Source of the DNA: Umezawaea endophytica
GTDB taxonomy: Bacteria > Actinomycetota > Actinomycetes > Mycobacteriales > Pseudonocardiaceae
Assembly (NCBI RefSeq): GCF_025061645.1
Contig: NZ_JANYMP010000016.1
Coordinates: 1 to 64,000, forward strand
Length of the DNA: 64,000 nucleotides
Direction: 5' to 3'
Position numbers and translations under genes: made by a program. Shown here piece after piece: positions 1 to 64,000 of the stretch. The notes under the pieces were generated by a model. It searched no databases. It was given only the letters and a program-made list of their open reading frames with translations, and was not told the origin of the DNA. Positions within the stretch are counted from its first letter, which is position 1. Each line of letters opens with the position of its first letter.

Positions 1-67
1 TCGGCCACCCCACCAACGGCACCCCGGCACCCCAATCGGACCCCGCTGGCACCCAACCGAACCCCCC

Positions 68-466
68 TCACCTCTCCTTCATCTTCACCAACGCCTCCAA
101 ATTCCCCTGAGACCCCTCATCCCCAAGCTCAGCACCCTTCCGATACCACCGCTCCGACTCCTCCTCATCCCCCATGAAGTCGTAGTAATCCCCCAATCCC
201 CCCATAGCCTCGGCATGCCCCAAATCAGCAGCCTTCCGATACCACTCAGCAGCCTCATCATGCTCATCGTGGTAATACAGAAACTGCCCAAAAGCCGTCA
301 TAGCCTCAACATCACCGGTCTCGGCTGCCCTACCGAACCACATCTCAGCCTCAGCCAACCGCTCATCATCTTCTTCATACTGCGGAATCAGCAGATCAGC
401 CAGATCGACCATCGCCCGAACATCCCCGGCCTCAGCAGCAGCACGCAACCCAGCTTCATCAGTCAC
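68..466 (-). CDS. Sel1-repeat (TPR-like) protein, 132 aa
   Basis: The product consists mostly of Sel1-type helix-turn-helix repeats. AEWYRKAADLGHAEAM and ERWYRKGAELGD are near-canonical units, preceded by more divergent units starting about residue 5. Sel1 repeats mediate protein-protein contacts; there is no catalytic domain, signal peptide or membrane segment. I chose the GTG at 464-466 because it overlaps the stop of the upstream oxidoreductase as GTGA, giving a product beginning VTDEAGLRAA. The longer in-frame extension to 673 is Gly-rich and lies inside the oxidoreductase gene, so it is rejected. The two genes should be translated together, so the repeat protein may partner the oxidoreductase, but this is inference. 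The coding strand is unusually G-rich. Confidence 0.8.
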   Translation of the reverse strand: MTDEAGLRAAAEAGDVRAMVDLADLLIPQYEEDDERLAEAEMWFGRAAETGDVEAMTAFGQFLYYHDEHDEAAEWYRKAADLGHAEAMGGLGDYYDFMGDEEESERWYRKGAELGDEGSQGNLEALVKMKER

Positions 467-1710
467 CCCACCATTCTGACCGATCCAAGATCCGCCAGCA
501 CAGCCTCCGCCGCCCGCCGCCCGGACACCAACGCCCCCTGGATCGAACTGGTGTCCCGATGATCCCCACACACGTACCGACGCCCCCCAACCCTCACCGG
601 CTTCCGAAACCCATGCGGCGCAGCCATCCCAGGCAACGCCCGAGGAATCGAGTACCGCCCCACCACCTCCCACCCCCCAGCGTCCACCCCGTACAACTTC
701 CCCACCTCAGCCCGCACATCAACCTCCCCCACAGACGCGTCCAACACAGACGCCTGCACCAACACCCCACCGCCAGATCCCGCCCCCGACCCCACCCCTG
801 AAATCACCTCCGAAATCACCGCCGTGTTCACCACCAACCCCCCATCCCCATCCACCACCAAAGACGGATCCCGCAACGGCGACTCCGACGGCCGGAAGTA
901 CCACGTGGTCACCCCCCTCCACACCGGCTCCCGCACCCCTGGCAACAACCGCGCAGCCACACTCCCATCGGTAGCGACCACGACGAAGTCAGCCGCCACC
1001 CTCTCCCCACCCTCCAGATCCACCCCGTCATCCCGCACCCCCACCACCTCAACCCCGCACCGCACAGCCCCATCAGGCAACCGAGCAGCCAACTGCCGAG
1101 GCAACTCCCCCATCCCCAAAGCGGGCAAAGCCGCACCCCCACGCGCAAAACACCGCCACACCAGATGGAAGAACCGCGAAGACGTACTCAACGACGACTC
1201 CAGGAACACCCCGGACAAAAACGGCCGCAACACAGCGTCAACAGCCCGATCCGACACCCCCCACCGCGCCAACTCCTCAGCGGTCGTCCGATCCACGGAC
1301 TCCACGATCCCCCGCCCAGACCCCACCCAGTCCCGAGCCGACAAAGCCCCCAACGCCAACAAATCCCGCACCCCCACCACCCGCTGCGCCAACACCCCCT
1401 GCCAGGCAGCCGCACCACCCCGCGGATCAGCCAGCAGATCGTGCCGACCCCCTTGGTGCACGAACGCCCCAGACCGAAACGGCCGAAGATCCAACGCGTC
1501 GAGGTCGAACCTCCGCACCACCTCCGGATAGGCGGGCAGCAGGATCTGGAACCCGCGATCCATCCGAACACCGTCCACGACGTCCGTCCGCACCCGCCCA
1601 CCGACGTCGTCACCGGCCTCCAGCACCGACACCGACACCCCGTTGCGGGACAACACCTCCGCGGCGCTGAGACCGGCCAACCCCGCACCCACGACCACGA
1701 CTCGCACCAT
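463..1710 (-). CDS. FAD-dependent amine oxidase / protoporphyrinogen-oxidase-like oxidoreductase
   Basis: This 415-aa protein opens with a Rossmann dinucleotide motif, VVVVGAGLAGLSAAEVL, followed by the acidic ribose-binding strand end VLEAGDDVGGRVRTD. That is the standard start of the flavin amine oxidase / phytoene desaturase / PPOX superfamily. The C-terminal region contains YVCGDHRDTSSIQGALVSG, matching the usual closing FAD contact. The length is normal for the family. The substrate cannot be read from the sequence. The ATG at 1710 lies 43 bases from the preceding gene, and its stop overlaps the start of the Sel1 gene. The gene is rich in GGG/GTG codons, giving a C-rich top strand that ends sharply near position 1740. 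Confidence 0.85.
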   Translation of the reverse strand: MVRVVVVGAGLAGLSAAEVLSRNGVSVSVLEAGDDVGGRVRTDVVDGVRMDRGFQILLPAYPEVVRRFDLDALDLRPFRSGAFVHQGGRHDLLADPRGGAAAWQGVLAQRVVGVRDLLALGALSARDWVGSGRGIVESVDRTTAEELARWGVSDRAVDAVLRPFLSGVFLESSLSTSSRFFHLVWRCFARGGAALPALGMGELPRQLAARLPDGAVRCGVEVVGVRDDGVDLEGGERVAADFVVVATDGSVAARLLPGVREPVWRGVTTWYFRPSESPLRDPSLVVDGDGGLVVNTAVISEVISGVGSGAGSGGGVLVQASVLDASVGEVDVRAEVGKLYGVDAGGWEVVGRYSIPRALPGMAAPHGFRKPVRVGGRRYVCGDHRDTSSIQGALVSGRRAAEAVLADLGSVRMVG

Positions 1711-1753
1711 GGGCCGACGCTAACCGCCCCTCACCACCCCCGCACGACGACGA

Positions 1754-2788
1754 TCACCCGGCCAGGGCGGCACGCAGCGCACGCACGTCGTGACCCGCGC
1801 CCGCCAGCAGCGGACCGATCTCGTCCAGCAGGGTCACCACGAGGTCGCCGGTGCCCACCGCCTCCGACCCCCGGTCGGCCACCCGCAGCCGAGCGGCGGT
1901 CAAGCTCCGCCGGGCCTGCTCCCCCAGCGGCACGGACTCCCCCAGCGGCACGGCCGGAACCCGCACCACGGGCAGCAGACCGGGCAGGTCGACCCCGTGG
2001 GCCTTCAGCACCTCCGCCGCCACGCGGTCCGGCAGGCGATCACCGGACCACTCGACGAGCCCGTCCAGCGACAGCACCCCCAGCAGCAGGTCGACGGGCT
2101 CCACCTCCGCGCCACCGCGTCGAACGGCCTGCCGCGTGGCCTCGGCGACGACCCCCATCAGGACCGGCGACCCGAAGCCCGAGGACAGCCAGCGCATCCA
2201 GAACCTCGTGCGGCCACCGAACACGCCGGACTTGCGCAGCAGGGCGACGGACGGGTGCGCCGCGGGTTCCTCCCGTGCCGGGTCGACGGCCGCGGCCACC
2301 GCGTCGCGGTCGATCCGCCGCAACCGCAGCGCGTCCACCGCGCGGCTCCCCCGCAGGTCCAGCAGGCCGAGCAGGAGGTGCGACGGCAGGACGGGGGCCG
2401 GTCCGGCGTGCACCAGCGCCCCGCGCAGGCACGCCCGCAACGCGGGAGTGGCGGGCGGCGGCTCGCCGGGGATCCGGCCGCGCTTCCGGGTGCAGAAGTG
2501 GGCCTCGCGGAGCGCCGCGGTGACCATCGCGTCGGCCTCCACGTCCGGCGACGCGGTCTCGTCGTCCTCGCTCACCCAGTGCGGCGGGTCCAGCGAGGCG
2601 ATGACCCCCATCAGCCTCCCCGCGTCGCGCGCACCGGGCGCGAGAGCCCGAGCGGTGGGCGTCCCGGCGTCCAGCATGGCGAACAGCAGGTGTTCGGTGC
2701 CGGTCGCCCCGTGGTCGAGCCGTGCCGCGCGGGACTGGGCGCGGGACAGGAGCTTGATCGCGTCGGTGGTGTGCTCGCCTGGGTGCAT
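1754..2788 (-). CDS. Clp N-terminal domain protein without ATPase
   Basis: The 344-aa product starts with a ClpC/ClpA-type N-domain: TTDAIKLLSRAQSRAARLDH followed by GTEHLLFAMLD. Similar units recur further along (ALREAHFCTRKRG, LPSHLLLGLLDL; EQARRSLTAARLRVADRG, VGTGDLVVTLLDE). It is therefore a tandem array of Clp-N-like helical repeats. No Walker A/B AAA+ module is present, whereas ClpC is over 800 aa. Clp-N domains bind substrates and adaptors. Stand-alone versions are common in actinomycetes and have no fixed assigned role. The ATG at 2788 is preceded by GAGG. It is transcribed divergently from the sensor kinase at 2930, with the twin palindromes lying between them. Confidence 0.8.
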   Translation of the reverse strand: MHPGEHTTDAIKLLSRAQSRAARLDHGATGTEHLLFAMLDAGTPTARALAPGARDAGRLMGVIASLDPPHWVSEDDETASPDVEADAMVTAALREAHFCTRKRGRIPGEPPPATPALRACLRGALVHAGPAPVLPSHLLLGLLDLRGSRAVDALRLRRIDRDAVAAAVDPAREEPAAHPSVALLRKSGVFGGRTRFWMRWLSSGFGSPVLMGVVAEATRQAVRRGGAEVEPVDLLLGVLSLDGLVEWSGDRLPDRVAAEVLKAHGVDLPGLLPVVRVPAVPLGESVPLGEQARRSLTAARLRVADRGSEAVGTGDLVVTLLDEIGPLLAGAGHDVRALRAALAG

Positions 2789-2845
2789 GACCTCACGGTA
2801 GGAATCGCCGGGGTGCCACCACGTCCGCCGTTAGACCGCCCTTCA

Positions 2846-2880
2846 TGGCCGATCGGCCACCGCGGACGGCCGATCGGCCA
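2846..2880. promoter_or_regulatory. Twin palindromic operator candidate
   Basis: Two near-identical palindromes stand side by side: TGGCCGATCGGCCA at 2846-2859 and GGCCGATCGGCC at 2868-2879. Their centres are 21 bases apart, exactly two helical turns. They lie in the divergent gap between the Clp-N gene (start 2788) and the kinase gene (start 2930). The geometry fits cooperative binding of a dimeric regulator on one DNA face. The adjacent NarL-type response regulator is the obvious candidate binder, but that assignment is inferred. Confidence 0.5.
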
Positions 2881-2929
2881 GGCCCCGCCGTGCGAGGATC
2901 GACGTCCGGCGAGCGTTCGTGGAGGACTG

Positions 2930-4237
2930 GTGCGGCAGAACCCGCCGTGGTGGATCGGGTGGCGCGAAACGGCGTTGGTGGTGGGTGTCCTCGCCGTCGG
3001 CGCGGTTCCGGGGATCTTCGGCGAACTCGTGCCGCTGTGGACGGTCGTGATCCTGGCCGTCGTCGGCAGCGCGCTCGTGGTGCTGCGCACCCGCTGGCCG
3101 CTGGCGTGCCTGCTGGGCACGATCCCGCTGTACGCGCTGCCGACGCTGGTCCCGATGCTGTGCACGGCCGTCATCGCGTTCACGGCGGGCAGGCGGTCAC
3201 GGCCCCTGTGGCGGTTCTGGCTGGCCGTGGCGGCCACCGGGGCGGCCGGGCTGTCGCTGTCGCTGCTCACCGAGGAGGAGCGCACCGGCGAGCTGCTCGC
3301 GGTCGCCGTGGGGTCCTTCGTGTTCCTGATCGGCATCCCGGCGCTGGCGGGCACGCTCCTGGGGTACCGGCGGCCGATGGTCCGGCTGCTCAAGGAGCGC
3401 AACGAGTACCTGGAACGCGCGCGGGAGCTGACCGCCGCGCAGGCTCGGGTGGACGAGCGGACGCGCATCGCGGGCGAGATGCACGACCTGCTGGGCCACC
3501 GGCTCAGCCTGATCTCGATGCACGCGGGCGCGCTCGAACTCGGCACCGCCGACGCGTCGCCGAAGATCAGCGGGCAGGCCGTCCTGCTGCGGACCACCGC
3601 CGCCACGGCGCTGGCGGAGCTGCGGCAGATCCTGACCGTGCTGGGCGTGTCGTCGGACGGGCTGGACGAGCACACCGGCACCCGCGCCGACCTGACCGAG
3701 CTGGTGCAGGAGTCTCGGCACGCCGGGGTGGACGTGGACCTCGTGTGGTCGGGCGGCGACTTGGACGACGTGGACGCGCGGACCCGCTACGCGGTGCACC
3801 GAGCCGTGCGCGAAGGCCTGACGAACGTCCACCGGCACGCGCCGACCGCGCGGGCGACCGTCGAGGTGCGGCGCACGCCGGACCGGGTGCTGGCGACCGT
3901 CGTGAACACCCCGGAGACGGAGGCCCGGCGCACCCCGCCGGGCTCCCGCCGCGGGCTCGCGGGCGTGGAGGAGCGGTCGACGCTGCTGGGCGGCTCGTTC
4001 TCCGCCCGCGCCATGCCCGACCGGGGGTTTCGCCTGGCCGTGGAGCTGCCGGTGCGGCCCGCCGGGCAGGCGCCGGACGACGTGGTGCCGGTGCTGGGCG
4101 CCGAACCCCCGGAGGTCATCACCGCGCAGGTGCTCACCATGCCCCGGCTGATCGGCACGGGCTGCCTGGCGGTGCTGCTCGCCTCCCCGTTCGTGATCGC
4201 TCTGGTGGGAGTGGTGATCTCGCTCGTCGTAAGGTGA
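2930..4237 (+). CDS. Sensor histidine kinase, NarL-partner (HisKA_3) class
   Basis: The 435-aa product has about four N-terminal hydrophobic helices (residues 10-140). A dimerisation/phosphoacceptor helix follows with ERTRIAGEMHDLLGHRLSLI, where His in MHD is the likely phosphorylation site. The HATPase module has N-box REGLTNVHRHA and G-box RRGLAGVEERSTLLGG. I chose GTG at 2930 because GGAGG at 2921-2925 precedes it and the product starts VRQNPPWWIG; the longer in-frame ORF reaching left to 1790 runs through the opposite-strand Clp-N gene. An unusual feature is a further hydrophobic segment after the kinase core, at the extreme C-terminus (LAVLLASPFVIALVGVVISL). The gene ends 4 bases before the response-regulator start, so the two form an operon. 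Confidence 0.9.
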   Translation: MRQNPPWWIGWRETALVVGVLAVGAVPGIFGELVPLWTVVILAVVGSALVVLRTRWPLACLLGTIPLYALPTLVPMLCTAVIAFTAGRRSRPLWRFWLAVAATGAAGLSLSLLTEEERTGELLAVAVGSFVFLIGIPALAGTLLGYRRPMVRLLKERNEYLERARELTAAQARVDERTRIAGEMHDLLGHRLSLISMHAGALELGTADASPKISGQAVLLRTTAATALAELRQILTVLGVSSDGLDEHTGTRADLTELVQESRHAGVDVDLVWSGGDLDDVDARTRYAVHRAVREGLTNVHRHAPTARATVEVRRTPDRVLATVVNTPETEARRTPPGSRRGLAGVEERSTLLGGSFSARAMPDRGFRLAVELPVRPAGQAPDDVVPVLGAEPPEVITAQVLTMPRLIGTGCLAVLLASPFVIALVGVVISLVVR

Positions 4238-4241
4238 CGCG

Positions 4242-4883
4242 GTGATCCGACTGCTCATCGCCGACGACGAGGCGCTGATGCGCGCGGGCATCTCGATGAT
4301 CGTGGAGCACGCGCCCGACATCGAGGTCGTCGCCGAGGTCGCGGACGGGCGCGCCGCCGTGGCGGGCTGCCGCGAGCACCGGGTCGACGTGGCGCTGCTG
4401 GACATCCGGATGCCCGGCGGCGACGGGCTGACCGCGGCGGCGGACATCGCCCGGCACCACCCGGCGACGAACGTGGTGGTGCTGACGACGTTCGGCGAGG
4501 ACCGCTACGTCGCCGAGGCGCTCAGGGCCGGTGCCGTCGGGTTCCTGCTCAAGGACACCGGCCCGGCCGACCTGATCCAGGCCATCCGGGTCGCCGCGCG
4601 CGGTGAGTCCGTGCTCGCGCCGACGATCGTCCGCAGGCTCGTCGACCGCTACCTGGCCCCGGACACCGCCGAGATCGCCGGGAAGCGGCTGGAGGGGCTC
4701 ACCGACACCGAGCGGGACGTGCTGCGCGCGGTCGCCACCGGCGCGTCCAACGCGGAGATCGCCGCCGCGCTGTTCATGGCGGCGGGCACGGTGAAGGCCC
4801 ACATCAGCCGCATCCTCACCAAGCTCGACTGCGCGAACCGCGTCCAGGCCGCGATCCTCGCCCACGAGGCCGGGCTGCGCTAG
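4242..4883 (+). CDS. NarL/FixJ-family response regulator
   Basis: The 213-aa product has an N-terminal receiver domain. It shows the acidic pair near the start (IADDEALM), the phosphoacceptor Asp in VALLDIRMPGGDG (about residue 52) and the conserved Lys in FLLKDTGPADLI. The C-terminal LuxR-type helix-turn-helix starts LTDTERDVLRAVATGASNAE and contains GTVKAHISRILTKL. The GTG start lies 4 bases after the kinase stop. It is the cognate regulator of that kinase and may bind the palindromes at 2846-2880. Its TAG stop overlaps the stop of the convergent acetyltransferase gene in the shared bases CTAG (4880-4883). Confidence 0.93.
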   Translation: MIRLLIADDEALMRAGISMIVEHAPDIEVVAEVADGRAAVAGCREHRVDVALLDIRMPGGDGLTAAADIARHHPATNVVVLTTFGEDRYVAEALRAGAVGFLLKDTGPADLIQAIRVAARGESVLAPTIVRRLVDRYLAPDTAEIAGKRLEGLTDTERDVLRAVATGASNAEIAAALFMAAGTVKAHISRILTKLDCANRVQAAILAHEAGLR

Positions 4884-6088
4884 AAGTACGTGCCGGACCA
4901 GGGTGCGCGCCCGGTCGCGAACAGCGCGTCCGCGCGGGCGAGCGCCGCGCCGTCGACCACGTCCACGCGACCGGCCTGGGCCAGCTCGGTGAACGACACG
5001 TCCCCGAGGTAGGTCGCGGCCAGCAGGTCCACGTCCAGGACCAGGTCGGCCGCCGCGGTCGTGCGCTCGACGCCGTCCGGCGTGATCCGGTAGGAGCCGT
5101 CGTTGTCCGGCAGGTACCGGTCGCGGACCTGGAGCACCACGGGCTCGGCCGCGGCGTACCGGCGGGCCGCCAGCGCGGCGGGCACGTCGAGCAGCCGCAG
5201 CCACGTCTCGTCCTCGACGTCGGTCACCTTGACCACGCGCCGGTCCGCGACCAGCCACTCGAGGGGCTCGTCCAGCGGCCTCAGCTCGCCGATGACCTCG
5301 TCCACGACGTCGACCCGGAACACGAAGCGCCACAGCTCCGCCCACACCTCGGGGGTGGTGGCGACGAGGTCCTCGACGGTGAGCACGGACTTGCCGTGCG
5401 GTTCCTCCATGCCGCCCTTGACGACGTACACGACGAACCCGTCGTCGCCGTCCGCGCCGCTGTGCACGGCCATCCGGGCGTTGTCGTACCGCAGCCCCCG
5501 GTCCAGGTTCATCAGCCACCACGCGGGCCAGCGGGACGTCATGCCCGGCCGCGACAGGCCGGCCTTGGCGTACACCTCGGGTGCCACCGCCGTCGCGGTG
5601 TCCAGGTCCACCAGGCGGATCCGACCGCCCGTGCCGTCCGACGGCGCCAGCGCGACGCGGTGCCGGTCGACCTTGAGCTGCCTGCCGCGCGACGCGACGC
5701 CGTACCCGAACCGCCCGTAGATCACGGCCTCCGAGGCGCGCAGGACCGACACGACCTCACCCGCCTCGCGACAGCTCTGGAACTGCCTGCGCATCAGGGC
5801 GCTGAGCACGCCCCGGCGCGTCCAGTCCGCGCGCACGCCGACCCGGCTCACCGCCGCCGCAGGCACCTCGGCCCCACCGGGCACGGCCAGCAGCGCGGGC
5901 CACGACTGGGCGGTGCCGACCATCTCGTCGCCCTGGAAGGCCCCGAACGCCCGACCGGGGTCGTACGAGGCCTTGATCTGCTCCCACCGCTCGTCCGTGG
6001 CGGGGCCGCTGTGCAGCGCACCGCGGAACAGCGTGTGCGCCGCGCGGAAGTTCGACTCGTCGAGGACGCGGATCTCATGGTCGGCCAC
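4880..6088 (-). CDS. Eis-family GNAT N-acetyltransferase
   Basis: The product is 402 aa, the same length as Mycobacterium tuberculosis Eis, and ends in Phe (APWSGTYF). In Eis the C-terminal Phe carboxylate acts as the catalytic base. The acetyl-CoA loop VSRVGVRADWTRRGVLSALM and a Tyr in VIYGRFGYGVASR near residue 126 match the family. Domain order is GNAT, second GNAT-like, then an SCP2-like C-terminal domain. Eis enzymes acetylate amines at several positions, including aminoglycosides; the natural substrate here is unknown. It is convergent with the response regulator and shares a stop overlap with it. A tenfold helical (hexameric) assembly cannot be read from sequence. Confidence 0.88.
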   Translation of the reverse strand: MADHEIRVLDESNFRAAHTLFRGALHSGPATDERWEQIKASYDPGRAFGAFQGDEMVGTAQSWPALLAVPGGAEVPAAAVSRVGVRADWTRRGVLSALMRRQFQSCREAGEVVSVLRASEAVIYGRFGYGVASRGRQLKVDRHRVALAPSDGTGGRIRLVDLDTATAVAPEVYAKAGLSRPGMTSRWPAWWLMNLDRGLRYDNARMAVHSGADGDDGFVVYVVKGGMEEPHGKSVLTVEDLVATTPEVWAELWRFVFRVDVVDEVIGELRPLDEPLEWLVADRRVVKVTDVEDETWLRLLDVPAALAARRYAAAEPVVLQVRDRYLPDNDGSYRITPDGVERTTAAADLVLDVDLLAATYLGDVSFTELAQAGRVDVVDGAALARADALFATGRAPWSGTYF

Positions 6089-6142
6089 ACCGGCGATCCT
6101 GCCTGGTGGTTCGCGTGATCGCGACCGAGTATTCGAGGCGGA

Positions 6143-6173
6143 AGGGCCACCGGAGCATCGCCCCGGTGGCCCT
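6143..6173. terminator. Stem-loop terminator
   Basis: An 11-bp perfect stem (AGGGCCACCGG at 6143-6153 with its complement at 6163-6173) closes a 9-base loop. It lies 19 bases past the stop of the minus-strand DUF4333 gene and before the start of the Eis gene. There is no U-tract, as is usual for actinobacterial terminators. Confidence 0.6.
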
Positions 6174-6191
6174 CGTCACGCTGTCAGTGGG

Positions 6192-7061
6192 TCAGCCGGT
6201 CGGCTGGCCGACCTCGTACTCGCCGTCAGCGGTCTTGACCGTGACCTTGACCTTCTTCTCGTTCCCGCCGACCTGCACGGTGCAGGTGAACGTCGCACCC
6301 ACCTTCACCTGGTTCTCGCCGGTGCAGGTCGCGCTCTCGACGTCCGGGATCTTGTACTCGTCCTTCAGGATCGTGACGACACCCTTCTGCACCTCGGCGT
6401 TGTCGAACACCTTGGTGACGAAGAAGCCCGGCGCCACGAACCCGGTGATGCCGACCGCCGCCGCCACGAGCACGACCAGCGCCACCACGACCCACAGGAC
6501 CGCGCCCGACTTCTTGGGCTGCTGGCCGTACGGGTCCGCCTGGCCGTACGGGTTCTGCTGCTGGCCGTAGGGGTTCTGCTGCCCGTACGGGTTCTGCTGC
6601 TGGCCGTACTGACCGCCCTGCGGCGGCGTGCCGTACGGGTTCTGCTGCTGCCCGAACTGCTGGCCCTGCTGGGGCATGCCGTACGGGTTGCTCTGCACCT
6701 GCTGGGTCGGGTCGTACCCGCCTTGTGGCTGCTGCGGCGCCGCGTACGGGTTCTGCACCTGCTGGGTCGGGTCGTAACCACCCTGCGGCTGCTGCGGCGC
6801 CGCGTACGGATTCGGCTGCTGCTGCGCGCTGGGGTCGTAGTTGCCCTGCGGGTGCATCTGAGTGGCTTGCTCGTGCGGAGGCAACTGCCCCCACTGCGGC
6901 TGCTGCTGGCTCGGGTCGGGCTGCCCGTAGGGGTTCTGAGCGGGGAACCCGCCCGACGGAGTCCCGGAGTACCCACCACCCTGCTGCTGCGGGGGCTGCT
7001 GGCCCCACTGCGGCTGCTGCTGCGGGTCGTTCCCTCCGGACGGTCCGTACGGACTGGTCAT
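6192..7061 (-). CDS. Pro/Gln-rich DUF4333 membrane protein
   Basis: The 289-aa product has three parts. Residues 1-180 are a low-complexity Pro/Gln/Gly/Tyr tail with many NPYG and QQPQ units. One transmembrane helix follows (VLWVVVALVVLVAAAVGITG). The C-terminal extracytoplasmic domain of about 80 residues is DUF4333-like, with paired cysteines in VESATCTGENQVKVG and TFTCTVQVGG. Such proteins are common in actinobacteria and have no defined activity. I chose ATG at 7061 because GGAGG stands 6 bases upstream; the longer start at 7091 lacks this support. Orientation is likely N-in, C-out. It is a single-gene unit, followed by the stem-loop at 6143-6173. Confidence 0.85.
   Translation of the reverse strand: MTSPYGPSGGNDPQQQPQWGQQPPQQQGGGYSGTPSGGFPAQNPYGQPDPSQQQPQWGQLPPHEQATQMHPQGNYDPSAQQQPNPYAAPQQPQGGYDPTQQVQNPYAAPQQPQGGYDPTQQVQSNPYGMPQQGQQFGQQQNPYGTPPQGGQYGQQQNPYGQQNPYGQQQNPYGQADPYGQQPKKSGAVLWVVVALVVLVAAAVGITGFVAPGFFVTKVFDNAEVQKGVVTILKDEYKIPDVESATCTGENQVKVGATFTCTVQVGGNEKKVKVTVKTADGEYEVGQPTG
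6525..6925. repeat. Degenerate tandem repeats encoding NPYG/QQ units
   Basis: Within the DUF4333 gene the DNA repeats short blocks such as CCGTACGGGTTCTGCTGCTG. They encode QQNPYG-type units in the disordered N-terminal tail. Two longer blocks, both encoding QNPYAAPQQPQGGYDPTQQV-like segments, are near-identical in tandem around 6690-6800. Such repeats tend to change copy number by slippage. Confidence 0.7.
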
Positions 7062-7756
7062 GCTCGGCCTCCGGAGATCGGTTTCACGCACACGCGTGAC
7101 GCGCTACAGGTAACGGGCGCGATCAAACCACAGGACAAGCCCTCAGACCCATCCGCCCCGCCAAGCTTGCCCAGACCGTGGCCGAGACAACCACCACACG
7201 GCCGCAACCACTCCAACCACCGGTCCACCAACCCTGACGAAACCACCACCGCGCCCGCAGACAACGAGTGCCCACCCATTCGACCACCGACTGCCCACAG
7301 ACGCCAGACCAGACCCAACAGGCTGCCCTGTTCGGTGGCAGCCAGCCCAGCGAGCCACAAACCACCACGACCACCACAAAACCAACCCACCACCGCCCCC
7401 ACAGGCACCCCCACACCCGCCCCCCAACGAGCAGCCCCAACACCCGCCCATCCCCAACAGGCAGCCAACACCCGCCCATCCTCAACGAGCAGTCCCCAAC
7501 CACCACCAAACGCGACGGCCCCACCCAACCGTGGCCGATTTGACTTGGGGTTTTGCCCCTTAAAATTGAAGATCGGGTAGGTCTTCAACCTGCCCTTTTA
7601 GCCCGATCAAAGGGGCAAAAGAGGGGTCCCCAAGTCAAATCGGCCACACCACCACCCAAGCCGCGCCCCCACCCGACCACGCCGAACCCGCAGCCCAAAC
7701 CGGACCCACACCAAACCCGCAGCCACCCGGACCCGCAGCCACCCGCACCCCACGAC
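7062..7756. other. Gene-poor gap with long hairpin; strongly strand-asymmetric
   Basis: Between the DUF4333 gene and the helicase gene I see no convincing coding region. From about 7130 to 7530 the top strand is C/A-rich and almost G-depleted, with long CCACCA-type runs. Reading frames on the bottom strand are Gly/Trp/Val-rich low complexity. The only structured element is the hairpin at 7531-7647. The C-rich skew carries on into the 3' part of the helicase gene to about 8230. Confidence 0.6.
7531..7647. repeat. 117-base long inverted repeat (hairpin / MITE-like)
   Basis: Outer arms of 20 bases are perfect complements: GTGGCCGATTTGACTTGGGG at 7531-7550 against 7628-7647. They are followed at once by a second perfect 10-base pair, TTTTGCCCCT at 7551-7560 against 7611-7620, offset by a 7-base bulge (7621-7627). 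The centre holds further complementary pairs (GATCGGG with CCCGATC; TTGAAGA with TCTTCAA). The element is clearly more AT-rich than its surroundings. It lies 110 bases past the helicase stop, so it could be a terminator, but its size and composition also suit a small non-autonomous mobile element or extragenic palindrome. Confidence 0.75.
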
Positions 7757-10540
7757 CTACACAGTCGCCATAGCCACCACACCCCGCCGAAGCGCCTCCA
7801 CAGCCTTCCCAGCCGCCGCCCCCACCGGATCCCCACCCCCCATCACATTCCGAATCTGATCCAACAGATCGATCACCTGCCGACACCACCGCACGAAATC
7901 CCCAGCCCCCAACTCCGTCCCCCCCGTATCCCCGGAATCGAGCACCTTCTCCAACGACTCCCCCCGAGCCCACCGATAAACCGGCCAGGCAAACCCGGGA
8001 TCAGGCTGCCGAGTCCGATCCAACCGATGCCGCCGCTCGTCATCCTCGATCTCCGCCCACAACCGCGCCGTGGCCAACATCGCATCCGCCACAGGCCCAC
8101 CGGGCAGACTCGTCTCCACCGGCCCATCCCGCCGAGCCTCGTACACCAGCGAAGACACCACAGCCGCCAACTCAGGCGCCCCGAGCCCCTTCCACACCCC
8201 GTGACGCAAGCACTCCGCAGCCAGCAGGTCGGACTCCCCGTAGATCCGGGTGATCCGCTTCCCGTGCTCCGTGACCTCCTCACCAGGCCCGTTCTCGTGC
8301 GCCTCCAGGTACCCGCGCTCCCGCAGCAGGGCCCGGATCCGGTCGAACTCCCGAGCCAGCGAGTGCGTGGTGGCGGCGACCTTCCGTTCCACCAGCTCCG
8401 TCTCCTGGAGCAACCGGTGGTACCGCTCCCCCCACCGGGCGTGGTCCTCCCGCTTCTCACAGGCGTTGCAGGGGTGCGCCCGAAGAGCCCGCCGCAACGT
8501 CGCCAACTCGGCGTCGTCGTCGGCCGTCGTCTTCCGCCGCCGCACGGTCGGCACCTGGATACCGGTGTTCCGCACCGTCGCCGCCAGGTCCCGCCGGGAC
8601 TTCGGCGACCGCACGTCCACCTGCTTGGGCAGCTTGATGTGCCCCAGCACCTCCACCGCCACCGGGAAGTCGGCCGACGACAGCCGCCCGGCCCACCGAT
8701 CCTCCGTCACCACCAGCGGTCGGGCCTCGCCCATCGGCTCGTGCCCCGGATCGATCACCACGGCCAACCCCGACCGCCGCCCCGAAGGCACGGCGATCAC
8801 GTCGCCCTTCCGCAACCGCTCCAACGACGCCGCGGCCTCGGCCCGCTTCGACGAGCTGTTCTGCTTCGAGAGCGCCTTCTCCCGCTCCGTCACCCTCCGC
8901 CGCAGCGCCGCGTACTCGGTGAAGTCACCGAGGTGGCACGTCATCGCCTCGGAGTACCCCTCCAGCGCCTCCCGGTTCCGCTCGATCCGCCTGGCCAGCC
9001 CCACCACGGACCGGTCGGCCTGGAACTGCGCGAACGACTGCTCCAGCAGGTCACGGGCCTTGGCCGCGCCGAGCGCGTGGACCAGGTTGACCGCCATGTT
9101 GTAGCCCGGCCGGAATGACGACCGCAGCGGGAACGTGCGCGTCGACGCCAGCCCGGCGACCTGCTTGGGGTCGACGCCGGGCTGCCACACCACGACGGCG
9201 TGCCCCTCGACGTCGATCCCCCGCCGCCCCGCGCGCCCCGTGAGCTGCGTGTACTCACCGGGGTTCAGGTCGACGTGCGCCTCGCCGTTGTACTTGACCA
9301 GCTTCTCCAGCACCACGGTCCGCGCGGGCATGTTGATGCCCAGCGCCAGCGTCTCGGTCGCGAACACGACCTTCACCAGACCGCGGACGAACAGCTCCTC
9401 CACGGTCTCCTTGAACGCGGGCAGCAGGCCGGCGTGGTGGCTCGCGACGCCCCGTTCGAGCGCCTCGCGCCACTCCCAGTACCCGAGGACCCGCAGGTCG
9501 GGCTCTGGCAGGTCCTTGGTCTTCTCGTCGATGATGCCGCGGATGACCTCGGCTTCCTCCATCGTGTTCAACCGCAGCCCGGACCGCATGCACTGCGCCA
9601 CGGCCGCGTCGCACCCGGCGCGGCTGAACACGAAGTCGATCGCGGGCAGCAGGTTGGCCGCCTGGAGCCGGTCGATGATCTCCAGCCGCGACGGGGGCTT
9701 GAACCCGGAGCCGCGCGGCGCCCCGCGCCCGCCCCTGTCCTTGTTGTTGCGCGACCGGCTCCACGGCACGTGGAAGCGGGCAAGGTCCTCGGTGTGCCGC
9801 AGGAGCTGCGGGTTGATTCGAGCCTCGCCGTCGGTGTTCTCCCCGATGAACAGGTCGAACATCCGGCCGCCCGCCATCATGTGCTGCCACAGCGGCACGG
9901 GGCGGTGCTCGTCCACGACGACCTTCGTGTCGCCGCGCACCTCGACCAGCCACTCGCCGAACTCCTCGGCGTTGCTGACCGTCGCGGACAGGCCGATGAG
10001 CTGCACCTCGTCCGGCAGGTGCAGGATCACCTCCTCCCAGACGGCGCCGCGGAAGCGGTCCGCGAGGTAGTGGATCTCGTCCATCACCACGTACGCGAGG
10101 CCTTCAAGGGTGTGCGAGTGCGCGTAGAGCATGTTGCGCAGCACCTCGGTGGTCATGACCACCACGGGCGCGTTGCCGTTGACCGACGTGTCGCCGGTCA
10201 GCAGGCCGACCGACTTCGCGCCGTAGCGGGCCACCAGGTCGGCGTACTTCTGGTTCGACAGCGCCTTGATCGGCGTCGTGTAGAAGCACTTCAGGCCCTG
10301 TGCCAGCGCGAGGTGGACGGCGAACTCGCCGACCACCGTCTTGCCCGCGCCGGTGGGCGCGCAGACGAGCGCCCCGTGCCCCTCCTCCAGCGCCTCGCAG
10401 GCGACGCGCTGGAACGGGTCGAGGTCGAACGAGAGCACTGACAGGAAGTCCGTCAGCCGCGGATGGGAGTTCCGGCGGCGGGAGTCGGCGTACGCGGACG
10501 CCGGGGACCGGGAAGAGGGAGCGTTCGAGCGAGGAGCCAC
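7757..10540 (-). CDS. helY: DEVH-box ATP-dependent helicase, HelY/Ski2-like
   Basis: The product is about 927 aa, close to mycobacterial HelY (about 906). Motifs are in the usual order: Q-region FDLDPFQRVACEAL, Walker A CAPTGAGKTVVGEF, Ia TTPIKALSNQKYADL, DEIH box VVMDEIHYLADR, SAT motif LIGLSATVSN and motif VI QLTGRAGRRGID. A long C-terminal part corresponds to the DSHCT region. Ski2-like helicases unwind RNA or DNA; the cellular role of HelY is poorly defined. I chose GTG at 10540 (VAPRSNAPSS), because the extension to 10960 overlaps the next gene and is composed of Arg/Ser/Pro-rich shadow sequence. The last 475 bases of the gene (7757-8230) have a different strand composition from the rest. 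Confidence 0.9.
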   Translation of the reverse strand: MAPRSNAPSSRSPASAYADSRRRNSHPRLTDFLSVLSFDLDPFQRVACEALEEGHGALVCAPTGAGKTVVGEFAVHLALAQGLKCFYTTPIKALSNQKYADLVARYGAKSVGLLTGDTSVNGNAPVVVMTTEVLRNMLYAHSHTLEGLAYVVMDEIHYLADRFRGAVWEEVILHLPDEVQLIGLSATVSNAEEFGEWLVEVRGDTKVVVDEHRPVPLWQHMMAGGRMFDLFIGENTDGEARINPQLLRHTEDLARFHVPWSRSRNNKDRGGRGAPRGSGFKPPSRLEIIDRLQAANLLPAIDFVFSRAGCDAAVAQCMRSGLRLNTMEEAEVIRGIIDEKTKDLPEPDLRVLGYWEWREALERGVASHHAGLLPAFKETVEELFVRGLVKVVFATETLALGINMPARTVVLEKLVKYNGEAHVDLNPGEYTQLTGRAGRRGIDVEGHAVVVWQPGVDPKQVAGLASTRTFPLRSSFRPGYNMAVNLVHALGAAKARDLLEQSFAQFQADRSVVGLARRIERNREALEGYSEAMTCHLGDFTEYAALRRRVTEREKALSKQNSSSKRAEAAASLERLRKGDVIAVPSGRRSGLAVVIDPGHEPMGEARPLVVTEDRWAGRLSSADFPVAVEVLGHIKLPKQVDVRSPKSRRDLAATVRNTGIQVPTVRRRKTTADDDAELATLRRALRAHPCNACEKREDHARWGERYHRLLQETELVERKVAATTHSLAREFDRIRALLRERGYLEAHENGPGEEVTEHGKRITRIYGESDLLAAECLRHGVWKGLGAPELAAVVSSLVYEARRDGPVETSLPGGPVADAMLATARLWAEIEDDERRHRLDRTRQPDPGFAWPVYRWARGESLEKVLDSGDTGGTELGAGDFVRWCRQVIDLLDQIRNVMGGGDPVGAAAGKAVEALRRGVVAMATV

Positions 10541-10603
10541 ACCGTCAAGGCTGTCACACGGCACCGACAAAAGCGGTGAAGATATCCAGGCCCGGTGGGG
10601 TGA

Positions 10604-10651
10604 CCGGGCTCCCCGTCCGCAGTCGGGGGGTGCTGGGGACGGGGAGCCCGG
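10604..10651. terminator. Stem-loop terminator after cyclase gene
   Basis: CCGGGCTCCCCGTCC at 10604-10618 pairs perfectly with 10637-10651 (15 bp) around an 18-base loop. It lies between the stop of the minus-strand cyclase gene (10722) and the start of the helicase gene (10540). It probably separates the two transcripts. Confidence 0.65.
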
Positions 10652-10721
10652 TGGTGCACGAGCACCTGACCCCATTGTCGCGGACGGCCGCCGGGCCGTT
10701 ACACCGGATGGCGTATCGGGG

Positions 10722-11438
10722 TCACCCGTTCTTCGGCATGAGCGCGTACACGCTGGCAGGAGACCCGGACCCACCCCTGTTGACGGTCCCCCCGACGAGG
10801 ATCCAGGCCCCGCGGACCGGCAGCTCGGCGAGGTTCGCCAGGACTTCCAGGCTGATCCGGTGCTCCCGGTAGAGCAGCTTCGACACGGCGTACGTCTCGT
10901 CCACGCCGACGTCCGGCCCGAACGTGTCCGTGCCCAGCGCACCCCGCCGCCCGAGCGCACCCGTCTCCAGCAGCCACTCGACCGCCGCCGGGCTGAACCC
11001 CGGCTGGTGCAGCCGACCGCCCGCGTCGGCGTTCGCGAACGCGGGCGTGCCCCAGCGGTCCTCCCAGCCGGTGTGCAGGACCACGGCGCACTCCGGCGGG
11101 ATCGGGCCGTGCTCCGCCTCCCACGCCCGCAGGTCGTCGGCCGTGACGGCGTGGTCGGGATCGGCGGCGCACCGCGACCGGACGTCGACCTTCACCGCGG
11201 GGAGGAACAGGTCCTCGGTGTCCAGCTCGTCCGCGCCGGGCTGGTCGGCGTTGAAGTGCGACGGCGCTCCCCAGTGGGTGCCCGTGTGTTCACCCTGCTG
11301 GACCAACCGCAGGTGGAAGCCGTCCTCGGCGACCGTCGCCACCGTCGTCACGGTGAACTCCGGGTCTCCGGGGTAGAGGGAGGTGCGGGCCGGGTCGTTG
11401 ACGTGCGAGAGGTTCACCACGCGGTAGTCACCGAGCAC
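10722..11438 (-). CDS. Cyclase / kynurenine formamidase-like metal hydrolase
   Basis: The 238-aa product belongs to the cyclase/KynB family. The metal-binding signature appears as GEHTGTHWGAPSHF, with the expected HxGTHxxxPxH spacing. It is preceded by VNLSHVND and DPARTSLYPGDPEF, typical of the N-terminal strand region. Family members hydrolyse N-formylkynurenine, isatin or related amides; the substrate here is unknown. Start choice is uncertain. GTG at 11438 gives a start just before the first conserved strand. GTG at 11480 adds 14 residues (MGRAREKYSPRLTV). No strong ribosome site is seen before either. A TAGGCT hexamer about 11 bases upstream of 11438 could be a -10 box for a near-leaderless transcript. 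The gene is divergent from 11639. Confidence 0.82.
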   Translation of the reverse strand: MLGDYRVVNLSHVNDPARTSLYPGDPEFTVTTVATVAEDGFHLRLVQQGEHTGTHWGAPSHFNADQPGADELDTEDLFLPAVKVDVRSRCAADPDHAVTADDLRAWEAEHGPIPPECAVVLHTGWEDRWGTPAFANADAGGRLHQPGFSPAAVEWLLETGALGRRGALGTDTFGPDVGVDETYAVSKLLYREHRISLEVLANLAELPVRGAWILVGGTVNRGGSGSPASVYALMPKNG

Positions 11439-11638
11439 GACTGTGAGCCTAGGTGAATATTTCTCCCGCGCGCGTCCCACACCGGAGAGTCACGGGGTAG
11501 TGGATACTGTGAGTCACGTACAACCGAGAGACACACGGGAGCAAGACCGCGTCAACACCCATTCGGGTGGTCAGCGCAGGCGGCTCGAACGGGTGTGCGA
11601 CGATCGTTGCAGGTCAAGCACGACGAAACGGGGATCTG

Positions 11639-12103
11639 TTGTCCAACCCGCGCCAAGTGGTCAACCAGTGGATGTCCTTCACGGACGGCGAACTGACCGA
11701 CCACGTCCGACACCTCGTCCGCAACCAGGGCCCGCAGACCACGCAGGTCTGGGCCCAGGTCCGCACCAACGCGGTGCTGGCCGGCCGGGTCCGCGGCACG
11801 CTGTCCATCCTGCGCGCGCAGACCAGGGACAGCCGCGACGCCGCCATGTGGACCGCGTGGATCAGCAAGGCGCAGCAGGAGCTGTCGACCCCTCCCCCGG
11901 CACCCGTCGTCGCTCCGGCGCCGGTCGTCGAGGAGCCGGTCGTCGAGCCCGAGCCCGCCCCGGTCGCCGAGAAGAAGCCCGCGGTCGAGCCGCCGTCGGC
12001 GATGGAGAGCACGCTCCAGTTCAGCCTGCCCGACGCGCCGTCGCGGCAGCAGAAGCCGACCAGTTCGGCTCCGGCCGTGATGTTCCAGGCGCCGGGCCAG
12101 TAG
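11639..12103 (+). CDS. Hypothetical actinobacterial protein, 154 aa
   Basis: I do not recognise the family. The N-terminal 75 residues look globular and helical (SFTDGELTDHVRHLVRNQ, TNAVLAGRVRGTLSILRAQT). The remainder is a Pro/Glu/Ala-rich linker with an ordered-looking end (TLQFSLPDAPSRQQ). There is no signal peptide or membrane helix, so it is probably cytoplasmic. I chose TTG at 11639 because GGGGA lies 4 bases upstream. GTG at 11567 (24 residues longer) and ATG at 11672 (MSFTDGEL) are alternatives. It is divergent from the cyclase gene and 63 bases ahead of the nitroreductase gene on the same strand, so co-transcription is possible. Confidence 0.6.
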   Translation: MSNPRQVVNQWMSFTDGELTDHVRHLVRNQGPQTTQVWAQVRTNAVLAGRVRGTLSILRAQTRDSRDAAMWTAWISKAQQELSTPPPAPVVAPAPVVEEPVVEPEPAPVAEKKPAVEPPSAMESTLQFSLPDAPSRQQKPTSSAPAVMFQAPGQ

Positions 12104-12166
12104 CCGTCCGCCGGACGGGTTCCTCGGGGGTACCCGTCCGGTCCGGTGATCGGTAACGTCGGGATC

Positions 12167-12748
12167 GTGGAATTCCAGGACGTGGTGCGGCGCAGGCGGA
12201 TGGTCCGGAAGTTCGAACCCGACCCGGTTCCCGCGCAGAGCCTCGATCGGATCCTGCACAACGCGACCCGCGGCCCGTCCGCCGGGTTCTCGCAGGGCCA
12301 GGCGTTCCTGGTGCTGGAGGGCGCGGAGCTGGACGCCTTCTGGACCGTGGGCGCCGCCTGGGTGAACGACTCGGCCCGCACGGCCCCGCTGGTGATCGTG
12401 CCGCTGTCCTCGAAGCGGGTCTACCTCGACCGCTACGCCGAGGACGACAAGGGGTGGACCGACCGCGCCGAGTCCCACTGGCCCGTGCCGTTCTGGCACA
12501 TCGACACGGGCATGGCCGCGCTGCTGATCCTGCAAACGGTGGTGGACGAAGGGCTGGGGGCGGTGTTCTTCGGCTTCGACCCGGAGCTGGTCACCGCGTT
12601 CCAGGAGGCGTTCGGCGTGCCCGAGGACCACGAGCCCATCGGCGCCATCGCCATCGGCTTCTCGGCCGAGCCGAAGCCCACGAACACCTCGGCGATCACC
12701 CGGCGGCGCAGGTCGCTGGACGACGTCGTGCACCGCGGCCGCTGGTAG
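12167..12748 (+). CDS. Nitroreductase-family flavoprotein
   Basis: The 193-aa product begins EFQDVVRRRRMVRKFEPDPV, the typical FMN phosphate-binding start of the nitroreductase family. It continues with ATRGPSAGFSQGQAFLVLEG and a C-terminal GAIAIGFSAEP strand, as expected for an FMN-dependent homodimer. The family reduces nitro groups, quinones or enones, or cleaves the DMB precursor FMN (BluB branch); the specific reaction cannot be assigned. I chose GTG at 12167 because the product then starts exactly at the conserved motif. GTG at 12146 would add seven residues. It is convergent with the XRE regulator gene, with 6 bases between the stops. Confidence 0.85.
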   Translation: MEFQDVVRRRRMVRKFEPDPVPAQSLDRILHNATRGPSAGFSQGQAFLVLEGAELDAFWTVGAAWVNDSARTAPLVIVPLSSKRVYLDRYAEDDKGWTDRAESHWPVPFWHIDTGMAALLILQTVVDEGLGAVFFGFDPELVTAFQEAFGVPEDHEPIGAIAIGFSAEPKPTNTSAITRRRRSLDDVVHRGRW

Positions 12749-12754
12749 CCGCCG

Positions 12755-13597
12755 TCACGTGACCGCGGGGAACTCCTGGACGCCGAGCACCCGCAGCAGG
12801 TCCAGCCGTTCGCGGCTGTCGGCGTCCGCCGGGGTGAGCACCAGCAACTGCTGGCCGCGGTCCGGGGTCACCAGCGTTTCGCAGTCCATCACCAGGTCCC
12901 CCACCTGCGGGTGGACGAACGTCTTGCGGTCCGAGCGCCGGACCGCGACCTCGTGCTCGTCCCAGAACCCGCGGAACTCGGCGCTCGCGGCCAGCAGCCG
13001 CTCGACCAGCCCGGTCACCACGGGGTCGCCCGACCGGCGGCCCGCGACGGCGCGCAGGTCGGCCACGAGCCCGCGGCCGTGGTGCTCCCGTTCCCCCGGC
13101 GGCGCCATCTCGCGGGCGGCGGGGTCGGTGAACCAGCGGTGCGCGACGTAGCGCCGGTCGCCGGACAGGCCGGTCTGGTCGCCCGCCAGCAGGACGGACG
13201 CCTGGTTCTGGGCGAGGACCTCCCCCAGGTCGGACAGGACCAGCGCCGGGGTGTCGCCGAGCAGGTCGAGCACGCGCAGCAGGCCCGCGCGGGCCAGCCG
13301 CGCCACGCCGTCGGCGGGCGGCGGCTGGTGACCGGCCAGGTGGAACAGGTGGTCGCGCTCGTCGTCGGACAGCCGCAGCGCCCGTGCCAGCGCGCCGAGC
13401 AACTGGGTCGACGGCTGACTGCTGCGGCCCTGCTCCAAGCGCACGACGTAGTCGACCGACATGCCCGCGAGCATCGCCACCTCCTCCCGGCGCAGGCCTG
13501 CGGTGCGGCGGCGAGGCCCGTCGGTGAGGCCCACCTCGGCCGGGCGGATGGTCTCGCGGCGTCGGCGCAGGAAGTCGGCGAGCTGGTCGCGCTGCAT
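12755..13597 (-). CDS. XRE-type regulator with MmyB-like ligand domain
   Basis: The 280-aa product opens with a helix-turn-helix of the actinobacterial XRE/MmyB type: DFLRRRRETIRPAEVGL, GLRREEVAMLAGMSVDYVVR LEQGR. A 190-residue MmyB-like C-terminal domain follows (VLAQNQASVLLAG; FRGFWDEHEV; HPQVGDLVMDCETL), which usually binds fatty-acid-like or other small ligands. The ATG at 13597 (MQRDQLADFL) is the conserved start; longer frames run into the divergent gene. It is transcribed away from the aldo/keto reductase gene across a 102-base gap, the classic layout for a local regulator controlling its neighbour. Confidence 0.88.
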   Translation of the reverse strand: MQRDQLADFLRRRRETIRPAEVGLTDGPRRRTAGLRREEVAMLAGMSVDYVVRLEQGRSSQPSTQLLGALARALRLSDDERDHLFHLAGHQPPPADGVARLARAGLLRVLDLLGDTPALVLSDLGEVLAQNQASVLLAGDQTGLSGDRRYVAHRWFTDPAAREMAPPGEREHHGRGLVADLRAVAGRRSGDPVVTGLVERLLAASAEFRGFWDEHEVAVRRSDRKTFVHPQVGDLVMDCETLVTPDRGQQLLVLTPADADSRERLDLLRVLGVQEFPAVT

Positions 13598-13699
13598 GAC
13601 CCCATGCTGCCCCCGGTCGCCGGTCCCAGCCAGGGAGCCGCGCTCCCACGATGAACGCTCCGCTCCCGCCCGTCCCGGTCCGGGCCCAGGGTGGGTGGC

Positions 13700-14695
13700 A
13701 TGACAACGATGCAGACCCGAACGCTGGGCAAGACCGGTCCGACCGTTTCCGCGCTGGGCCTCGGCGCGATGGGCATGTCGGACGCCTACGGCCCGACCGA
13801 CCGCGCCGAGAGCGTGGCCACGGTGCACGCCGCGCTGGAGGCGGGCGTCACGCTGATCGACACCGGCGACTTCTACGCCATGGGCCACAACGAACTGCTG
13901 CTCGCCGAGGCGCTGCGCGGCCGGGACCGCGACGGCTACGCGCTGAGCGTCAAGTTCGGCATGCGGCGCGGACCGGGCAACGAGTTCGGCGGCCCGGACA
14001 ACCGCCCCGAGTCCGTGAAGAACTTCCTGGCGTACTCGCTGACCCGCCTGGGCACCGACCACGTCGACGTCTACCGCCCGGCCCGGCTGGACCCGGCGGT
14101 GCCGATCGAGGAGACGATCGGCGCGATCAAGGACATGGTCGACGCCGGGCACGTGCGGCACATCGGCCTCTCGGAGGTCGACGCGGCGACGATCCGCCGG
14201 GCGCACGCCGTGCACCCGATCGCCGACCTCCAGATCGAGTACTCGCTGCTGTCCCGCGCGGTCGAGGCGGACGTCCTGCCGACGCTGCGGGAACTCGGCA
14301 TCGGCCTGACCGCGTACGGCGTCCTGAGCCGCGGCCTCATCTCCGGGAACTGGACCCCCGGCCGTCCCGGCGACCACCGCAACGCCACGCCGCGGTTCTC
14401 CGCGGGCAACGTCGAGCACAACCTGGCCTTGGTGGGCGCCCTGCGGCGGGTCGCGGAGGCGAAGGGCTGCACCGTCGTCCAGCTCGCCATCGCCTGGGTG
14501 GCCGAACAGGGCGCGGACATCGTGCCGCTGGTCGGCTCGCGCACGCGGGAACGGCTGGCCGAGGCGTTGCCCGCCGTGGACCTGCGCCTGTCGGCGGACG
14601 ACCTCGCCGAGATCGAGGAGGCCGTGCCCGCGGGGTCGGCGAGGGGCGACCGGTACCCGTCGGCGCACATGGCGAACCTCGGGGTCGGGAACTAG
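13700..14695 (+). CDS. Aldo/keto reductase
   Basis: The 331-aa product is a TIM-barrel AKR. It shows the N-terminal LGLGAMGMSDAYGP, catalytic Asp and Tyr in LIDTGDFYAMGHNE, catalytic Lys in LSVKFGM, and NADPH phosphate-site residues in VPLVGSRTRERLAEAL. The usual fourth tetrad residue, His in a YYQHRVD-type segment, is replaced by Ala (VDVYRPARLDP). This variant occurs in a recognised AKR subgroup, but it should alter proton transfer. It is divergent from the XRE regulator, which probably controls it. It is convergent with the alcohol dehydrogenase gene, sharing CTAG at 14692-14695. Confidence 0.9.
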   Translation: MTTMQTRTLGKTGPTVSALGLGAMGMSDAYGPTDRAESVATVHAALEAGVTLIDTGDFYAMGHNELLLAEALRGRDRDGYALSVKFGMRRGPGNEFGGPDNRPESVKNFLAYSLTRLGTDHVDVYRPARLDPAVPIEETIGAIKDMVDAGHVRHIGLSEVDAATIRRAHAVHPIADLQIEYSLLSRAVEADVLPTLRELGIGLTAYGVLSRGLISGNWTPGRPGDHRNATPRFSAGNVEHNLALVGALRRVAEAKGCTVVQLAIAWVAEQGADIVPLVGSRTRERLAEALPAVDLRLSADDLAEIEEAVPAGSARGDRYPSAHMANLGVGN

Positions 14696-15816
14696 AACAC
14701 CACGACCTGCCGGATGGCGTCGCCGCTCGCGAGGCGGTCGAAGCCGGTGTTCAGCTCGTCCAGGGTCAGCGTGCCGGACAGCAGCTCCCCCACCGGGAGC
14801 TGGCCCGACCGGTACAGCGAGATGAACCGGGGGATGTCGCGGCGGGGCACGCACGAGCCGAGGTAGCTGCCCTTGAGCGTGCGCTCCTCCGCGACCAGGC
14901 TCAACGCGGGCAGGGTGAGCTGCCGGTCCGGGTGCGGGAGGCCGACGGTGACCGTCGTGCCGCCCGTGCCCGTGGCCGCGTAGGCCTGCGCGAGGACGTG
15001 CTCGCTGCCGGTCGTGTCGATGACCTTGTCGGCCCCTCCGCCGGTCAGGTCGCGGACCGCCTCCACGGCGTCCGGGCCGCCAGCGACCTCGTGGGTCGCG
15101 CCGAGCTTCCGGGCGAGTTCACGCTTGTGGGCGACCACGTCGACGGCCACGACGGTCGACGCCCCGGCCGCCTTCACCGCGAGCAGCGCCGCCAGCCCGA
15201 CGCCGCCGAGGCCGAACACGGCCACGCGGTCACCGGGCTCGACCCGCGCGCTGTAGAACGCCGCGCCCGCGCCCGTGAGCACGGCGCAGCCGAACAGCGC
15301 GGCGATCTCGTGCGGCAGGTCGGCGTCGACCTTCGTCGCGGAGGTCGCGGACACCACGGCGTACTCCGCGAAGCCGGAGACGCCGAGGTGGTGGTTCGGC
15401 CGCTGCCCGTCCGGCGCCAGCCAGCGCTTCCCACCGGAGAGCAGCGTGCCCGCCCGGTTCGCCGCCGCACCCGGCTCGCACAGGGCTTGGCGGCCCGCGA
15501 CGCACTTGCGGCACGACCCGCAGGCGGGCACGAACGACATCACCACGTGGTCGCCGACGTTGAACTCGCTCGGCCCCGGCCCGAGTTCGACGACCTCACC
15601 CGCGGCCTCGTGACCGAGCACCATCGGCAGGGGCCGCGGACGTGACCCGTTGAGCACCGACAGGTCGGAGTGGCACAGGCCGGTCGCGCCGACCCGGATC
15701 AGCAGCTCACCGGGACCGGGCGGGTCGAGGACCAGGTCCTGGACCTCGATCGGCCGCGACTCGGCGTAGGGCGCTGGACGGCCGGTTTCGAGCAGCACAG
15801 CGGCGCGCACGGTCAT
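14692..15816 (-). CDS. Zinc-dependent alcohol dehydrogenase (class III-like MDR)
   Basis: The 374-aa medium-chain dehydrogenase has catalytic zinc ligands Cys in VGATGLCHSDLS and His in LGHEAAGEV. The structural zinc site is PACGSCRKCVAGRQALC, with four cysteines. The nucleotide-binding fold is VAVFGLGGVGLAALLAVKA, and VVAVDVVAHK has an Asp favouring NAD. It resembles the NAD-dependent formaldehyde/mycothiol-type and aryl-alcohol dehydrogenases of actinomycetes. The ATG at 15816 overlaps the thioesterase stop as ATGA, so the two are coupled. Aldehyde or alcohol metabolism linked to acyl thioester hydrolysis is a plausible joint role, but inferred. Confidence 0.9.
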   Translation of the reverse strand: MTVRAAVLLETGRPAPYAESRPIEVQDLVLDPPGPGELLIRVGATGLCHSDLSVLNGSRPRPLPMVLGHEAAGEVVELGPGPSEFNVGDHVVMSFVPACGSCRKCVAGRQALCEPGAAANRAGTLLSGGKRWLAPDGQRPNHHLGVSGFAEYAVVSATSATKVDADLPHEIAALFGCAVLTGAGAAFYSARVEPGDRVAVFGLGGVGLAALLAVKAAGASTVVAVDVVAHKRELARKLGATHEVAGGPDAVEAVRDLTGGGADKVIDTTGSEHVLAQAYAATGTGGTTVTVGLPHPDRQLTLPALSLVAEERTLKGSYLGSCVPRRDIPRFISLYRSGQLPVGELLSGTLTLDELNTGFDRLASGDAIRQVVVF

Positions 15817-16232
15817 GCGACCAGCAAACCCGCCATCGCGCCCCGCAGTCCAGTGGGTACTTCCACCGGTTTGCGGGTCGTCCGGTCCACGAACACGTGC
15901 ACGAAGTGCCCTTCGGCGATCACCGTGCCGTCAGCCGCGAGGAACCCCACCTCGTAGCGAACGCTGGACCGACCGAGGTGCCCGATCCGGAGCCCGGCGT
16001 CCATCGCGTCGGGGAAGGAGAGCGAAGACCGGTAGTTGCAGTGCGACTCCACGCACAGCCCGATGGCCGAGCCGTGGTGGATGTCCAGACCGGACTCGAT
16101 GAGCCAGGTGTTGATCAGGGTGTCCATGAACGCGTAGTGCACGACGTTGTTGACGTGTCCGTACACGTCGTTGTCGCTCCACCGCGTCGGGATCCGCTGC
16201 CAGTAACCGTAGTCTTCACGCACCCGACGCAC
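15813..16232 (-). CDS. Hotdog-fold acyl-CoA thioesterase (4HBT family)
   Basis: The 139-aa protein has the 4-hydroxybenzoyl-CoA thioesterase signature RWSDNDVYGHVNNVVHYAFMD. The Asp/Asn positions are those used by this branch for water activation. It has a single hotdog domain with the typical central strands (CNYRSSLSFPD; SVRYEVGFLA) and no signal peptide. The likely reaction is hydrolysis of a cytoplasmic acyl-CoA. The GTG/ATG-type start at 16232 begins RRVREDYGYWQRIPTRW. It is translationally coupled to the downstream alcohol dehydrogenase. Confidence 0.88.
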   Translation of the reverse strand: MRRVREDYGYWQRIPTRWSDNDVYGHVNNVVHYAFMDTLINTWLIESGLDIHHGSAIGLCVESHCNYRSSLSFPDAMDAGLRIGHLGRSSVRYEVGFLAADGTVIAEGHFVHVFVDRTTRKPVEVPTGLRGAMAGLLVA

Positions 16233-16256
16233 CTTACGCGGAGCCTGGCGAACCGC

Positions 16257-19200
16257 TCAGCGCTCCGCCAGGAGGTCCAGTTCGGCGAGGATCACCGGGT
16301 AGGCCTCGGGGTGGAGGTCGACCAGGTCTTCGACGACGTGGTACCAGTCGAGTTCGACGAGGTCGCGGATGAGGGCTTGCTCGGGTGCGAGTTCGACCAG
16401 ATCGCGGACATGGGCTTGCTCGGGTGGGAGTTCGACTGCCGCCCGACCGGGCGTCCACCTGCCGGGCACGACGGTCATGTGGTCACCTCCCTGATCACGA
16501 CCGGTCAGTACCTGCGATCGCGTGATTCCCTCGACGACCTCGGTCAGGGTGCGCGTCCGGGTCGGAACCTCTCTCAGGACGCTCTCAGCCATGGAATTCC
16601 GCGCCCCGCCAGCTTCGATCCCTCGTTCAATGATGGTCTCGGCGAGCGACCTGACCCGGTCCGACAGAGCGGTCGTCCTGGCGCGGTCCCCGATCATGGC
16701 GGCCGCCATGAGCAGTGCCGACAGCGCGTGCAGTTGATCAGCGGATGCGGTCATCGAATCGACTACTTCATCCGCGGAGTCGAGCAATTCCCCAGCACGA
16801 GCCGCTTCGGACACCAAGATTAACGCCACCACGGCGTCGACCGGATCATGGGCGACTCGAGCTAGCGACTCCGCGCGCTCGTAGTCCCCCGAGGCGGCGA
16901 GGACACGAACCAACTCGAGTCTCGGTCGTCGCTGGAATCTCGTTTCCTCGATCCGGCCGAGTGCCGCCACACCACGCTCGATCTGATTGGCGACAGTGGC
17001 TCCCTCGGCTACGACCGCCCACGCGGCGGAGCGTGCCGATCGATCCCGCATCGATCCCGCCCACACCTCGGCGCGGTCGAACTGGCCGGTATCGCTCAAC
17101 GTCCTCACCCACAGCACCGAGCGCCTCTCGTCATCAGGGTTCAGGTCGGCTCGTGCCACATGCTCAGCTAGGGTCAAGAGCGTCGCTCCCCGCTCCAGGT
17201 CGTTCGCGCGCAGCGCCGCGGCAGCGATGTTGAGCACGGCGTCGGCGTCTCGGCTCGACGGGCCGTGTCGGCGCGCGATCGTTTCCGCGCCGTCCAGGTC
17301 ACCGGTGATCGCCATGATCTCTGCCATCCGCAGGTAAGCGCGGCTTGAGGATTCTCCAACGGCGGCCTGCCGCGCGATGTCCTCGATCCGCGCGATCAAC
17401 CGGCCCGCGTGAAGCGCACCGCCAGGTGCCTTGGCCACCACGCGGGCCACAGCGGATAACCTCGCGCACAAGCTTTCCGCGCCATCGGTTGTCCGAGCGA
17501 CAGTCTCGGCTCTGTCGGGATCGCCCTCGGCGATGACCGTGATGATCACCAACGTCCAGAATTCTCGCGAGTCCGGCTCGTCGATCAGATCGAGCAGACG
17601 CAAGGCCCGATCGTGATCACCAACAGTCGCGGCGAGCCTCGCGATCGGCCCAGCGCTGTCGACGTGCACGTCAGGGGTGGCCTCCACCTGCGATTCGATA
17701 TCGTCGAGCAGCAAACTTGCAGTAGCGAGATCGCCCGTCTTGGCCGTCGCCCTGGCCACTTCTGCGAGCGCGGAGGCCTGTGTGGTGTATTCGTCCGCGT
17801 AGGCCAAGTCCTTCGCCGCCTCGAGGAGTTCAGCCGCACGCGGGAGATCACCACCTGCTGCGGCTCGGATCACCAGTGATGCCAAGACCTCCGCCCTGTC
17901 CGAGTCGTTCAGCACGTCCTCCACGGCCTCGCCGGCGCGATCATGTCGACCGGTGGCCGCGAAAGCCATCGCCACCGAGTGCAAGGGCCACGCACCGAAG
18001 AACTGGCTAAGCGTTCGGGCCAGTTCGTACGCCCGCTCCAGCAGGTCCTGTGCACGCTGCTCGTCACCGAGCCCGTGAGCCAGCACTGCGGTGCTTGTCA
18101 GGGCTTCGACGCGATCCGCTGGATCCTCAATGGCATTGATCATGGACTCCGCTCGACCGAAGTCGCCGATCCTCGCCCAGCCCGTCGGAAGTGTGCGAGG
18201 TATCCGATTGGTGCTCCGGTAGAGGTCCGCGCGGTGCACGGCCAACCGCGCCAGACCGATCACGTCGACTTCGTCCTGGCCGACGACGGCTTCCTGCGTC
18301 GCGAGGATCTCGGCGATGGCCGCGCCATCACCCCCGGTGAGTGAGCGCATTCGGTTCCGACGGTGGAGGTCGGTCGCGCACGCCATCATGCGCGGTAAGT
18401 CCCCCGTGGCGACGAGCATGGCGAAATAGCCGGTCAGGAGGTATTCCGGTGTGTCAGGCGGCCAATCACGGTCCCGGTAGCCCTCGGCCCAACCGTGCAA
18501 GCTCTCCCGGTACGCGTCAACGCTCGGTCCCAGCATCCGCGCAGCGGTGGCCCGGAGTTCTTCGTGGGCCACCTGGTGAATGGCGAGCGGCCCACCACCC
18601 CGGCTCACGAAGTTGCGGCCGGTCACGGTGCCCAACGACTCGACCACCTGCCACTCGGAGATTCCTGCCAACTCCGCCAAGTCGGAAGTGGCGAGGCCTC
18701 CTTCGGCGCTCACCAGCAGCCCCAGCAGGGCTTGGTCGTTCGGCGCACCGCCGTACAGGCGCTTCAAATCGCGTTCCATGACTTCGCGCACCGCCCGTGC
18801 TTCCGCCGAGGGGGCGAGCGGGCGGATGATCGCCGGATCGCGCAGGGGGTGGTCGTCGGGGACGTCGTACGGAATCGGCGGGTTGGGTCGTCCGGCGACG
18901 ATCACGCGCATGCCGTTCGGCGGGTCGAACGGGAGGAGCGCGGCGATGCTGTGGGCGTCCGGATCACCGTTCACCCCGCTGTCCTCGTCCAGTCCGTCCA
19001 CCACCAGCGCGAAGTGCTCAGCTCGCTGTGCGCACCGCTCGGCGACATCGCACAACAGGCTCTGGAGGTGGCCTTCGCGGGTCGACGCTGTGAGGTTGGC
19101 GGGCATCGGTTCACCGAGGAACGCGAGCAGTTGATCGAGGACGTTGTCCACGAACGCGTGTCGGTCGTTCTGCCCGGCCAAACGATTTGTGATGAAGAAC

Positions 19201-19505
19201 GACACCAGACGGGTGCCGGGCGGTGGGTGCAGGACGAACCACGACAGCAGCGCCGACTTGCCCGACCAGGCATCGGCGCGCCACCACGCGTACCTGCCCG
19301 CCGTCGTGGGAGAGGTGCAGAAATCGGCCAGCTCGGCGAGTTCGGCGGACCGGCCGACCAGTTCGCGCGGCGCCAGGCGCTCGACCTGCTTGTGGTAGTG
19401 GGTGCGGACGGCGTGACCGCTGTTGACGAAGACGCTGCCGTGGACTTCGCCGACCTGGGTGACGGGGCCGGCGACCACACCCGACGCGTGGTTCTCCCAT
19501 CGCAT
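16257..19505 (-). CDS. STAND-type NTPase with TPR-like C-terminal array
   Basis: The product is 1082 aa. Residues 1-35 match the short N-terminal module seen on actinobacterial STAND proteins (ASGVVAGPVTQVGEVHGSVF). The NTPase follows with Walker A ADAWSGKSALLSW and Walker B HFALVVDGLDED, with a sensor-like IVAGRPNPPIP. A winged-helix region (LAELAGISEWQVVESLG) leads into about 650 residues of degenerate TPR-like helices (ALVVARRL-type units such as GDFGRAESMINAIEDPADR). The tail carries a 13-residue tandem repeat. STAND NTPases act as signalling switches and several are antiphage sensors; no effector domain is recognisable here. The ATG at 19505 is chosen because it opens the conserved module. 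Base composition is lower in GC than its neighbours, which suggests transfer. Confidence 0.82.
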   Translation of the reverse strand: MRWENHASGVVAGPVTQVGEVHGSVFVNSGHAVRTHYHKQVERLAPRELVGRSAELAELADFCTSPTTAGRYAWWRADAWSGKSALLSWFVLHPPPGTRLVSFFITNRLAGQNDRHAFVDNVLDQLLAFLGEPMPANLTASTREGHLQSLLCDVAERCAQRAEHFALVVDGLDEDSGVNGDPDAHSIAALLPFDPPNGMRVIVAGRPNPPIPYDVPDDHPLRDPAIIRPLAPSAEARAVREVMERDLKRLYGGAPNDQALLGLLVSAEGGLATSDLAELAGISEWQVVESLGTVTGRNFVSRGGGPLAIHQVAHEELRATAARMLGPSVDAYRESLHGWAEGYRDRDWPPDTPEYLLTGYFAMLVATGDLPRMMACATDLHRRNRMRSLTGGDGAAIAEILATQEAVVGQDEVDVIGLARLAVHRADLYRSTNRIPRTLPTGWARIGDFGRAESMINAIEDPADRVEALTSTAVLAHGLGDEQRAQDLLERAYELARTLSQFFGAWPLHSVAMAFAATGRHDRAGEAVEDVLNDSDRAEVLASLVIRAAAGGDLPRAAELLEAAKDLAYADEYTTQASALAEVARATAKTGDLATASLLLDDIESQVEATPDVHVDSAGPIARLAATVGDHDRALRLLDLIDEPDSREFWTLVIITVIAEGDPDRAETVARTTDGAESLCARLSAVARVVAKAPGGALHAGRLIARIEDIARQAAVGESSSRAYLRMAEIMAITGDLDGAETIARRHGPSSRDADAVLNIAAAALRANDLERGATLLTLAEHVARADLNPDDERRSVLWVRTLSDTGQFDRAEVWAGSMRDRSARSAAWAVVAEGATVANQIERGVAALGRIEETRFQRRPRLELVRVLAASGDYERAESLARVAHDPVDAVVALILVSEAARAGELLDSADEVVDSMTASADQLHALSALLMAAAMIGDRARTTALSDRVRSLAETIIERGIEAGGARNSMAESVLREVPTRTRTLTEVVEGITRSQVLTGRDQGGDHMTVVPGRWTPGRAAVELPPEQAHVRDLVELAPEQALIRDLVELDWYHVVEDLVDLHPEAYPVILAELDLLAER
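16353..16430. repeat. Two 39-base tandem repeats in the STAND gene 3' end
   Basis: Units 16353-16391 and 16392-16430 differ at only a few positions, and a third partial copy starts at 16431. They encode the 13-residue unit ELxPEQAxxRDLV, followed by the degenerate copy ELDWYHVVEDLV. The repeat is in frame, so copy-number change would lengthen or shorten the tail without disrupting the protein. Confidence 0.8.
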
Positions 19506-19589
19506 CTCGTGATCATCCCGTGAAAGGTCGCCACCCGGACCGCAGATATCGGGGACGCCTGCCGGTCGACTCCGGCCACCCACGACCCC

Positions 19590-19618
19590 GGTGGGCGCGG
19601 ACGTGGTCCGCGCCCACC
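19590..19618. terminator. Strong stem-loop terminator of the sugar operon
   Basis: GGTGGGCGCGGAC at 19590-19602 pairs perfectly with 19606-19618, giving a 13-bp stem with a 3-base loop. It starts 7 bases past the stop of the ThuA-DUF1080 gene (minus strand). It marks the end of the 33-to-19.6 kb transcription unit. Confidence 0.75.
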
Positions 19619-19624
19619 GTGGTG

Positions 19625-21304
19625 TTACCCGAGGGTGAAGTGGTCGACGTCGAACAGGCCTCCCGAGGTCGCGCCGGTGAACACGAGGACCGTTTGGCCG
19701 GTCGCCGTGCCGGTCAGCGTGGTCGTCACGGTGGTGAAGGTGTCGAAGCTGCCGGTGTTGGGCACCGCGACCGAGCCCAGCAGGGGGCCGGTCGAGGAGC
19801 CTGAGCGGATCTCGATGCGGCCTCCCGCGCCACCGGAGGAGACGCGGGCGGTGAACGAGCGGGCGCCCGTCGTGGAAGCCTGGGAGTACGCCGCCCAGTC
19901 GCCGTTGTCGATGTAGCCGACCGTCTGGCCGCCGACCGCACCTGCGTGACCGGCCGTCTGCACGCCGGACGACGACGTGTACGCCTCGCCCTGCACCTGC
20001 GTCGGGGTGACCACACCGAGTTCCTTGACCCGCACGTTGCGGAAGGACACCGTGCCGTCGCCGAGGTTCTGCAAGCCGATGTGGCCCTGTCGCAGGCTCC
20101 GCGCCGGGTCGGTGTTGGTGAAGTCGTTGACCTGCCTGCCGTTGAGGAGCACGCGCAGCCGTTCACCCTCGACCAGCAGCTCGAAGGTGTTCCACTGCCC
20201 CGGCGGGTTCAGCGCCGCGTCGCGGGCGGTGGCGTCCGGTGCCTGTGCGCCGTAGACGGCGCCGGTCGTGGCGTTGGCCGCGGCGGAGGCGTCGATCGCC
20301 ACCTCGTACCCGCCCGCGCCGGGGTCGGCGGCGCCGGACGCCGGGAAGCCGAGGAAGATCCCCGAGTCGCCGTCGCCGGTGAGCCGCCAGTCGAGCTTGA
20401 GCGAGTACGAGCCGAACTCCTTGGCGGAGTACCAGTAGTTGCCCGGTCCTCCCCGTGACGACAGCGTCCCGTCGGCGTTGGCGAAGCTCCCGGAACCCGC
20501 CTGCGACCAGCCGGTCGTGGTGCCGGTGAACAGCCCGGTGTACCCGGATTCCGGTCGGCAGTCCGCTTTCGCCCTCCCCGCGGCGAACTTGATGCCGCCG
20601 AGGAGGTGGGCCCGGAACACCGGGTCGGCGTAGGACTCGATCGTGTGGCCGAGCCCGGTGTAGAACGACCGGCCCGAGGACACCGTGCGGCACCAGGAGA
20701 TCGGGTGGTCGGCGCCCATCGTGCCGCCGCTGTAGCTGGACTCGTCCAGCGTCGCCAGCACGTGCACGTTCGGCCGCGGGTTGGCGCGGTAGTTGTACAG
20801 CTCGTCGGTGCGGGTCCACACCGGGCCGAGGTGCGCGGTCGCGGCGTGTGCCCGGTCCTCGACCTTCACGTTGACCTGCTGGATGTTCGGGTGGCTGAGG
20901 AAGTACGCCCCGACCACCTGCCCGTAGAACGGCCAGTCGTACTCGGTGTCCGCCGCCGCGTGCACGCCGACGAAACCGCCGCCGGAGTTGACGTAGGACT
21001 CGAACGCCGACTGCTGGGTGCCGTCGAGGACGTCACCGGTGGTGCTGAGGAACACCACGGCGGCGTACTTCGCCAGCTCGGTCGGGGTGAACGTCGCCGC
21101 GTTCTCCGTCGCGGTGACGGTGAACCCGTTGGCGGAGCCCAGGTCCCGGATCGCCTGGATGCCCGCCGGGATGGAGTCGTGCCGGAACCCGGCGGTCTTC
21201 GAGAAGACCAGGACCTGGTAGGGCGCTTGGGCTTGAGCCGCCGGTGTCATGACCACACCGGCCGACAGTAGTGCCGCCGCCGCGAGCACGGGGAGTCTGC
21301 GCAT
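19625..21304 (-). CDS. Secreted ThuA-DUF1080-CBM6 protein
   Basis: The 559-aa product has a signal peptide (residues 1-26, cleavage near AQAQA). A ThuA glutamine-amidotransferase-like domain (28-245) follows, with FSKTAGFRHDSIPAG, GGFVGVHAAADTEYDW and HPISWCR. Next is a DUF1080 / 3-keto-disaccharide-hydrolase-like concanavalin fold (250-430; KEFGSYSLKLDWR, WNTFELLVEGERLRVLLNG). The last domain is CBM6-like (435-559; VGYIDNGDWAAYS). ThuA is implicated in trehalose utilisation and DUF1080 proteins act on 3-keto-glycosides, so an extracellular role on oxidised sugars or glycans is likely. The ATG at 21304 has GAGGA upstream and lies 13 bases after the previous gene's stop, so the two are co-translated. 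Confidence 0.85.
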   Translation of the reverse strand: MRRLPVLAAAALLSAGVVMTPAAQAQAPYQVLVFSKTAGFRHDSIPAGIQAIRDLGSANGFTVTATENAATFTPTELAKYAAVVFLSTTGDVLDGTQQSAFESYVNSGGGFVGVHAAADTEYDWPFYGQVVGAYFLSHPNIQQVNVKVEDRAHAATAHLGPVWTRTDELYNYRANPRPNVHVLATLDESSYSGGTMGADHPISWCRTVSSGRSFYTGLGHTIESYADPVFRAHLLGGIKFAAGRAKADCRPESGYTGLFTGTTTGWSQAGSGSFANADGTLSSRGGPGNYWYSAKEFGSYSLKLDWRLTGDGDSGIFLGFPASGAADPGAGGYEVAIDASAAANATTGAVYGAQAPDATARDAALNPPGQWNTFELLVEGERLRVLLNGRQVNDFTNTDPARSLRQGHIGLQNLGDGTVSFRNVRVKELGVVTPTQVQGEAYTSSSGVQTAGHAGAVGGQTVGYIDNGDWAAYSQASTTGARSFTARVSSGGAGGRIEIRSGSSTGPLLGSVAVPNTGSFDTFTTVTTTLTGTATGQTVLVFTGATSGGLFDVDHFTLG

Positions 21305-21317
21305 CGTCCTCAGCCCT

Positions 21318-24128
21318 TCAGCCGGAGATGGTGAAGTAGTCGACGTCGAACGCGGAGTCCCCCACGGCGCCCGGACCGGTGAAGGTCAGGAACAACGGCC
21401 CGGTCGCGGTTCCGGTGAGGGTCGTGGAAACCGTCTGGAACGTCTCCCACCCGCCGGTGACCGGCACCGCGACCGAACCGAGGACCGTCCCGGTCTGGGA
21501 GCCGGACCTGATCTGGATCGCGCCGCCCGTCCCGGCCGAGGACACCGAGGCGCTGAACGTCCGGACGCCCGCCGTGGTCACCGACGAGTACCCGGCCCAG
21601 TCGCCGGTGTTGATGTACCCGGCGGTCGCGCCGCCGCTGGCCGGGGCGTGCGGAGCCGCCTCCACGCCGCCGGTCGAGGTGAACGACTCGCCCTCGATCC
21701 GGCTCCCGTTCGTGGTGAACCTGACGGAGTCCACGTCGAACAGGTTGCCCTGCCCGGTCACGCCCTTGAACACCAGGAACAACGTCGTCGACCCGCTGGG
21801 CCGGTTGGTCAGCGCGGTGCTGACGTTGACGAAGGTGTCCCAGTTACCGGTGTTGCCGACCGCCATCGAGCCGAGCAGCGTGCCGGTGGCCGAGCCCGCG
21901 CGGACCTCCAGCGTGCCGCCCGGACCGCCGGACGAGACCCGCGCGGTGACCGAGATGGCGTTGGCCAGGACGTAGGGCGTGAAGGAGATCCAGTCGCCGT
22001 TGTCGGTGTAGCCGATCGTCTTGCCGCCTTCGGCGGTGGCGTGGTCGGCGACCTGGATGCCCTGCTGCGCCCCGAAGTGCTCGCCCTGCCGGTGCCTGGG
22101 CTGGAGGATGCTGACACCGTGGGACGTCAGCCCCGCGTTGTCGGTGTACTCCGCGTCGAAGACGCCGTAGATGTTCGCCGCCGCGTCGTGCTCACCGTCG
22201 ACCGGCACCGGGATCGTGCCGGAGCAGCCGGTCTTCTGGGTGATCTGGTGGCGGTGTGCGTCGTGGCCGAGCAGGTAGGTGACCTTGACCCGTGCGCAGT
22301 CGACCGGACCGTCCTCCGGGTCGCTGGCGCTCACCTGGAACGGGACGGTGTCGCCGAAGGAGAACAGCGCGCCGTTGCCCGGTAGCTGGAGGTTCACCGT
22401 CGGGGCGGTGTTGCCCGCCGTGACCAGCACGCTCGCCGAACCGGTGAGCCCGGTCGGGTCGGTGACGGTCAGCTTCGGCGAGTACGACCCGGCCGTGGTG
22501 TAGGTGTGCGACGGGTTCGCGGCGGTGGACGTGCCGCCGTCGCCGAACTCCCACCGGTAGGTCAGCGCGCCGCCCTCGGGGTCGGCGCTGCCCGCCGAGG
22601 AGAACGCCACGGTGAGCGGGATCGCGCCGGACACCTTGTCCGCGGCCACCTTCGCGGTCGGCGGCCGTGGCGTGTTGCCCTTGTAGTCGATCCGGTACAG
22701 GGCCTGGTCGTTCGCCCCGGTGCCGTAGTCCAAGACGTAGAGCGCGCCCTCCGGGCCGAAGTTCATGTCCATGACCTGCGTGCCGCTCCACGGGAACGCC
22801 TCGATCGCGCCCCGCGAGCCGTCGGCGTTGACGCCGATCGCCTTGATCCAGCGGCGGCCGTACTCGCCCGCGAAGTACTTGCCGTCCAAGGACTGCGGGA
22901 ACTTCGTGGTGGAGTTGAGGTTCGGGTTGAACCGGTAGACCGGACCGCCCATCGGCGATTCCGAGCCGCTGCCGAACTCCGGCGGCGACCCCTCGTCCCC
23001 GGCGTACTTGATCCACGCCGCGCGCGGGACCGGCAGCTTCGCCAGCCCGGTGTTGCGCGGCGAGGTGTTGGTCGGACCGGTGGCGCAGTCGTACTTCGCC
23101 CCCGACGGCCCGCTGGGGAAGGTGAACCGGTTGTACGTCTCGGTGGTGCTGTTCGAGCCGGTGCAGTACGGCCAGCCGTAGTTGCCCGCGCTGGTGATCC
23201 GGTCGAACTCCACCTGCCCGCTCGGTCCGCGGTTCGCGTTCGTCACGCCCGCGTCCGGCCCGTAGTCGCCGAGGTAGACCACGCCGGTGGCCTTGTCGAC
23301 GTTCATCCGGAACGGGTTGCGGAAGCCCATCGCGTAGATCTCGGGACGGGTCTGCGCGGTGCCCGGCGCGAACAGGTTGCCGGACGGGATCGTGTACGTG
23401 CCGTCGGCCTGCGGTTTGATCCTCAACACCTTGCCGCGCAGGTCGTTGGTGTTGCCCGAGGTGCGCTGCGCGTCGAACTGCGGGTTGCGGCCCGTGCGCT
23501 CGTCGATCGGCGAGTAGCCGTCGGAGACGAACGGGTTCGTGTCGTCACCCGTGGTCAGGTACAGGTTCCCGGCGGCGTCGAAGTCGAGGTCGCCGCCGAC
23601 GTGGCAGCACTGCCCCCGGTCGTTCGGCACCCGCAGCACGATCTTCTCACTGGCCAGGTCGAGGGTGTTGTCGGTCTTCAGCACGATCCTCGACAGGTAC
23701 AGCTCGCCCTTGAACGGCGCGAACTGCGCCTCCGTGCCGTCCGTCGGCGCGTCACCGTCCGGTGTGGACAGTCGTGGCGAGTAGTACAGGTAGAGGTAGC
23801 GGTTGGACGCGAAGTTCGGGTCCGCCACGACGCCCTGGAGGCCCTCTTCGTCGTGGGTGTAGACGTTCAGCTTCGCCGCCACCGTCGTGGAGTTGCCCGC
23901 GGCGTTGGTGACGCGGACTGTGCCGTCGCGGGCGGTGTGCACCACCGACCGGTCGGGCAGGACGGTGAAGGACATCGGTTCGCCCAGCTTCGCCGAGCCG
24001 ACGGCGAGCTGGACCTGTTGGTAGTCGGCGGCCGGGATGTCGGCCTTGGCGGGGACGGGGACCAGCAGGGAGGCGATCAGCAGTGACGCGCCGAGCGCCC
24101 GCGCCCACACCGGTGGGGGTCCGGACAT
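21318..24128 (-). CDS. Secreted PQQ-type sugar dehydrogenase-like propeller with PKD and two CBM6 domains
   Basis: The 936-aa protein has a signal peptide (1-30). Its glucose/sorbosone-dehydrogenase-like six-blade propeller (35-480) shows DEEGLQGVVADPNF, GNLYLTTGDDTNPF, NTNDLRGKVLRI, EIYAMGFRNPFR and GNYGWPYC. A PKD domain (485-565) has YRWEFGDGGTSTAANPSHTY. An Ig/cadherin-like segment follows, then two CBM6-type modules (about 684-803 and 809-936), each with a GYxxxGDWxxY motif. Homologous propellers oxidise sugars using PQQ, or are catalytically silent. No PQQ synthesis genes are in the window. I chose ATG at 24128 (MSGPPPVWAR), because GAGGAAA precedes it and a signal peptide follows directly. 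Confidence 0.85.
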   Translation of the reverse strand: MSGPPPVWARALGASLLIASLLVPVPAKADIPAADYQQVQLAVGSAKLGEPMSFTVLPDRSVVHTARDGTVRVTNAAGNSTTVAAKLNVYTHDEEGLQGVVADPNFASNRYLYLYYSPRLSTPDGDAPTDGTEAQFAPFKGELYLSRIVLKTDNTLDLASEKIVLRVPNDRGQCCHVGGDLDFDAAGNLYLTTGDDTNPFVSDGYSPIDERTGRNPQFDAQRTSGNTNDLRGKVLRIKPQADGTYTIPSGNLFAPGTAQTRPEIYAMGFRNPFRMNVDKATGVVYLGDYGPDAGVTNANRGPSGQVEFDRITSAGNYGWPYCTGSNSTTETYNRFTFPSGPSGAKYDCATGPTNTSPRNTGLAKLPVPRAAWIKYAGDEGSPPEFGSGSESPMGGPVYRFNPNLNSTTKFPQSLDGKYFAGEYGRRWIKAIGVNADGSRGAIEAFPWSGTQVMDMNFGPEGALYVLDYGTGANDQALYRIDYKGNTPRPPTAKVAADKVSGAIPLTVAFSSAGSADPEGGALTYRWEFGDGGTSTAANPSHTYTTAGSYSPKLTVTDPTGLTGSASVLVTAGNTAPTVNLQLPGNGALFSFGDTVPFQVSASDPEDGPVDCARVKVTYLLGHDAHRHQITQKTGCSGTIPVPVDGEHDAAANIYGVFDAEYTDNAGLTSHGVSILQPRHRQGEHFGAQQGIQVADHATAEGGKTIGYTDNGDWISFTPYVLANAISVTARVSSGGPGGTLEVRAGSATGTLLGSMAVGNTGNWDTFVNVSTALTNRPSGSTTLFLVFKGVTGQGNLFDVDSVRFTTNGSRIEGESFTSTGGVEAAPHAPASGGATAGYINTGDWAGYSSVTTAGVRTFSASVSSAGTGGAIQIRSGSQTGTVLGSVAVPVTGGWETFQTVSTTLTGTATGPLFLTFTGPGAVGDSAFDVDYFTISG

Positions 24129-24381
24129 GGCAGGGTTTCCTCTTCCGGCAGGGGGAACCGCCCGGCGACCGGGTGGTGCCCGGCCGTCGGTGGTACCCGG
24201 GAAACGTGCGGGTCGGTGCTCGTGCAAGCGACGTCGACTGGGGCTCGTGGCCGTTCGACGCCGTGTTCGCGGAGGGGTCCGGGTGCGTCCGGACCGCCGA
24301 AGGGGCGGTCCGCGGGTGCAGGTCCGCGGCCGGTCAGGACTTGGTCGAGCTGTTCCCCGTGTCGCGAGTCGACGAGCGGGC
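24129..24381. other. Intergenic stretch within the sugar operon
   Basis: There are 253 bases between the propeller gene and the EboE-like gene. An ORF begins with an ATGA overlap on the EboE-like stop and runs to 24077, but it is Pro/Arg-rich and overlaps the next signal peptide, so I do not accept it. The stretch may be the remnant of a deleted gene. The ribosome site for the propeller gene (GAGGAAA) lies at its low-coordinate end. Confidence 0.4.
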
Positions 24382-25524
24382 TCATCCGCCCACCTCCACC
24401 AGGCCGAGCGACCGCAGCTCGTCGCGCACCCAGCCCAGTTCCGCCGCCAGGCCCTTGACGAGGCCCGCTTCGCCGACCGGCCGGTCGGGCAGCACCTGCC
24501 ACGTGTACGTCTCGACCTCGACGTGGTCGGTCCACGCCCGCGCGCCGCCGAACAGCTCCCGCAACGTCGCCCGCAGCACGTCGCGGGTGGTCGACAGCGG
24601 CGGGCGCGGGTCGGCGTGCAGCGGCACGTGGAGGTGCACCCGCCACGGCCTGTGCCCTGGCAGCCCACCCCAGAGCGCCGCGTCCAGGTCGTCGACGCCG
24701 TACGGCGCGCCTTCCCTGGTCTGGTGCAACGACCTGCGCTCCACGAGGGTCGACAGCGCGTACCGGGTCGCCGGGTCGCGCGGGTTCCGGACGTGCAGCG
24801 CGGCGGAGGCCTGCACCTTCACCACGGGCAGGCCCGCGGCGGTCAGCGCGTCGAGCGCCCGTGCCGGGTCCTCGAACGCGACCGCGAGGTGGCAGGTGTC
24901 CAGGCAGACCCCGAGCCTGGTGGTGTCGGTGTCGCGGAAGTGCGTCACGGCCTGACCGGTGTTCTCCACGACGCAGCCGGGTTCGGGTTCGAAGCCCACC
25001 CTGACCGGCCGGTCGAGCCGGGACAGCCCGTCGGCCAGCAGGTCGAGCTGGCGGGCTGCGCGGATGGACCGGGAGGGCGTCCACGGGTCGCGCCAGCCCA
25101 GCGGGAGCGTCGAGACGCTGCCGCGCACCGCGTCATCGGGCATCAGCGCGGTGAGCAGCCTGGCCACGTCGAGCGTGTAGCCGGTGCGCCGGGGATCGGC
25201 CCAGTCCGGGTGGTACACGGCGTGCTTGGCCCCAGGGGCGTGGAAGCCGCGGTATGGGAACCCGTTGAGGGTCACCACCTCCAGGCCTCGGAGGTCCAGT
25301 TCGGCCCGCAGCTTCGCCACGGCGCGCGGGTCGGCGATCAGCTCGGACGCGACCGGCCGGGCGAACCAGAGCCCGAGGCCGAGCCGGTCGACGCCGAGGC
25401 GCTCGCGCACCGGCTCACCGAACCGGCTGAGCTGGTCGAGCACCCCCGCCAGGTTCTCGGCGGCGTGGACGTTGGAGCAGTAGGCGACGTGCACCGCGGT
25501 GCCGTCGGCGTGGCGGAACCTCAC
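24382..25524 (-). CDS. EboE-like TIM-barrel (sugar isomerase-like) protein
   Basis: The 380-aa product resembles EboE of the ebo metabolite-traffic operon, a xylose-isomerase-like TIM barrel. It has the start HVAYCSNVHAAENLAGVL, the strand LEVVTLNGFPYRGFHAPG, the metal-site acidic residue region VGFEPEPGCVVEN, and the segment RLGVCLDTCHLAVAFEDP. The C-terminal part has VHLHVPLHADPRPPL and HVEVETYTWQVLP. The ebo operon has been linked to exporting metabolites to the periplasm. The other ebo genes (UbiA-like EboC, TatD-like EboB, EboF) are absent here. I chose GTG at 25524 because it overlaps the small ORF stop as GTGA. The assignment is from recalled family features. Confidence 0.75.
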   Translation of the reverse strand: MRFRHADGTAVHVAYCSNVHAAENLAGVLDQLSRFGEPVRERLGVDRLGLGLWFARPVASELIADPRAVAKLRAELDLRGLEVVTLNGFPYRGFHAPGAKHAVYHPDWADPRRTGYTLDVARLLTALMPDDAVRGSVSTLPLGWRDPWTPSRSIRAARQLDLLADGLSRLDRPVRVGFEPEPGCVVENTGQAVTHFRDTDTTRLGVCLDTCHLAVAFEDPARALDALTAAGLPVVKVQASAALHVRNPRDPATRYALSTLVERRSLHQTREGAPYGVDDLDAALWGGLPGHRPWRVHLHVPLHADPRPPLSTTRDVLRATLRELFGGARAWTDHVEVETYTWQVLPDRPVGEAGLVKGLAAELGWVRDELRSLGLVEVGG

Positions 25525-25682
25525 GGCTCGCCCCCGTCCGCCGGGCCGGGACCGCTCGTCGCACCCCTGGGGAACGCCAGGGAGTCCCACGCCGCGCGCC
25601 CGTCGGCCGGCCGCGACCACGCGAGGACGTCCGGCACCTCCGCGAGTCCGGCGATCCCGTCACCGGAGCACGGCGCGGTCAT
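25521..25682 (-). CDS. Small ORF, 53 aa, coupled to EboE-like gene
   Basis: The peptide starts MTAPCSGDGIAGLAEVPDVL and ends GPADGGEP. Support is structural. A strong ribosome site, GAAGGAG, stands 8 bases before the ATG at 25682. The TGA stop overlaps the GTG of the EboE-like gene. The ATG itself overlaps the stop of another small frame upstream. I recognise no domain; the middle (LAWSRPADGRAAWDSLAFPR) could be the end of a truncated larger protein. It may be a real small gene, or a translational ramp feeding ribosomes into the EboE-like gene. Confidence 0.5.
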   Translation of the reverse strand: MTAPCSGDGIAGLAEVPDVLAWSRPADGRAAWDSLAFPRGATSGPGPADGGEP

Positions 25683-25882
25683 CGCGGTAACTCCTTCCCG
25701 GACGCCGTTCGGGACACCTGGCGCGGCACCGGGTCACGGGCCGCCGCCAGGTGCGCCGAGCAGGCGGTCGCCGAACGACCGCCGTGCGACGCGCCCCCGA
25801 GCACCGGAGGGGACGCGCCTGCTTTTCCGACGACCGGACCGGTCGCCGACCCCTCCGCTCCGACGCATCGCGTCCCGGTCAT
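25679..25882 (-). CDS. Possible small ORF, 67 aa, between giant ThuA gene and 53-aa ORF
   Basis: The frame opens with ATG at 25882, six bases past the stop of the giant ThuA protein. It closes with a TGA that overlaps the next ATG (ATGA, 25679-25682). An AGGAG sequence lies about 11 bases upstream. The sequence (for example VVGKAGASPPVLGGASHGG) is Gly/Ala/Ser/Arg-rich with no recognisable fold, so it may be a chance frame. The perfect chain of overlaps with both neighbours is the only support. Confidence 0.25.
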   Translation of the reverse strand: MTGTRCVGAEGSATGPVVGKAGASPPVLGGASHGGRSATACSAHLAAARDPVPRQVSRTASGKELPR

Positions 25883-25888
25883 CGCGCC

Positions 25889-28800
25889 CTACTCCTGTCG
25901 CAGGGCGGGCAGCGGACCGGACAGCGCGGCGATGAGCGCGTCGGTGTCGCGCACGAGCACACCACCGACCTCGGACACCTGGACGACCGCGAGCGCGCGG
26001 AACGTGCGCAGCTCGGCGATCGTCCTGGCGTCGTCGCCGTTCGCCTCGGCCTTGCGCACCTCGGTCAACCGGGTCTGGAGCGCGGCCGCGTCGGCCTGGC
26101 TCAGCCACCCGGTCACCTGGAAGCGGGTGATCAGGTTCGCCACGTCCCGGCTGGACGTGGTCACGCCGAAGGTGATCTCCTGCGTGGTCCGGTTGCCCGC
26201 CTGGTCGGTCGCCGCGACCACCAGCCGGTGGATGCCCAGCGACAGCTCGTAGAGCGGTTGCAGCGCACCGGATCGGTAGACCTCGCCGTCGAGCCTGCCG
26301 ACGGTGGTCCGCACGCCGGACGTGCTGTCGACGGCCTGCCAGCCGATCCGCAGGTCCTGGCTGTCGCCGTGGATCCGGCCGTCCGCGATGCCGGAGACCA
26401 GCAGCACCGGTGCCGTGCCGTCGATCTTCACCGTCGCGGCCCTGTCCGCCTCCACCGCGCCCGCGCGGTCCCTCGCCCGGTACAGCAGCGTGTGCGTGCC
26501 CTCGCCGGTGACCACGACCGGTGAGGTGTAAGCCGTCCAGGCGCCGCCGTCCAGCGCGTACTCGACCGACTCGACACCCGAACCGGCGTCGGTGGCGGTC
26601 AGCGCGACCGGGACCGCGCCCCGGTGCCACCCGCCGTCGCCGGGGTCGGCGAAGGTGGCCCTGGTGGACGGCGCGACCGTGTCGACCCGCACGTCGAGCG
26701 TTCTCGCGGTCTCGGTGTTGCCCGCCCGGTCGACGGACCGGTACCAGACGGTGTGGCCGCCCTCCGCGACCGCGACGGGAGCGGTGTACGGCGACCAGGG
26801 CCCACCGTCCACCGTGTACTCGGTGCGGTCGAGCGCCCGGTCGTCGGTCGCGGTGAGGACCACCGAGACCGGGCCGGTGAACCAGCCCGCCGGACCGGGC
26901 GCGGGCGGATCCGTGGCGGCGACCGTGACCGGCGGGGTCGTGTCCACGGCCTGGCCCCACGTCGGGTGGAAGAAGTCGAACCTCGCCGTCTTCGAGGCCG
27001 TCTGCCCGACGCCGAAGGCGTAGAGGCCCACCTTCGCCGAGCCGACGGCGGTGTTGACGACCGCGCCGACCTCCGTCCACGCCACACCGTCGGAGGACGC
27101 GTAGCCGCGGAACTCGGTGCCCTGCCTGGACAGTCGCAGCCACCGGACGCCCTGGTCCGCGACGATCTCCGGCTGCGGGTCCTGCACGACGTCGCCGATC
27201 TCGCCGCGCAGCTCGATCCGCCTGCTCACCGGCTGCCCCGGCTGGTTGGTGGTGACGAGGTCGAGCTTCACGTAGTCGCCGTCGTCGGCGTAGGCGATCA
27301 GGCCGCCCTGCTGGTAGGCCTCGTCGAACGCGCTCCCGTCGATCTTCGTGTCCAGGGTCCAGTCACCGGCGGGAGGGGTCTGGAGGATGAAGTTCCTCGG
27401 CGCGGAGTTGTCCCCGCCGAAGATGTCACCCCGGCTCGTGTCGATCTCCAGGTTCCCGCCCGCCAGCCGCGTGGCGGTCGGGTCCGGCCGCACGACGGTG
27501 TCCCACCGGCAGGTGTCCAGCGAGGGGCCGTCGAACTCGTCGGCGCCCGGCGTGCCCTGCTCGAGCTGGAACCAGTCGAACGCGGCGTCGACCACGGGCC
27601 GGTTCCCGGTGCTGGCCAACGACATCAGCCCGATCCGCGGGTTCGGGATGCCCGCGATCAGCTTGTCCACCTGCGGCATGGGCGTCCACGTCACGCCGTC
27701 GCGGGAGTGCGCGGCGGTCAGCCTGGTGCCGTCGCTGGTGAACCGGACGTGCGCGGTGTCCGGGTAGGCCGCGCCGAGCGGCGGGGTGTTGGAGTCCCCG
27801 ACCTCGTTGGGCACTCCCCGTTCCTCGCGGATGAACTGGAACCGCCGGTTGGCCGCGTCGTTCGTCCCGGCGGCGCTGAGCACCACCTTGGCGTAGTTGT
27901 CGTCGTCGCCGTAGAGCACCAGACCGGCCTGCTGGTAGGCGTTCCGGGCGACCAGGCTGACCTTCGTGGTGGCCTGCCACGGACCGGACGGCATGGGCTG
28001 CACGACGATGTTCGGCACCGGCGTGCTGTTGTCGCCGCCGTAGATCTCGCCGGTGGCGGTCGGGATGTGCAGCGCCCCGCCCGCGAGCCGGAGGTCCTGG
28101 TCCTCCCGCACGACCGACCAGCGGGAGCGGTCGAGCTGGGCGTCGCCGAACGCGTCGGACTTGCCCGAGAGGCAACCCGGACCGGCACCGTCCACGACGA
28201 CGTGCACGTGCCGCGTGCGGGCCGCGCCCTTCGAGTCGGTCACGGTGACGGTGGCGTCGTACTCGCCCGGCTGCTGGTAGGTGTGCTCGGCGTCGGCCGT
28301 CGTCGGCTTCGGCGCCCCCGCGACGCCGAAGTCCCACGCGTAGGTGAGCGGGGTGTCGCCCTCGGGGTCGGTCGCCGTGGCGTGGAAGGCCACCGCCAAC
28401 GGTGCCACGCCGCTGGTCGGGGTGGCGGTCGCGGTGACGTCGGGCCGCTGGTTGAGCGTCACGCCGCGACCGAGGAAGTCGACCCAGTTCACGTTGACCA
28501 GGCCGCCGCCGTCGTTGCTGCCGTCGGGTTTGCGGACCACGAAGAACAGCGGACCGCTGAGGGTGGGCGGCGGGCCGAGCCGCACCTCGAAGTCGCGGTA
28601 GCTCTGCCAGCCGCCGGTGGCGGGCACGTCGACCGCGCCCAGCAGCGGGCCGTCACCGGAGATGGCCCGGACCTCGATCCGACCGCCGCCCGACCCGGAC
28701 GCGGCCCGGAAGCGGACGCCGTCGATGCCGGACAGGCTGATCGGGTCGAACGTCCAGTAGTCCCCGTCCTCGATGCCGCCGATGTCCTGCCCGCCGCCCA

Positions 28801-31570
28801 GCGGGTCGGACGCGTCCTCCCGCACCAAACCGGCGTCCCCGCTGCCCGTGCCGCCCGTCACCCGGCCGGTGGTCGTGAAGTACTCGGCCTCCTTGCGCTT
28901 GGTGTGCAGCACGACCTGCGCGCGGCCGGTCAGCGGCCGGGCGCCGTCCGCGCCGCCGTGGTCGGTGTAGGAGGCCTCCAGGACGTAGAAGATGTCGTCG
29001 CCGTCGCTGTGGCCGGACGACAGGGTCGTCTGGACCTCGCCCTCGCACCCGGTGTACTGGTCCAGCGGGTGCCCGTGCGAGTCGTGGCCGAGGATCGCCT
29101 GGAGCCCCACCTCGGAGCACGCGACCGTGCCGTCCTCCGGGTCGGTGGCGGTGATCGAGTACCTGATCCGGTCGCCGAACTCGAACAGCCCGCCGTTGGG
29201 CGGCAGGACCAGCTCCACGGTCGGCGCGGTGTTGCCGACGGTGATCGGCACGCTGGCACTGGCGGACTTGCCGCCCGCGCCGGTCACGGTGAGCGTGGCG
29301 GTGAAGTTGCCGACGGCCGGGTAGGTGTGGACGGGGTTCGCCTCGGTCGAGTCGACCGCGCCGTCGCCCTGGAAGTCCCAGGCGTAGGTGATCTCGCCGC
29401 CGTCCGGGTCGCGCGAGCCGTCGCTGGAGAACCGGACCTCCAGCGGCGCCGGGCCGTTGGTCCGGTCCGCGCTCGCCTTCGCGACCGGCTCGCGGTTGCC
29501 CCGCACGTAGTCGATCCGGTAGATCCCGGAGTCGGTGTTGTCACCGCCGAAGCCCGAGCCCCACTCGATCAGGTACAAGGCACCGTCCGGGCCGAACTCG
29601 AAGTCCATCGGCTTCTTGAAGCCGAACGACGGGAAGATCCGGTTGACGTCGACCAGCTCGCCGCCGTCGGGCGTGAGCTGCATCGAGTACAGGTCGTCCT
29701 GCGTCCACTCGCCGAAGACGGCCTTGCCGTCCCAGTAGGCGGGCCACTTGCGGTCCGACGCCAGCTCCGGGTCGTACCGGTAGGTCGGGCCCGCCATCGG
29801 CGCGCCGCCCGCCAGTTCGGGGAACGCCGGGTCGGGGTTGTAGTGGTAGTAGGCCGTCGCGGCGAGCGCTGGCGGCAGGTCGGTCAGCCCGGTGTTGTTG
29901 GGCGAGGTGTTCTTCGGCGCGGCGCAGTCGAACGCGGCACCGGACGCGCCCGTGGCGAAGTCGTGTTCCACGTAGGGCTTGTTGTTCCCCACGCAGTAGG
30001 GCCAGCCGTAGTTGCCCGCCCCGTTGAGGATGGTCCACTCCACGGTGTTCTCCGGGCCGCGGGTCGGCGAGGCGGTGCTCGCGTCCGGCCCGTAGTCGGC
30101 GACGAGCAGCTTGTGCGTCTTCGGGTCCACCCCGACGCGGAACGGGTTGCGGAAGCCCATCGCGTAGATCTCCGGCCGGGTCTTCGCCGTGCCGGGCGGG
30201 AACAGGTTGCCCGCGGGCACGGTGTAGGTGCCGTCGTCCTCCGGGTGGATGCGCAACACCTTGCCGCGCAGGTCGTTCGTGTTGCCCGAGGTGCGCTGGG
30301 CGTCCCACGTGGACCGGCCGGAACGCTCGTCGATCGGCGTGTAGCCGTCGGAGGCGAACGGGTTGGTGTTGTCGCCGTTGGCCAGCCACAGATCACCGGT
30401 CGACCGGTCGAACGCCATGCCGCCGCCGTGGTGGCAGCACTCGGCGCGCTGCACCGGCACGTCCAGCACGACCTCCTCGCTGGCCGGGTCGAGCGTGTCG
30501 TCGGCGCGGATCGTGAAGCGGGACAACCGGTCCACGTCGACGCCCGGCGGCGAGTGGTAGAGGTACACCCACCGGTTGGTGGCGAAGTCGGGGTCGAGCG
30601 CGAGCCCGAGCAGGCCGCTCTCGTTGGCGGTGAACACGTCCAGGCGTCCGACGGTCGCCAGGCCGCCGCCGTTGGGGCGGATGACCTTGATCTCGCCGAG
30701 CCGGTCGACGTAGTAGACCCGGCCGTCCGGCGCGACCTCCAGCATCATCGGGTTGGAGGTGTTGTCGTCCAGGGTGACCTTCTCGAACCCGCTGTCCAGG
30801 TCGGCCGCGCAGTCGGCCTGCTCGACGCCCGCCGCGGTGCGCAGGCCGCCGAGCAGGTGGGCCAGGAACAGCGGGTCGGAGAACGACTCGGCGGTGTGGC
30901 CGAGGCCGGTGTACCAGGACCGGCCGCCGTCGTGGTCGCGACACCAGGAGATCGGGTGGTCCGCGCCCATCGTGCCGCCGGTGTAGGTCTTCTCGTCCAG
31001 CGACGCCAGCACGTGCGAGGTGCCGCGCGGGTTCGTGCGGAAGTCGTACCACTCGTCGGAGCGGCTCCACCGGCTCGGCAGGCCCGCCGTCGACGGGTGC
31101 GCCGGGTCCTCGACCTTCACGGTCGCCCGCTGCGGCGCGGGGTGCTGCTTGAAGTACGCGCCCACGAGTTGGCCGTACCAGGCCCAGTCGTACTCGGTGT
31201 CGGACGCCGCGTGCACGCCCGCGTACCCGCCGCCGTTCCGCACGTACCGCTCGAAAGCGGCCTGCTGCGCGGGATCCAGCACGTCGCCGGTGGTGGACAG
31301 GAACACGACCACCTGGAACCTCGCCAGGTTCTCGTCGGTGAACGCCCCCGCGTCCTCGGTCGCGACCACGTCGAAGTGGTGCTCGACGCCGAGGGCCTGG
31401 ATCGCCGCGACGCCCGCGGGGATCGAGTCGTGCCGGAACCCGGCCGTCTTGCTGAACACGAGCGCGCCGAACTCCGCGTGCCTGGCCGACGAGCGCGCGA
31501 GCGCCGACGCCGTGCCGCCGCCGAAACCGATCAGCGCGGCCAGTACCAGGACCAGTACCCGTCGAACCAC
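25889..31570 (-). CDS. Giant secreted ThuA / PQQ-type propeller / PKD / LamG-like / Ig / FIMAH protein, 1893 aa
   Basis: Approximate domain order: signal peptide 1-30. ThuA 35-255 (FSKTAGFRHDSIPAG, GGYAGVHAASDTEYDW). Sugar-dehydrogenase-like propeller 260-685 (NESGLLGLALDPDF, NTNDLRGKVLRI, GFRNPFRVGVDP). PKD 690-775 (YAWDFQGDGAVDSTEANP). Ig-like 780-890. CBM6-like 892-1030. A second PKD 1038-1127. Two LamG/DUF1349-like lectin folds 1130-1341 and 1343-1537 (NAYQQAGLVLYGDDDNYAK, EAYQQGGLIAYADDGDYVK). Three Ig-like repeats with VDGGPWSPYTAPV and LDGGAWTAYTSPV, 1543-1805. A FIMAH-like C-terminus 1808-1893. I chose GTG at 31570 because GGAGGGG stands about 8 bases upstream and a signal peptide follows. 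The enzyme modules are shared with the two downstream secreted proteins. Likely role: extracellular binding and modification of glycans. Confidence 0.85.
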   Translation of the reverse strand: MVRRVLVLVLAALIGFGGGTASALARSSARHAEFGALVFSKTAGFRHDSIPAGVAAIQALGVEHHFDVVATEDAGAFTDENLARFQVVVFLSTTGDVLDPAQQAAFERYVRNGGGYAGVHAASDTEYDWAWYGQLVGAYFKQHPAPQRATVKVEDPAHPSTAGLPSRWSRSDEWYDFRTNPRGTSHVLASLDEKTYTGGTMGADHPISWCRDHDGGRSWYTGLGHTAESFSDPLFLAHLLGGLRTAAGVEQADCAADLDSGFEKVTLDDNTSNPMMLEVAPDGRVYYVDRLGEIKVIRPNGGGLATVGRLDVFTANESGLLGLALDPDFATNRWVYLYHSPPGVDVDRLSRFTIRADDTLDPASEEVVLDVPVQRAECCHHGGGMAFDRSTGDLWLANGDNTNPFASDGYTPIDERSGRSTWDAQRTSGNTNDLRGKVLRIHPEDDGTYTVPAGNLFPPGTAKTRPEIYAMGFRNPFRVGVDPKTHKLLVADYGPDASTASPTRGPENTVEWTILNGAGNYGWPYCVGNNKPYVEHDFATGASGAAFDCAAPKNTSPNNTGLTDLPPALAATAYYHYNPDPAFPELAGGAPMAGPTYRYDPELASDRKWPAYWDGKAVFGEWTQDDLYSMQLTPDGGELVDVNRIFPSFGFKKPMDFEFGPDGALYLIEWGSGFGGDNTDSGIYRIDYVRGNREPVAKASADRTNGPAPLEVRFSSDGSRDPDGGEITYAWDFQGDGAVDSTEANPVHTYPAVGNFTATLTVTGAGGKSASASVPITVGNTAPTVELVLPPNGGLFEFGDRIRYSITATDPEDGTVACSEVGLQAILGHDSHGHPLDQYTGCEGEVQTTLSSGHSDGDDIFYVLEASYTDHGGADGARPLTGRAQVVLHTKRKEAEYFTTTGRVTGGTGSGDAGLVREDASDPLGGGQDIGGIEDGDYWTFDPISLSGIDGVRFRAASGSGGGRIEVRAISGDGPLLGAVDVPATGGWQSYRDFEVRLGPPPTLSGPLFFVVRKPDGSNDGGGLVNVNWVDFLGRGVTLNQRPDVTATATPTSGVAPLAVAFHATATDPEGDTPLTYAWDFGVAGAPKPTTADAEHTYQQPGEYDATVTVTDSKGAARTRHVHVVVDGAGPGCLSGKSDAFGDAQLDRSRWSVVREDQDLRLAGGALHIPTATGEIYGGDNSTPVPNIVVQPMPSGPWQATTKVSLVARNAYQQAGLVLYGDDDNYAKVVLSAAGTNDAANRRFQFIREERGVPNEVGDSNTPPLGAAYPDTAHVRFTSDGTRLTAAHSRDGVTWTPMPQVDKLIAGIPNPRIGLMSLASTGNRPVVDAAFDWFQLEQGTPGADEFDGPSLDTCRWDTVVRPDPTATRLAGGNLEIDTSRGDIFGGDNSAPRNFILQTPPAGDWTLDTKIDGSAFDEAYQQGGLIAYADDGDYVKLDLVTTNQPGQPVSRRIELRGEIGDVVQDPQPEIVADQGVRWLRLSRQGTEFRGYASSDGVAWTEVGAVVNTAVGSAKVGLYAFGVGQTASKTARFDFFHPTWGQAVDTTPPVTVAATDPPAPGPAGWFTGPVSVVLTATDDRALDRTEYTVDGGPWSPYTAPVAVAEGGHTVWYRSVDRAGNTETARTLDVRVDTVAPSTRATFADPGDGGWHRGAVPVALTATDAGSGVESVEYALDGGAWTAYTSPVVVTGEGTHTLLYRARDRAGAVEADRAATVKIDGTAPVLLVSGIADGRIHGDSQDLRIGWQAVDSTSGVRTTVGRLDGEVYRSGALQPLYELSLGIHRLVVAATDQAGNRTTQEITFGVTTSSRDVANLITRFQVTGWLSQADAAALQTRLTEVRKAEANGDDARTIAELRTFRALAVVQVSEVGGVLVRDTDALIAALSGPLPALRQE

Positions 31571-31619
31571 AACCCAACCCCTCCCTCGGAGCGTCCGGAC
31601 AGGACGGTTCGCTCCCCCG

Positions 31620-32921
31620 TCACCCGCTGCCGGTCGCGCTGACCCGTGCCGCGGACCGGATCGGCACGATCGCCGGGTCGTCGAAGACCGCCTCCAGCGC
31701 CGCGTTCGCGCCACCCCGCGAGGCGGCGGCGAAGCCGAGCGTCGACAGCTCCACCCGGCAGCCGCCGATGTCCGGCGCGATCACGCGGGCCCGCAGCTCG
31801 GCCCTCATCGGGCCGAGCAGGTACGGGCCCAGGCAGGCGAAGTAGCCACCGAGGACCACCGCCCGCGGGTTGACGAAGTTGATCAGGATCGCGGCGCCGA
31901 CGCCGAGCCCGGCGCCGACCCGCTCCAGCGCGTCGAGCGTGCGCCGGTCACCGGTCTCCGCCCGGCAGCGGATCATGTCGAGCCGCTGGTCGAGGCCGAG
32001 CGCCGGGTCGCTGACCGGGTCGTCGGCGTCCGCGGCGAGCCGGAGCATCCCGGCCATCCCGACCAGCGTCTCCCAGCAGCCCCGACGGCCGCAGCCGCAC
32101 TCGTGGCCCGCCGGGTCGAGCTGGATGTGCCCGACCTCGCCGGAGAACCCCTCAGCGCCACCGAGGAGCCGCCCGCCGGAGATCACCCCGGCCCCGACGC
32201 CCATCCCGCCGGTCAGGTGGACCAGGTCGGCGGTGCCCGCGACGCCGCCCATCGCGTGCTCGCCCAGCGCCGCGAGGTTCGCGTCGTTGGCGACCCGGAT
32301 CGGCATCGGGTGCTCGGCGAGCGGTCCGGTGAGCCGGTCGGCCAGCCCGCGCACCACGGGCACGTCCCGCCAGCGCAGGTTCGGGGCGAACGCGACGACC
32401 CCGGCCGCCACGTCGACCAGCGCCGGGATGGCGACGGTCACGCCGACGGGCAGCACGTCGCGGCGCTCGCACTCCCTGATGGCGCGGGAGGTCAGCCCTG
32501 CCACGGCGTCCAGCACGTCCTCCGGCGGCAGCGACGGCACGTCCAGCGCGACGCGCTGCTCGAAGAGCACCGTGCTGGTCAGGTCGAGCACCACCGCGGT
32601 CAGGTAGTCGACGTTGACCTCGACGCCGATCCCGCCGACGCACCGCCCGTCCAGCGCGACGTCCTTGCCCGGCCTGCCGACCGCGCCCGCCCGGTGCGGC
32701 TCGCCCTCGCGGACCAGGCCGCGGTCGACGAGTTCGGCGACCAGGCTCGACACGGTGGCCTTGTTCAGCCCGGTGTCGGCCGCGATGCCCGCTCGGGAGC
32801 GGGAGCCGCGGGCGCCGAGGTGCCGCAGCACCAGCGCGAGGTTGCTGCGGCGCACGGCGGCCTGGTCGGCGGGCTGCGCCGAGGCCAGAGATCGGAGGAC
32901 TGGGGAAGGGTGCACGGTCAC
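31620..32921 (-). CDS. ROK-family transcriptional regulator
   Basis: The 433-aa product has an N-terminal winged helix (RSNLALVLRHLGARGSRSRA; GLNKATVSSLVAELVDRGLV) and a ROK sugar-kinase-like body. The zinc-binding signature CGCGRRGCWE is intact. Ligand-site residues appear in ANDANLAALGEHAMG and EGFSGEVGHIQLDPAGHE. ROK repressors of this length sense sugars or sugar phosphates. It lies 49 bases upstream of the giant ThuA gene on the same strand and is the likely local regulator of the sugar operon. GTG at 32921 is used; a second GTG two codons later is equally possible. Confidence 0.9.
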   Translation of the reverse strand: MTVHPSPVLRSLASAQPADQAAVRRSNLALVLRHLGARGSRSRAGIAADTGLNKATVSSLVAELVDRGLVREGEPHRAGAVGRPGKDVALDGRCVGGIGVEVNVDYLTAVVLDLTSTVLFEQRVALDVPSLPPEDVLDAVAGLTSRAIRECERRDVLPVGVTVAIPALVDVAAGVVAFAPNLRWRDVPVVRGLADRLTGPLAEHPMPIRVANDANLAALGEHAMGGVAGTADLVHLTGGMGVGAGVISGGRLLGGAEGFSGEVGHIQLDPAGHECGCGRRGCWETLVGMAGMLRLAADADDPVSDPALGLDQRLDMIRCRAETGDRRTLDALERVGAGLGVGAAILINFVNPRAVVLGGYFACLGPYLLGPMRAELRARVIAPDIGGCRVELSTLGFAAASRGGANAALEAVFDDPAIVPIRSAARVSATGSG

Positions 32922-32943
32922 CGCCGGTTAGTCGGTCGGATCA

Positions 32944-32972
32944 ACGAATCGCGCCACTCGAATGCTTGTCAA
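32944..32972 (-). promoter_or_regulatory. Candidate promoter for ROK/sugar operon
   Basis: On the minus strand, TTGACA (32972-32967) is followed after 17 bases by ATTCGT (32949-32944). The -35 is consensus and the -10 is weak. It ends 23 bases before the ROK start codon, a sensible position. A short CGGGT-AACG-ACCCG dyad just upstream may be an operator. Confidence 0.4.
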
Positions 32973-33280
32973 CTACCGATTTCGTGCGGGTAACGACCCG
33001 TGAATTAAGGCTCAGCCGGTCCCGCACAAGCAACAGTTCACGTCCCCATGTCCCACTAATGGAGTAGTCATTAGCGTGCCGCCGGACGTACGGCGACCGC
33101 GGACGTCCAGAACTAGTCCACCCAGCCCAGCACTCCTTGCTCCATCGGGAATTTCCGGTCGTCAGACTGCTTGACGCGGTTCTGACCACGCGCTATACAG
33201 GATCGATTAGGCTGGGCACTGGACTAATTCGACTCGACAGAAAGCGCGCCAACGCATTGTCGTGCCGCCTATTGACAACG
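32973..33280. other. Lower-GC intergenic region upstream of ROK gene
   Basis: This stretch is clearly more AT-rich than the genes around it. It holds a small dyad CTAATG-7-CATTAG at 33056-33074 and the plus-strand promoter candidate at 33171-33199. I see no gene in it on either strand. Confidence 0.5.
33171..33199 (+). promoter_or_regulatory. Near-consensus sigma-70-type promoter, plus strand
   Basis: TTGACG at 33171-33176, a 17-base spacer and TATACA at 33194-33199 make the best plus-strand promoter match in the region. Transcription would start near 33206 and read rightward into the doubtful ORF at 33281 and on to the gene at 33987. Confidence 0.5.
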
Positions 33281-33781
33281 ATGTCACCATTTCCTGGGAC
33301 TTCCATGCCGTCACGAATTCCAGCCTTGCGCTCCGAACTCCCACTCGTCGCGGCCACACCGGGCTTGCCAGCGGTCCCACAACCCGGCCCAGAACTCTCG
33401 ACGCACCCGTCCGACGTGGTGGAGCCCTTCATTAGCACCGGCGGTGGAGGCCAACACGTCGGATCGATGCACACCTCCCCGGCGCAGTCGCCCCGACCGG
33501 AGCCGAGGAGGTGGTCGGCCCCACTCCGCGCTGTACCACTCCCCGACACGGGGTCGCACGGCACCGTGGTTAGCGCTTACCAGTTCGCGGTGACCGTGAC
33601 GAATCAGTCGGGCAACACGTGGAGAACGGTTTCGGCAACGGTGCCCGACGCGGGTCTGGCGCACCGACGGGACGACCGGACGGATTTTCGACTCGCCCCG
33701 GCCGGTCCGGTCACCATTCACCAGGTCACGGCCCACCTCGGCCGACCGGGAACGCCGCCGGTCGGCCCGCGCGACCGGTAG
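33281..33781 (+). CDS. Doubtful ORF, 166 aa
   Basis: This frame lies downstream of the near-consensus promoter. The first 95 residues are Pro/Ser-rich (PGLPAVPQPGPELS) without a fold. The segment AYQFAVTVTNQSGNTWRTVS has the alternating pattern of an extracellular Ig-like or CBM2-like strand pair, and the rest tails off. No convincing ribosome site precedes ATG at 33281 or ATG at 33305. Third-position GC is moderately high, which supports but does not prove coding. It may be a decayed secreted-protein gene. An opposing minus-strand frame over the same bases is no better. Confidence 0.3.
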   Translation: MSPFPGTSMPSRIPALRSELPLVAATPGLPAVPQPGPELSTHPSDVVEPFISTGGGGQHVGSMHTSPAQSPRPEPRRWSAPLRAVPLPDTGSHGTVVSAYQFAVTVTNQSGNTWRTVSATVPDAGLAHRRDDRTDFRLAPAGPVTIHQVTAHLGRPGTPPVGPRDR

Positions 33782-33986
33782 CACCTGGTCAGGGAGGGTC
33801 ACAGGTGGTAGAAGAACACCTAGCGACTGCTCCAACCGAGGTCAGGGCCATGCCGGAAAAACTGGTGCGAACGAACCAGTCCCACCCTGCGTATCTAACC
33901 AAGACACCGGCGTACCACTTCATCACCCGGTTGTGGCACGATTCCGGCCACCACTCGCGCCGGCAGCGCATGACGGAAGGAGCCAG

Positions 33987-34505
33987 GTGAACGCCCGTAC
34001 CGAGCAGGTCGACGATCTCCAGCTCGTCGCGCTACCCAGCGCGGTGAACTGCGCTGAACTCTTCGCGCGGTTCTCACTGGCCGAATGGTCCTTGCGCCCC
34101 ATGCAGGACGAGGCCGCGCACGTGCTGGGCAACCTGGTCGCGTCCGTCGTGGACACCGCCAACCACCGGGCGCCCCGGTTCATCACCCTGCGCCTGCGGC
34201 TGTCCGGCAACATGCTGATCCTCGAGGTCGAGATCGACCCGTACGCCCCGAAACCCGCGCCCACCAACGCGCTCAAGGGCAGGCACGCGGGCATCCTGCA
34301 ACTGGACGACGGCTGCACGCTCCTCTGGTGCGAGATGCCGCTGCCGACCGGCATGACCGCCTCGGCCGTCCCGCTCCCCCGCCGCGAACCCCGCCGCTCC
34401 CCCGCGGCCGAGGGCCTGCCGCCGGAGGCCACGGAGGTCGACCCGCAGGTCATGGAGCGCCTGCTCTACGGCCTCGGCGGTTCGCAGGGCTGGCAAGCCG
34501 ACTAG
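33987..34505 (+). CDS. Degenerate HATPase / anti-sigma-like protein
   Basis: The 172-aa product has the topology of the RsbW-type ATP-binding fold. It shows CAELFARFSLAEWSLRPMQD, then VLGNLVASVVDTANHRAP in the place of the N-box helix, then ITLRLRLSGNMLILEVEID in the place of the DxGxG strand. The ATP-binding Asn and Gly residues are largely missing, so it probably does not bind ATP normally. It may act as a partner-switch or structural regulator. The GTG at 33987 is preceded by GGAAGGAG with a 4-base spacer. It is convergent with the PKS operon and separated from it by a bidirectional stem-loop. Confidence 0.65.
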   Translation: MNARTEQVDDLQLVALPSAVNCAELFARFSLAEWSLRPMQDEAAHVLGNLVASVVDTANHRAPRFITLRLRLSGNMLILEVEIDPYAPKPAPTNALKGRHAGILQLDDGCTLLWCEMPLPTGMTASAVPLPRREPRRSPAAEGLPPEATEVDPQVMERLLYGLGGSQGWQAD

Positions 34506-34514
34506 ACCGCTCCC

Positions 34515-34557
34515 CACCCGTGCCCGTCTCCGACCTCGTCGGGGGCGGGCACGGGTG
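34515..34557. terminator. Bidirectional stem-loop between convergent genes
   Basis: CACCCGTGCCCG at 34515-34526 pairs perfectly with 34546-34557 (12 bp) around a 19-base loop. It lies between the stop of the HATPase-like gene (34505, plus) and the stop of the PKS-glycosyltransferase gene (34563, minus). Confidence 0.65.
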
Positions 34558-34562
34558 TGTTC

Positions 34563-37500
34563 TCACCCCCGCGCGGCGTAGGACTCCAGGTGGGCGGCGG
34601 CCGTGGCGGCGCCGCCCGCGTCGTGGAACGCGGCCCGGACGCGGCCCGCCGCCGTCCGGTAGGCGGGGTCGTCCAGGACGGCGTCCAGCGCGGCGCCGAT
34701 GTGCCTCGCCTCCGCCAGCCCGAACCGCACCTGCACGCCCGCGCCGACGCCCTCCACCTGGGCGGCCACGATTGGCTGGTCGTCGCGGATCGGGGCGACG
34801 ACGAGCGGCAGCCCCTGGTTCAGCGCCTCGCAGACGGTGTTGTGGCCCGCGTGGCAGATCACCGCGTCCACCGACCCCAGCAGCTCCAACTGCGGGACCG
34901 CGGGCAGGACCAGCACGTCGTCGTCGGACGCGCCCACCTCGCCGGTCGGGTCGACCACCACGGCCTGCACGCGGGACGAGCGGGCCCGCACCGCCTCGAC
35001 CGCTTCCTTGAGGAACCGAGACCCGGCGCCCACGCTGATCGTGCCCAGGCTGATCAGCACCAGCGACCGGTGCGGGTCCAGCCGGTCCCACGGGAAGTCC
35101 ACGGCGGACGGTCGGGGGTGCAGCGACGGGCCCACGTAGGCGATGGGTTCACGTCGGGGGATCGGGCCGACCAGGTCCTCGGTCGTGTAGGCCAGCACGA
35201 GGTCCGGCGAGTACCTCAGGTCCGCCGACGGTCCGCCGTAAGCCTTGCGCAGCCCGGCGAACAGCCCCTGGAGCCAGTCGAGGACCTTCGGCAGCCCCGC
35301 CTCCATGTCGATCAGCTCGGCGGGCGTCGTGGCCGACGTCGCCCACGGCAGCCCGGCGGCCCCCGCGACCAGCGCGCCCGCCAGCGCCTGCTGGTCGGCC
35401 ACCACGACGTCCGGCGCGAACTCCTCCACCGCCGCCCGCACCCCCGGCACCATGGCGTGCGCCAGCGGTTCCAGGAACTCCTCCCACATGACCTTGATCG
35501 ACCGCATGCTGCGCACCTCGGGCCCGCGCTCGGTCCAGCGCTCGGCCGCCGGGGGCACCGCGCAGTCGAACACCACCGCGTCCGGGCCCAGCGCCGGGCG
35601 CAGCAGCGGCTCGTACCCTGCCCACGCGACGGTGTGGCCGCGCTCCACGAGCCGGGCGGCCACCCCGATCGTCGGGTTCACGTGACCGGTCATCGGCGGC
35701 ACCACGAACAGGAACCGGCGGGCCACCCCGTCCCCACCGGACGGGGCAGGCGGCCGGACCGCGAGCGGGTACGACGGCGGCGGCGCGAGGACCGGGTCGG
35801 CGTTGGCGCGCAACTGCGCCACGACCTCGTCCACCAGCGTCCCCACCCGCAGCGAGATGAGCTGGTCCAGGTCGAGGCCCCGGAGGAACGAGAACACGTC
35901 CACCCGGCCGCCGTAGAACGCGCCGAGCTGCCCCAGCAGCACCGGCAGGTCCGTGCCGATGCTCTCGAACTGGAGGTCGGTGTGCAGGTCGGTGTCGCGG
36001 GTGATCGACCCCGCGGGCACGCCGTAGTCGCCCAGCACGCGGACCAGGATCTCCGCGACTTCGCGGTGCACGACTTCGGGGTCCACGGTGGTGGGCATCA
36101 GGTCCTCCGGATGGGTGGGGGAAGTGGGTGTCGACGCGGTGAGGACCGGTCGACCGTCCTGGGGGTCGACGACGTGCCAGCGCCCCCGCACCGGGTCGCC
36201 GTCGATCCGGCTGGTGGTGGGCGGAGGACCGTGCGGCACCAGCCTGGTGATCCGCAGCACCCGGCCCGGTCGCACGCGCAGCACCGACCGGACGATGTTC
36301 TCCAGCGCCGCCAACGGGAGCGCGAGCGGCGGGGTCAGCGGGACGGTCCACAGGTCGGCGGGCGTCGGCTCGCGCACCACGGCGGTCCGGTCCACCGGGC
36401 CGGGGCCCTCGTGCCAGGTCGCGACCGGGATGACCGCGCCCAGCCAGCGGCCGGGCCCCGGAACGGCCGCCTCGCGCGCGGCGCGGACCGCGACCGGCGG
36501 GCCGTCGACCGCCAGCGGCTCGTAGCCGAGGCGGAGTTCGGCGACCGGGCCCAGTCCCGGCCGGTCGTACCGCACGTCCACCACCAGTCCACCGTCCACA
36601 GTGGACAACGTGGCGGTGCGCCGCAGCCCGAGCGCTCCCCCGTCCAGCCGGAGGCCCTCCAGGCACACCGCGATGTCGCCGATCCAGGCCACCGGCGGCT
36701 CGTCGCCCGCCGGGTGGACCCACACGGCGGACGCGAGCGCGTTCTCCAGCAGCACGCCCACCGGCACGGCCGAGTGGCCGGACACGGTGAAGTCGGTGAG
36801 CACGGGCGCGCTCGCGGCGTCGAACAGCACGTCGGCGACGAACTCGACGCCCGGCCGGAAGCCGACGGGCGTGCCGAGGTGGAAGATCCGCGGGTAGACG
36901 GCGGCGAACTCCGGCACCTCGCGGTGCAGCGGGAACCCGCGCACCTGCACGGGGTTCAGCGCGCTGCCGAGCGCGCCGAGGAACGTGACCTCGCCGTGGG
37001 TGGGGGCGAGCAGTTCCGCCGACCAGCGCCGGACGCCCTCCTCCGCGCCGATGGCGGTCATGTACCGGACGGCCGCGTCGTAGTTGGTGATCAGCCCCAT
37101 CCGCTCCCACGTCGGCCAGCACAGCGTGGTAACGGGGAACGGAGCGCGCGCGTCGGCCCAGAGCCCGAGCCTGGTCAGGCCGTCGTTGGCCGCCGCGTAG
37201 GCGATCTGGCCGACCATCCCGCCGAGCCGTCCGCTCATGGACCCGGTGTTGCAGAAGAACTTCAGCGGCCGGTCGCGCAGCGCGTCGAACAGGTGCGCGA
37301 AGCCGTCGACCTTGGTGGCCACGGTCTTCAGGACGTCGTCGTCCGACATCCTCGGGAGCCGGGTGGCCAGATCGACGCCCGCGTTGTGCACCACGCCGGT
37401 CAGCGCGGGCCCGAGCCGCGCCAGCAGCGCGTCGACCTGCGCGCGGTCGGTGAAGTCGCAGACCTCGTAGTCCAGGCGCAGCCCGTCGGCCCGCGCCGCG

Positions 37501-38387
37501 GCCACGTTGGCGGCGAGCACCCGCCGCTGGGCCATCCTGGTCGTCTCCGCGCGGACCGCGGCCAGCGTGCCCTCCGCGCTGGCCCTGATCCACAGGTCCC
37601 GCTGGTGCGCCTTGAACCCGTCGTCGTCCAGCGCGCCCCACGCGTCGTCCGGGCCGGGCAGCGGGTGCCTGCCCGTAACGACCACCCGGCAGCCGTGCGT
37701 CGCGGCCAGGGTCGTCGCGGCGGCGAACCCGATGCCCCGGCCGCCGCCGGAGACCAGCACGACGTCCGACGCGTCGAGGTCGACGGTCGGCTCCGCGCCG
37801 TCCTCACGGCGGGGCGCGAGGGTGTACCGGACGCCGCCGGAATAGCCGACCTCGTAGAGGCCCCACCGGTACAGCTCGCGCACCAGGATCGACGGCAGGT
37901 CCGCGACGTCGGCCGGGTCGACGTCCACGACCTTGGTGTTCAGGTTCGGCAGTTCCTGGTGCAGCGTCTTGGCCAGCCCGGCCCACAGCCCGCCCCACGG
38001 CCGGTCGCTCACGCCCCGGTACCCCATCCGGCCACCGAGGTAGGTGACGGCGACGTAGCAGGTCCTGGCGGCGTCGGTCTCCTCGGACCAGGCGTCGTAG
38101 CAGCCGCGGATCGCGCCGATCGTGCGCAGCAGGGCGGGCCACCAGTCGGCGGAGAACCCGGCGTCCAGGGTGAGGTCGACGATCCCGTCCGGCCGGTCGT
38201 CCGCGTCGCGCAGGTGCCCCTGGCCGACGAGCACCACGCCGTGCGAGACCAGTTCGGCCCCGACCGCCGCCAGCGTCTCGTCCGTGCCGCCGATCAGCAG
38301 GATCCGCTTGCCCGCCAGCGCTTCCGCGGGCGAGGGGTCCGGTGTGGACGTCCGGCGCGGATGCCAGGCGAACCGGCGGGTGCTCAC
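34563..38387 (-). CDS. PKS KR-DH-ACP fused to GT1-type glycosyltransferase, 1274 aa
   Basis: Residues 1-200 form a KR-like structural subdomain (GKRILLIGGTDE). An NADPH-binding ketoreductase follows (about 205-450; VVLVSGGGRGIGFAAATTL; catalytic Tyr in GQIAYAAAND). Next is a hotdog dehydratase-like region (475-760; TDFTVSGHSAVPVGVLLENA). The carrier domain (763-870) has its Ser in LQFESIGTD instead of the usual DSL. The glycosyltransferase (885-1274) has RRFLFVVPPMTGHVNPTIGV and the donor-site segment HAGHNTVCEALNQG, as in macrolide-type GT1 enzymes. GTG at 38387 overlaps the P450 stop (GTGA). An internal ATG at 36098 with its own GGAGG could also give a 511-aa ACP-GT. Predicted role: reduce, dehydrate and glycosylate a carrier-bound acyl chain. 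Confidence 0.85.
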   Translation of the reverse strand: MSTRRFAWHPRRTSTPDPSPAEALAGKRILLIGGTDETLAAVGAELVSHGVVLVGQGHLRDADDRPDGIVDLTLDAGFSADWWPALLRTIGAIRGCYDAWSEETDAARTCYVAVTYLGGRMGYRGVSDRPWGGLWAGLAKTLHQELPNLNTKVVDVDPADVADLPSILVRELYRWGLYEVGYSGGVRYTLAPRREDGAEPTVDLDASDVVLVSGGGRGIGFAAATTLAATHGCRVVVTGRHPLPGPDDAWGALDDDGFKAHQRDLWIRASAEGTLAAVRAETTRMAQRRVLAANVAAARADGLRLDYEVCDFTDRAQVDALLARLGPALTGVVHNAGVDLATRLPRMSDDDVLKTVATKVDGFAHLFDALRDRPLKFFCNTGSMSGRLGGMVGQIAYAAANDGLTRLGLWADARAPFPVTTLCWPTWERMGLITNYDAAVRYMTAIGAEEGVRRWSAELLAPTHGEVTFLGALGSALNPVQVRGFPLHREVPEFAAVYPRIFHLGTPVGFRPGVEFVADVLFDAASAPVLTDFTVSGHSAVPVGVLLENALASAVWVHPAGDEPPVAWIGDIAVCLEGLRLDGGALGLRRTATLSTVDGGLVVDVRYDRPGLGPVAELRLGYEPLAVDGPPVAVRAAREAAVPGPGRWLGAVIPVATWHEGPGPVDRTAVVREPTPADLWTVPLTPPLALPLAALENIVRSVLRVRPGRVLRITRLVPHGPPPTTSRIDGDPVRGRWHVVDPQDGRPVLTASTPTSPTHPEDLMPTTVDPEVVHREVAEILVRVLGDYGVPAGSITRDTDLHTDLQFESIGTDLPVLLGQLGAFYGGRVDVFSFLRGLDLDQLISLRVGTLVDEVVAQLRANADPVLAPPPSYPLAVRPPAPSGGDGVARRFLFVVPPMTGHVNPTIGVAARLVERGHTVAWAGYEPLLRPALGPDAVVFDCAVPPAAERWTERGPEVRSMRSIKVMWEEFLEPLAHAMVPGVRAAVEEFAPDVVVADQQALAGALVAGAAGLPWATSATTPAELIDMEAGLPKVLDWLQGLFAGLRKAYGGPSADLRYSPDLVLAYTTEDLVGPIPRREPIAYVGPSLHPRPSAVDFPWDRLDPHRSLVLISLGTISVGAGSRFLKEAVEAVRARSSRVQAVVVDPTGEVGASDDDVLVLPAVPQLELLGSVDAVICHAGHNTVCEALNQGLPLVVAPIRDDQPIVAAQVEGVGAGVQVRFGLAEARHIGAALDAVLDDPAYRTAAGRVRAAFHDAGGAATAAAHLESYAARG
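36096..36108 (-). promoter_or_regulatory. Internal Shine-Dalgarno and ATG inside the PKS-GT fusion gene
   Basis: On the minus strand, GGAGG (36108-36104) stands exactly 5 bases before ATG (36098-36096), in frame with the rest of the ORF. Translation from here would start MPTTVDPEVV, the first residues of the carrier domain. No stop separates it from the upstream KR-DH part, so both a fusion and a separate ACP-GT protein could be made. Confidence 0.6.
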
Positions 38388-39727
38388 GACGGCACGCGGG
38401 ACGCGGTCATCAGCACGTTCGGCATCGGGCGCAGCGACGCCTTCGGCCACATGCCGATCGGCCTGCCGGGCGTCGAATCCACCCGCACGCGCCCCACGAC
38501 GGTGGCGACGACGAGCTGGACCTCCATGAGCGCCGCCTCGAATCCGATGCACTTGCGGGCTCCGCCCCCGAACGGGTAGTACGCGTACTTCGGCCGGTCC
38601 GCGACCTGGTGCGCGGGGCAGAACCGCTGCGGATCGAACGCTTCCGGGTTCTCCCACAGGCTTCGGCTGTGCTGCGTCACGTAGGACGACAGCAGCACCG
38701 AACTGCCCGCCGGGACGTGGTAGCCGCCGATGGTGTCGTCGGCGACCACGTCACGGGGATAGGACCACACCGCCGGGTAGAGCCGCAACGACTCGGACAC
38801 GACCTGCTTCAGGTACGGGAGGTCCGCCAGGTCGTCGACGGTCGGCGTCCGTCCACCCAGGACCTCCGCCACCTCGGCTTCCAGCCGCCTGCGCACCTCC
38901 GGGTGCCGGGACAGGGCGTGCAGGGTCCAGACGATGCTGCACCCGGTGGTCTCGTGGCCCGCGAGGAACAGGGTCTTCAGCTCCGCCAGCACGGCCTCGC
39001 GCGGCCACGGATCGCCGTGCTCATCGCGGGCGGCGAGCAGCGCGGACACGACGGTGTGCTCCTCGACCTCACCGCGCACGTGCCGCTCCACCACCTCGTC
39101 CATCACGCGGTCGAGCGTGGCCCGGTGGCGGGTGGAGGTCCGCCGGTAGCGGGTCGGCACCCAGCGCGGCAGCAGTTGCGACACGGAACCGCTGCGCAAC
39201 ACCGCCTGCATGGCGAACAGGGTCGCGGGCTGGAGCTCGGCGGAGTACGGCCTCAGGTCGACGCCGAGGAACATCTTCCCGAACACGCCCATGGACAGCG
39301 TCATCACGTCGTCGGTCACGTCGACCACCTCGCCGCGGTCGGCCGCGCCTTCCCACCCGGCGACCAGGTCCTCGGCGCACTCCGTGATGGCGGGCGACTT
39401 CTCCACCAGCCGGGGCTTGTGGAAGAACGGCTGGCTGACCTGTCTGCGCTCGCGCCACTCCGCGCCGTCGGTGGTGAGCATCCCGCGGCCGAAGAACAGG
39501 TCGAAGTTGCCGTAGAACTTGCCCCGCACGTAGTTCTTCGCGTTGTCCTGGAGGATGTGCTTGACCGCGTCGGGATCGCTGACCAGGTGCACCACGAACG
39601 GGCCGAGCGAGATCCGCACGATCCCGCCGTGCTCCTGCTCCATCGCCGTCACGAACCCGATGGCGTCGCGGTCGAAGCGGCCGAGCTGGCTGCCTTTCGG
39701 GCCGGGCGCGATTACCTGGTCAGCCAC
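38384..39727 (-). CDS. Cytochrome P450, fatty-acid-hydroxylase-like
   Basis: The 447-aa P450 has the I-helix oxygen-activation motif LFLAGHETTG, the K-helix ESLRLYP and the heme-binding loop YPFGGGARKCIGFEAAL, all intact. The overall pattern (long form, AGHETT, PFGGGxRxCIG) resembles the CYP102/CYP4-like class that often hydroxylates fatty-acyl chains. There is no fused reductase, so ferredoxin partners must come from elsewhere. The GTG at 39727 has GAGGAG 8 bases upstream. It lies 21 bases after the large PKS gene and its stop overlaps the PKS-GT gene, placing it in the operon as a tailoring oxygenase. Confidence 0.9.
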   Translation of the reverse strand: MADQVIAPGPKGSQLGRFDRDAIGFVTAMEQEHGGIVRISLGPFVVHLVSDPDAVKHILQDNAKNYVRGKFYGNFDLFFGRGMLTTDGAEWRERRQVSQPFFHKPRLVEKSPAITECAEDLVAGWEGAADRGEVVDVTDDVMTLSMGVFGKMFLGVDLRPYSAELQPATLFAMQAVLRSGSVSQLLPRWVPTRYRRTSTRHRATLDRVMDEVVERHVRGEVEEHTVVSALLAARDEHGDPWPREAVLAELKTLFLAGHETTGCSIVWTLHALSRHPEVRRRLEAEVAEVLGGRTPTVDDLADLPYLKQVVSESLRLYPAVWSYPRDVVADDTIGGYHVPAGSSVLLSSYVTQHSRSLWENPEAFDPQRFCPAHQVADRPKYAYYPFGGGARKCIGFEAALMEVQLVVATVVGRVRVDSTPGRPIGMWPKASLRPMPNVLMTASRVPS

Positions 39728-39748
39728 CGGGGTTCTCCTCGTGGACGG

Positions 39749-42700
39749 TCACGCCTGCGTCAGCGCGGCGGTGAGCGGGTCGACGTGCCCGAGCGCGGTC
39801 GCCTCGACGTCGTGGATCTGGGCCACCACGCGGCCGTCGGCCGTGGTGGCGACGAACCGGTTGACCGGCGCGGACCGGCCGACGGTCGACTCGGCGGGCG
39901 TGGCGTACAGCTCCAGCCCGCCGTGCCGCACGACGAGGTCGTGGTCGTCGGCCCGCTGGTAGAGGTCGATGCGGCGGATGGACACGGGGACGGCCACCGG
40001 CAGCAGGCCGTCGACCGGGGCCAGCGCCTCGGTGCGGATCATGGCGTCGAGCAGCACGGCGGGGACGCCGTACCCGGACGGGCGCGTGGCGGTGGGCGCG
40101 AACCTCGCGCGCTTGCCCTGCGGGTGCCAGCGGGTGTCCGTGGTGGCCACGAACGGTCCGGTCAGCAGCACCGGCGAGGACGCCAGGTGGTACGGGTCGG
40201 GCAGGGCGACCTCGTCGTCCTGCGGCCACGCCTCCCAGTGCGGCGCGCGCGGGAACTCCCGTGCGAGGCGCACGACGACGCTGCTCAGCAGCCGGTCCTC
40301 GACCAGCGGGACACCGCCGGGCGACACGACGTCGACGGTGATCCGCACCCGCACCGTCGTCACGCCGTCGCCCTGCTCCAGCAGGCGCGCGGAGATCCGC
40401 TTCGGCCCGGCGGGCCGTGCCTGCACGAAGTGGTCGAACCGCAGGTCGGTGAAGCCGATGACCTCCTGGTCCGGCACGAGCCGCGCGGCGGCCTCGGCGG
40501 CGAGCGCGGTGACCCAGCTCGCGGGCACGGTGGGCGTGCCCCGGACCAGGTGGTGCGCGACGTCCGGGACGGACTCGGGGTCGAACTCGCGCACGACCTC
40601 GGTCGGCGGCCCCAGGTCCGCGGATTCGAGGTAGCCGGGGTACAGCTTCCGGCCGAGTTCCAGCTCCGCGTCGCCCATGTGCAGCACGAACGGGTGCCGG
40701 TTGGCCGCGTGCAGCTCGCGGACGAAGTGCCGGACGCCCTCGCTGATCGCCATGTGCGTGTACAGGCCGCCGCGCTTGAAGTACGAGCGGGCCAGCGCGT
40801 CCGCGCCGATGCCGACGCCGTCCCACAGGGTCCAGCCGACGGTGAACTCGTCGGTGCCGGACAGGGTGGCCGCGTGGTCGGCCGCCGAGGCGAGGAAGTC
40901 GTTGCCGGAGCCGTAGTCCAGCTCGCCCGCGAGGCCGAAGTGGCCGAGCAGCGAGCCGAAGTTGCACCACAGCGCGGGCGGCCGGGTCCTCAGCGCGCTC
41001 TTGAGGTTGCGGTAGCCGTCGACCTTGAGGTCGCGGATGGCGCGGAACTCGGCGAGGTCCTTGTCCGGGATCAGCGCGGACCGGTTGCGGCCCGCCGCGT
41101 TGATCACCAGGTCGATCCGGTCGTGCGCGGCGAGCACGGCGGCGACGGCGGCCTCCACCGACGCCGGGTCCGTCACGTCGCAGGTGAGGTAGGTGACCCG
41201 GTCCGCGCCGCAGTGCTCGACCATCTCGGCGATGTTGCGGTGCGCGGCGCGGGCGTCGACCATCCGGTCGAACTCGCGGTTGAGCCCGGCCACCAGCGCG
41301 CCGCGGCGGCCTGCCAGCTCGGCGCGGATGAAGTGGCTGCGCCCGGCGGCGAACTCCTCGTCGGTGCCCTCGAACACCTCGGGGCCGTAGCGGTCCAACG
41401 GGTTGCTGCCCAACAGGTACAGCCGCGGCCGGAACGTGCGCGCCAGCTCCTTGACGACCTCCGCGGTGATGCCGCGCGCGCCGCCGGTGGCCAGCACGAC
41501 GGAGTCCTCCGACAGCAGCGCGCCCGCCGGGTCGGGCAGGTCGACCGCCTCCGGCACGAGCACCAGCGTCTTGCGCACCGTGCCGCCCGCGGGGTCCGCG
41601 TCGAGCACCACGACCGGGTACAGCCGTTCGGCGGCGCTCTCCCGCTCGGTCCGGCGCACGGCCGCCGCCAGGTCCGAGCCCGCGGTGAACAGGCCGAACG
41701 TGTGGCAGCGCGGCAGCTCGTGGAAGGTGCACTTGACCAGCGCGGCGAACAGGCCGTGCGCCGGGTGGTCGCGGCCGTCAGGCCTGGCGCCGAGCAGCAA
41801 CGAGAGGAACGAGCTGTCGCCCGCGGCCAGCACGTCGTAGCGCTCCTGCACCACCAGGAACGCCGCCTCGTGCAGCGCGGTGAGCCGGTCGTCGCCCGCG
41901 AGCACGGCGGCCGAGGTCGACACCGCGCCGAGGTCGGCGACCAGCCGCAGGTGCCGCGCGGACGACCCGGAGAGCAGGCTGCGGACGGCGAGCGGGGTGC
42001 GTTCGGTCAGCTCGTGCCAGCCCGCGCGGGCCTCGCGCAGCGGCCGGGTGGAGATCACGACGGCGTGGTCCGGCACGTCGACCGAGGCGAGCAGGTCGGG
42101 GTCGTCGGTCAGCACGACCACGCCGGGCGGGAAGAACGGGATCTCGGGGCGGACGTCGCGCGCGGGCGCGGGCCGCAGTTCCGGCACGTACCGGCTGACC
42201 TCCGGGGGCGGGGCGTCCGGGTCGGTGAACTCCGGCGGCAGCAGACCGGCGGCCTTCTCCGCCACCGTCAGGTCCACGCGCACGCCGTCGCACACCACGC
42301 TCACCGGACCGGCGGGCCCGGTCAGCGCGCGGGCCAGCGCCACCGCCCCCGCCGCGCCCGTGTAGCGGGAGTACTCCGCCGCGTCGACGGTGCGGCGGGC
42401 GTCGCCGTGCGCGTCCACCGTCGCCAGCACGGGCAGGCCGTGGGCCGCCGCGGTCTCCTCGGTCGTCAGCGCGAACAGGAAGGCGCCTTCGGCGAGTGCT
42501 TCGCCGGGGCTCACCAGGTCGCCGAGCAGCGCCCGGTACTCGGGCAGCGCGTTGCCGTTGAACCCGCCCACCAGCGCGAAGTCCAGCTCCCCCGCCGCCA
42601 GGTAGCGGTGCGCCACGTCCAGCGCGCTCAGCGCGGAGGACAGGCCGGAGTCCAGGGTGATGTTGGGGCCGTTGAGGTCGAAGTAGTTGGCCGTCCTGGC

Positions 42701-45409
42701 CGAGATCACGTTCGCCATCATGCCGGGGAACGAGTCCTCGTTGGACGGTGGCACCAGCCTGCGGACCCGCGCGGACAGGGCTTCGGTGAACTCCGGCGGC
42801 AGGCCCAGCGCGGGGTCGGCCGCCAGTCCGGCGGCGATGTCGTCGAGGTAGCAGCGAGTGGCGTAGAGCATCGCCGAACGGGTCGGGCCGAGGTTGCCGA
42901 CGACCACGCCCGCGCGTTCCGCGCCCTTCTCCCACAGGTCACCGAGCTGCTCGCGCAGGTCGCGGGCGCAGTGCAGGGCCATGAGCTGGCACCGGTCGAC
43001 CGTGCGGACGGTGGAGGCGGGCAGCCGGACCTCGGCGAACGGCGGTGACGGGTAGAACTCGCCGAAGCTGTCGTCCGGCGCGCGGCCCCCGTGCAGCCAG
43101 CGGACGACGTCGTCCGAAGTGGACAGTCCGGGCAGGTGGCCGGACCAGCCGACCACGACGACCGGCCGGTCGGTGTCGGGCGCCGTGCGCGCAGGAGCGC
43201 CGGGGACGTGGTCGCGGAGCAGCACGTGGGCGTTGGTGCCGCCGAACCCGAAGCCGGACACCGCCGCCGTCCTGGGGGTCGCCCCGGCGCGCGGCCACGG
43301 CCGGGCGGCGAGCGGCACGGTCAGGCCGGTCTCGGCCATCCGGAACTCCTCCGGCGCGGCGGAGAACCGGTGCTGCGGCGGGATGGTCTCGTGCCGCAGC
43401 CCCAGCACGGCCTCGATCACCGACACCACGCCCGCGGCCCACCCGGTGTGGCCGATGAGGGACTTGTTCGACGTGACCGCCGTCGGTCCCGTGGTGCCGA
43501 AGTGCTTGCGCAGCGTGGAGAACTCGGCCAGGTCGCCCGCCGGGGTGCCGGTGGCGTGCGCGAGGACCCAGTCGACGTCCTCACCGCCGCGCTCGCGGCC
43601 AGCGAGGGCGCGGCGCACAGCCAGGTCCTGCCCGTCGGCGTTGGGCGCGTAGACGGCCTTGCCCCGGCCGTCGGACGACGAGCCGACCGCCTCGACCACG
43701 GCCAGCACGCGGTCACCGTCGGCCTTGGCGCGGCTGAGCTTCTTCAGCACCACGACCGCCGCGCCGTCGGCGAAGACCACGCCGTCGGCGTCGGCGTCCA
43801 TCGACCGCACGTCGCCGCGGCTGGACAGGCCCTGGAGCTTGGCGAAGAGCACCGTGCCGCGCGGGGCGAGCGCGAACGCGCCACCGCACACGGCCACGTC
43901 CTGCTTGCCCATCAGCAGGCCCTTCACGCCGATGTCGATGGCGTACAACGAGGACGAGCACGCCGTGTCGACCATCGTGGTCTCGGTGCCCTCGGGCAGC
44001 AGGCCCTTCATCGCGAGCGCGGCGACCCGGTGCGGCAGGAACCGCGACGGCTCCTCGACGCCGCGCCAGTACCGGGTGCGCAGCGCCTCCGCGACACCGT
44101 CGTGCAGTGCGCCCCGTTCGACGTCGGTCAGCGGCAGCTCGGCCAGCACCTCGGCGGACAGCCCGGTGGCCGCCGCCAGCACGCCCGCCTCCTCCAGGTG
44201 CTGGCTGCCGTCGGCGGTGTAGCCGACGAGGAACGAGAAGCGGTCGTCGCGGCGGGTGGTGACGCCGTCGAGCGCCTGCACCAGCGAGTGCCGCAGCCAG
44301 CGGGTCGTCAGCTCGTCGTCGGCGTGCCCGGACGGCACGCCCGCGCCGTCGGCGGGCGTGAAGCCGGTGATGAAGACGCCGTTGTCCTGGTAGCCCTTGT
44401 CCTCGCGGGAGTGGTCGGGCGAGTGGAAGCTCGCCCGTTCCCAGCGGTCGTCGGGGGTGGGCGTGAACAGCTCCGCGCCGTCCAGCCGCAGCCGCCAGAA
44501 CTCGTCCGGCCCGTTCGCGCCCGAGACGGCCATGCCCATGCCGACGATCGCGATCGTGTCGTCGTGGTCGTCGACGGGGTCCGGTTCCGCGACGGGCGGC
44601 TCCGGTGTCGCGACGGGCCTCGTCCGCCGCGGCGCGAGGGTCGCGGCGCCGAGGCTGAGACCGCCGTCGGCGAGGATGACCTGGCCGGTGATCCACGCGG
44701 CGTCGTCGGAGGCGAGGAACGCCACCACGCGGGCGAACTCCTCCGGTGTGCCGAGCCTGCCGGACGGGGTGGCCTCCGCGATGACCCGCTGCATGTCCCG
44801 CGCGTCGGGGAACTGGTCGGCCACGTCGCTCACGAGCATCGCGGCCGACGCCGCGTTGACCCGGATGCCCAGCGGGGCGAACTCGACCGCGAGGTAGCGC
44901 ATGGCCGCCTCGGCCGCGGCCTTCGCGGGGGCGCAAGCAAGGTAGTTCGCCATCACCATTTGGGAACCACCGAGCGCGGACACCGTGACGATCGACCCGC
45001 CGCGACCGGCCATCAGGGGCACGGCCAGCCGGGCGCACCGCAGTCCGCCCTTGAGGTTGGTGTCGAGCGCCCGGTCCAGCAGCTCGTCGGTCACCTCGTC
45101 GACCGGGACGAGCGCTCCGTCGGCCGCGTTGTTCACCAGGATGTCGAGGTGGCCGAATCTTTCGCGGATCTCGTCGAACAGCCTGGTGGTCTGATCCTCC
45201 CTGGCTATCGAAGCGCGCAGGAGGTCGACGCGGGCACCGGTCGCCTCGAGTTCCGCCCTGGTCCGCTTGGCGGCGTCGTGCGAGTGGAAATAGTTGATCA
45301 GAACGTGGGCGCCGCGGGATGCGAGTTCCGCGGCGATGGCCTTGCCCACTCCCCGCGCGCCGCCCGTCACCAAGGCGAGTTTCCCGGTGAGCTCACGCAT
45401 AGTGCTCAT
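39749..45409 (-). CDS. PUFA-synthase-like PKS: SDR-KS-CLF-KR-DH, 1886 aa
   Basis: Domains: free-standing-type SDR/FabG at 1-255 (LALVTGGARGVGKAIAAEL; MVMANYLACAPAKAAAE). KS 285-735 with catalytic Cys in DTACSSSLYAID, His in LAHATGTPAGDL and SLIGHTGWAAG. A second thiolase-fold domain 755-1100, where the active-site region reads LDSGLSSALSALD: the Cys is Gly, as in chain-length factors. KR 1300-1525 (VVLATGGARGITAEVVKEL). DH-like hotdog 1600-1886. KS-CLF fusion is typical of PfaC of PUFA synthases; an N-terminal FabG-like domain on the KS is not. No AT, ACP or ER is present, so it must work with the upstream AT-ACP protein. ATG at 45409 lies 4 bases past that gene's stop. Confidence 0.88.
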   Translation of the reverse strand: MSTMRELTGKLALVTGGARGVGKAIAAELASRGAHVLINYFHSHDAAKRTRAELEATGARVDLLRASIAREDQTTRLFDEIRERFGHLDILVNNAADGALVPVDEVTDELLDRALDTNLKGGLRCARLAVPLMAGRGGSIVTVSALGGSQMVMANYLACAPAKAAAEAAMRYLAVEFAPLGIRVNAASAAMLVSDVADQFPDARDMQRVIAEATPSGRLGTPEEFARVVAFLASDDAAWITGQVILADGGLSLGAATLAPRRTRPVATPEPPVAEPDPVDDHDDTIAIVGMGMAVSGANGPDEFWRLRLDGAELFTPTPDDRWERASFHSPDHSREDKGYQDNGVFITGFTPADGAGVPSGHADDELTTRWLRHSLVQALDGVTTRRDDRFSFLVGYTADGSQHLEEAGVLAAATGLSAEVLAELPLTDVERGALHDGVAEALRTRYWRGVEEPSRFLPHRVAALAMKGLLPEGTETTMVDTACSSSLYAIDIGVKGLLMGKQDVAVCGGAFALAPRGTVLFAKLQGLSSRGDVRSMDADADGVVFADGAAVVVLKKLSRAKADGDRVLAVVEAVGSSSDGRGKAVYAPNADGQDLAVRRALAGRERGGEDVDWVLAHATGTPAGDLAEFSTLRKHFGTTGPTAVTSNKSLIGHTGWAAGVVSVIEAVLGLRHETIPPQHRFSAAPEEFRMAETGLTVPLAARPWPRAGATPRTAAVSGFGFGGTNAHVLLRDHVPGAPARTAPDTDRPVVVVGWSGHLPGLSTSDDVVRWLHGGRAPDDSFGEFYPSPPFAEVRLPASTVRTVDRCQLMALHCARDLREQLGDLWEKGAERAGVVVGNLGPTRSAMLYATRCYLDDIAAGLAADPALGLPPEFTEALSARVRRLVPPSNEDSFPGMMANVISARTANYFDLNGPNITLDSGLSSALSALDVAHRYLAAGELDFALVGGFNGNALPEYRALLGDLVSPGEALAEGAFLFALTTEETAAAHGLPVLATVDAHGDARRTVDAAEYSRYTGAAGAVALARALTGPAGPVSVVCDGVRVDLTVAEKAAGLLPPEFTDPDAPPPEVSRYVPELRPAPARDVRPEIPFFPPGVVVLTDDPDLLASVDVPDHAVVISTRPLREARAGWHELTERTPLAVRSLLSGSSARHLRLVADLGAVSTSAAVLAGDDRLTALHEAAFLVVQERYDVLAAGDSSFLSLLLGARPDGRDHPAHGLFAALVKCTFHELPRCHTFGLFTAGSDLAAAVRRTERESAAERLYPVVVLDADPAGGTVRKTLVLVPEAVDLPDPAGALLSEDSVVLATGGARGITAEVVKELARTFRPRLYLLGSNPLDRYGPEVFEGTDEEFAAGRSHFIRAELAGRRGALVAGLNREFDRMVDARAAHRNIAEMVEHCGADRVTYLTCDVTDPASVEAAVAAVLAAHDRIDLVINAAGRNRSALIPDKDLAEFRAIRDLKVDGYRNLKSALRTRPPALWCNFGSLLGHFGLAGELDYGSGNDFLASAADHAATLSGTDEFTVGWTLWDGVGIGADALARSYFKRGGLYTHMAISEGVRHFVRELHAANRHPFVLHMGDAELELGRKLYPGYLESADLGPPTEVVREFDPESVPDVAHHLVRGTPTVPASWVTALAAEAAARLVPDQEVIGFTDLRFDHFVQARPAGPKRISARLLEQGDGVTTVRVRITVDVVSPGGVPLVEDRLLSSVVVRLAREFPRAPHWEAWPQDDEVALPDPYHLASSPVLLTGPFVATTDTRWHPQGKRARFAPTATRPSGYGVPAVLLDAMIRTEALAPVDGLLPVAVPVSIRRIDLYQRADDHDLVVRHGGLELYATPAESTVGRSAPVNRFVATTADGRVVAQIHDVEATALGHVDPLTAALTQA

Positions 45410-45413
45410 CCCG

Positions 45414-46919
45414 TTACTTGGTGGCGGCAACTGGGTAATCGAGGTGGCCTTCGACGATGGCGGCGAGCACGAAGTCGACGATCTTGCCCATCGTGTCGTA
45501 GTCGGCGAGTCGAACTCCCCGAGCCAGCTCGGAAATGCCGTAGCGGGACGCGACGCGCGTCATCAACTCGATTTGCTTGACCGAGTCGACACCGAGTTCC
45601 GCCTCCAGCAGGACGTCGTCGGTGAAGACCTCTTCGGGGTATTCCAACGCCGTGGCGTAAACCGACCGAACCTCCACCAGCAGGTTCTCGCGGTCGATCT
45701 TCACGCTGGGCACGGCGGCCAGTTTGACCACCGGGGGCTCCTGCGGTTCCACCGGCAGCGGCACGAGTCGGATGGGCGCGGGCGGGGTGACCGGGTCGTG
45801 CCCGGACGTGAACGCGTCCAGCCGGTCGGCCACGAGGTCGGCGATCTCGCCGCGGTGCTCGGCCCAGAACGCGGCGAACACCGCGGGGTCGACACCGGGG
45901 GCCAGGGTCTCGCCGATGCGCCGCACCGACTCGCCCTTCAGCAGGCCCGCGGCGCGCAGCGCCGCGACCGCGCCGGTGAGCGCCAGCACCTCGTCCCGGC
46001 CGCGCGCGAGGGTCGACAGCGAGGTCGTGCCGTTGGGCACCACGGCCGTCACGAGCTTGCTCAACGTGGTCAGCGCGCCGACCTCCACGAACACCCGGCC
46101 GCCGTCGGCGTGCACCCGGCGCAGGCCGTCGGCGAACGCCACCGGCTGGACGAGGTGACCGGCCAGCAGGTCGGCCAGCACGTCCTCCTCGCTGTAGTAG
46201 CGGCGCAGGATCGGGGAGTAGACGCGCACGTCCATGCGGTGCCGGGGCAGTCCGCGGATGCGGTCGGCGAACTCGGCGACGGCCGGGCGCAGCACCGGCG
46301 AGTGGAACGGGAACGGCGAGTTGAGCCGCACCGAGCCGATGCCGAGGTGGCGGGCGACGACCTGGAGCGTGTCCATCCCGGACGCCGCCCCGCTGACCAC
46401 GACCTGGCGGTCGTCGTTCTCCGCGGCGACGGCGACGAAGGGGTCACCGACGAGGTCCACGAGCAGTTGCGCGCGCGTGCGCGGGGTGCTCAGCGCGACC
46501 AGGTACCCGTCCGGCGAGACGGCTTCCACGGCCAGCACCCGGTGGGCGACGACGCGGGCGCCGTCCTCGATCGAGTACGCGCCCGCGGCGACGAGCGCCG
46601 CGATCTCGCCGAGGCTGTGGCCCATCAGGACGTCCGGCCGGAGGCCCTGCGCGGCCAGCACGAGGTGCGTCGCGACATCGCTCGCGTAGATCGCGAATTG
46701 AGACACCCACGCGTCGTCGCGGAGCAGATCGGTGATGTCCACCGGACGGGGACCGAACACGACGGGGGAAAGCGGGCGGCCGAACATCTCCTCGGCGACC
46801 CGGTCGACGGCGGTGAAGACCTGCGCGACCTCGGGATGTTCCCGGTGAGCCGCGCGGAGCAGCTCACCATCGAAAGCGCCCTGCCCAGGGAAGAGCAGGA
46901 CCACTTTTCCTTCAGCCAT
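45414..46919 (-). CDS. Acyltransferase-ACP didomain protein of the PKS
   Basis: The 501-aa product has an N-terminal malonyl/acyl transferase (about 1-310). It has LLFPGQGAFDGELL, the nucleophile Ser in LMGHSLGEIAALVAAG, and PFHSPVLRP with the catalytic His. After a Pro-rich linker there is a carrier domain (about 410-490) with the phosphopantetheine Ser in LGVDSVKQIELMTRVA. The VDSVKQIEL form is close to the carrier domains of PUFA synthases and the related heterocyst glycolipid PKSs. ATG at 46919 has AGAGG upstream; the longer frame to 47075 is in the promoter region. It is the first gene of the four-gene operon. Confidence 0.9.
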   Translation of the reverse strand: MAEGKVVLLFPGQGAFDGELLRAAHREHPEVAQVFTAVDRVAEEMFGRPLSPVVFGPRPVDITDLLRDDAWVSQFAIYASDVATHLVLAAQGLRPDVLMGHSLGEIAALVAAGAYSIEDGARVVAHRVLAVEAVSPDGYLVALSTPRTRAQLLVDLVGDPFVAVAAENDDRQVVVSGAASGMDTLQVVARHLGIGSVRLNSPFPFHSPVLRPAVAEFADRIRGLPRHRMDVRVYSPILRRYYSEEDVLADLLAGHLVQPVAFADGLRRVHADGGRVFVEVGALTTLSKLVTAVVPNGTTSLSTLARGRDEVLALTGAVAALRAAGLLKGESVRRIGETLAPGVDPAVFAAFWAEHRGEIADLVADRLDAFTSGHDPVTPPAPIRLVPLPVEPQEPPVVKLAAVPSVKIDRENLLVEVRSVYATALEYPEEVFTDDVLLEAELGVDSVKQIELMTRVASRYGISELARGVRLADYDTMGKIVDFVLAAIVEGHLDYPVAATK

Positions 46920-47008
46920 CGACCTCTGCCCTTCGGATCGTGCACCACCCGGAACGCCGGGCTCATTGCCTAATGTGCGGTGAAAGCCGAACCAGGGCCG
47001 GCGCCGAA

Positions 47009-47036
47009 ATGGTAGCAGCGCCACTTGGATTCTCAA
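47009..47036 (-). promoter_or_regulatory. Candidate promoter for the PKS operon
   Basis: On the minus strand, TTGAGA (47036-47031) is followed after 16 bases by TACCAT (47014-47009). It sits at the edge of the AT-rich island and about 90 bases before the AT-ACP start at 46919. The match to consensus is fair, not strong. Confidence 0.35.
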
Positions 47037-47570
47037 GCCCCCTGGTCTCCCCCTAAGACAAATGCTATATATCAAAGGGACCCCTACGTGCCGAGCGGAC
47101 CTCCGGACGTGCTGGTATTGCCCTCTTAGTCCTATAACAAGGTTACGAAAAAGAAGATTTATACTCTACGAAAGACGGGCCGTTCGAGGCGGCTGAATGC
47201 GACCCGGATCACCCCCGTGGAACAACGTCGCTGGACTCTTCGGAGCAAGGGGACAGCGCGGGCCACGAGCGCCACCGCCCTCGACAGCGGGTTTCCGGTC
47301 ACCTAATGGAAACGTCACGATTCGCGAACAACCCGGCAGGCGGGTGCTTCCCCCGGAGTCGCGCGGGGCGGATCAGGTCGCTGTTCGCACACCGAACGAC
47401 CAGTGGGAACCCCTTCGCTTCGGCAACGATCCGCGGGGTCGGGATGGATACGTCGACTGCCCGTTCCGGCCGCCACCCGGCGGGGTCCGAAACAACCCCC
47501 CGCGCACCCCTCGGGACGACGGGGACCGGAACAGGGGCGCCGATCCGGGTCACGAATCCGGCCAAAACAA

Positions 47571-47600
47571 TTGACACCCCCGCGAAATGCACGGGATAGT
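47571..47600 (+). promoter_or_regulatory. Promoter of the 45-aa peptide gene
   Basis: Perfect TTGACA at 47571-47576, an 18-base spacer and GATAGT at 47595-47600. The expected transcription start near 47607 leaves a short leader of about 22 bases that holds the ribosome site of the peptide gene at 47629. Confidence 0.6.
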
Positions 47601-47628
47601 GATGGTCAACAGCTTCCTGGAGGACCAC

Positions 47629-47766
47629 ATGACGGACACGCACGGATGGGGTACGGGTCTCCCCATCGACCACTCGAACCCCGACCGCCGTCCGTTGACG
47701 GTCGGGTGCCAGCTCCCCGGCCGAAGCGCAAGCAAGGCCCTGACCAGCGAAGGTTCCGCCTGCTGA
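47629..47766 (+). CDS. Small peptide gene, 45 aa, family not recognised
   Basis: The peptide starts MTDTHGWGTGLPID, continues DHSNPDRRPLTVGCQLP and ends TSEGSAC. It is supported by a textbook ribosome site (GGAGG at 47619-47623, 5-base spacer) and by the promoter at 47571-47600. It is polar and Ser/Thr-rich in the C-terminal half, with two cysteines, one at the last residue. There is no signal peptide or membrane helix. That composition recalls ribosomal natural-product precursors, but no lanthipeptide, lasso or other maturation enzyme is nearby, so this is only a suggestion. A GCGGAAT-CAC-ATTCCGC stem-loop lies 72 bases downstream (47838-47854). Confidence 0.55.
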   Translation: MTDTHGWGTGLPIDHSNPDRRPLTVGCQLPGRSASKALTSEGSAC

Positions 47767-47876
47767 CGGCTTGACCGCCACCACGCGGAGCCGCCGTTCG
47801 CCCAACGCGAATCGAGCGGCTCTTTTCACTAACACCCGCGGAATCACATTCCGCCAATTCGTCGACCTCTTTTCCC

Positions 47877-47963
47877 GGAGGGTTGGCCGAGCGGCTCAAG
47901 GCACCGCCTTGCTAAGGCGGGATCGGTAACAACCGAACGCGGGTTCGAATCCCGCACCCTCCC
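47877..47963 (+). tRNA. tRNA-Ser (anticodon GCT)
   Basis: The acceptor stem GGAGGGT (47877-47883) pairs with ACCCTCC (47956-47962). The anticodon arm is CCGCC-TTGCTAA-GGCGG with anticodon GCT. A long variable arm (TCGGT-AACA-ACCGA) and the T arm GCGGG-TTCGAAT-CCCGC confirm a class II serine tRNA. No CCA is encoded. The discriminator position reads C, where G is usual for tRNA-Ser. Confidence 0.95.
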
Positions 47964-47969
47964 CCGAGC

Positions 47970-48003
47970 CCTGGCGCCGCGTGTGATGACACGCGGCGCC
48001 AGG
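47970..48003. terminator. tRNA terminator, 15-bp stem
   Basis: CCTGGCGCCGCGTGT at 47970-47984 pairs perfectly with 47989-48003 around a GATG loop. It begins 7 bases past the tRNA-Ser end. Confidence 0.8.
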
Positions 48004-48501
48004 TCCGGAAGCGGAAGAGGGGTCACCTCCCCCGGCGACGGCGGGAGCGGCGGGCCGGCACGCGAACCGGACCCGCGCGAGGGCGATCAGGTCACCACCA
48101 CCCACACCCGCACAGGCCCCGAGACGCGGGCCAGTGGACGTCGTCAGCCGTCGCGATCGGCCGCCGGCACTGGCACGGCGCGAGGCAGTGGACGCCGACG
48201 CCGGCCACGTCGTGGGGCCGGTGCTCACCGACCACCGCCGCGATCGACCGCCGGCACCGGCCGCATCACACGGCCAGCGCGCACCGACCACCGCCGTGAT
48301 CGGTCACCTGCTCACGGCCCGCGTCCGGGTCGGCGGCATGTCGGGTTGGCGGGAGTCCGCGGGCAGGACGTCCACCCCACCCAGCGGCCACGTGCTGATC
48401 ACGACGCGGACGGGGTTTGTTGCGGCTCGCAACATGGTCGCGCGGTCGTAAGCCGCAGGTCACGTGATGGTCTGGACCAACAGCGCCGGTACCCTTGACC
48501 C
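48004..48501. other. Gene-free region with degenerate direct repeats
   Basis: No gene is supported. A 21-base motif CACCGACCACCGCCGYGATCG occurs at 48226-48246 and 48282-48302 with one mismatch. A related block recurs at 48149-48174 and 48235-48260. They look like an imperfect decayed tandem array. A TACCCT hexamer at 48490-48495, 6 bases before the ATG at 48502, could be a -10 box for a leaderless synthetase transcript. Confidence 0.45.
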
Positions 48502-49140
48502 ATGGACAACGGTGTGCGGGTGGGGGTGGTCGAGCCCGTCCCCGTCGACCTCGGGAAGCACCTGCTGGTGTACAAGTTCGCGATCGACGAGCTGATGACC
48601 AAGCTGCGCATTTTGAGCGAGGAGTTCGACTTCGTCCACCAGCACGACCCGATCGAGCACATCACCAACCGGATCAAGCGACCCGAAGCGATCATCGAGA
48701 AGCTCCGCCGCAAGGGGCTGCCCGCCGAGCCGTCGCTGATCGCCGAGCACCTGCACGACGTCGCGGGCGTCCGGGTCGTGTGCCCGTTCGTCTCGGACGT
48801 CTACCGGGTCGAGGCGATGCTGCGCCGCCAGCACGACGTCGAGATCCTGCGGTCCAAGGACTACATCGCGAACCCCAAGCCGAACGGGTACCGCAGCCTC
48901 CACCTGATCGTGCGGATCCCGGTGTTCCTGTCCAACCGGGTGGAGCACGTGAAGGTCGAGGTCCAGGTGCGGACCATCGCGATGGACTTCTGGGCGACCC
49001 TGGAGCACAAGCTGTTCTACAAGTTCGACGACCAGGCGCCGTCGGACTTCCTCGACGAGCTGACCAGCACCGCCCTCATCGCCGCCCAGCTCGACGACCG
49101 GATGGAGTCGCTGCACCAGCGCGTGCACGGCGACGGCTGA
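48502..49140 (+). CDS. Small alarmone synthetase (RelQ/YjbM-type GTP pyrophosphokinase)
   Basis: The 212-aa product consists only of the RelA/SpoT synthetase domain. It has ITNRIKRPEAIIEKLRRKGL, LHDVAGVRVVCPFVSDVY, KDYIANPKPNGYRSLHLIV and EVQVRTIAMDFWATLEHKL, all signature segments. No HD hydrolase, TGS or ACT domain is present, so it should make (p)ppGpp or pGpp from GTP/GDP and ATP without degrading it. The closest type is the RelQ/YjbM small synthetase. The ATG at 48502 lacks a ribosome site and may be leaderless. It stands alone after the tRNA and before the ECF operon. Confidence 0.9.
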   Translation: MDNGVRVGVVEPVPVDLGKHLLVYKFAIDELMTKLRILSEEFDFVHQHDPIEHITNRIKRPEAIIEKLRRKGLPAEPSLIAEHLHDVAGVRVVCPFVSDVYRVEAMLRRQHDVEILRSKDYIANPKPNGYRSLHLIVRIPVFLSNRVEHVKVEVQVRTIAMDFWATLEHKLFYKFDDQAPSDFLDELTSTALIAAQLDDRMESLHQRVHGDG

Positions 49141-49168
49141 CCTCCGGCGGAAATGCCCGCCCCTCTCC

Positions 49169-49189
49169 CGACATGTAGGGGACATGTCG
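49169..49189. promoter_or_regulatory. Palindrome over the ECF sigma gene start
   Basis: CGACATGT at 49169-49176 and ACATGTCG at 49182-49189 are perfect complements with a 5-base AGGGG centre. The right arm contains the ATG at 49184. The position suggests autoregulation, an operator, or a translation-blocking hairpin. Confidence 0.45.
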
Positions 49190-49744
49190 ACCCCTGCGGG
49201 GGAGAGAGGAGAAGCCCGCCCAGTGGACGAGGAACGAACAGCCCGCTTCGAAGCGGTGTACACCGCGACGTTCGCCCACCTCCTCGGGTACGCGCTGCGC
49301 CGGTGCGACTGCCAGGAGGACGCCGCGGACGTGGTGGCCGAGACGTTCGCCATCGCGTGGCGGCGGCTGGACTCCGTGCCGCCCGGCGACCAGACCAGGC
49401 TCTGGCTCTACGGCGTCGCCCGCAACGTGCTGGCCAACCAGCGCCGGGGCGCCGCCCGCCGCGCCGACCTGTCTGCCGCGCTGGCCGCCGAGGTCACCGG
49501 CTTCTACGAGCAGCCGTCCGAGGACGACGCCGTCCGGCGTGCCTTCCGGACCCTGCCCGCCGACGACCGGGAGTTGCTCTCGCTCGTCGCGTGGGAGGGC
49601 CTGGACCACGGCGAGATCGCCGTGCTGCTCCGGTGTTCCCGCAACGCCGTCCGCATCCGCCTGCACCGCGCCCGCAAGCGCTTGAACCGCGCGCTCGCGT
49701 CGACCGGAGCGGGCGAACCCGTGCTGATCAGGAGGATCCAGTGA
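49184..49744 (+). CDS. ECF-type RNA polymerase sigma factor
   Basis: The 186-aa product has region 2 (ARFEAVYTATFAHLLGYALR, DCQEDAADVVAETFAIAWRR, LWLYGVARNVLANQRRG) and region 4 (FRTLPADDRELLSLVAWEGL, HGEIAVLLRCSRNAVRIRLH). The length and two-domain form are typical of ECF sigma factors. Two starts are possible. ATG at 49184 lies within the palindrome. GTG at 49223 (VDEERTARFE) has GGAGA upstream and starts nearer region 2. The stop overlaps the next gene as GTGA. The downstream membrane protein is the probable anti-sigma or effector partner. Confidence 0.88.
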   Translation: MSTPAGERGEARPVDEERTARFEAVYTATFAHLLGYALRRCDCQEDAADVVAETFAIAWRRLDSVPPGDQTRLWLYGVARNVLANQRRGAARRADLSAALAAEVTGFYEQPSEDDAVRRAFRTLPADDRELLSLVAWEGLDHGEIAVLLRCSRNAVRIRLHRARKRLNRALASTGAGEPVLIRRIQ

Positions 49745-50379
49745 CCACACCGGAAGACCCGGTCGCCCGCCTGGCGCGGGTCGACGACACCGACCTGGCG
49801 GGCGCGGGTTCCACCGCCGCCGCCCGCTCCCTGCTGACCGCGATCGTGGCGGAACCGGTCGTCCCGCGCCGGTCCAGGACCCTTCGGCTGGTCGCGGCGG
49901 CGGGCCTGACCGTGGCGCTGGCCGCGGGTGCCGTGCTGCTCGGCGGGCCGGGCGGGGCGACGTCGTACGCCAGTTCCGCGATCGAGGTGCGGCTGGAGGG
50001 CGGCTACTTCGTCGCCCGGATCAAGGACCCGCTCGCCGAGTCGGCCGAGTTCGCCAAGGCGTTCCGGGCGGTCGGTCTGGACGCCGACATCACGCTGGTG
50101 CCGGTCTCGCCGAGGCTGGTGGGCGTGATGATCGAGGGCTGGGGCGGCGGGAGGGGGACCGTCCGGTCGTCGAGCGACGTGGAGGCCCCGCCGGGCGTGG
50201 ACTGCGCGGTCCGGCCCGCCGACTGCACCCTGGTGCTGCGCATCTCCGAGGACAGCACCGGGGCCGTGCGGTACAAGATCGGCCGCGTCGCGGAGCCGGG
50301 AGAACCCTTGCAGGACCCGGACACGAGCTCCACCGAGCCGACGTCCACCGGCAACGCCTCCAGCGGGGGCACCGGGTGA
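49741..50379 (+). CDS. Single-TM protein coupled to ECF sigma (possible anti-sigma)
   Basis: The 212-aa product has a cytoplasmic N-terminus of about 45 residues (EDPVARLARVDDTDLAG), one transmembrane helix (LRLVAAAGLTVALAAGAVLL) and an outer domain. The outer domain has IEVRLEGGYFVARIKDPLAE and a Cys pair around VDCAVRPADCTL. The gene order, sigma then single-TM protein, is that of sigma/anti-sigma pairs, but the short N-terminal part lacks a clear zinc HxxxCxxC motif. GTG at 49741 follows AGGAGG with a 5-base spacer. Both ends overlap neighbours by GTGA. Confidence 0.78.
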   Translation: MTTPEDPVARLARVDDTDLAGAGSTAAARSLLTAIVAEPVVPRRSRTLRLVAAAGLTVALAAGAVLLGGPGGATSYASSAIEVRLEGGYFVARIKDPLAESAEFAKAFRAVGLDADITLVPVSPRLVGVMIEGWGGGRGTVRSSSDVEAPPGVDCAVRPADCTLVLRISEDSTGAVRYKIGRVAEPGEPLQDPDTSSTEPTSTGNASSGGTG

Positions 50380-51968
50380 GGGCCTCGTGGACGGGCGCGG
50401 CCGTGCTGCTCCTGCTGCTGGGCGCCGCACCCGCCGTCGCGGAGCAGCGGGCCGACGAGGTCCGGTCGCAGGCGTACCGGCACCTGGAGGTGGACGGGCA
50501 GCGGTACGACCTCACCGCCGGAGCGCGGTCGTACGACGTGCGCACGTCCGCCGCGGACGACGTGCGGGTCGAGTTCGTCCACCGCGACCGCGACGGGGCG
50601 GCCACCACCGCGGCCTTGACGCTGGTGCTGGGCGTCGACAACGACGTGTTCCGGCTGCTGGCGCCGGGCCCGGACGGCAGGGTGACCACGTCGCTGCCGA
50701 AGGGCCACTACCACGTCGACTCCATCGTGGACACTCCTCGTCCCGGCCGCGAGGTGCCCTCCACGAGCGTGCTGGTCACCCCGGACCTCGCCGTTTCGCA
50801 GGACCGCGAGGTGGTGGTGGACGCCGGTGTCGCCAAACCCGTGTCGGTCACCGTCCCCGATCCGCGGGCAGTCGGGCTCAGCGCGTCGGTCGCCTACCGC
50901 CGCCACCTCGGCCGCGGCCCGGCGGGGGTCGTCGTGGGCACGCCGGACGTCACCGCGCTGTACACCGCGCACACCGGACCGGCGGTGCCGGGCGACGGGT
51001 TCGCCGCGGTCGTGGGCGCGCGGTTCGCCCGACCGGGTCCGACCGGCGGCAGCACGGACAGCCCCGTCGTCTACGCGACCGGGTGGCGGCGCGACGGCAC
51101 GTTCTTCACCGGCTTCCGGCACGCCGTGGCCGAGGGCGAACTGGCCGAGGTGCGCGCCGAGCACGACGCGGTCGCGCGGGGCAGGCGTGCGACGAAGACC
51201 ACCGTCGTCGACCTGCCGCCGTTCCGGTTCGGCGGTGATCCGGTCGAGTACACGTCGACGCCGTTCACCCGCGTCGAGCGCTACGCGGGCGACACGGCGT
51301 GGGCGAACGTGCTGGAGGAGCACGGCCCCGAGGACCGCGCGAACCCGACCACCCAGACGGCGGCGCCCGTGGTCCACCGGCCGGGGCGGCGGTCGGTCGA
51401 GCGCTGGAACCGCCCACCTGCCCGGCCCGCCGCGCGGGTGGTCCGGCTCGACGACGTGCTCGTGGTCGAACCGGCGCTGCACGGCGACGACGCCGGTCAC
51501 GAGGGCACGTCGGCGTACCGGCGCGCCCACCTGGAACTGTCCCGCGACGGGGTGCTGATCGGCGACTCCCCCGACCTCGGTCCGCGGTTCTTCGCCGTGC
51601 CACCGGAACCGGCGACGTACCGGCTCGCCGCGGAGGCGGAACGGGACTTCGCCGACCTGGCGCCGAGGACGTCCGCGATCTGGACGTTCACCTCGGCCGC
51701 CGGGTGGGTGGGCAGCCTGCCGTCGGTCCGCCACGAGGTGCGCGGACCCGTGCTGGTGGCGCACGTGCCCGCGCTCCGCTCGCTGGAGGTGGACGTGTCG
51801 CACGACGGCGGGCGGACGTGGCTGCCACTGGCGCTGACCGGCGCGGGAGACCGGCGCACGGCCGTGCTGCGGCACTCGACGGGACCGGTGTCGTTGCGCG
51901 CCAAGGCCTCCGACCGGAACGGCGGCACGGTGGAGCAGATCACGATCGACGCGTTCCGCCAGGGCTGA
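50376..51968 (+). CDS. Secreted protein of the ECF operon, 530 aa
   Basis: A signal peptide (WTGAAVLLLLLGAAPAVA) is followed by about 500 extracytoplasmic residues. Beta-rich segments (EVVVDAGVAKPVSVTVPDP; TYRLAAEAERDFADLAPRTS; ALRSLEVDVSHDGGRTWLPL) resemble the C-terminal region found on actinobacterial S8 (subtilisin-like) proteases. The Asp/His/Ser protease domain itself is absent. Function is unknown; a cell-surface or sensory role controlled by the ECF sigma is plausible. GTG at 50376 overlaps the previous stop (GTGA). The gene ends at the strong stem-loop at 52010-52050. Confidence 0.8.
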   Translation: MRASWTGAAVLLLLLGAAPAVAEQRADEVRSQAYRHLEVDGQRYDLTAGARSYDVRTSAADDVRVEFVHRDRDGAATTAALTLVLGVDNDVFRLLAPGPDGRVTTSLPKGHYHVDSIVDTPRPGREVPSTSVLVTPDLAVSQDREVVVDAGVAKPVSVTVPDPRAVGLSASVAYRRHLGRGPAGVVVGTPDVTALYTAHTGPAVPGDGFAAVVGARFARPGPTGGSTDSPVVYATGWRRDGTFFTGFRHAVAEGELAEVRAEHDAVARGRRATKTTVVDLPPFRFGGDPVEYTSTPFTRVERYAGDTAWANVLEEHGPEDRANPTTQTAAPVVHRPGRRSVERWNRPPARPAARVVRLDDVLVVEPALHGDDAGHEGTSAYRRAHLELSRDGVLIGDSPDLGPRFFAVPPEPATYRLAAEAERDFADLAPRTSAIWTFTSAAGWVGSLPSVRHEVRGPVLVAHVPALRSLEVDVSHDGGRTWLPLALTGAGDRRTAVLRHSTGPVSLRAKASDRNGGTVEQITIDAFRQG

Positions 51969-52009
51969 TCGGCCGGTCGGCGCACCCGCCGGCGATCCGG
52001 TCGGGTGAA

Positions 52010-52050
52010 GCGGAACCGCGGAGGCGAGGGGGACGCCTCCGCGGTTCCGC
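52010..52050. terminator. Bidirectional terminator, 17-bp stem
   Basis: GCGGAACCGCGGAGGCG at 52010-52026 pairs perfectly with 52034-52050 around AGGGGGA. It separates the plus-strand ECF operon (ends 51968) from the minus-strand flavin reductase gene (ends 52065) and so marks the left edge of the NRPS cluster. Confidence 0.85.
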
Positions 52051-52064
52051 CGGACCGGTGTCCG

Positions 52065-52580
52065 TCAGCGGCCCGGCCAGGAGTGGTACTCGCGCAGGCC
52101 GTACACGAGCGGGCCGTGCTCGTGGCGTTCGGAGACCGAGAAGACCTCGCCGAACACGACGACGTGGTCGCCGACGTGCTCGGTGCGGCTCACCCGGCAG
52201 TCCGCCATCGAGTGGGCGTCCTCGTGCAGGTGCGGGCCCGCCGCCGCGGGCGGCATCTCCCACGGGATCAGGTCGAAGCGGTCCGGGTCGCCCGAGGCGA
52301 ACAGCTCGGCCACGGTCTGCGCGCGGCCGTGCAGGAAGTTCACCGTGAAGCTGGAGCTGTCCAGGATCGCTTCCAGGGTCGGGCTCCCGGAGCGCAGGCA
52401 CACCAGCAGCGTGGGCGGGGACAGGGTCACGCTGCACACCGACGACACGGTCATGCCGCGCGGGGAGCCGTCGTCCCCGGTGGTGGTGACCACGGCGACG
52501 CCGGTGGGGAACCGCGCCATCAGTGACCGGAAGTCCGCCACGGGGAGCTCGGACAGCGCTTGGGCCGGTGATTGCGTCAT
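52065..52580 (-). CDS. Flavin reductase domain protein
   Basis: The 171-aa protein is a flavin reductase of the two-component monooxygenase type. It has FRSLMARFPTGVAVVTTTGD, GMTVSSVCSVTLSPPTLLVC, FTVNFLHGRAQTVAELFASG and HVVVFGEVFSVS. It would reduce FMN or FAD with NAD(P)H and supply a partner oxygenase; no flavin monooxygenase is visible in the window. The ATG at 52580 overlaps the antiporter stop (ATGA). It is the last gene of the minus-strand unit. Confidence 0.88.
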   Translation of the reverse strand: MTQSPAQALSELPVADFRSLMARFPTGVAVVTTTGDDGSPRGMTVSSVCSVTLSPPTLLVCLRSGSPTLEAILDSSSFTVNFLHGRAQTVAELFASGDPDRFDLIPWEMPPAAAGPHLHEDAHSMADCRVSRTEHVGDHVVVFGEVFSVSERHEHGPLVYGLREYHSWPGR

Positions 52581-53851
52581 TGCGTACCACCTTGCGGTTC
52601 CAGGACCGGCCGCGGCGCCGTGCGGCGGGCGCGCAGGTCGATGAGCGACAGCAGCGGCCCGGTGAGGCCGGTGGTGATCAGCGTCATGATCACGAGCGCC
52701 AGGAACAGGCCCGCCGACAGCAGTCCGGCGCTGTACCCCGCTTGCAGCACCACGATCTCCGTGAGGCCGCGGGTGTTCATCATGACGCCGATGGTGATCG
52801 AGTCGCGCCTGCTCTCGCCGCCCAGCCGGGCGCCGAGGTAGCTGCCGCCGACCTTGCCCGCGATGGCGAGCACGGTGGCCAGCACCGCGGCGACCCACGG
52901 CAGTTCGGCGGTGGGGGTGGAGAACAGGCCCATGCCCGCGACGACGAAGAAGACCGGGACGAACAGGCGTCCCAGCGACGCGACCGGTCGGGTGATCCCC
53001 TCCCAGAGGTGCGCGTCCTCGCCGTTCGGCATCGAGAGGCCGACGATGAACGCGCCGAACACGGCGGTGAGTCCCCAGTTCTCCATCTCGATCGCCAGTG
53101 CCAGCGCGACGACGGCCACGACCACGGACATCAGCCTCGGGAACCGCGCCGCGAGGGTGTTGGAAGTCCTGCCGCGCAACAGGACGCGGCCGAGGAGCGC
53201 GAGGGCGACACCGATCGCGAGTACGACGACCGAGCGGACCACCCCGCCCCAGCCGCCGGACGCGGTGCCGAGCGCGACGACGAGCAGCAGCCACGCGGTG
53301 GAGTCGGTGAACACGGCCGCGGCCATCGACAGCTTGCCGTTGCGGCCCGCCATCAGGTCCCGGTCCTCCAGGATGCGGGCCAGCACCGGCACGGCGGTCA
53401 CGCTGAGCGCGACGGCGATCATGAGCACGAGCGAGAGCGCGGGGGCACCGCCGCGCAGCGCCTCGTCGTCCGACCACAGCACCCAGGCCGCGAAGACGAG
53501 CCCCGAGAGCAGCGCCGGGACGAACGAGCCGAGGGTCACCCAGCCGACGGTGCGGGACCCCAGGCTCCCGCTGCCCCGTCGCAGTTCGTGGGCCACGCCC
53601 ACCAGGAACAGCACCAGGCCGATCTTGCCGATGTGCTTCAACACGTCGAGCACGTCGGGCGGCAGCAGTCCCGCCAACGCGCCGTGCCCGGCGACGGCGG
53701 CCACGGCGGGGACGATCAACAGCCCCGCCAGGATCTCGCCGATCACTTCCGGCTGGCGCACCGCGCGCGCCGCCGTCCTTCCCACCAGTGCCGCGGCAAG
53801 CACCACCGCCAGCACCGCGACCACGTGCACGCTCACGAGCACGCCGCCCAT
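52577..53851 (-). CDS. Cation:proton antiporter, CPA2 type
   Basis: The 424-aa protein has about 12-13 hydrophobic helices, from VVAVLAVVLAAALVGRTAAR to VIMTLITTGLTGPLLSLID. The motifs VIGEILAGLLI near the N-terminus and FGAFIVGLSMPNG are typical of the Na+/H+ exchanger CPA2 family. No C-terminal TrkA-N or USP domain is attached. It may protect the producer by ion homeostasis or act in resistance; antiporters of this type recur in natural-product clusters. ATG at 53851 has GGGGGGA upstream. It is 152 bases from the ABC ATPase gene, so it may have its own promoter. Confidence 0.88.
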   Translation of the reverse strand: MGGVLVSVHVVAVLAVVLAAALVGRTAARAVRQPEVIGEILAGLLIVPAVAAVAGHGALAGLLPPDVLDVLKHIGKIGLVLFLVGVAHELRRGSGSLGSRTVGWVTLGSFVPALLSGLVFAAWVLWSDDEALRGGAPALSLVLMIAVALSVTAVPVLARILEDRDLMAGRNGKLSMAAAVFTDSTAWLLLVVALGTASGGWGGVVRSVVVLAIGVALALLGRVLLRGRTSNTLAARFPRLMSVVVAVVALALAIEMENWGLTAVFGAFIVGLSMPNGEDAHLWEGITRPVASLGRLFVPVFFVVAGMGLFSTPTAELPWVAAVLATVLAIAGKVGGSYLGARLGGESRRDSITIGVMMNTRGLTEIVVLQAGYSAGLLSAGLFLALVIMTLITTGLTGPLLSLIDLRARRTAPRPVLEPQGGTQ

Positions 53852-54002
53852 CAGACGTCCCCCCGACCCGCGTCGGCGCGTCGGGGGGTTGTCCTGACCA
53901 TCGACAGCGCCCTGCTGCCGGAGAAGTTCTCGATCCGTCGTGTGGTCGTCCTCGGGTGGTCGAACATCTCACTCCCCAGTCTTCGGTCGAAACGTGTCGG
54001 AC

Positions 54003-54944
54003 CTATTCGGCGGCGTGTCCCACGAGGTTGAAGAACACGTCGTCGAGCGTCGGGCGGCGCATGGCGAAGTCCGCGACCTCGATGCCCGCCTCCTTGAGCG
54101 CCACCGCGGCCGCGGCGATCCCGTCCATGCCATCGCGGAGCTGGAGCGCGATCACGCCCTTGACGGGGTCGGACGTCGGGTGGTCGACGGCGATCGGCGC
54201 GAGCACGCGCACCGCCGCCTCGACCGTGTTCGGCAGTGCCACCACGACTTCCAGCCACTCCTGGCCGACCTTGCGCTTGAGCTCGTCGGGGGTGCCGTCG
54301 GCGATGACCTTGCCGGAGTTGATGACCACGATCTGGTCGGCGAGGTAGTCGGCCTCCTCCAGGTACTGCGTGGTCAGCAGGACCGTGACGCCGTCGGACA
54401 CCAGCCCGCGCACGGTCGTCCACAGCGACTGCCTGCTGGCCGGGTCGAGGCCGGTGGTCGGCTCGTCGAGGAACAGCACGGCCGGGTCCGCGATGAGGCA
54501 GCTCGCCAGGTCGAGCCTGCGCCGCATGCCACCGGAGTAGGTCTCCACCGGGCGGTCGGCCGCGGCGGTCAGGTCGAACCGCTCCAGCAGCTCGACGGCC
54601 CTGCGGCGGGCGCCCGCCCGGCCCAGGTGCAGCAGCGTGCCCAGCAGCACCAGGTTCTCGCGCCCGGTCAGCAGCTCGTCCACGGCGGCGTACTGGCCCG
54701 CGAGCCCGATCCGCCTGCGGACCTCGACGGGCTGCTTCACCACGTCGTAGCCGGCGACCAGCGCACGGCCGCCGTCGGGCTCCAGCAGCGTCGCGAGGAC
54801 GCGCACGGCGGTCGTCTTCCCCGCGCCGTTCGGGCCGAGCAGCCCCAGCACCGAACCCTGGCGCACCGACAGGTCGATGCCGCCCAGCGCCTGGTGCTCG
54901 TCGTACCGCTTCGTCAGGCCTTCGACCTGGATCGCGACGTCCAC
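54003..54944 (-). CDS. ABC transporter ATP-binding protein, DrrA-like
   Basis: The 313-aa protein has Walker A LLGPNGAGKTTAV, signature YSGGMRRRLDLA, Walker B AVLFLDEPTTGLD and a switch His region TVLLTTQYLEEAD. The C-terminal extension (VGQEWLEVVVALPNTVEAAV; FAMRRPTLDDVFFNLVG) is that of the daunorubicin-resistance DrrA family. With the permease at 56554 it should form an exporter for the NRPS product. I chose GTG at 54944 because GAGGAG stands 5 bases upstream; the TTG at 54965 adds seven residues. Confidence 0.92.
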   Translation of the reverse strand: MDVAIQVEGLTKRYDEHQALGGIDLSVRQGSVLGLLGPNGAGKTTAVRVLATLLEPDGGRALVAGYDVVKQPVEVRRRIGLAGQYAAVDELLTGRENLVLLGTLLHLGRAGARRRAVELLERFDLTAAADRPVETYSGGMRRRLDLASCLIADPAVLFLDEPTTGLDPASRQSLWTTVRGLVSDGVTVLLTTQYLEEADYLADQIVVINSGKVIADGTPDELKRKVGQEWLEVVVALPNTVEAAVRVLAPIAVDHPTSDPVKGVIALQLRDGMDGIAAAAVALKEAGIEVADFAMRRPTLDDVFFNLVGHAAE

Positions 54945-54975
54945 GTGCACTCCTCGCTCACTCAACCGAACCGGG

Positions 54976-55194
54976 TCAGCCCGCGCGGGTGGCGGACTGG
55001 TCGCGGAGGCTCTTCGGACGCATGTCCGTCCAGTTCTCCTCGATGTAGGACAGGGCCGCTTCCCTGGTGCCCTCGCCGAGCGCCACGGTCCAGCCGGGGG
55101 GCACCGCGGCGAACGCGGGCCACACGCAGTGCTGGCCTTCGTCGTTGACCAGCACTAGGAACGACCCGTTCAGGTCGTCAAAGGGGTTCGTCAC
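54976..55194 (-). CDS. MbtH-like NRPS accessory protein
   Basis: The 72-aa protein has the MbtH signature: [38 protein letters not shown] and [14 protein letters not shown]. MbtH proteins bind NRPS adenylation domains and aid folding or activity, so it should serve the peptide synthetase upstream. I chose GTG at 55194, directly before TNPFDD, with GGGAG 7 bases upstream. The longer frame to 55293 adds non-homologous residues. Confidence 0.95.
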
Positions 55195-55311
55195 TTCGGC
55201 ACTCCCGTTGGCTCGAAACTTCTTCCCCGGTGCCCCGCGGCCAATGCTGTCCGGGGGCGCTGACCGGGCACTGACGGATTCCTGATCCACCACCGCGCGC
55301 GCACCAGCGCA

Positions 55312-56529
55312 CTACGGGACCAGTTCGACGGGCAAGGAGCTGTACCCGTAGACGAAGTTGGAGTAGAGCCGCGTCGGTTCGGCGGGCAGCCGGATGTCCG
55401 ACACGGTGTCGCGCAAACAGCCCAGCACCGCTCCCACGTGCGCCCGGCCGAGGAAGGCGCCGAGGCAGAAGTGCGGGCCGAACCCGAAGGCCAGGTGCTT
55501 GTTCGGCGTGCGGGCCAGGTCGAACCTCTCCGCGCCGGGGAACACGGCCTCGTCGAAGTTCGCGGAGCTGTTCCACAGCGTCACGACGTCGCCCTCGCGG
55601 ATCGTCGCGCCGCCGATCTCCACGTCGGCGACCGCGCGGCGGCCGAAGTGCATGGCGGGGGTCGTCCAGCGCAGCACCTCCTCGGTGGCGCTCTCGATGC
55701 TCACGTCGCCGTCCTTCAGCGCCCGCCACTGCTCGGGGTTCTCGGCGAGCGCCCGGATCGCGCCGATGGACGACATCCGGCTGGACTCGTCGGCGCCGAG
55801 GATGAGGCTGTAGCAGTTGAAGACGATCTCGTCGTCGGGCAGCGGCTTGCCCTCGACCAGCCCGGTGGCCAGCGCGGACACCACGTCGTCACCGGGGTTG
55901 CGGCGGCGCTGCTCAGCGAGGCTCCCGAAGTACATCAGGATCTCGTTGCGCGCCAGCCACTCCTCCATCTCGCCGTCTTCGGAGCTGTGCCGCGCGAGGG
56001 TCTTGTTGTTCCACTCCACGAGCTGCTGCCGGTCGGCCTGGGGCACGTCCATCAGGTCGCCGATGGTGTTGATGGGGATGTTGTCGGCGACGTCGGAGGC
56101 GAAGTCGAACTGACCTGTGCCGACGACACCCGCGAACAGGTCGCGGGTGCGCTGCCGGACCAGCTCGGCCACGTGGTCGAGCAGCCGGGGCGAGAACGAC
56201 TTGAGCATCAGGTTCCGCACGGCCCGGTGGTGCGCGCCGTCGGTGACCGCCAGCATCTTGCCCGCGGCGGAGTCGTGGCCCTGCAAGAGGGTCGACAGCA
56301 CGTTGCCGCGTTCGGAGGTGAAGTTCTTCGTGTCCTTGTACACCGAGACGACGTCCGCGTAGCGGGAGACGGCCCAGAAGCCGGGCACCCCGTTCTTCGG
56401 CTCGTTCCAGTGCATCGGGTTGCGGTCGCGGATCTCCCGCCACAGCCAGACCGGGTCGTGGTCCACGTAGGTCTGCGGGTCGGCCAGGTCGAGCGCCAGT
56501 GCGTCGACGGTCCGCTCGGGTGCGGTCAT
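55312..56529 (-). CDS. Cytochrome P450 of the NRPS cluster
   Basis: The 405-aa bacterial-type P450 has the K-helix EEVLRWTTP and heme loop LAFGFGPHFCLGAFLGRAHV. The I-helix reads LILGADESSRMSS: the usual acid-Thr pair of AG-(D/E)-T-T is replaced by Glu-Ser-Ser. Ser can replace Thr, but the change is worth noting. It may hydroxylate an amino acid on the carrier protein or the released peptide. The ATG at 56529 is preceded by GAAGGA. It lies 24 bases after the permease gene in the same unit. Confidence 0.92.
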   Translation of the reverse strand: MTAPERTVDALALDLADPQTYVDHDPVWLWREIRDRNPMHWNEPKNGVPGFWAVSRYADVVSVYKDTKNFTSERGNVLSTLLQGHDSAAGKMLAVTDGAHHRAVRNLMLKSFSPRLLDHVAELVRQRTRDLFAGVVGTGQFDFASDVADNIPINTIGDLMDVPQADRQQLVEWNNKTLARHSSEDGEMEEWLARNEILMYFGSLAEQRRRNPGDDVVSALATGLVEGKPLPDDEIVFNCYSLILGADESSRMSSIGAIRALAENPEQWRALKDGDVSIESATEEVLRWTTPAMHFGRRAVADVEIGGATIREGDVVTLWNSSANFDEAVFPGAERFDLARTPNKHLAFGFGPHFCLGAFLGRAHVGAVLGCLRDTVSDIRLPAEPTRLYSNFVYGYSSLPVELVP

Positions 56530-56553
56530 CTCTTCAGTCCTTCGGCAGGGAGG

Positions 56554-57420
56554 TCACGCGGAGGCGGTGCGGTAGCGGCGGACGCTGAGCACGGTGGTCA
56601 CCACGAACAGCAGGCCCAGCGAGATGACGATGACCGCGGTCGGGTGCTCGGACGGGAAGCTGGGCGAGACCGTGACGGGGTTGCCCCACAGGTGGCGCAG
56701 GGCGGTGATGACGGCGCTGACCGGGTTCCACTCGGCGATCGGGCGGATCCAGCCGGGCAGCTTGTCCACCGACAGGAAGCCGTTGGACATGAAGGAGAAG
56801 ACGACCGCGACGATGCCGGAGATCGACTCGATGGTCTCCAGGTTCTTGGACACCATGCCGAGCAGCACGCCGACCCAGAGCATCGTGTACATGAACACCG
56901 CGAGCAGGCCGAACCCGGCGAGCACCGACAGGAAGTCCGAGTGCGCGCGCCAGCCGAACAGCATGCCGACGCCCACCACGATCGCCAAGCCCATCATGGT
57001 GATCACCAGGTCCGCCAGCGTGTGCCCGACCAACACCGCGGACCGCGAGATCGGCAGCGACCGGAACCGGTCGATCAGCCCGCCCTGGAGGTCGAGGCAC
57101 ACCGCGACGGCGGTCGGGCCGATGCTGGCCAGCCCGACCTGCGCCGCGACGCCCGCGAAGATGAACTCCATGTAGTTGTTGCTGCCGGGGATCTCGATGG
57201 CGCTCTGGAACAGGTAGCCCAGCGCGATCATCGTGATCAGCGGGTTGAGCGTGATGCCGACGAGCCTGCCGGGGTTGCGCTTGAGGCGGCGCATCCGCCG
57301 CCCGCCGATGGCGAGCACCTCGGTGATCGTGGCCAGCGGACCGGACGGCATGCCGGGCTTGACCGGGCCCGCGGGCCCCTGTGCTCGGCTGTCGCTGCCT
57401 GCGACGGTGGTGGTGCTCAC
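56554..57420 (-). CDS. ABC transporter permease, DrrB-like
   Basis: The 288-aa protein has six hydrophobic segments (LVGITLNPLITMIALGYLF; FAGVAAQVGLASIGPTAVA; LVITMMGLAIVVGVGMLFG; LLAVFMYTMLWVGVLLGMV; ISGIVAVVFSFMSNGFLSV; AVIVISLGLLFVVTTVLSV). The ABC-2 type signature is seen in GWIRPIAEWNPVSAVITALR. It partners the DrrA-like ATPase at 54003. The GTG at 57420 overlaps the NRPS stop as GTGA, so exporter and synthetase are made together. Confidence 0.92.
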   Translation of the reverse strand: MSTTTVAGSDSRAQGPAGPVKPGMPSGPLATITEVLAIGGRRMRRLKRNPGRLVGITLNPLITMIALGYLFQSAIEIPGSNNYMEFIFAGVAAQVGLASIGPTAVAVCLDLQGGLIDRFRSLPISRSAVLVGHTLADLVITMMGLAIVVGVGMLFGWRAHSDFLSVLAGFGLLAVFMYTMLWVGVLLGMVSKNLETIESISGIVAVVFSFMSNGFLSVDKLPGWIRPIAEWNPVSAVITALRHLWGNPVTVSPSFPSEHPTAVIVISLGLLFVVTTVLSVRRYRTASA

Positions 57421-60400
57421 GACTCCCCAACTCCGATCTCGGATTCGAGCACCCGGCGGAGGTCCGCCGCGACTGCCGCGCCGATCAGCGCCTGCGGTTC
57501 GGGGTGCATCATGTACTCATGTCCACAGTGGACCGCGTGCAGCTCGACCGGTCCGTCCACGTGCGGTGCCCAGGCGTCGGCCAGTTCGCCGACCTCGGCC
57601 TCGGTCAGGTCCTCCACGGCCGCGAACAGCCGCATCGCACCGGTGTAGCGCGAGGGCGTGAAGCGCTCCATCAGCTTCCCGTGGTTGCGCACCACGGCGA
57701 GCATCGCGAGCAGCCTCTCCTCCCCCAGTTCCGCCAGCGGGTTGCGGTCGCGGCGCAGCACCTCGACGACGTCCCTCGCGGTCAGCTCGCGGCCGTCGAA
57801 CTCGGCGCGGTCGTGGCCGATGACCTCCATGACCCGCACGAGTTGCTCGCGGTCGTCCACTTCCTCGTCGTCGTGGCCGGGCCGGTGCGGGTAGCCGTCG
57901 AGGTTGACCAGCAGCTCGACGGTGTCGCCCGCGGCCTGGAGCCGGACCGCGATCTCCTGCGCCAGCACACCGCCGAACGACCAGCCCAGCAGGTTGTACG
58001 GCCCTTCCGGCCGCACCTCCTTGATGTGGCCGACGTACAGCTCGGCCACCTCCTCCATCGACGTCGGCAGCGGGGCCATCCGCCCGACGCTCGGCGACTG
58101 GACGCCGTAGATCGGGTGCCGCTCGTCGACGTGCCTGGCCAGCCCCACGTACGGCAGGGCGGAGCCCAGACCGCTGTGGATGAAAAAGAACGGCGTCCGG
58201 TCACCGGTCGGCCGGATCGGCAGGATGGTGGCGAACGGGTCCTCCTGGTCCAGTTCCTCGATCTCGTGCAGCGCGCGGGCCATCGAGGCCGCGCCGGACG
58301 CGGCCTCGCTGTCGGGCTCGACCTGGGCCGCCGCCGCGAGCGCCCGCACCGTCTTGTGCACGAACACGTCCGCGATGGTCAGCCGCAGCCCGGCCTTGCG
58401 CGCCCGGCTGACGACCCCGGTCGCGAGCAGCGAGTGGCCGCCCAGCTCGAAGAAGTCGTCGTCGATCCGGACCTCGCCGATCCCGAGCACGTCGCCGAAC
58501 ACCTCGACCAGCAGGTGCTCCGCGGCCGACTCCGGCTCGCGGGTCGGCGTCCGGGCGCCGAAGTCCGGTTCCGGCAGCGCCTTGCGGTCCACCTTCCCGT
58601 TGGGGGTCAACGGGAACGCGGGCAGCACGACCAGCGCGGCGGGCACCATGTACTCCGGGAGCGAGACCCCGAGCGACCGCTTGACCTCGGCCGTGTCGAG
58701 TTCACCGGAGGGCACCAGCAGGTACCCGACGAGCCGCTTGTGCCCACCGGCGTCGGTGCCGACCGTGACGACGGCGTCGACCACGGCGTCCTCGGCCCGC
58801 AGCGCGGCCTCGATCTCGCCCAGCTCGATCCGGTGACCGCGGACCTTGACCTGGTGGTCCTTGCGGCCCAGGAACTCGATCTCGCCGTGGTTGTCCCAGC
58901 GCACCACGTCACCCGTGCGGTACATCCGCGATCCGGGCTCGCCGAACGGGTTCGCCAGGAACCGCTCGGACGTCAGGTCGGTGCGGTTGAGGTACCCGCG
59001 CGCCAGCCCGTCACCCGCGATGTACAGCTCGCCGGGCACGTTCGGCGGCACCGGGCACAGTGCGCTGTCCAGCACGTACACCCTGGTGTTGCTGATCGGC
59101 CTGCCGATCGTCGGCGTGCCGGGGCCAGCGGTGTCCACATCGGACACCGTGGACCAGATGGTCGTCTCGGTCGGCCCGTACATGTTGCGCACCTCGTGCG
59201 CCGCCGCCCGCAGCGCGTCGGCCAGCGACTCGCTCAGCGCCTCGCCGCCGGTGATGACGACCCGCACCCGCCGCAGCGACTCCGGCGTGATGCCGACGAG
59301 CGCCTGCCACAGGCTCGGCGTGGCCTGCATGACCGACGTGCGGCTGGACACCATGAGCGCGCCCAGCGCGATCGGGTCGCGCACGGTGTCGCGGTCGGCC
59401 ACGATCAGCTTCGCGCCCGCCACCAGCGGCACGAAGATCTCCAGGTTGGAGATGTCGAAGCCGAACGTGGTGACCGCCAGCAGCCGGTCGGCCTTCGTCA
59501 TCGACAGCCGCTCGCACATGTCCGTGATCAGGTTGGCCAGCGCGCCGTGCGGGATCACGACGCCCTTCGGCCTGCCGGTCGACCCGGAGGTGTACATGAC
59601 GTACGCCGGGTGGTTGGGCGTGAGGAACCCGCTCCGGTCGGCGTCGGTCACGTCCTCGGCGCCGCCGCGCTTGCGCAGCGCCCGTTCCGCCTCCGCGCCG
59701 CCCAGCACGAAGCTGGGCGTGCCCGCCAACTCGGGGACCCGGTCGGCCGCGGCCTCGTCGGTGATCACCAGCACCGGCTCGGCGTCGTCGAGCATGTACC
59801 GGACCCGGTCGGCCGGGTGGTCCAGGTCGATCGGCAGGTAGGCGGCGCCGGACTTCAGCACCGCGAGCGCCGACACGATCAGGTCCGCGCCTCGGGTCAG
59901 CGCGAGTGCGACGACCCGCTCCGGCCCGGCTCCCCTGGCGATCAGCTCGCGCGCCAGCCGGTTGGCCCGCGCGGTGAGCTGCCGGTAGGTCAGGGTCACG
60001 TCGCCCGCGATGACCGCGGTGGCGTTCGGCGTGCCCGCCGCCGTCGCGGAGATCAGGTCCGGCAGCACGAACGCGCTGAGCGCGCGTCCGGTGTCGTTCC
60101 ACTCCACCAGGATGCGGTGCCGCTCGGCGACGCTGAGCACGTCCACCTCGCTCAGCGCGGCGTCCGGGCTCGTCACGACGGCGCGCAGCAGGCGCACCAG
60201 CCGTTCGCCGATCTCGTCGACGGTCCGCTCGGTGAACAGGTCCGTGCGGTAGGCCAGCACGCCGTCCATGCCCGCGGGCGTGCCGTCGTCGTGCTGCTCG
60301 ACCAGCTCGAACTCCAGGTCGAACTTGGAGCGCGTCGCCTTCATCGGCACGACGCCGCTCTCCAGCCCCGGCATCGCGTCGGCGGGCTCGTCGTTGTTCT

Positions 60401-63400
60401 GGAACGACAGCATCACCTGGAACAGCGGGTGCCGCGACAGCGACCGGGTCGGGTTGACCGCTTCCACCAGCGCCTCGAACGGCAGGTCCTGGTGCGCGTA
60501 CGCCCCGAGGTCCGCCTCCCGGACGCGGTGCAGGAGCTGGCGGAACGTCGGGTCGCCCGCCGTGTCCGTGCGCAGCACCAGCGTGTTGACGAAGAAGCCG
60601 ATCAGGTCGTGCAGCGCCTCGTCGGTGCGGCCCGCGATCGGGCTGCCCAGCGGGATGTCCGTGCCCGCGCCCAACTTGGTCAGCAGGGCCGAGACGGCGG
60701 CCTGCACGACCATGAACACGCTGGCGCCGGTCTCGCGGGCCAGCGCCACCACACCGGCGTGCAGGTCCGCGGGGACCGAGAACTGCCGCACGTCGCCGTC
60801 GTAGCTGCTGATCGCCGGACGGGGGAAGTCCGTCGGCAGCTCCAGCTCCTCCGGCAGCCCGGCCAGCGCCTCGGTCCAGTAGGCGAGCTGCGCCGACAGC
60901 ACGCTGTCCGGGTCGGTCTCCGACCCGAGCCACTCCCGCTGCCAGACCGCGTAGTCGGCGTACTGCGCCACGAGCGGCGCCCACTGCGGGGCCTGCCCGG
61001 AGCGGCGGGCGTCGTACGCGACGGCCAGGTCGCGGGCCAGCGGCGCGGTCGACCAGCCGTCGAACGCGATGTGGTGGAACACCAGCAGCAGCACGTGGTC
61101 GCGCTCGTCGAGCACGAACAGGTGCGTCCGCACCGCGGTGTCCGACCCGAGGTCGAAACCGCTGTCGACCTCGGCGGCCACCACGTCGAACAGGTCTGCC
61201 TCGGCCACCCGCCGCACGGTCAGCTCCGTGGACGACTGGCTCAGCACCTCCTGGTAGGGCACGCCGTCCACGTCGGGGAACACCGTGCGCAGGATCTCGT
61301 TGCGCGCCACCACGTCGCCGAGCGCGGCCGTCAACGCGTCCACGTCCAGCTCGCCGGTCAGCCGGACGGCCAGTGGGATGTTGTAGGTGCCGGTGGACTC
61401 CTCCTCCATCCGGTTGAGGAACCACAGCCTGCGCTGGGCGTAGGACAGCGGCAGGCCTTCGTCGCCGTCGCGCTCCTGGGCCACCAGCGCCGGCCGGGCG
61501 CCTTCCGCGCCCTCCACCAGCCTGGCCAGCCCCGCGACCGTCCTGGCCTCGAACAGCGCCCGCACGGGCAGTTCGACGTCCAGCACCGTCCTCACGCGAC
61601 TGACGACCCTCGTGGCGAGCAGCGAGTGCCCGCCCAGGTCGAAGAAGTCGTCGTCCACCCCGACCTCGGCGGCGCCGAGCACCTCGGCGAACACGCCGCA
61701 GAGGATCTCCTCGACCGGCGTGCGCGGGCCTCGGACGGCTCGCGGCTGGGCCGCGAAGTCCGCGTCCGGCAACGCCTTGCGGTCCACCTTGCCGTTGGGG
61801 GTCAGCGGCAGGGCGTCCAGCACGACCAGCGCGGACGGCACCATGTACTCCGGCAGCGACCCGGCGAGGTGCTTGCGCACCACCGCGAGGTCGAGGCCGT
61901 CGTCACCGGGGGCCGGGACGACGTACCCGACGAGCTTCTTGTGCCCGCCCTGGTCGGAGCTGACCGCGACCGCCGCGTCACCGACGACGTCGGCCGACCG
62001 CAGCGCGGCCTCGACCTCGCCCAGTTCGATGCGGTGGCCGCGGATCTTGACCTGGTGGTCGCGGCGCTCCAGGAACTCCAGTTGGCCGTCGGGGCGCAGC
62101 ACGACCCGGTCGCCCGTGCGGTACATCCGCGCGCCGGGCTCGCCGAACGGGTCGGCCGTGAACGCCAGCGCGGTCTTCGTCCGGTCGCCCAGGTAACCGC
62201 GGCCGACACCCGTGCCGCCGACGTACAGCTCACCGGCGACTCCGGCGGGCACCGGACGCAGATCGTCGCCCAGCACGTACAGCCGGGTGTTGCGCACGGG
62301 CCGACCGATCGGCACCCGCGCCTCGCCCAGTTCGTCTTCCTTGGTGATGAAGGCGTGCGTCACGTCGTCCGAGCACTCGGTGGGCCCGTAGGCGTTGACC
62401 AGCGCGATGTCCGGGAACCGCTGGAACCACCGGCCGCACAGGTCAGGCGGCAGCGCCTCGCCCGTGACGACCAGCCACTTCAGGCCGGGCAGCTCGGGCA
62501 CCTCATCGGTGACGTCCCACGAGTCCAGTGCCGCGCGCAGCAGTGACGGCACGACCTCCAGGATCGTCACGCCCTCGGTGGGGATGGTGGCGAACAGCAG
62601 GTCCGGGTCGACGGCCGTGTCGCGGCCGACCACGCGGGTCGTGCCGCCGACGAGCAGCGTCGTCAGCATCTGCCAGACGGAGATGTCGAACGTCACCGGC
62701 GCGTTGTGCACCAGCTTGTCCACAGAGGACACCTCCAGGTCCTCCACCTTGCACAGCAGGTGGTTGACCATGCCTCGGCGGTGCACCATCGCGCCCTTGG
62801 GCTTGCCGGTCGACCCGGACGTGAAGATCACGTACGCCAGGTCGTCCGCCTCGCCGAGCGCGGGTGCGAGGTCGGTGTCCACGGCGTCGTCGAGCACGAC
62901 GACGGCGATCCCGGCCGCCTCCGCGATCTCGGCGGCCAGCTCCCGGTGCGCCTCGTCGACGACCAGGCGCGTGGCGCCGCTGTCGGTGAGCAGCGCGGCG
63001 ACGCGCGCCACGGGCGCGGCCACGTCGAGCGGCACGTATCCGCCGCCCGCGCCCAGGATGCCGAGCACGGCGGTGACGAACCCGATGCCGGGCGAGGCCA
63101 GGACGGCGGACAGGTCGGAGCCGGGGACCCGGCGCGACAGGGCGCTCGCCCGGCCGACCAGTTCGGCGTAGGTGACCTGGGCCCGGTCGTCCACCACGGC
63201 GATGGCGTCCGGAGTGGACAGTGCGAACCCGCGGACCCGCTCCACCACGCCCTCGTACACCTCGGGCCGCACGTCACCGGTGCCGATGGCCAGCAGCTCC
63301 TCGTGCTCACCGGCCTCCAGCACGTCCACCCGGCTCAGCCGCGTGTTCGGGTCGGCGACGACGGTCCGCAGGAACGTGACCAGCCTGCGCGCCAGGCGTT

Positions 63401-64000
63401 CCGCCGAGGCCTTGGTGAACAGGTCGGTGCTGTACTCGACGACACCGCGCATCCCGGCGGGCAGCCCGTCGGCGTACTGCTCCTCCAGCAGCACGGTCAG
63501 GTCGAACTTCGACCGCAGCGACCGCACCGGCTCGACCCGACCGGTCAGGCCCGGCAGCAGCAGCGGCGCGTCCTCGCTGGTCTGGAGCGTGAGCATGACC
63601 TGGAACAGTGGCTGCCGGTTGAGCGAGCGCACCGGGTTCAGCGCGTCGACGAGGTGTTCGAACGGCACGTCCTGGTGCTGGTAGGCGGCCAGGTTCGTGT
63701 CGCGGACGCGGTGCACCAGGTCGCGGAAGCTCGGGTCGCCGCTGGTGTCGGTCCGCATGACCAGCGTGTTGACGAAGAACCCGACCAGCTCGCCCAGTTC
63801 CTCGTCGGCGCGGCCCGCGGTGGGGCTGCCGAGCGGGATGTCCGTGCCCGCGCCCAACTTCGTGAGCAGCGCGGACAGCGCGGCCTGGAACAGCATGAAG
63901 ATGCTCGCCCCGGAGTCGCGCGCCAGTGCCACCAGCGCCCGGTACAGCTCGGGTTCGACGGCGAACTCCAGCTCGTCGCCGTCGTAGGAGCTGACGGCGG
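57417..64000 (-). CDS. Non-ribosomal peptide synthetase, 3' part: C-A-PCP-C-A-PCP-TE (5' end outside window)
   Basis: The frame runs off the right edge with the second half of a condensation domain. A1 (about 63200-61950) has FTSGSTGKPKGA, FDISVWQM, NAYGPTE and NGKVDRKALP; my reading of the ten pocket positions is DIWEVTADDK. PCP1 has FFDLGGHSLLATR. C2 (about 61480-60150) has HHIAFDGWS and an LCL-like start, with no epimerase before it. A2 (60130-58600) has TFGFDISNLEIF and MYGPTETTIW, giving DILQIGMIWK, very close to the glycine code I recall (DILQLGLIWK). PCP2 has FFELGGHSLLATG. The TE has GWSFGGVLAQ and a C-terminal His in CGHEYMMHPE. The A1 code, with three acidic residues, fits a diamino acid such as 2,4-diaminobutyrate. 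Confidence 0.93.
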   Translation of the reverse strand, partial: AVSSYDGDELEFAVEPELYRALVALARDSGASIFMLFQAALSALLTKLGAGTDIPLGSPTAGRADEELGELVGFFVNTLVMRTDTSGDPSFRDLVHRVRDTNLAAYQHQDVPFEHLVDALNPVRSLNRQPLFQVMLTLQTSEDAPLLLPGLTGRVEPVRSLRSKFDLTVLLEEQYADGLPAGMRGVVEYSTDLFTKASAERLARRLVTFLRTVVADPNTRLSRVDVLEAGEHEELLAIGTGDVRPEVYEGVVERVRGFALSTPDAIAVVDDRAQVTYAELVGRASALSRRVPGSDLSAVLASPGIGFVTAVLGILGAGGGYVPLDVAAPVARVAALLTDSGATRLVVDEAHRELAAEIAEAAGIAVVVLDDAVDTDLAPALGEADDLAYVIFTSGSTGKPKGAMVHRRGMVNHLLCKVEDLEVSSVDKLVHNAPVTFDISVWQMLTTLLVGGTTRVVGRDTAVDPDLLFATIPTEGVTILEVVPSLLRAALDSWDVTDEVPELPGLKWLVVTGEALPPDLCGRWFQRFPDIALVNAYGPTECSDDVTHAFITKEDELGEARVPIGRPVRNTRLYVLGDDLRPVPAGVAGELYVGGTGVGRGYLGDRTKTALAFTADPFGEPGARMYRTGDRVVLRPDGQLEFLERRDHQVKIRGHRIELGEVEAALRSADVVGDAAVAVSSDQGGHKKLVGYVVPAPGDDGLDLAVVRKHLAGSLPEYMVPSALVVLDALPLTPNGKVDRKALPDADFAAQPRAVRGPRTPVEEILCGVFAEVLGAAEVGVDDDFFDLGGHSLLATRVVSRVRTVLDVELPVRALFEARTVAGLARLVEGAEGARPALVAQERDGDEGLPLSYAQRRLWFLNRMEEESTGTYNIPLAVRLTGELDVDALTAALGDVVARNEILRTVFPDVDGVPYQEVLSQSSTELTVRRVAEADLFDVVAAEVDSGFDLGSDTAVRTHLFVLDERDHVLLLVFHHIAFDGWSTAPLARDLAVAYDARRSGQAPQWAPLVAQYADYAVWQREWLGSETDPDSVLSAQLAYWTEALAGLPEELELPTDFPRPAISSYDGDVRQFSVPADLHAGVVALARETGASVFMVVQAAVSALLTKLGAGTDIPLGSPIAGRTDEALHDLIGFFVNTLVLRTDTAGDPTFRQLLHRVREADLGAYAHQDLPFEALVEAVNPTRSLSRHPLFQVMLSFQNNDEPADAMPGLESGVVPMKATRSKFDLEFELVEQHDDGTPAGMDGVLAYRTDLFTERTVDEIGERLVRLLRAVVTSPDAALSEVDVLSVAERHRILVEWNDTGRALSAFVLPDLISATAAGTPNATAVIAGDVTLTYRQLTARANRLARELIARGAGPERVVALALTRGADLIVSALAVLKSGAAYLPIDLDHPADRVRYMLDDAEPVLVITDEAAADRVPELAGTPSFVLGGAEAERALRKRGGAEDVTDADRSGFLTPNHPAYVMYTSGSTGRPKGVVIPHGALANLITDMCERLSMTKADRLLAVTTFGFDISNLEIFVPLVAGAKLIVADRDTVRDPIALGALMVSSRTSVMQATPSLWQALVGITPESLRRVRVVITGGEALSESLADALRAAAHEVRNMYGPTETTIWSTVSDVDTAGPGTPTIGRPISNTRVYVLDSALCPVPPNVPGELYIAGDGLARGYLNRTDLTSERFLANPFGEPGSRMYRTGDVVRWDNHGEIEFLGRKDHQVKVRGHRIELGEIEAALRAEDAVVDAVVTVGTDAGGHKRLVGYLLVPSGELDTAEVKRSLGVSLPEYMVPAALVVLPAFPLTPNGKVDRKALPEPDFGARTPTREPESAAEHLLVEVFGDVLGIGEVRIDDDFFELGGHSLLATGVVSRARKAGLRLTIADVFVHKTVRALAAAAQVEPDSEAASGAASMARALHEIEELDQEDPFATILPIRPTGDRTPFFFIHSGLGSALPYVGLARHVDERHPIYGVQSPSVGRMAPLPTSMEEVAELYVGHIKEVRPEGPYNLLGWSFGGVLAQEIAVRLQAAGDTVELLVNLDGYPHRPGHDDEEVDDREQLVRVMEVIGHDRAEFDGRELTARDVVEVLRRDRNPLAELGEERLLAMLAVVRNHGKLMERFTPSRYTGAMRLFAAVEDLTEAEVGELADAWAPHVDGPVELHAVHCGHEYMMHPEPQALIGAAVAADLRRVLESEIGVGES

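Follow-up and report, generated by a model that had tools for sequence, protein, structure and literature searches.

Polyketide and lipid glycosylation is generally regarded as a post-release step. The nearest known pathway type to the locus described here is that of the heterocyst glycolipids (hgl island), in which an iterative PUFA-like synthase with a CLF is combined with a glycolipid-making glycosyltransferase (GT). According to the accessible part of the source, this enzyme, HglT, is the product of a separate gene, as an earlier sequence-only reading of our locus had stated, and acts on the aglycone in the last step; a thioester reductase is also named in a figure legend (PMC11804610). 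The PUFA (Pfa) and pfa-like secondary lipid synthases of Shulse and Allen share KS, CLF, AT, ACP, KR, DH and ER parts, variously split or fused, and the main text of that paper contains no word beginning with glycosyl (PMC3098273, accessible part). In mitomycin biosynthesis, the only precedent for ACP-dependent glycosylation found in the literature searched, mostly without subscription papers, MitB glycosylates AHBA bound to the ACP MmcB, as shown by in vitro mass spectrometry and binding (PMC8621148). There the GT works on an ACP-tethered substrate, which is also what we propose here; however, MitB and MmcB are separate proteins, the acceptor is AHBA, and a KR/DH fusion is not described in the accessible part of that paper (PMC8621148). 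No description of an ACP-GT fusion was found in the same, largely non-subscription, literature. Finally, uncharacterised cassettes of an ACP, an alpha/beta-hydrolase and a GT, located beside paired KS-AT PKS genes, encode ACPs and GTs homologous to those studied here. In these cassettes the genes are separate and include the hydrolase, whereas in our locus the ACP and GT are joined to a KR-psiDH half and the hydrolase is gone.

The window, i.e., the whole stretch of 64,000 nucleotides that was analysed, comes from Umezawaea endophytica and contains the following features.

34563..38387, minus strand: fused gene KRn-KR-psiDH-ACP-GT, 1274 aa, single open frame
37773..38387, minus strand: N-terminal structural KR half, residues 1-205 (alignment of 9 family members)
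36948..37772, minus strand: ketoreductase domain, residues 206-480 (PF08659, E 5e-24, and alignment)
36123..36947, minus strand: DH-fold domain, residues 481-755, without the catalytic His (Phe533 in its place; family alignment, hhalign, Pfam on the family)
36099..36122, minus strand: junction tail between the DH-fold domain and the ACP (alignment)
36104..36108, minus strand: GGAGG, spaced 5 nt from the in-frame ATG that follows at 36098; the same in each of the three species
35793..36098, minus strand: ACP domain, residues 764-865, with Ser809 in ESIG followed by a 2-residue insertion (by homology; uncalled by Pfam)
34566..35741, minus strand: GT1 glycosyltransferase domain, residues 883-1274 (Pfam and motifs)
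38384..39727, minus strand: cytochrome P450, overlapping the start of the fused gene (PF00067, 6e-83)
39749..45409, minus strand: SDR (FabL-like, Y-x6-K)-KS-CLF-like-KR-DH protein, active-site His of the DH kept (start codon chosen by us)
45414..46919, minus strand: acyltransferase-ACP protein (start codon chosen by us)
Stretch L012, 7715-11536: Umezawaea tangerina counterpart of the fused gene, same frame
Stretch L095, 14482-18303: counterpart in the third Umezawaea genome (G022, single contig), same frame

The single frame of 1274 codons announced by the sequence-only reading was borne out, on the minus strand, which that reading had left unstated. It runs from a GTG at 38387, overlapping the P450 stop (GTGA), to a TGA at 34563 and has no internal stop. 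Minus-strand coding fits the third-codon-position G+C bias, and the long plus-strand frame at 34557-38579 was taken as a shadow of the fused gene. A terminator scan 3' of the fused gene returned nothing. A stop or frameshift near 36100, which would have undone the fusion, was looked for and is absent, and the frame is intact in all three Umezawaea genomes compared (83% identity), which belong to related soil bacteria and include that of U. tangerina. As the draft assembly of U. endophytica consists of 65 contigs, two genes could have been fused by an assembly or sequencing error; this explanation is refuted by U. tangerina and the single-contig genome, both of which have the frame, no frame-changing indel having arisen while the protein diverged by about 17% between U. 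endophytica and both relatives. Hence, the fused frame is real and not a sequencing artefact. Besides, dN/dS values of 0.15-0.45 across all five domains (three species pairs) indicate purifying selection. The sequence-only reading knew of no characterised enzyme with this domain order, and the KR-DH-ACP-GT fusion was found nowhere outside Umezawaea in the sequence sets searched; a plasmid search gave two Streptomyces records, matching the GT part alone. As for the suggestion that homologues might always carry the two halves as separate genes, this is so outside the genus wherever examined, but not within it (fused in 3/3 genomes).

The protein consists, in order, of a structural KR half, a KR, a DH-fold domain, an ACP and a GT1 glycosyltransferase. 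The KR keeps the catalytic Ser/Tyr/Asn pattern. The following domain was left uncalled by Pfam in the U. endophytica protein, and a PDB search with its alignment gave two chance-level matches only; however, 6 of 12 family members match PKS_DH_N (Pfam, E up to 1; best 3.6e-6), and an hhalign profile comparison matches the domain to the active partner-protein DH at E 7.8e-8. From these comparisons the domain is assigned a DH fold. The DH named by the sequence-only reading is thus present as a fold but lacks the catalytic His: within the HxxxGxxxxP motif this residue is replaced by F, V or C in 9/12 family members, while three have no such motif at all. The His is retained in the DH of the partner protein in 12/12 cases against 0/12 in the fused-gene family, and an active PKS dehydratase was ruled out on these residues.

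No PP-binding match was obtained with Pfam in the fused protein, even at E 1. The ACP was instead identified because free-standing cassette ACPs are its homologues (41% identity to the C20 paralogue, E 7e-19) and because it keeps the phosphopantetheine Ser, present in 120/120 ACP rows, duplicates included. It does not align with the ACP of the AT protein, and an origin as a copy of that ACP was rejected. The two residues inserted directly behind the Ser (ESIGTDLP) are present in 6/6 fused rows and in none of the 114 others, and they might weaken ACP loading. The GT belongs to the GT1 (UDPGT) family, with a UDPGT score of 54.7 bits against a cut-off of 19.5 (PF00201, 1e-14; EryCIII-like_C, 2.8e-12). 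The “macrolide-type” label of the sequence-only reading was not sustained, since the macrolide subfamily model TIGR01426 gives 157.4 bits against a curated cut-off of 260, and the closest solved-structure relatives include YjiC UDP-glucosyltransferases. GHVNP (His902), Asp998, CHAGHNT and DDQ are kept; the GHVNP and Asp regions, which hold the catalytic His and Asp of GT1 enzymes, were aligned to YjiC.

The fused gene is the last of four closely spaced genes (AT-ACP; SDR-KS-CLF-KR-DH; P450; KR-psiDH-ACP-GT). U. endophytica and both relatives carry the active KS motif DTACSS and a CLF-like site, DSGLSSAL, so that KS and CLF occur together. The locus differs from Pfa systems in falling below the PfaA cut-off (TIGR02813, 1010.1 bits; 317.6 for the KS protein and 62.4 for the fused protein) and in having a FabL-like SDR at the KS N terminus. 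This SDR stands in place of a PfaD-type enoyl reductase, none of which was detected by Pfam in the four genes or among the 25 NCBIfam families listed for two of the proteins. It scores 228.7 with the FabL model (cut-off 328) and contains Y-x6-K, which we read as a sign of an enoyl reductase. An iterative PUFA/heterocyst-glycolipid-like synthase is the best explanation of the four-gene set. NRPS genes lie at 57417-63998; both their cluster and the synthase cluster are conserved in the genus, and synteny is therefore undecisive on a shared pathway.

The KR-DH half is part of a synthase cluster of the PUFA type (AT-ACP; SDR-KS-CLF-KR-DH; P450), and no cassette-type ACP or GT was seen near it in 13 clusters read outside Umezawaea. 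The ACP-GT half has its source in the widespread cassette. Among 128 GT places, 101 show the order ACP, hydrolase, GT; 16 show ACP then GT with no hydrolase between them; 6 are fused (3 species); and for the remaining 5 less than 1.6 kb of upstream sequence was available. The 16 comprise 13 proteobacterial loci, all with a hydrolase 3' of the GT, and 3 second GTs of Dyadobacter. The fused gene holds the ACP and GT of the cassette but has no hydrolase beside them: neither the window nor five stretches of the Umezawaea relatives' genomes, two in number, gave a match to the cassette-family hydrolase (E up to 0.1). The fused ACP is 40-45% identical to the nearest cassette ACPs and the fused GT 56-60% to the nearest cassette GTs, and a GT homologue occurs in 118 of 297 Pseudonocardiaceae genomes searched. 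ACP and GT divergence are correlated (Mantel r 0.914, n=111, 0/1000 permutations), although shared ancestry also gives such a correlation. No support was obtained for a recent duplication of one of the genome's own cassettes, C20 or C3: the fused GT clade has a long stem (0.67) and does not pair with those paralogues, though where exactly it branches is left as a fork by the quick tree method used. The fused gene unites two systems that are separate elsewhere. We infer that a cassette ACP and GT landed behind a KR-psiDH gene and were joined in frame, the hydrolase being lost. Two proteins that are neighbours elsewhere and fused here point to joint action.

Stand-alone KR-DH homologues stop at the junction tail or as many as about 20 residues before it. 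Because the ACP start codon and the GGAGG are kept there, the site may also yield free ACP-GT, and the two halves may in addition work separately. In a stronger form, free ACP-GT would be made in excess from the ATG at 36098, the long fusion being a functionless read-through by-product of a lost stop. This is unlikely. The GGAGG and ATG, which do not differ between the three species, mark the place where the ancestral genes are inferred to have met, and the 18 residues before the ATG are 94% identical, against 76-91% in the domains and 35-41% in the ACP-GT linker. However, synonymous sites at the junction are not strongly constrained (5/18 codons changed vs a fraction of 0.361 for the whole gene; when 1228 windows are ordered with the most constrained first, this one ranks about 364), RNA folding is ordinary with no conserved structure found at the junction, a longer Shine-Dalgarno match belongs to another internal ATG, at codon 961, similar sites occur in neighbouring genes, and the fused frame has no stop codon in any of the three species.

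In the mechanism that we propose, the grown chain would arrive at Ser809 of the fused ACP and the KR, from its kept residues, would reduce the beta-keto group. The DH-fold domain, lacking its His, would be unable to dehydrate, and the beta-hydroxyl would remain. With a nucleotide sugar as donor, the GT could then glycosylate this hydroxyl, or one made by the P450, while the chain is still ACP-bound, with release afterwards by a hydrolase in trans or another route. Addition of the sugar to a carrier-bound chain is plausible, and we give the mechanism as a whole about even odds. This reading is favoured by the retention of the fusion in 3/3 genus genomes with all five domains under purifying selection, by the kept ACP Ser and GT motifs and the correlated divergence, by the contrast in DH His (12/12 vs 0/12), and by the existence of ACP-tethered glycosylation (PMC8621148, accessible part). 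Alternatively, the glycosylated hydroxyl could be made by the P450 and not by the KR, the KR-psiDH reducing the chain for the whole synthase in trans. Indeed, the P450 gene directly precedes KR-psiDH in 8/13 non-genus clusters, which have no GT nearby. This is unlikely, as it leaves unexplained why KR-psiDH, and not the P450, is joined to the ACP-GT.

The ACP could also serve for tethering only, docking on the synthase a GT that glycosylates the product after release, like HglT, which we consider rather unlikely. GT1 enzymes usually use free acceptors, and the Pfam-unrecognised ACP with its unusual insertion fits such docking and counts against glycosylation on the carrier. However, the kept Ser, the purifying selection on the ACP and the absence of a cassette-type release enzyme nearby speak against tethering alone. 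This same absence from the window and from the relatives' stretches leaves the release step of on-carrier glycosylation unexplained. Because a thioester is not nucleophilic, as the acceptor of a GT1 enzyme has to be, the release by sugar transfer entertained in the sequence-only reading is unlikely on chemical grounds. Also against glycosylation on the carrier, the GT of the heterocyst glycolipid pathway adds glucose last, on the aglycone, in the accessible part of the source (PMC11804610).

In the most far-reaching reading, one polypeptide would reduce the carrier-bound beta-keto chain, spare the hydroxyl through its dead DH and, acting in cis, glycosylate it on the ACP of the same protein; by the fusion argument, all ACP, hydrolase and GT cassettes (Actinomycetota, Pseudomonadota and Bacteroidota) would add the sugar to the carrier-bound chain, and the hydrolase would free it only afterwards. 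We give this reading a probability of roughly 0.42. Since ACP and GT, whose genes lie side by side in three phyla, are here held together by a conserved covalent joint, a single purified protein suffices for a direct test of carrier-bound glycosylation, and the ACP-GT is a potential ready part for glycolipid engineering. If true, the fusion would equip a fatty-acid-like synthase with a module for on-line glycosylation, and a widespread cassette, so far an orphan, would gain a function in carrier-bound glycosylation.

The fused gene lies on the minus strand with three further genes, as follows.

45414-46919, minus strand, AT-ACP gene, 5' of the fused gene
39749-45409, minus strand, gene of the partner protein SDR-KS-CLF-KR-DH, 5' of the fused gene
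38384-39727, minus strand, P450 gene, whose stop overlaps the start of the fused gene
34563-38387, minus strand, fused gene, a single open frame of 1274 codons without internal stop, with start codon GTG at 38387 and a stop codon TGA that ends at 34563

Because these four genes share a strand and overlap or lie only a few to about 20 bases apart, they look co-transcribed, presumably as one transcript. The fused protein comprises, in order, a structural KR half, a KR, a DH-fold domain, an ACP and a GT1 glycosyltransferase; Pfam detects the KR and the GT only, the ACP and the DH fold resting on homology. The plus strand over the gene is likewise open in one frame, but G+C bias at third codon positions and homology both point to the minus strand.

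Other features of the window include three large proteins with differing mixes of ThuA, glucose/sorbosone dehydrogenase, PKD and CBM6 domains (19625-31714, minus strand), adjoined by a ROK regulator (31620-32921). Between two biosynthetic clusters, a small RelA/SpoT-domain protein is followed by a sigma-70-family (ECF-like) factor (48502-49744, plus strand). The stretch 54003-63998 (minus strand) encodes an NRPS, truncated where the window ends, with a TE and two each of condensation, adenylation and carrier domains, together with MbtH, P450 and ABC transporter genes; it is conserved in both Umezawaea relatives.

The whole fusion was found in all three genomes of the genus, the window genome included, with 83% identity in the two relatives, Umezawaea tangerina and a single-contig genome (G022). 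This bears out the sequence-only reading that KR, DH, carrier and GT1 domains share one 1274-codon frame, and the stop or frameshift near 36100 that it had named as a refutation is absent from these genomes. Across the three species pairs, dN/dS was 0.15-0.45 in all five domains, indicating purifying selection on each of them, and the third-position G+C of the three fused genes ranged from 0.957 to 0.971 in either half.

The ACP-GT half has 61 relatives by genome-contig search. In whole-genome searches, own genome included, the GT was found in 118 of 297 family genomes (cut-off 1e-70), 49 of 394 class genomes (1e-70) and 9 of 396 phylum genomes (1e-60). Beyond the genus, no match among those listed starts before query residue 57, the ACP Ser being query residue 46; hence none spans the ACP Ser and the GT together, and the proposed search for the fused architecture shows it, in the sets searched, within the genus alone. 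An orphan cassette of separate ACP, alpha/beta hydrolase and GT genes beside paired KS-AT PKS genes is widespread in Actinomycetota, Bacteroidota and Pseudomonadota (L015, L017, L021, L045, L053, L056 and other loci). The paired KS-AT proteins are of PfaA-like type, the hydrolase, of alpha/beta fold, carries a G-x-S-x-G site, and gene borders overlap or almost touch in the actinobacterial examples read. Among 128 GT places, each 700 bases or longer, over 127 loci (some species repeated, shorter GT pieces left out), 101 were ordered ACP, hydrolase, GT, 16 had ACP and GT without intervening hydrolase, 6 were fused (U. tangerina three, G022 two, own genome one) and 5 had less than 1.6 kb of upstream sequence. 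The 16 consisted of 13 proteobacterial loci, all 13 with the hydrolase 3' of the GT, and 3 second GTs in Dyadobacter. Outside those 13 loci, the order was ACP-hydrolase-GT wherever there was enough upstream DNA, including a deltaproteobacterial locus (L049). In the Dyadobacter cassettes L063, L064 and L070 the GT gene is present as a tandem pair, whose second member has a very long branch. Several class-level GT matches (L112, L114, L115, L120, L123 and others) contain one or two TGA/TAG, which may stem from gene decay, from the end of a frame or from faulty assembly. In a tree of 118 GT sequences, built by a quick method, the three fused GTs cluster (support 100) on a long stem within the actinobacterial clade, without a firm sister. 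ACP and GT distances correlate (r 0.914, n 111), with r inflated by shared ancestry.

The KR-DH half (residues 1-755 as query) matched in 13 of 297 family genomes and 5 of 394 class genomes, own genome counted in each, with just the best few candidates per genome scored. Beyond the genus it occurs in 14 genomes; surroundings were read for 13 (L086-L094, L165-L168), G012 being a short locus only. As far as sequence reaches, their core consists of AT-ACP, KS-CLF-KR-DH (usually preceded by an SDR) and KR-DH, and a P450 lies immediately 5' of KR-DH in 8 of the 13. No GT match and no cassette-type ACP were found in these 13 clusters, at least 7 kb 3' of KR-DH being covered in 11, and the contig of L166 and L167 stopping 1-2 kb past it; ACP matches at E 0.025-0.035 in L092, L093 and L165 were unconvincing, under a model that favours fused ACPs (two of its 14 seeds). 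Genes 3' of KR-DH include P450, acetyl-CoA carboxylase parts, SnoaL, glyoxalase and MMPL. The C-terminus of six aligned stand-alone KR-DH proteins coincides with the start point of the fused ACP or lies up to about 20 residues before it. In family genomes L092, L093 and L094, the KR-DH unit follows another KR-DH pair in one frame, its DH motif absent altogether. A FabL-like SDR (Y-x6-K), in frame before the KS in the window (44645-45394, minus strand) and in L086, L087, L089, L090 and L092-L094, probably serves this synthase family as its enoyl reductase.

Since the 13 KR-DH clusters read beyond the genus show no cassette ACP or GT, and the ACP and GT elsewhere belong to a separate-gene cassette, the Umezawaea fused gene is, judged by its sequence, a chimera: its KR-psiDH portion (psiDH, the DH-fold domain without catalytic His) is the end of a lipid synthase, and its ACP and GT come from a different system. 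The objection that the halves might be separate genes in close homologues thus holds in the loci examined beyond the genus but not within it, where they are fused in 3/3 genomes. Both systems occur unlinked in single genomes (e.g., G141, G015, G230, G252, G439), and contigs C20 and C3 of the window genome also carry an ordinary ACP-hydrolase-GT cassette each. A search of the window and of five stretches of DNA from both relatives turned up no cassette-family hydrolase.

An in-frame ATG at 36098, with GGAGG 5 bases 5' of it in all three species, would mark the ancestral gene boundary and may still serve as the start of a separate ACP-GT protein. A strong claim for such a protein is weakened by ordinary synonymous sites nearby (5/18 changed vs 0.361 overall, about rank 364 of 1228), by another ATG inside the fused gene with a longer match than the GGAGG before 36098, and by ordinary RNA folding at the junction. 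The ACP-GT linker is Pro-rich and fast-changing (35-41% identity). No start codon between the ACP end and the first GT strand is common to the three species, so production of a GT on its own is not conserved among them. A GTG stands at codon 888 in the window gene and at codon 865 in U. tangerina, and G022 has no start codon within 851-895; a start peculiar to one species is conceivable.

Regarding activity, the catalytic pattern of the KR is preserved in the alignment. The psiDH aligns with the active partner DH (hhalign E 7.8e-8), which keeps H, G and P in 12/12 members, whereas the position of the catalytic His in the psiDH family is F, V or C in 9/12 and the motif is missing in 3/12. The ACP Ser (predicted phosphopantetheine site, Ser809) is kept in 120/120 rows; ESIGTDLP, with two extra residues after it, occurs in 6/6 fused rows versus 0/114 others. 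The GT retains motifs common to YjiC, among its best solved relatives. Together with the missing cassette hydrolase, these features suggest as the most likely action that the KR would reduce the chain to a beta-hydroxyl, that the psiDH would leave this hydroxyl undehydrated, and that the GT would transfer a sugar to the chain on the carrier. Of the two functions first offered, glycosylation of the carrier-bound chain is thereby preferred; release by sugar transfer is unlikely, as a GT1 enzyme can pass its sugar only to a nucleophilic acceptor.

Action of a GT on a carrier-bound substrate has a precedent in MitB, which glycosylates AHBA tethered to the ACP MmcB (PMC8621148). In heterocyst glycolipids, the last step is the addition of glucose to the aglycone by HglT (PMC11804610), and fusion and reshuffling are known in Pfa-like clusters (PMC3098273, PMC13291983). 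The portions of the literature searched on lipid synthases and glycosylation hold no description of an ACP-GT fusion, and the KR-psiDH-ACP-GT fusion was seen nowhere else among the sets searched. Carrier-dependent GTs and PUFA-like synthases are known as kinds, and as far as these sets show, what would be new in Umezawaea is their fusion.
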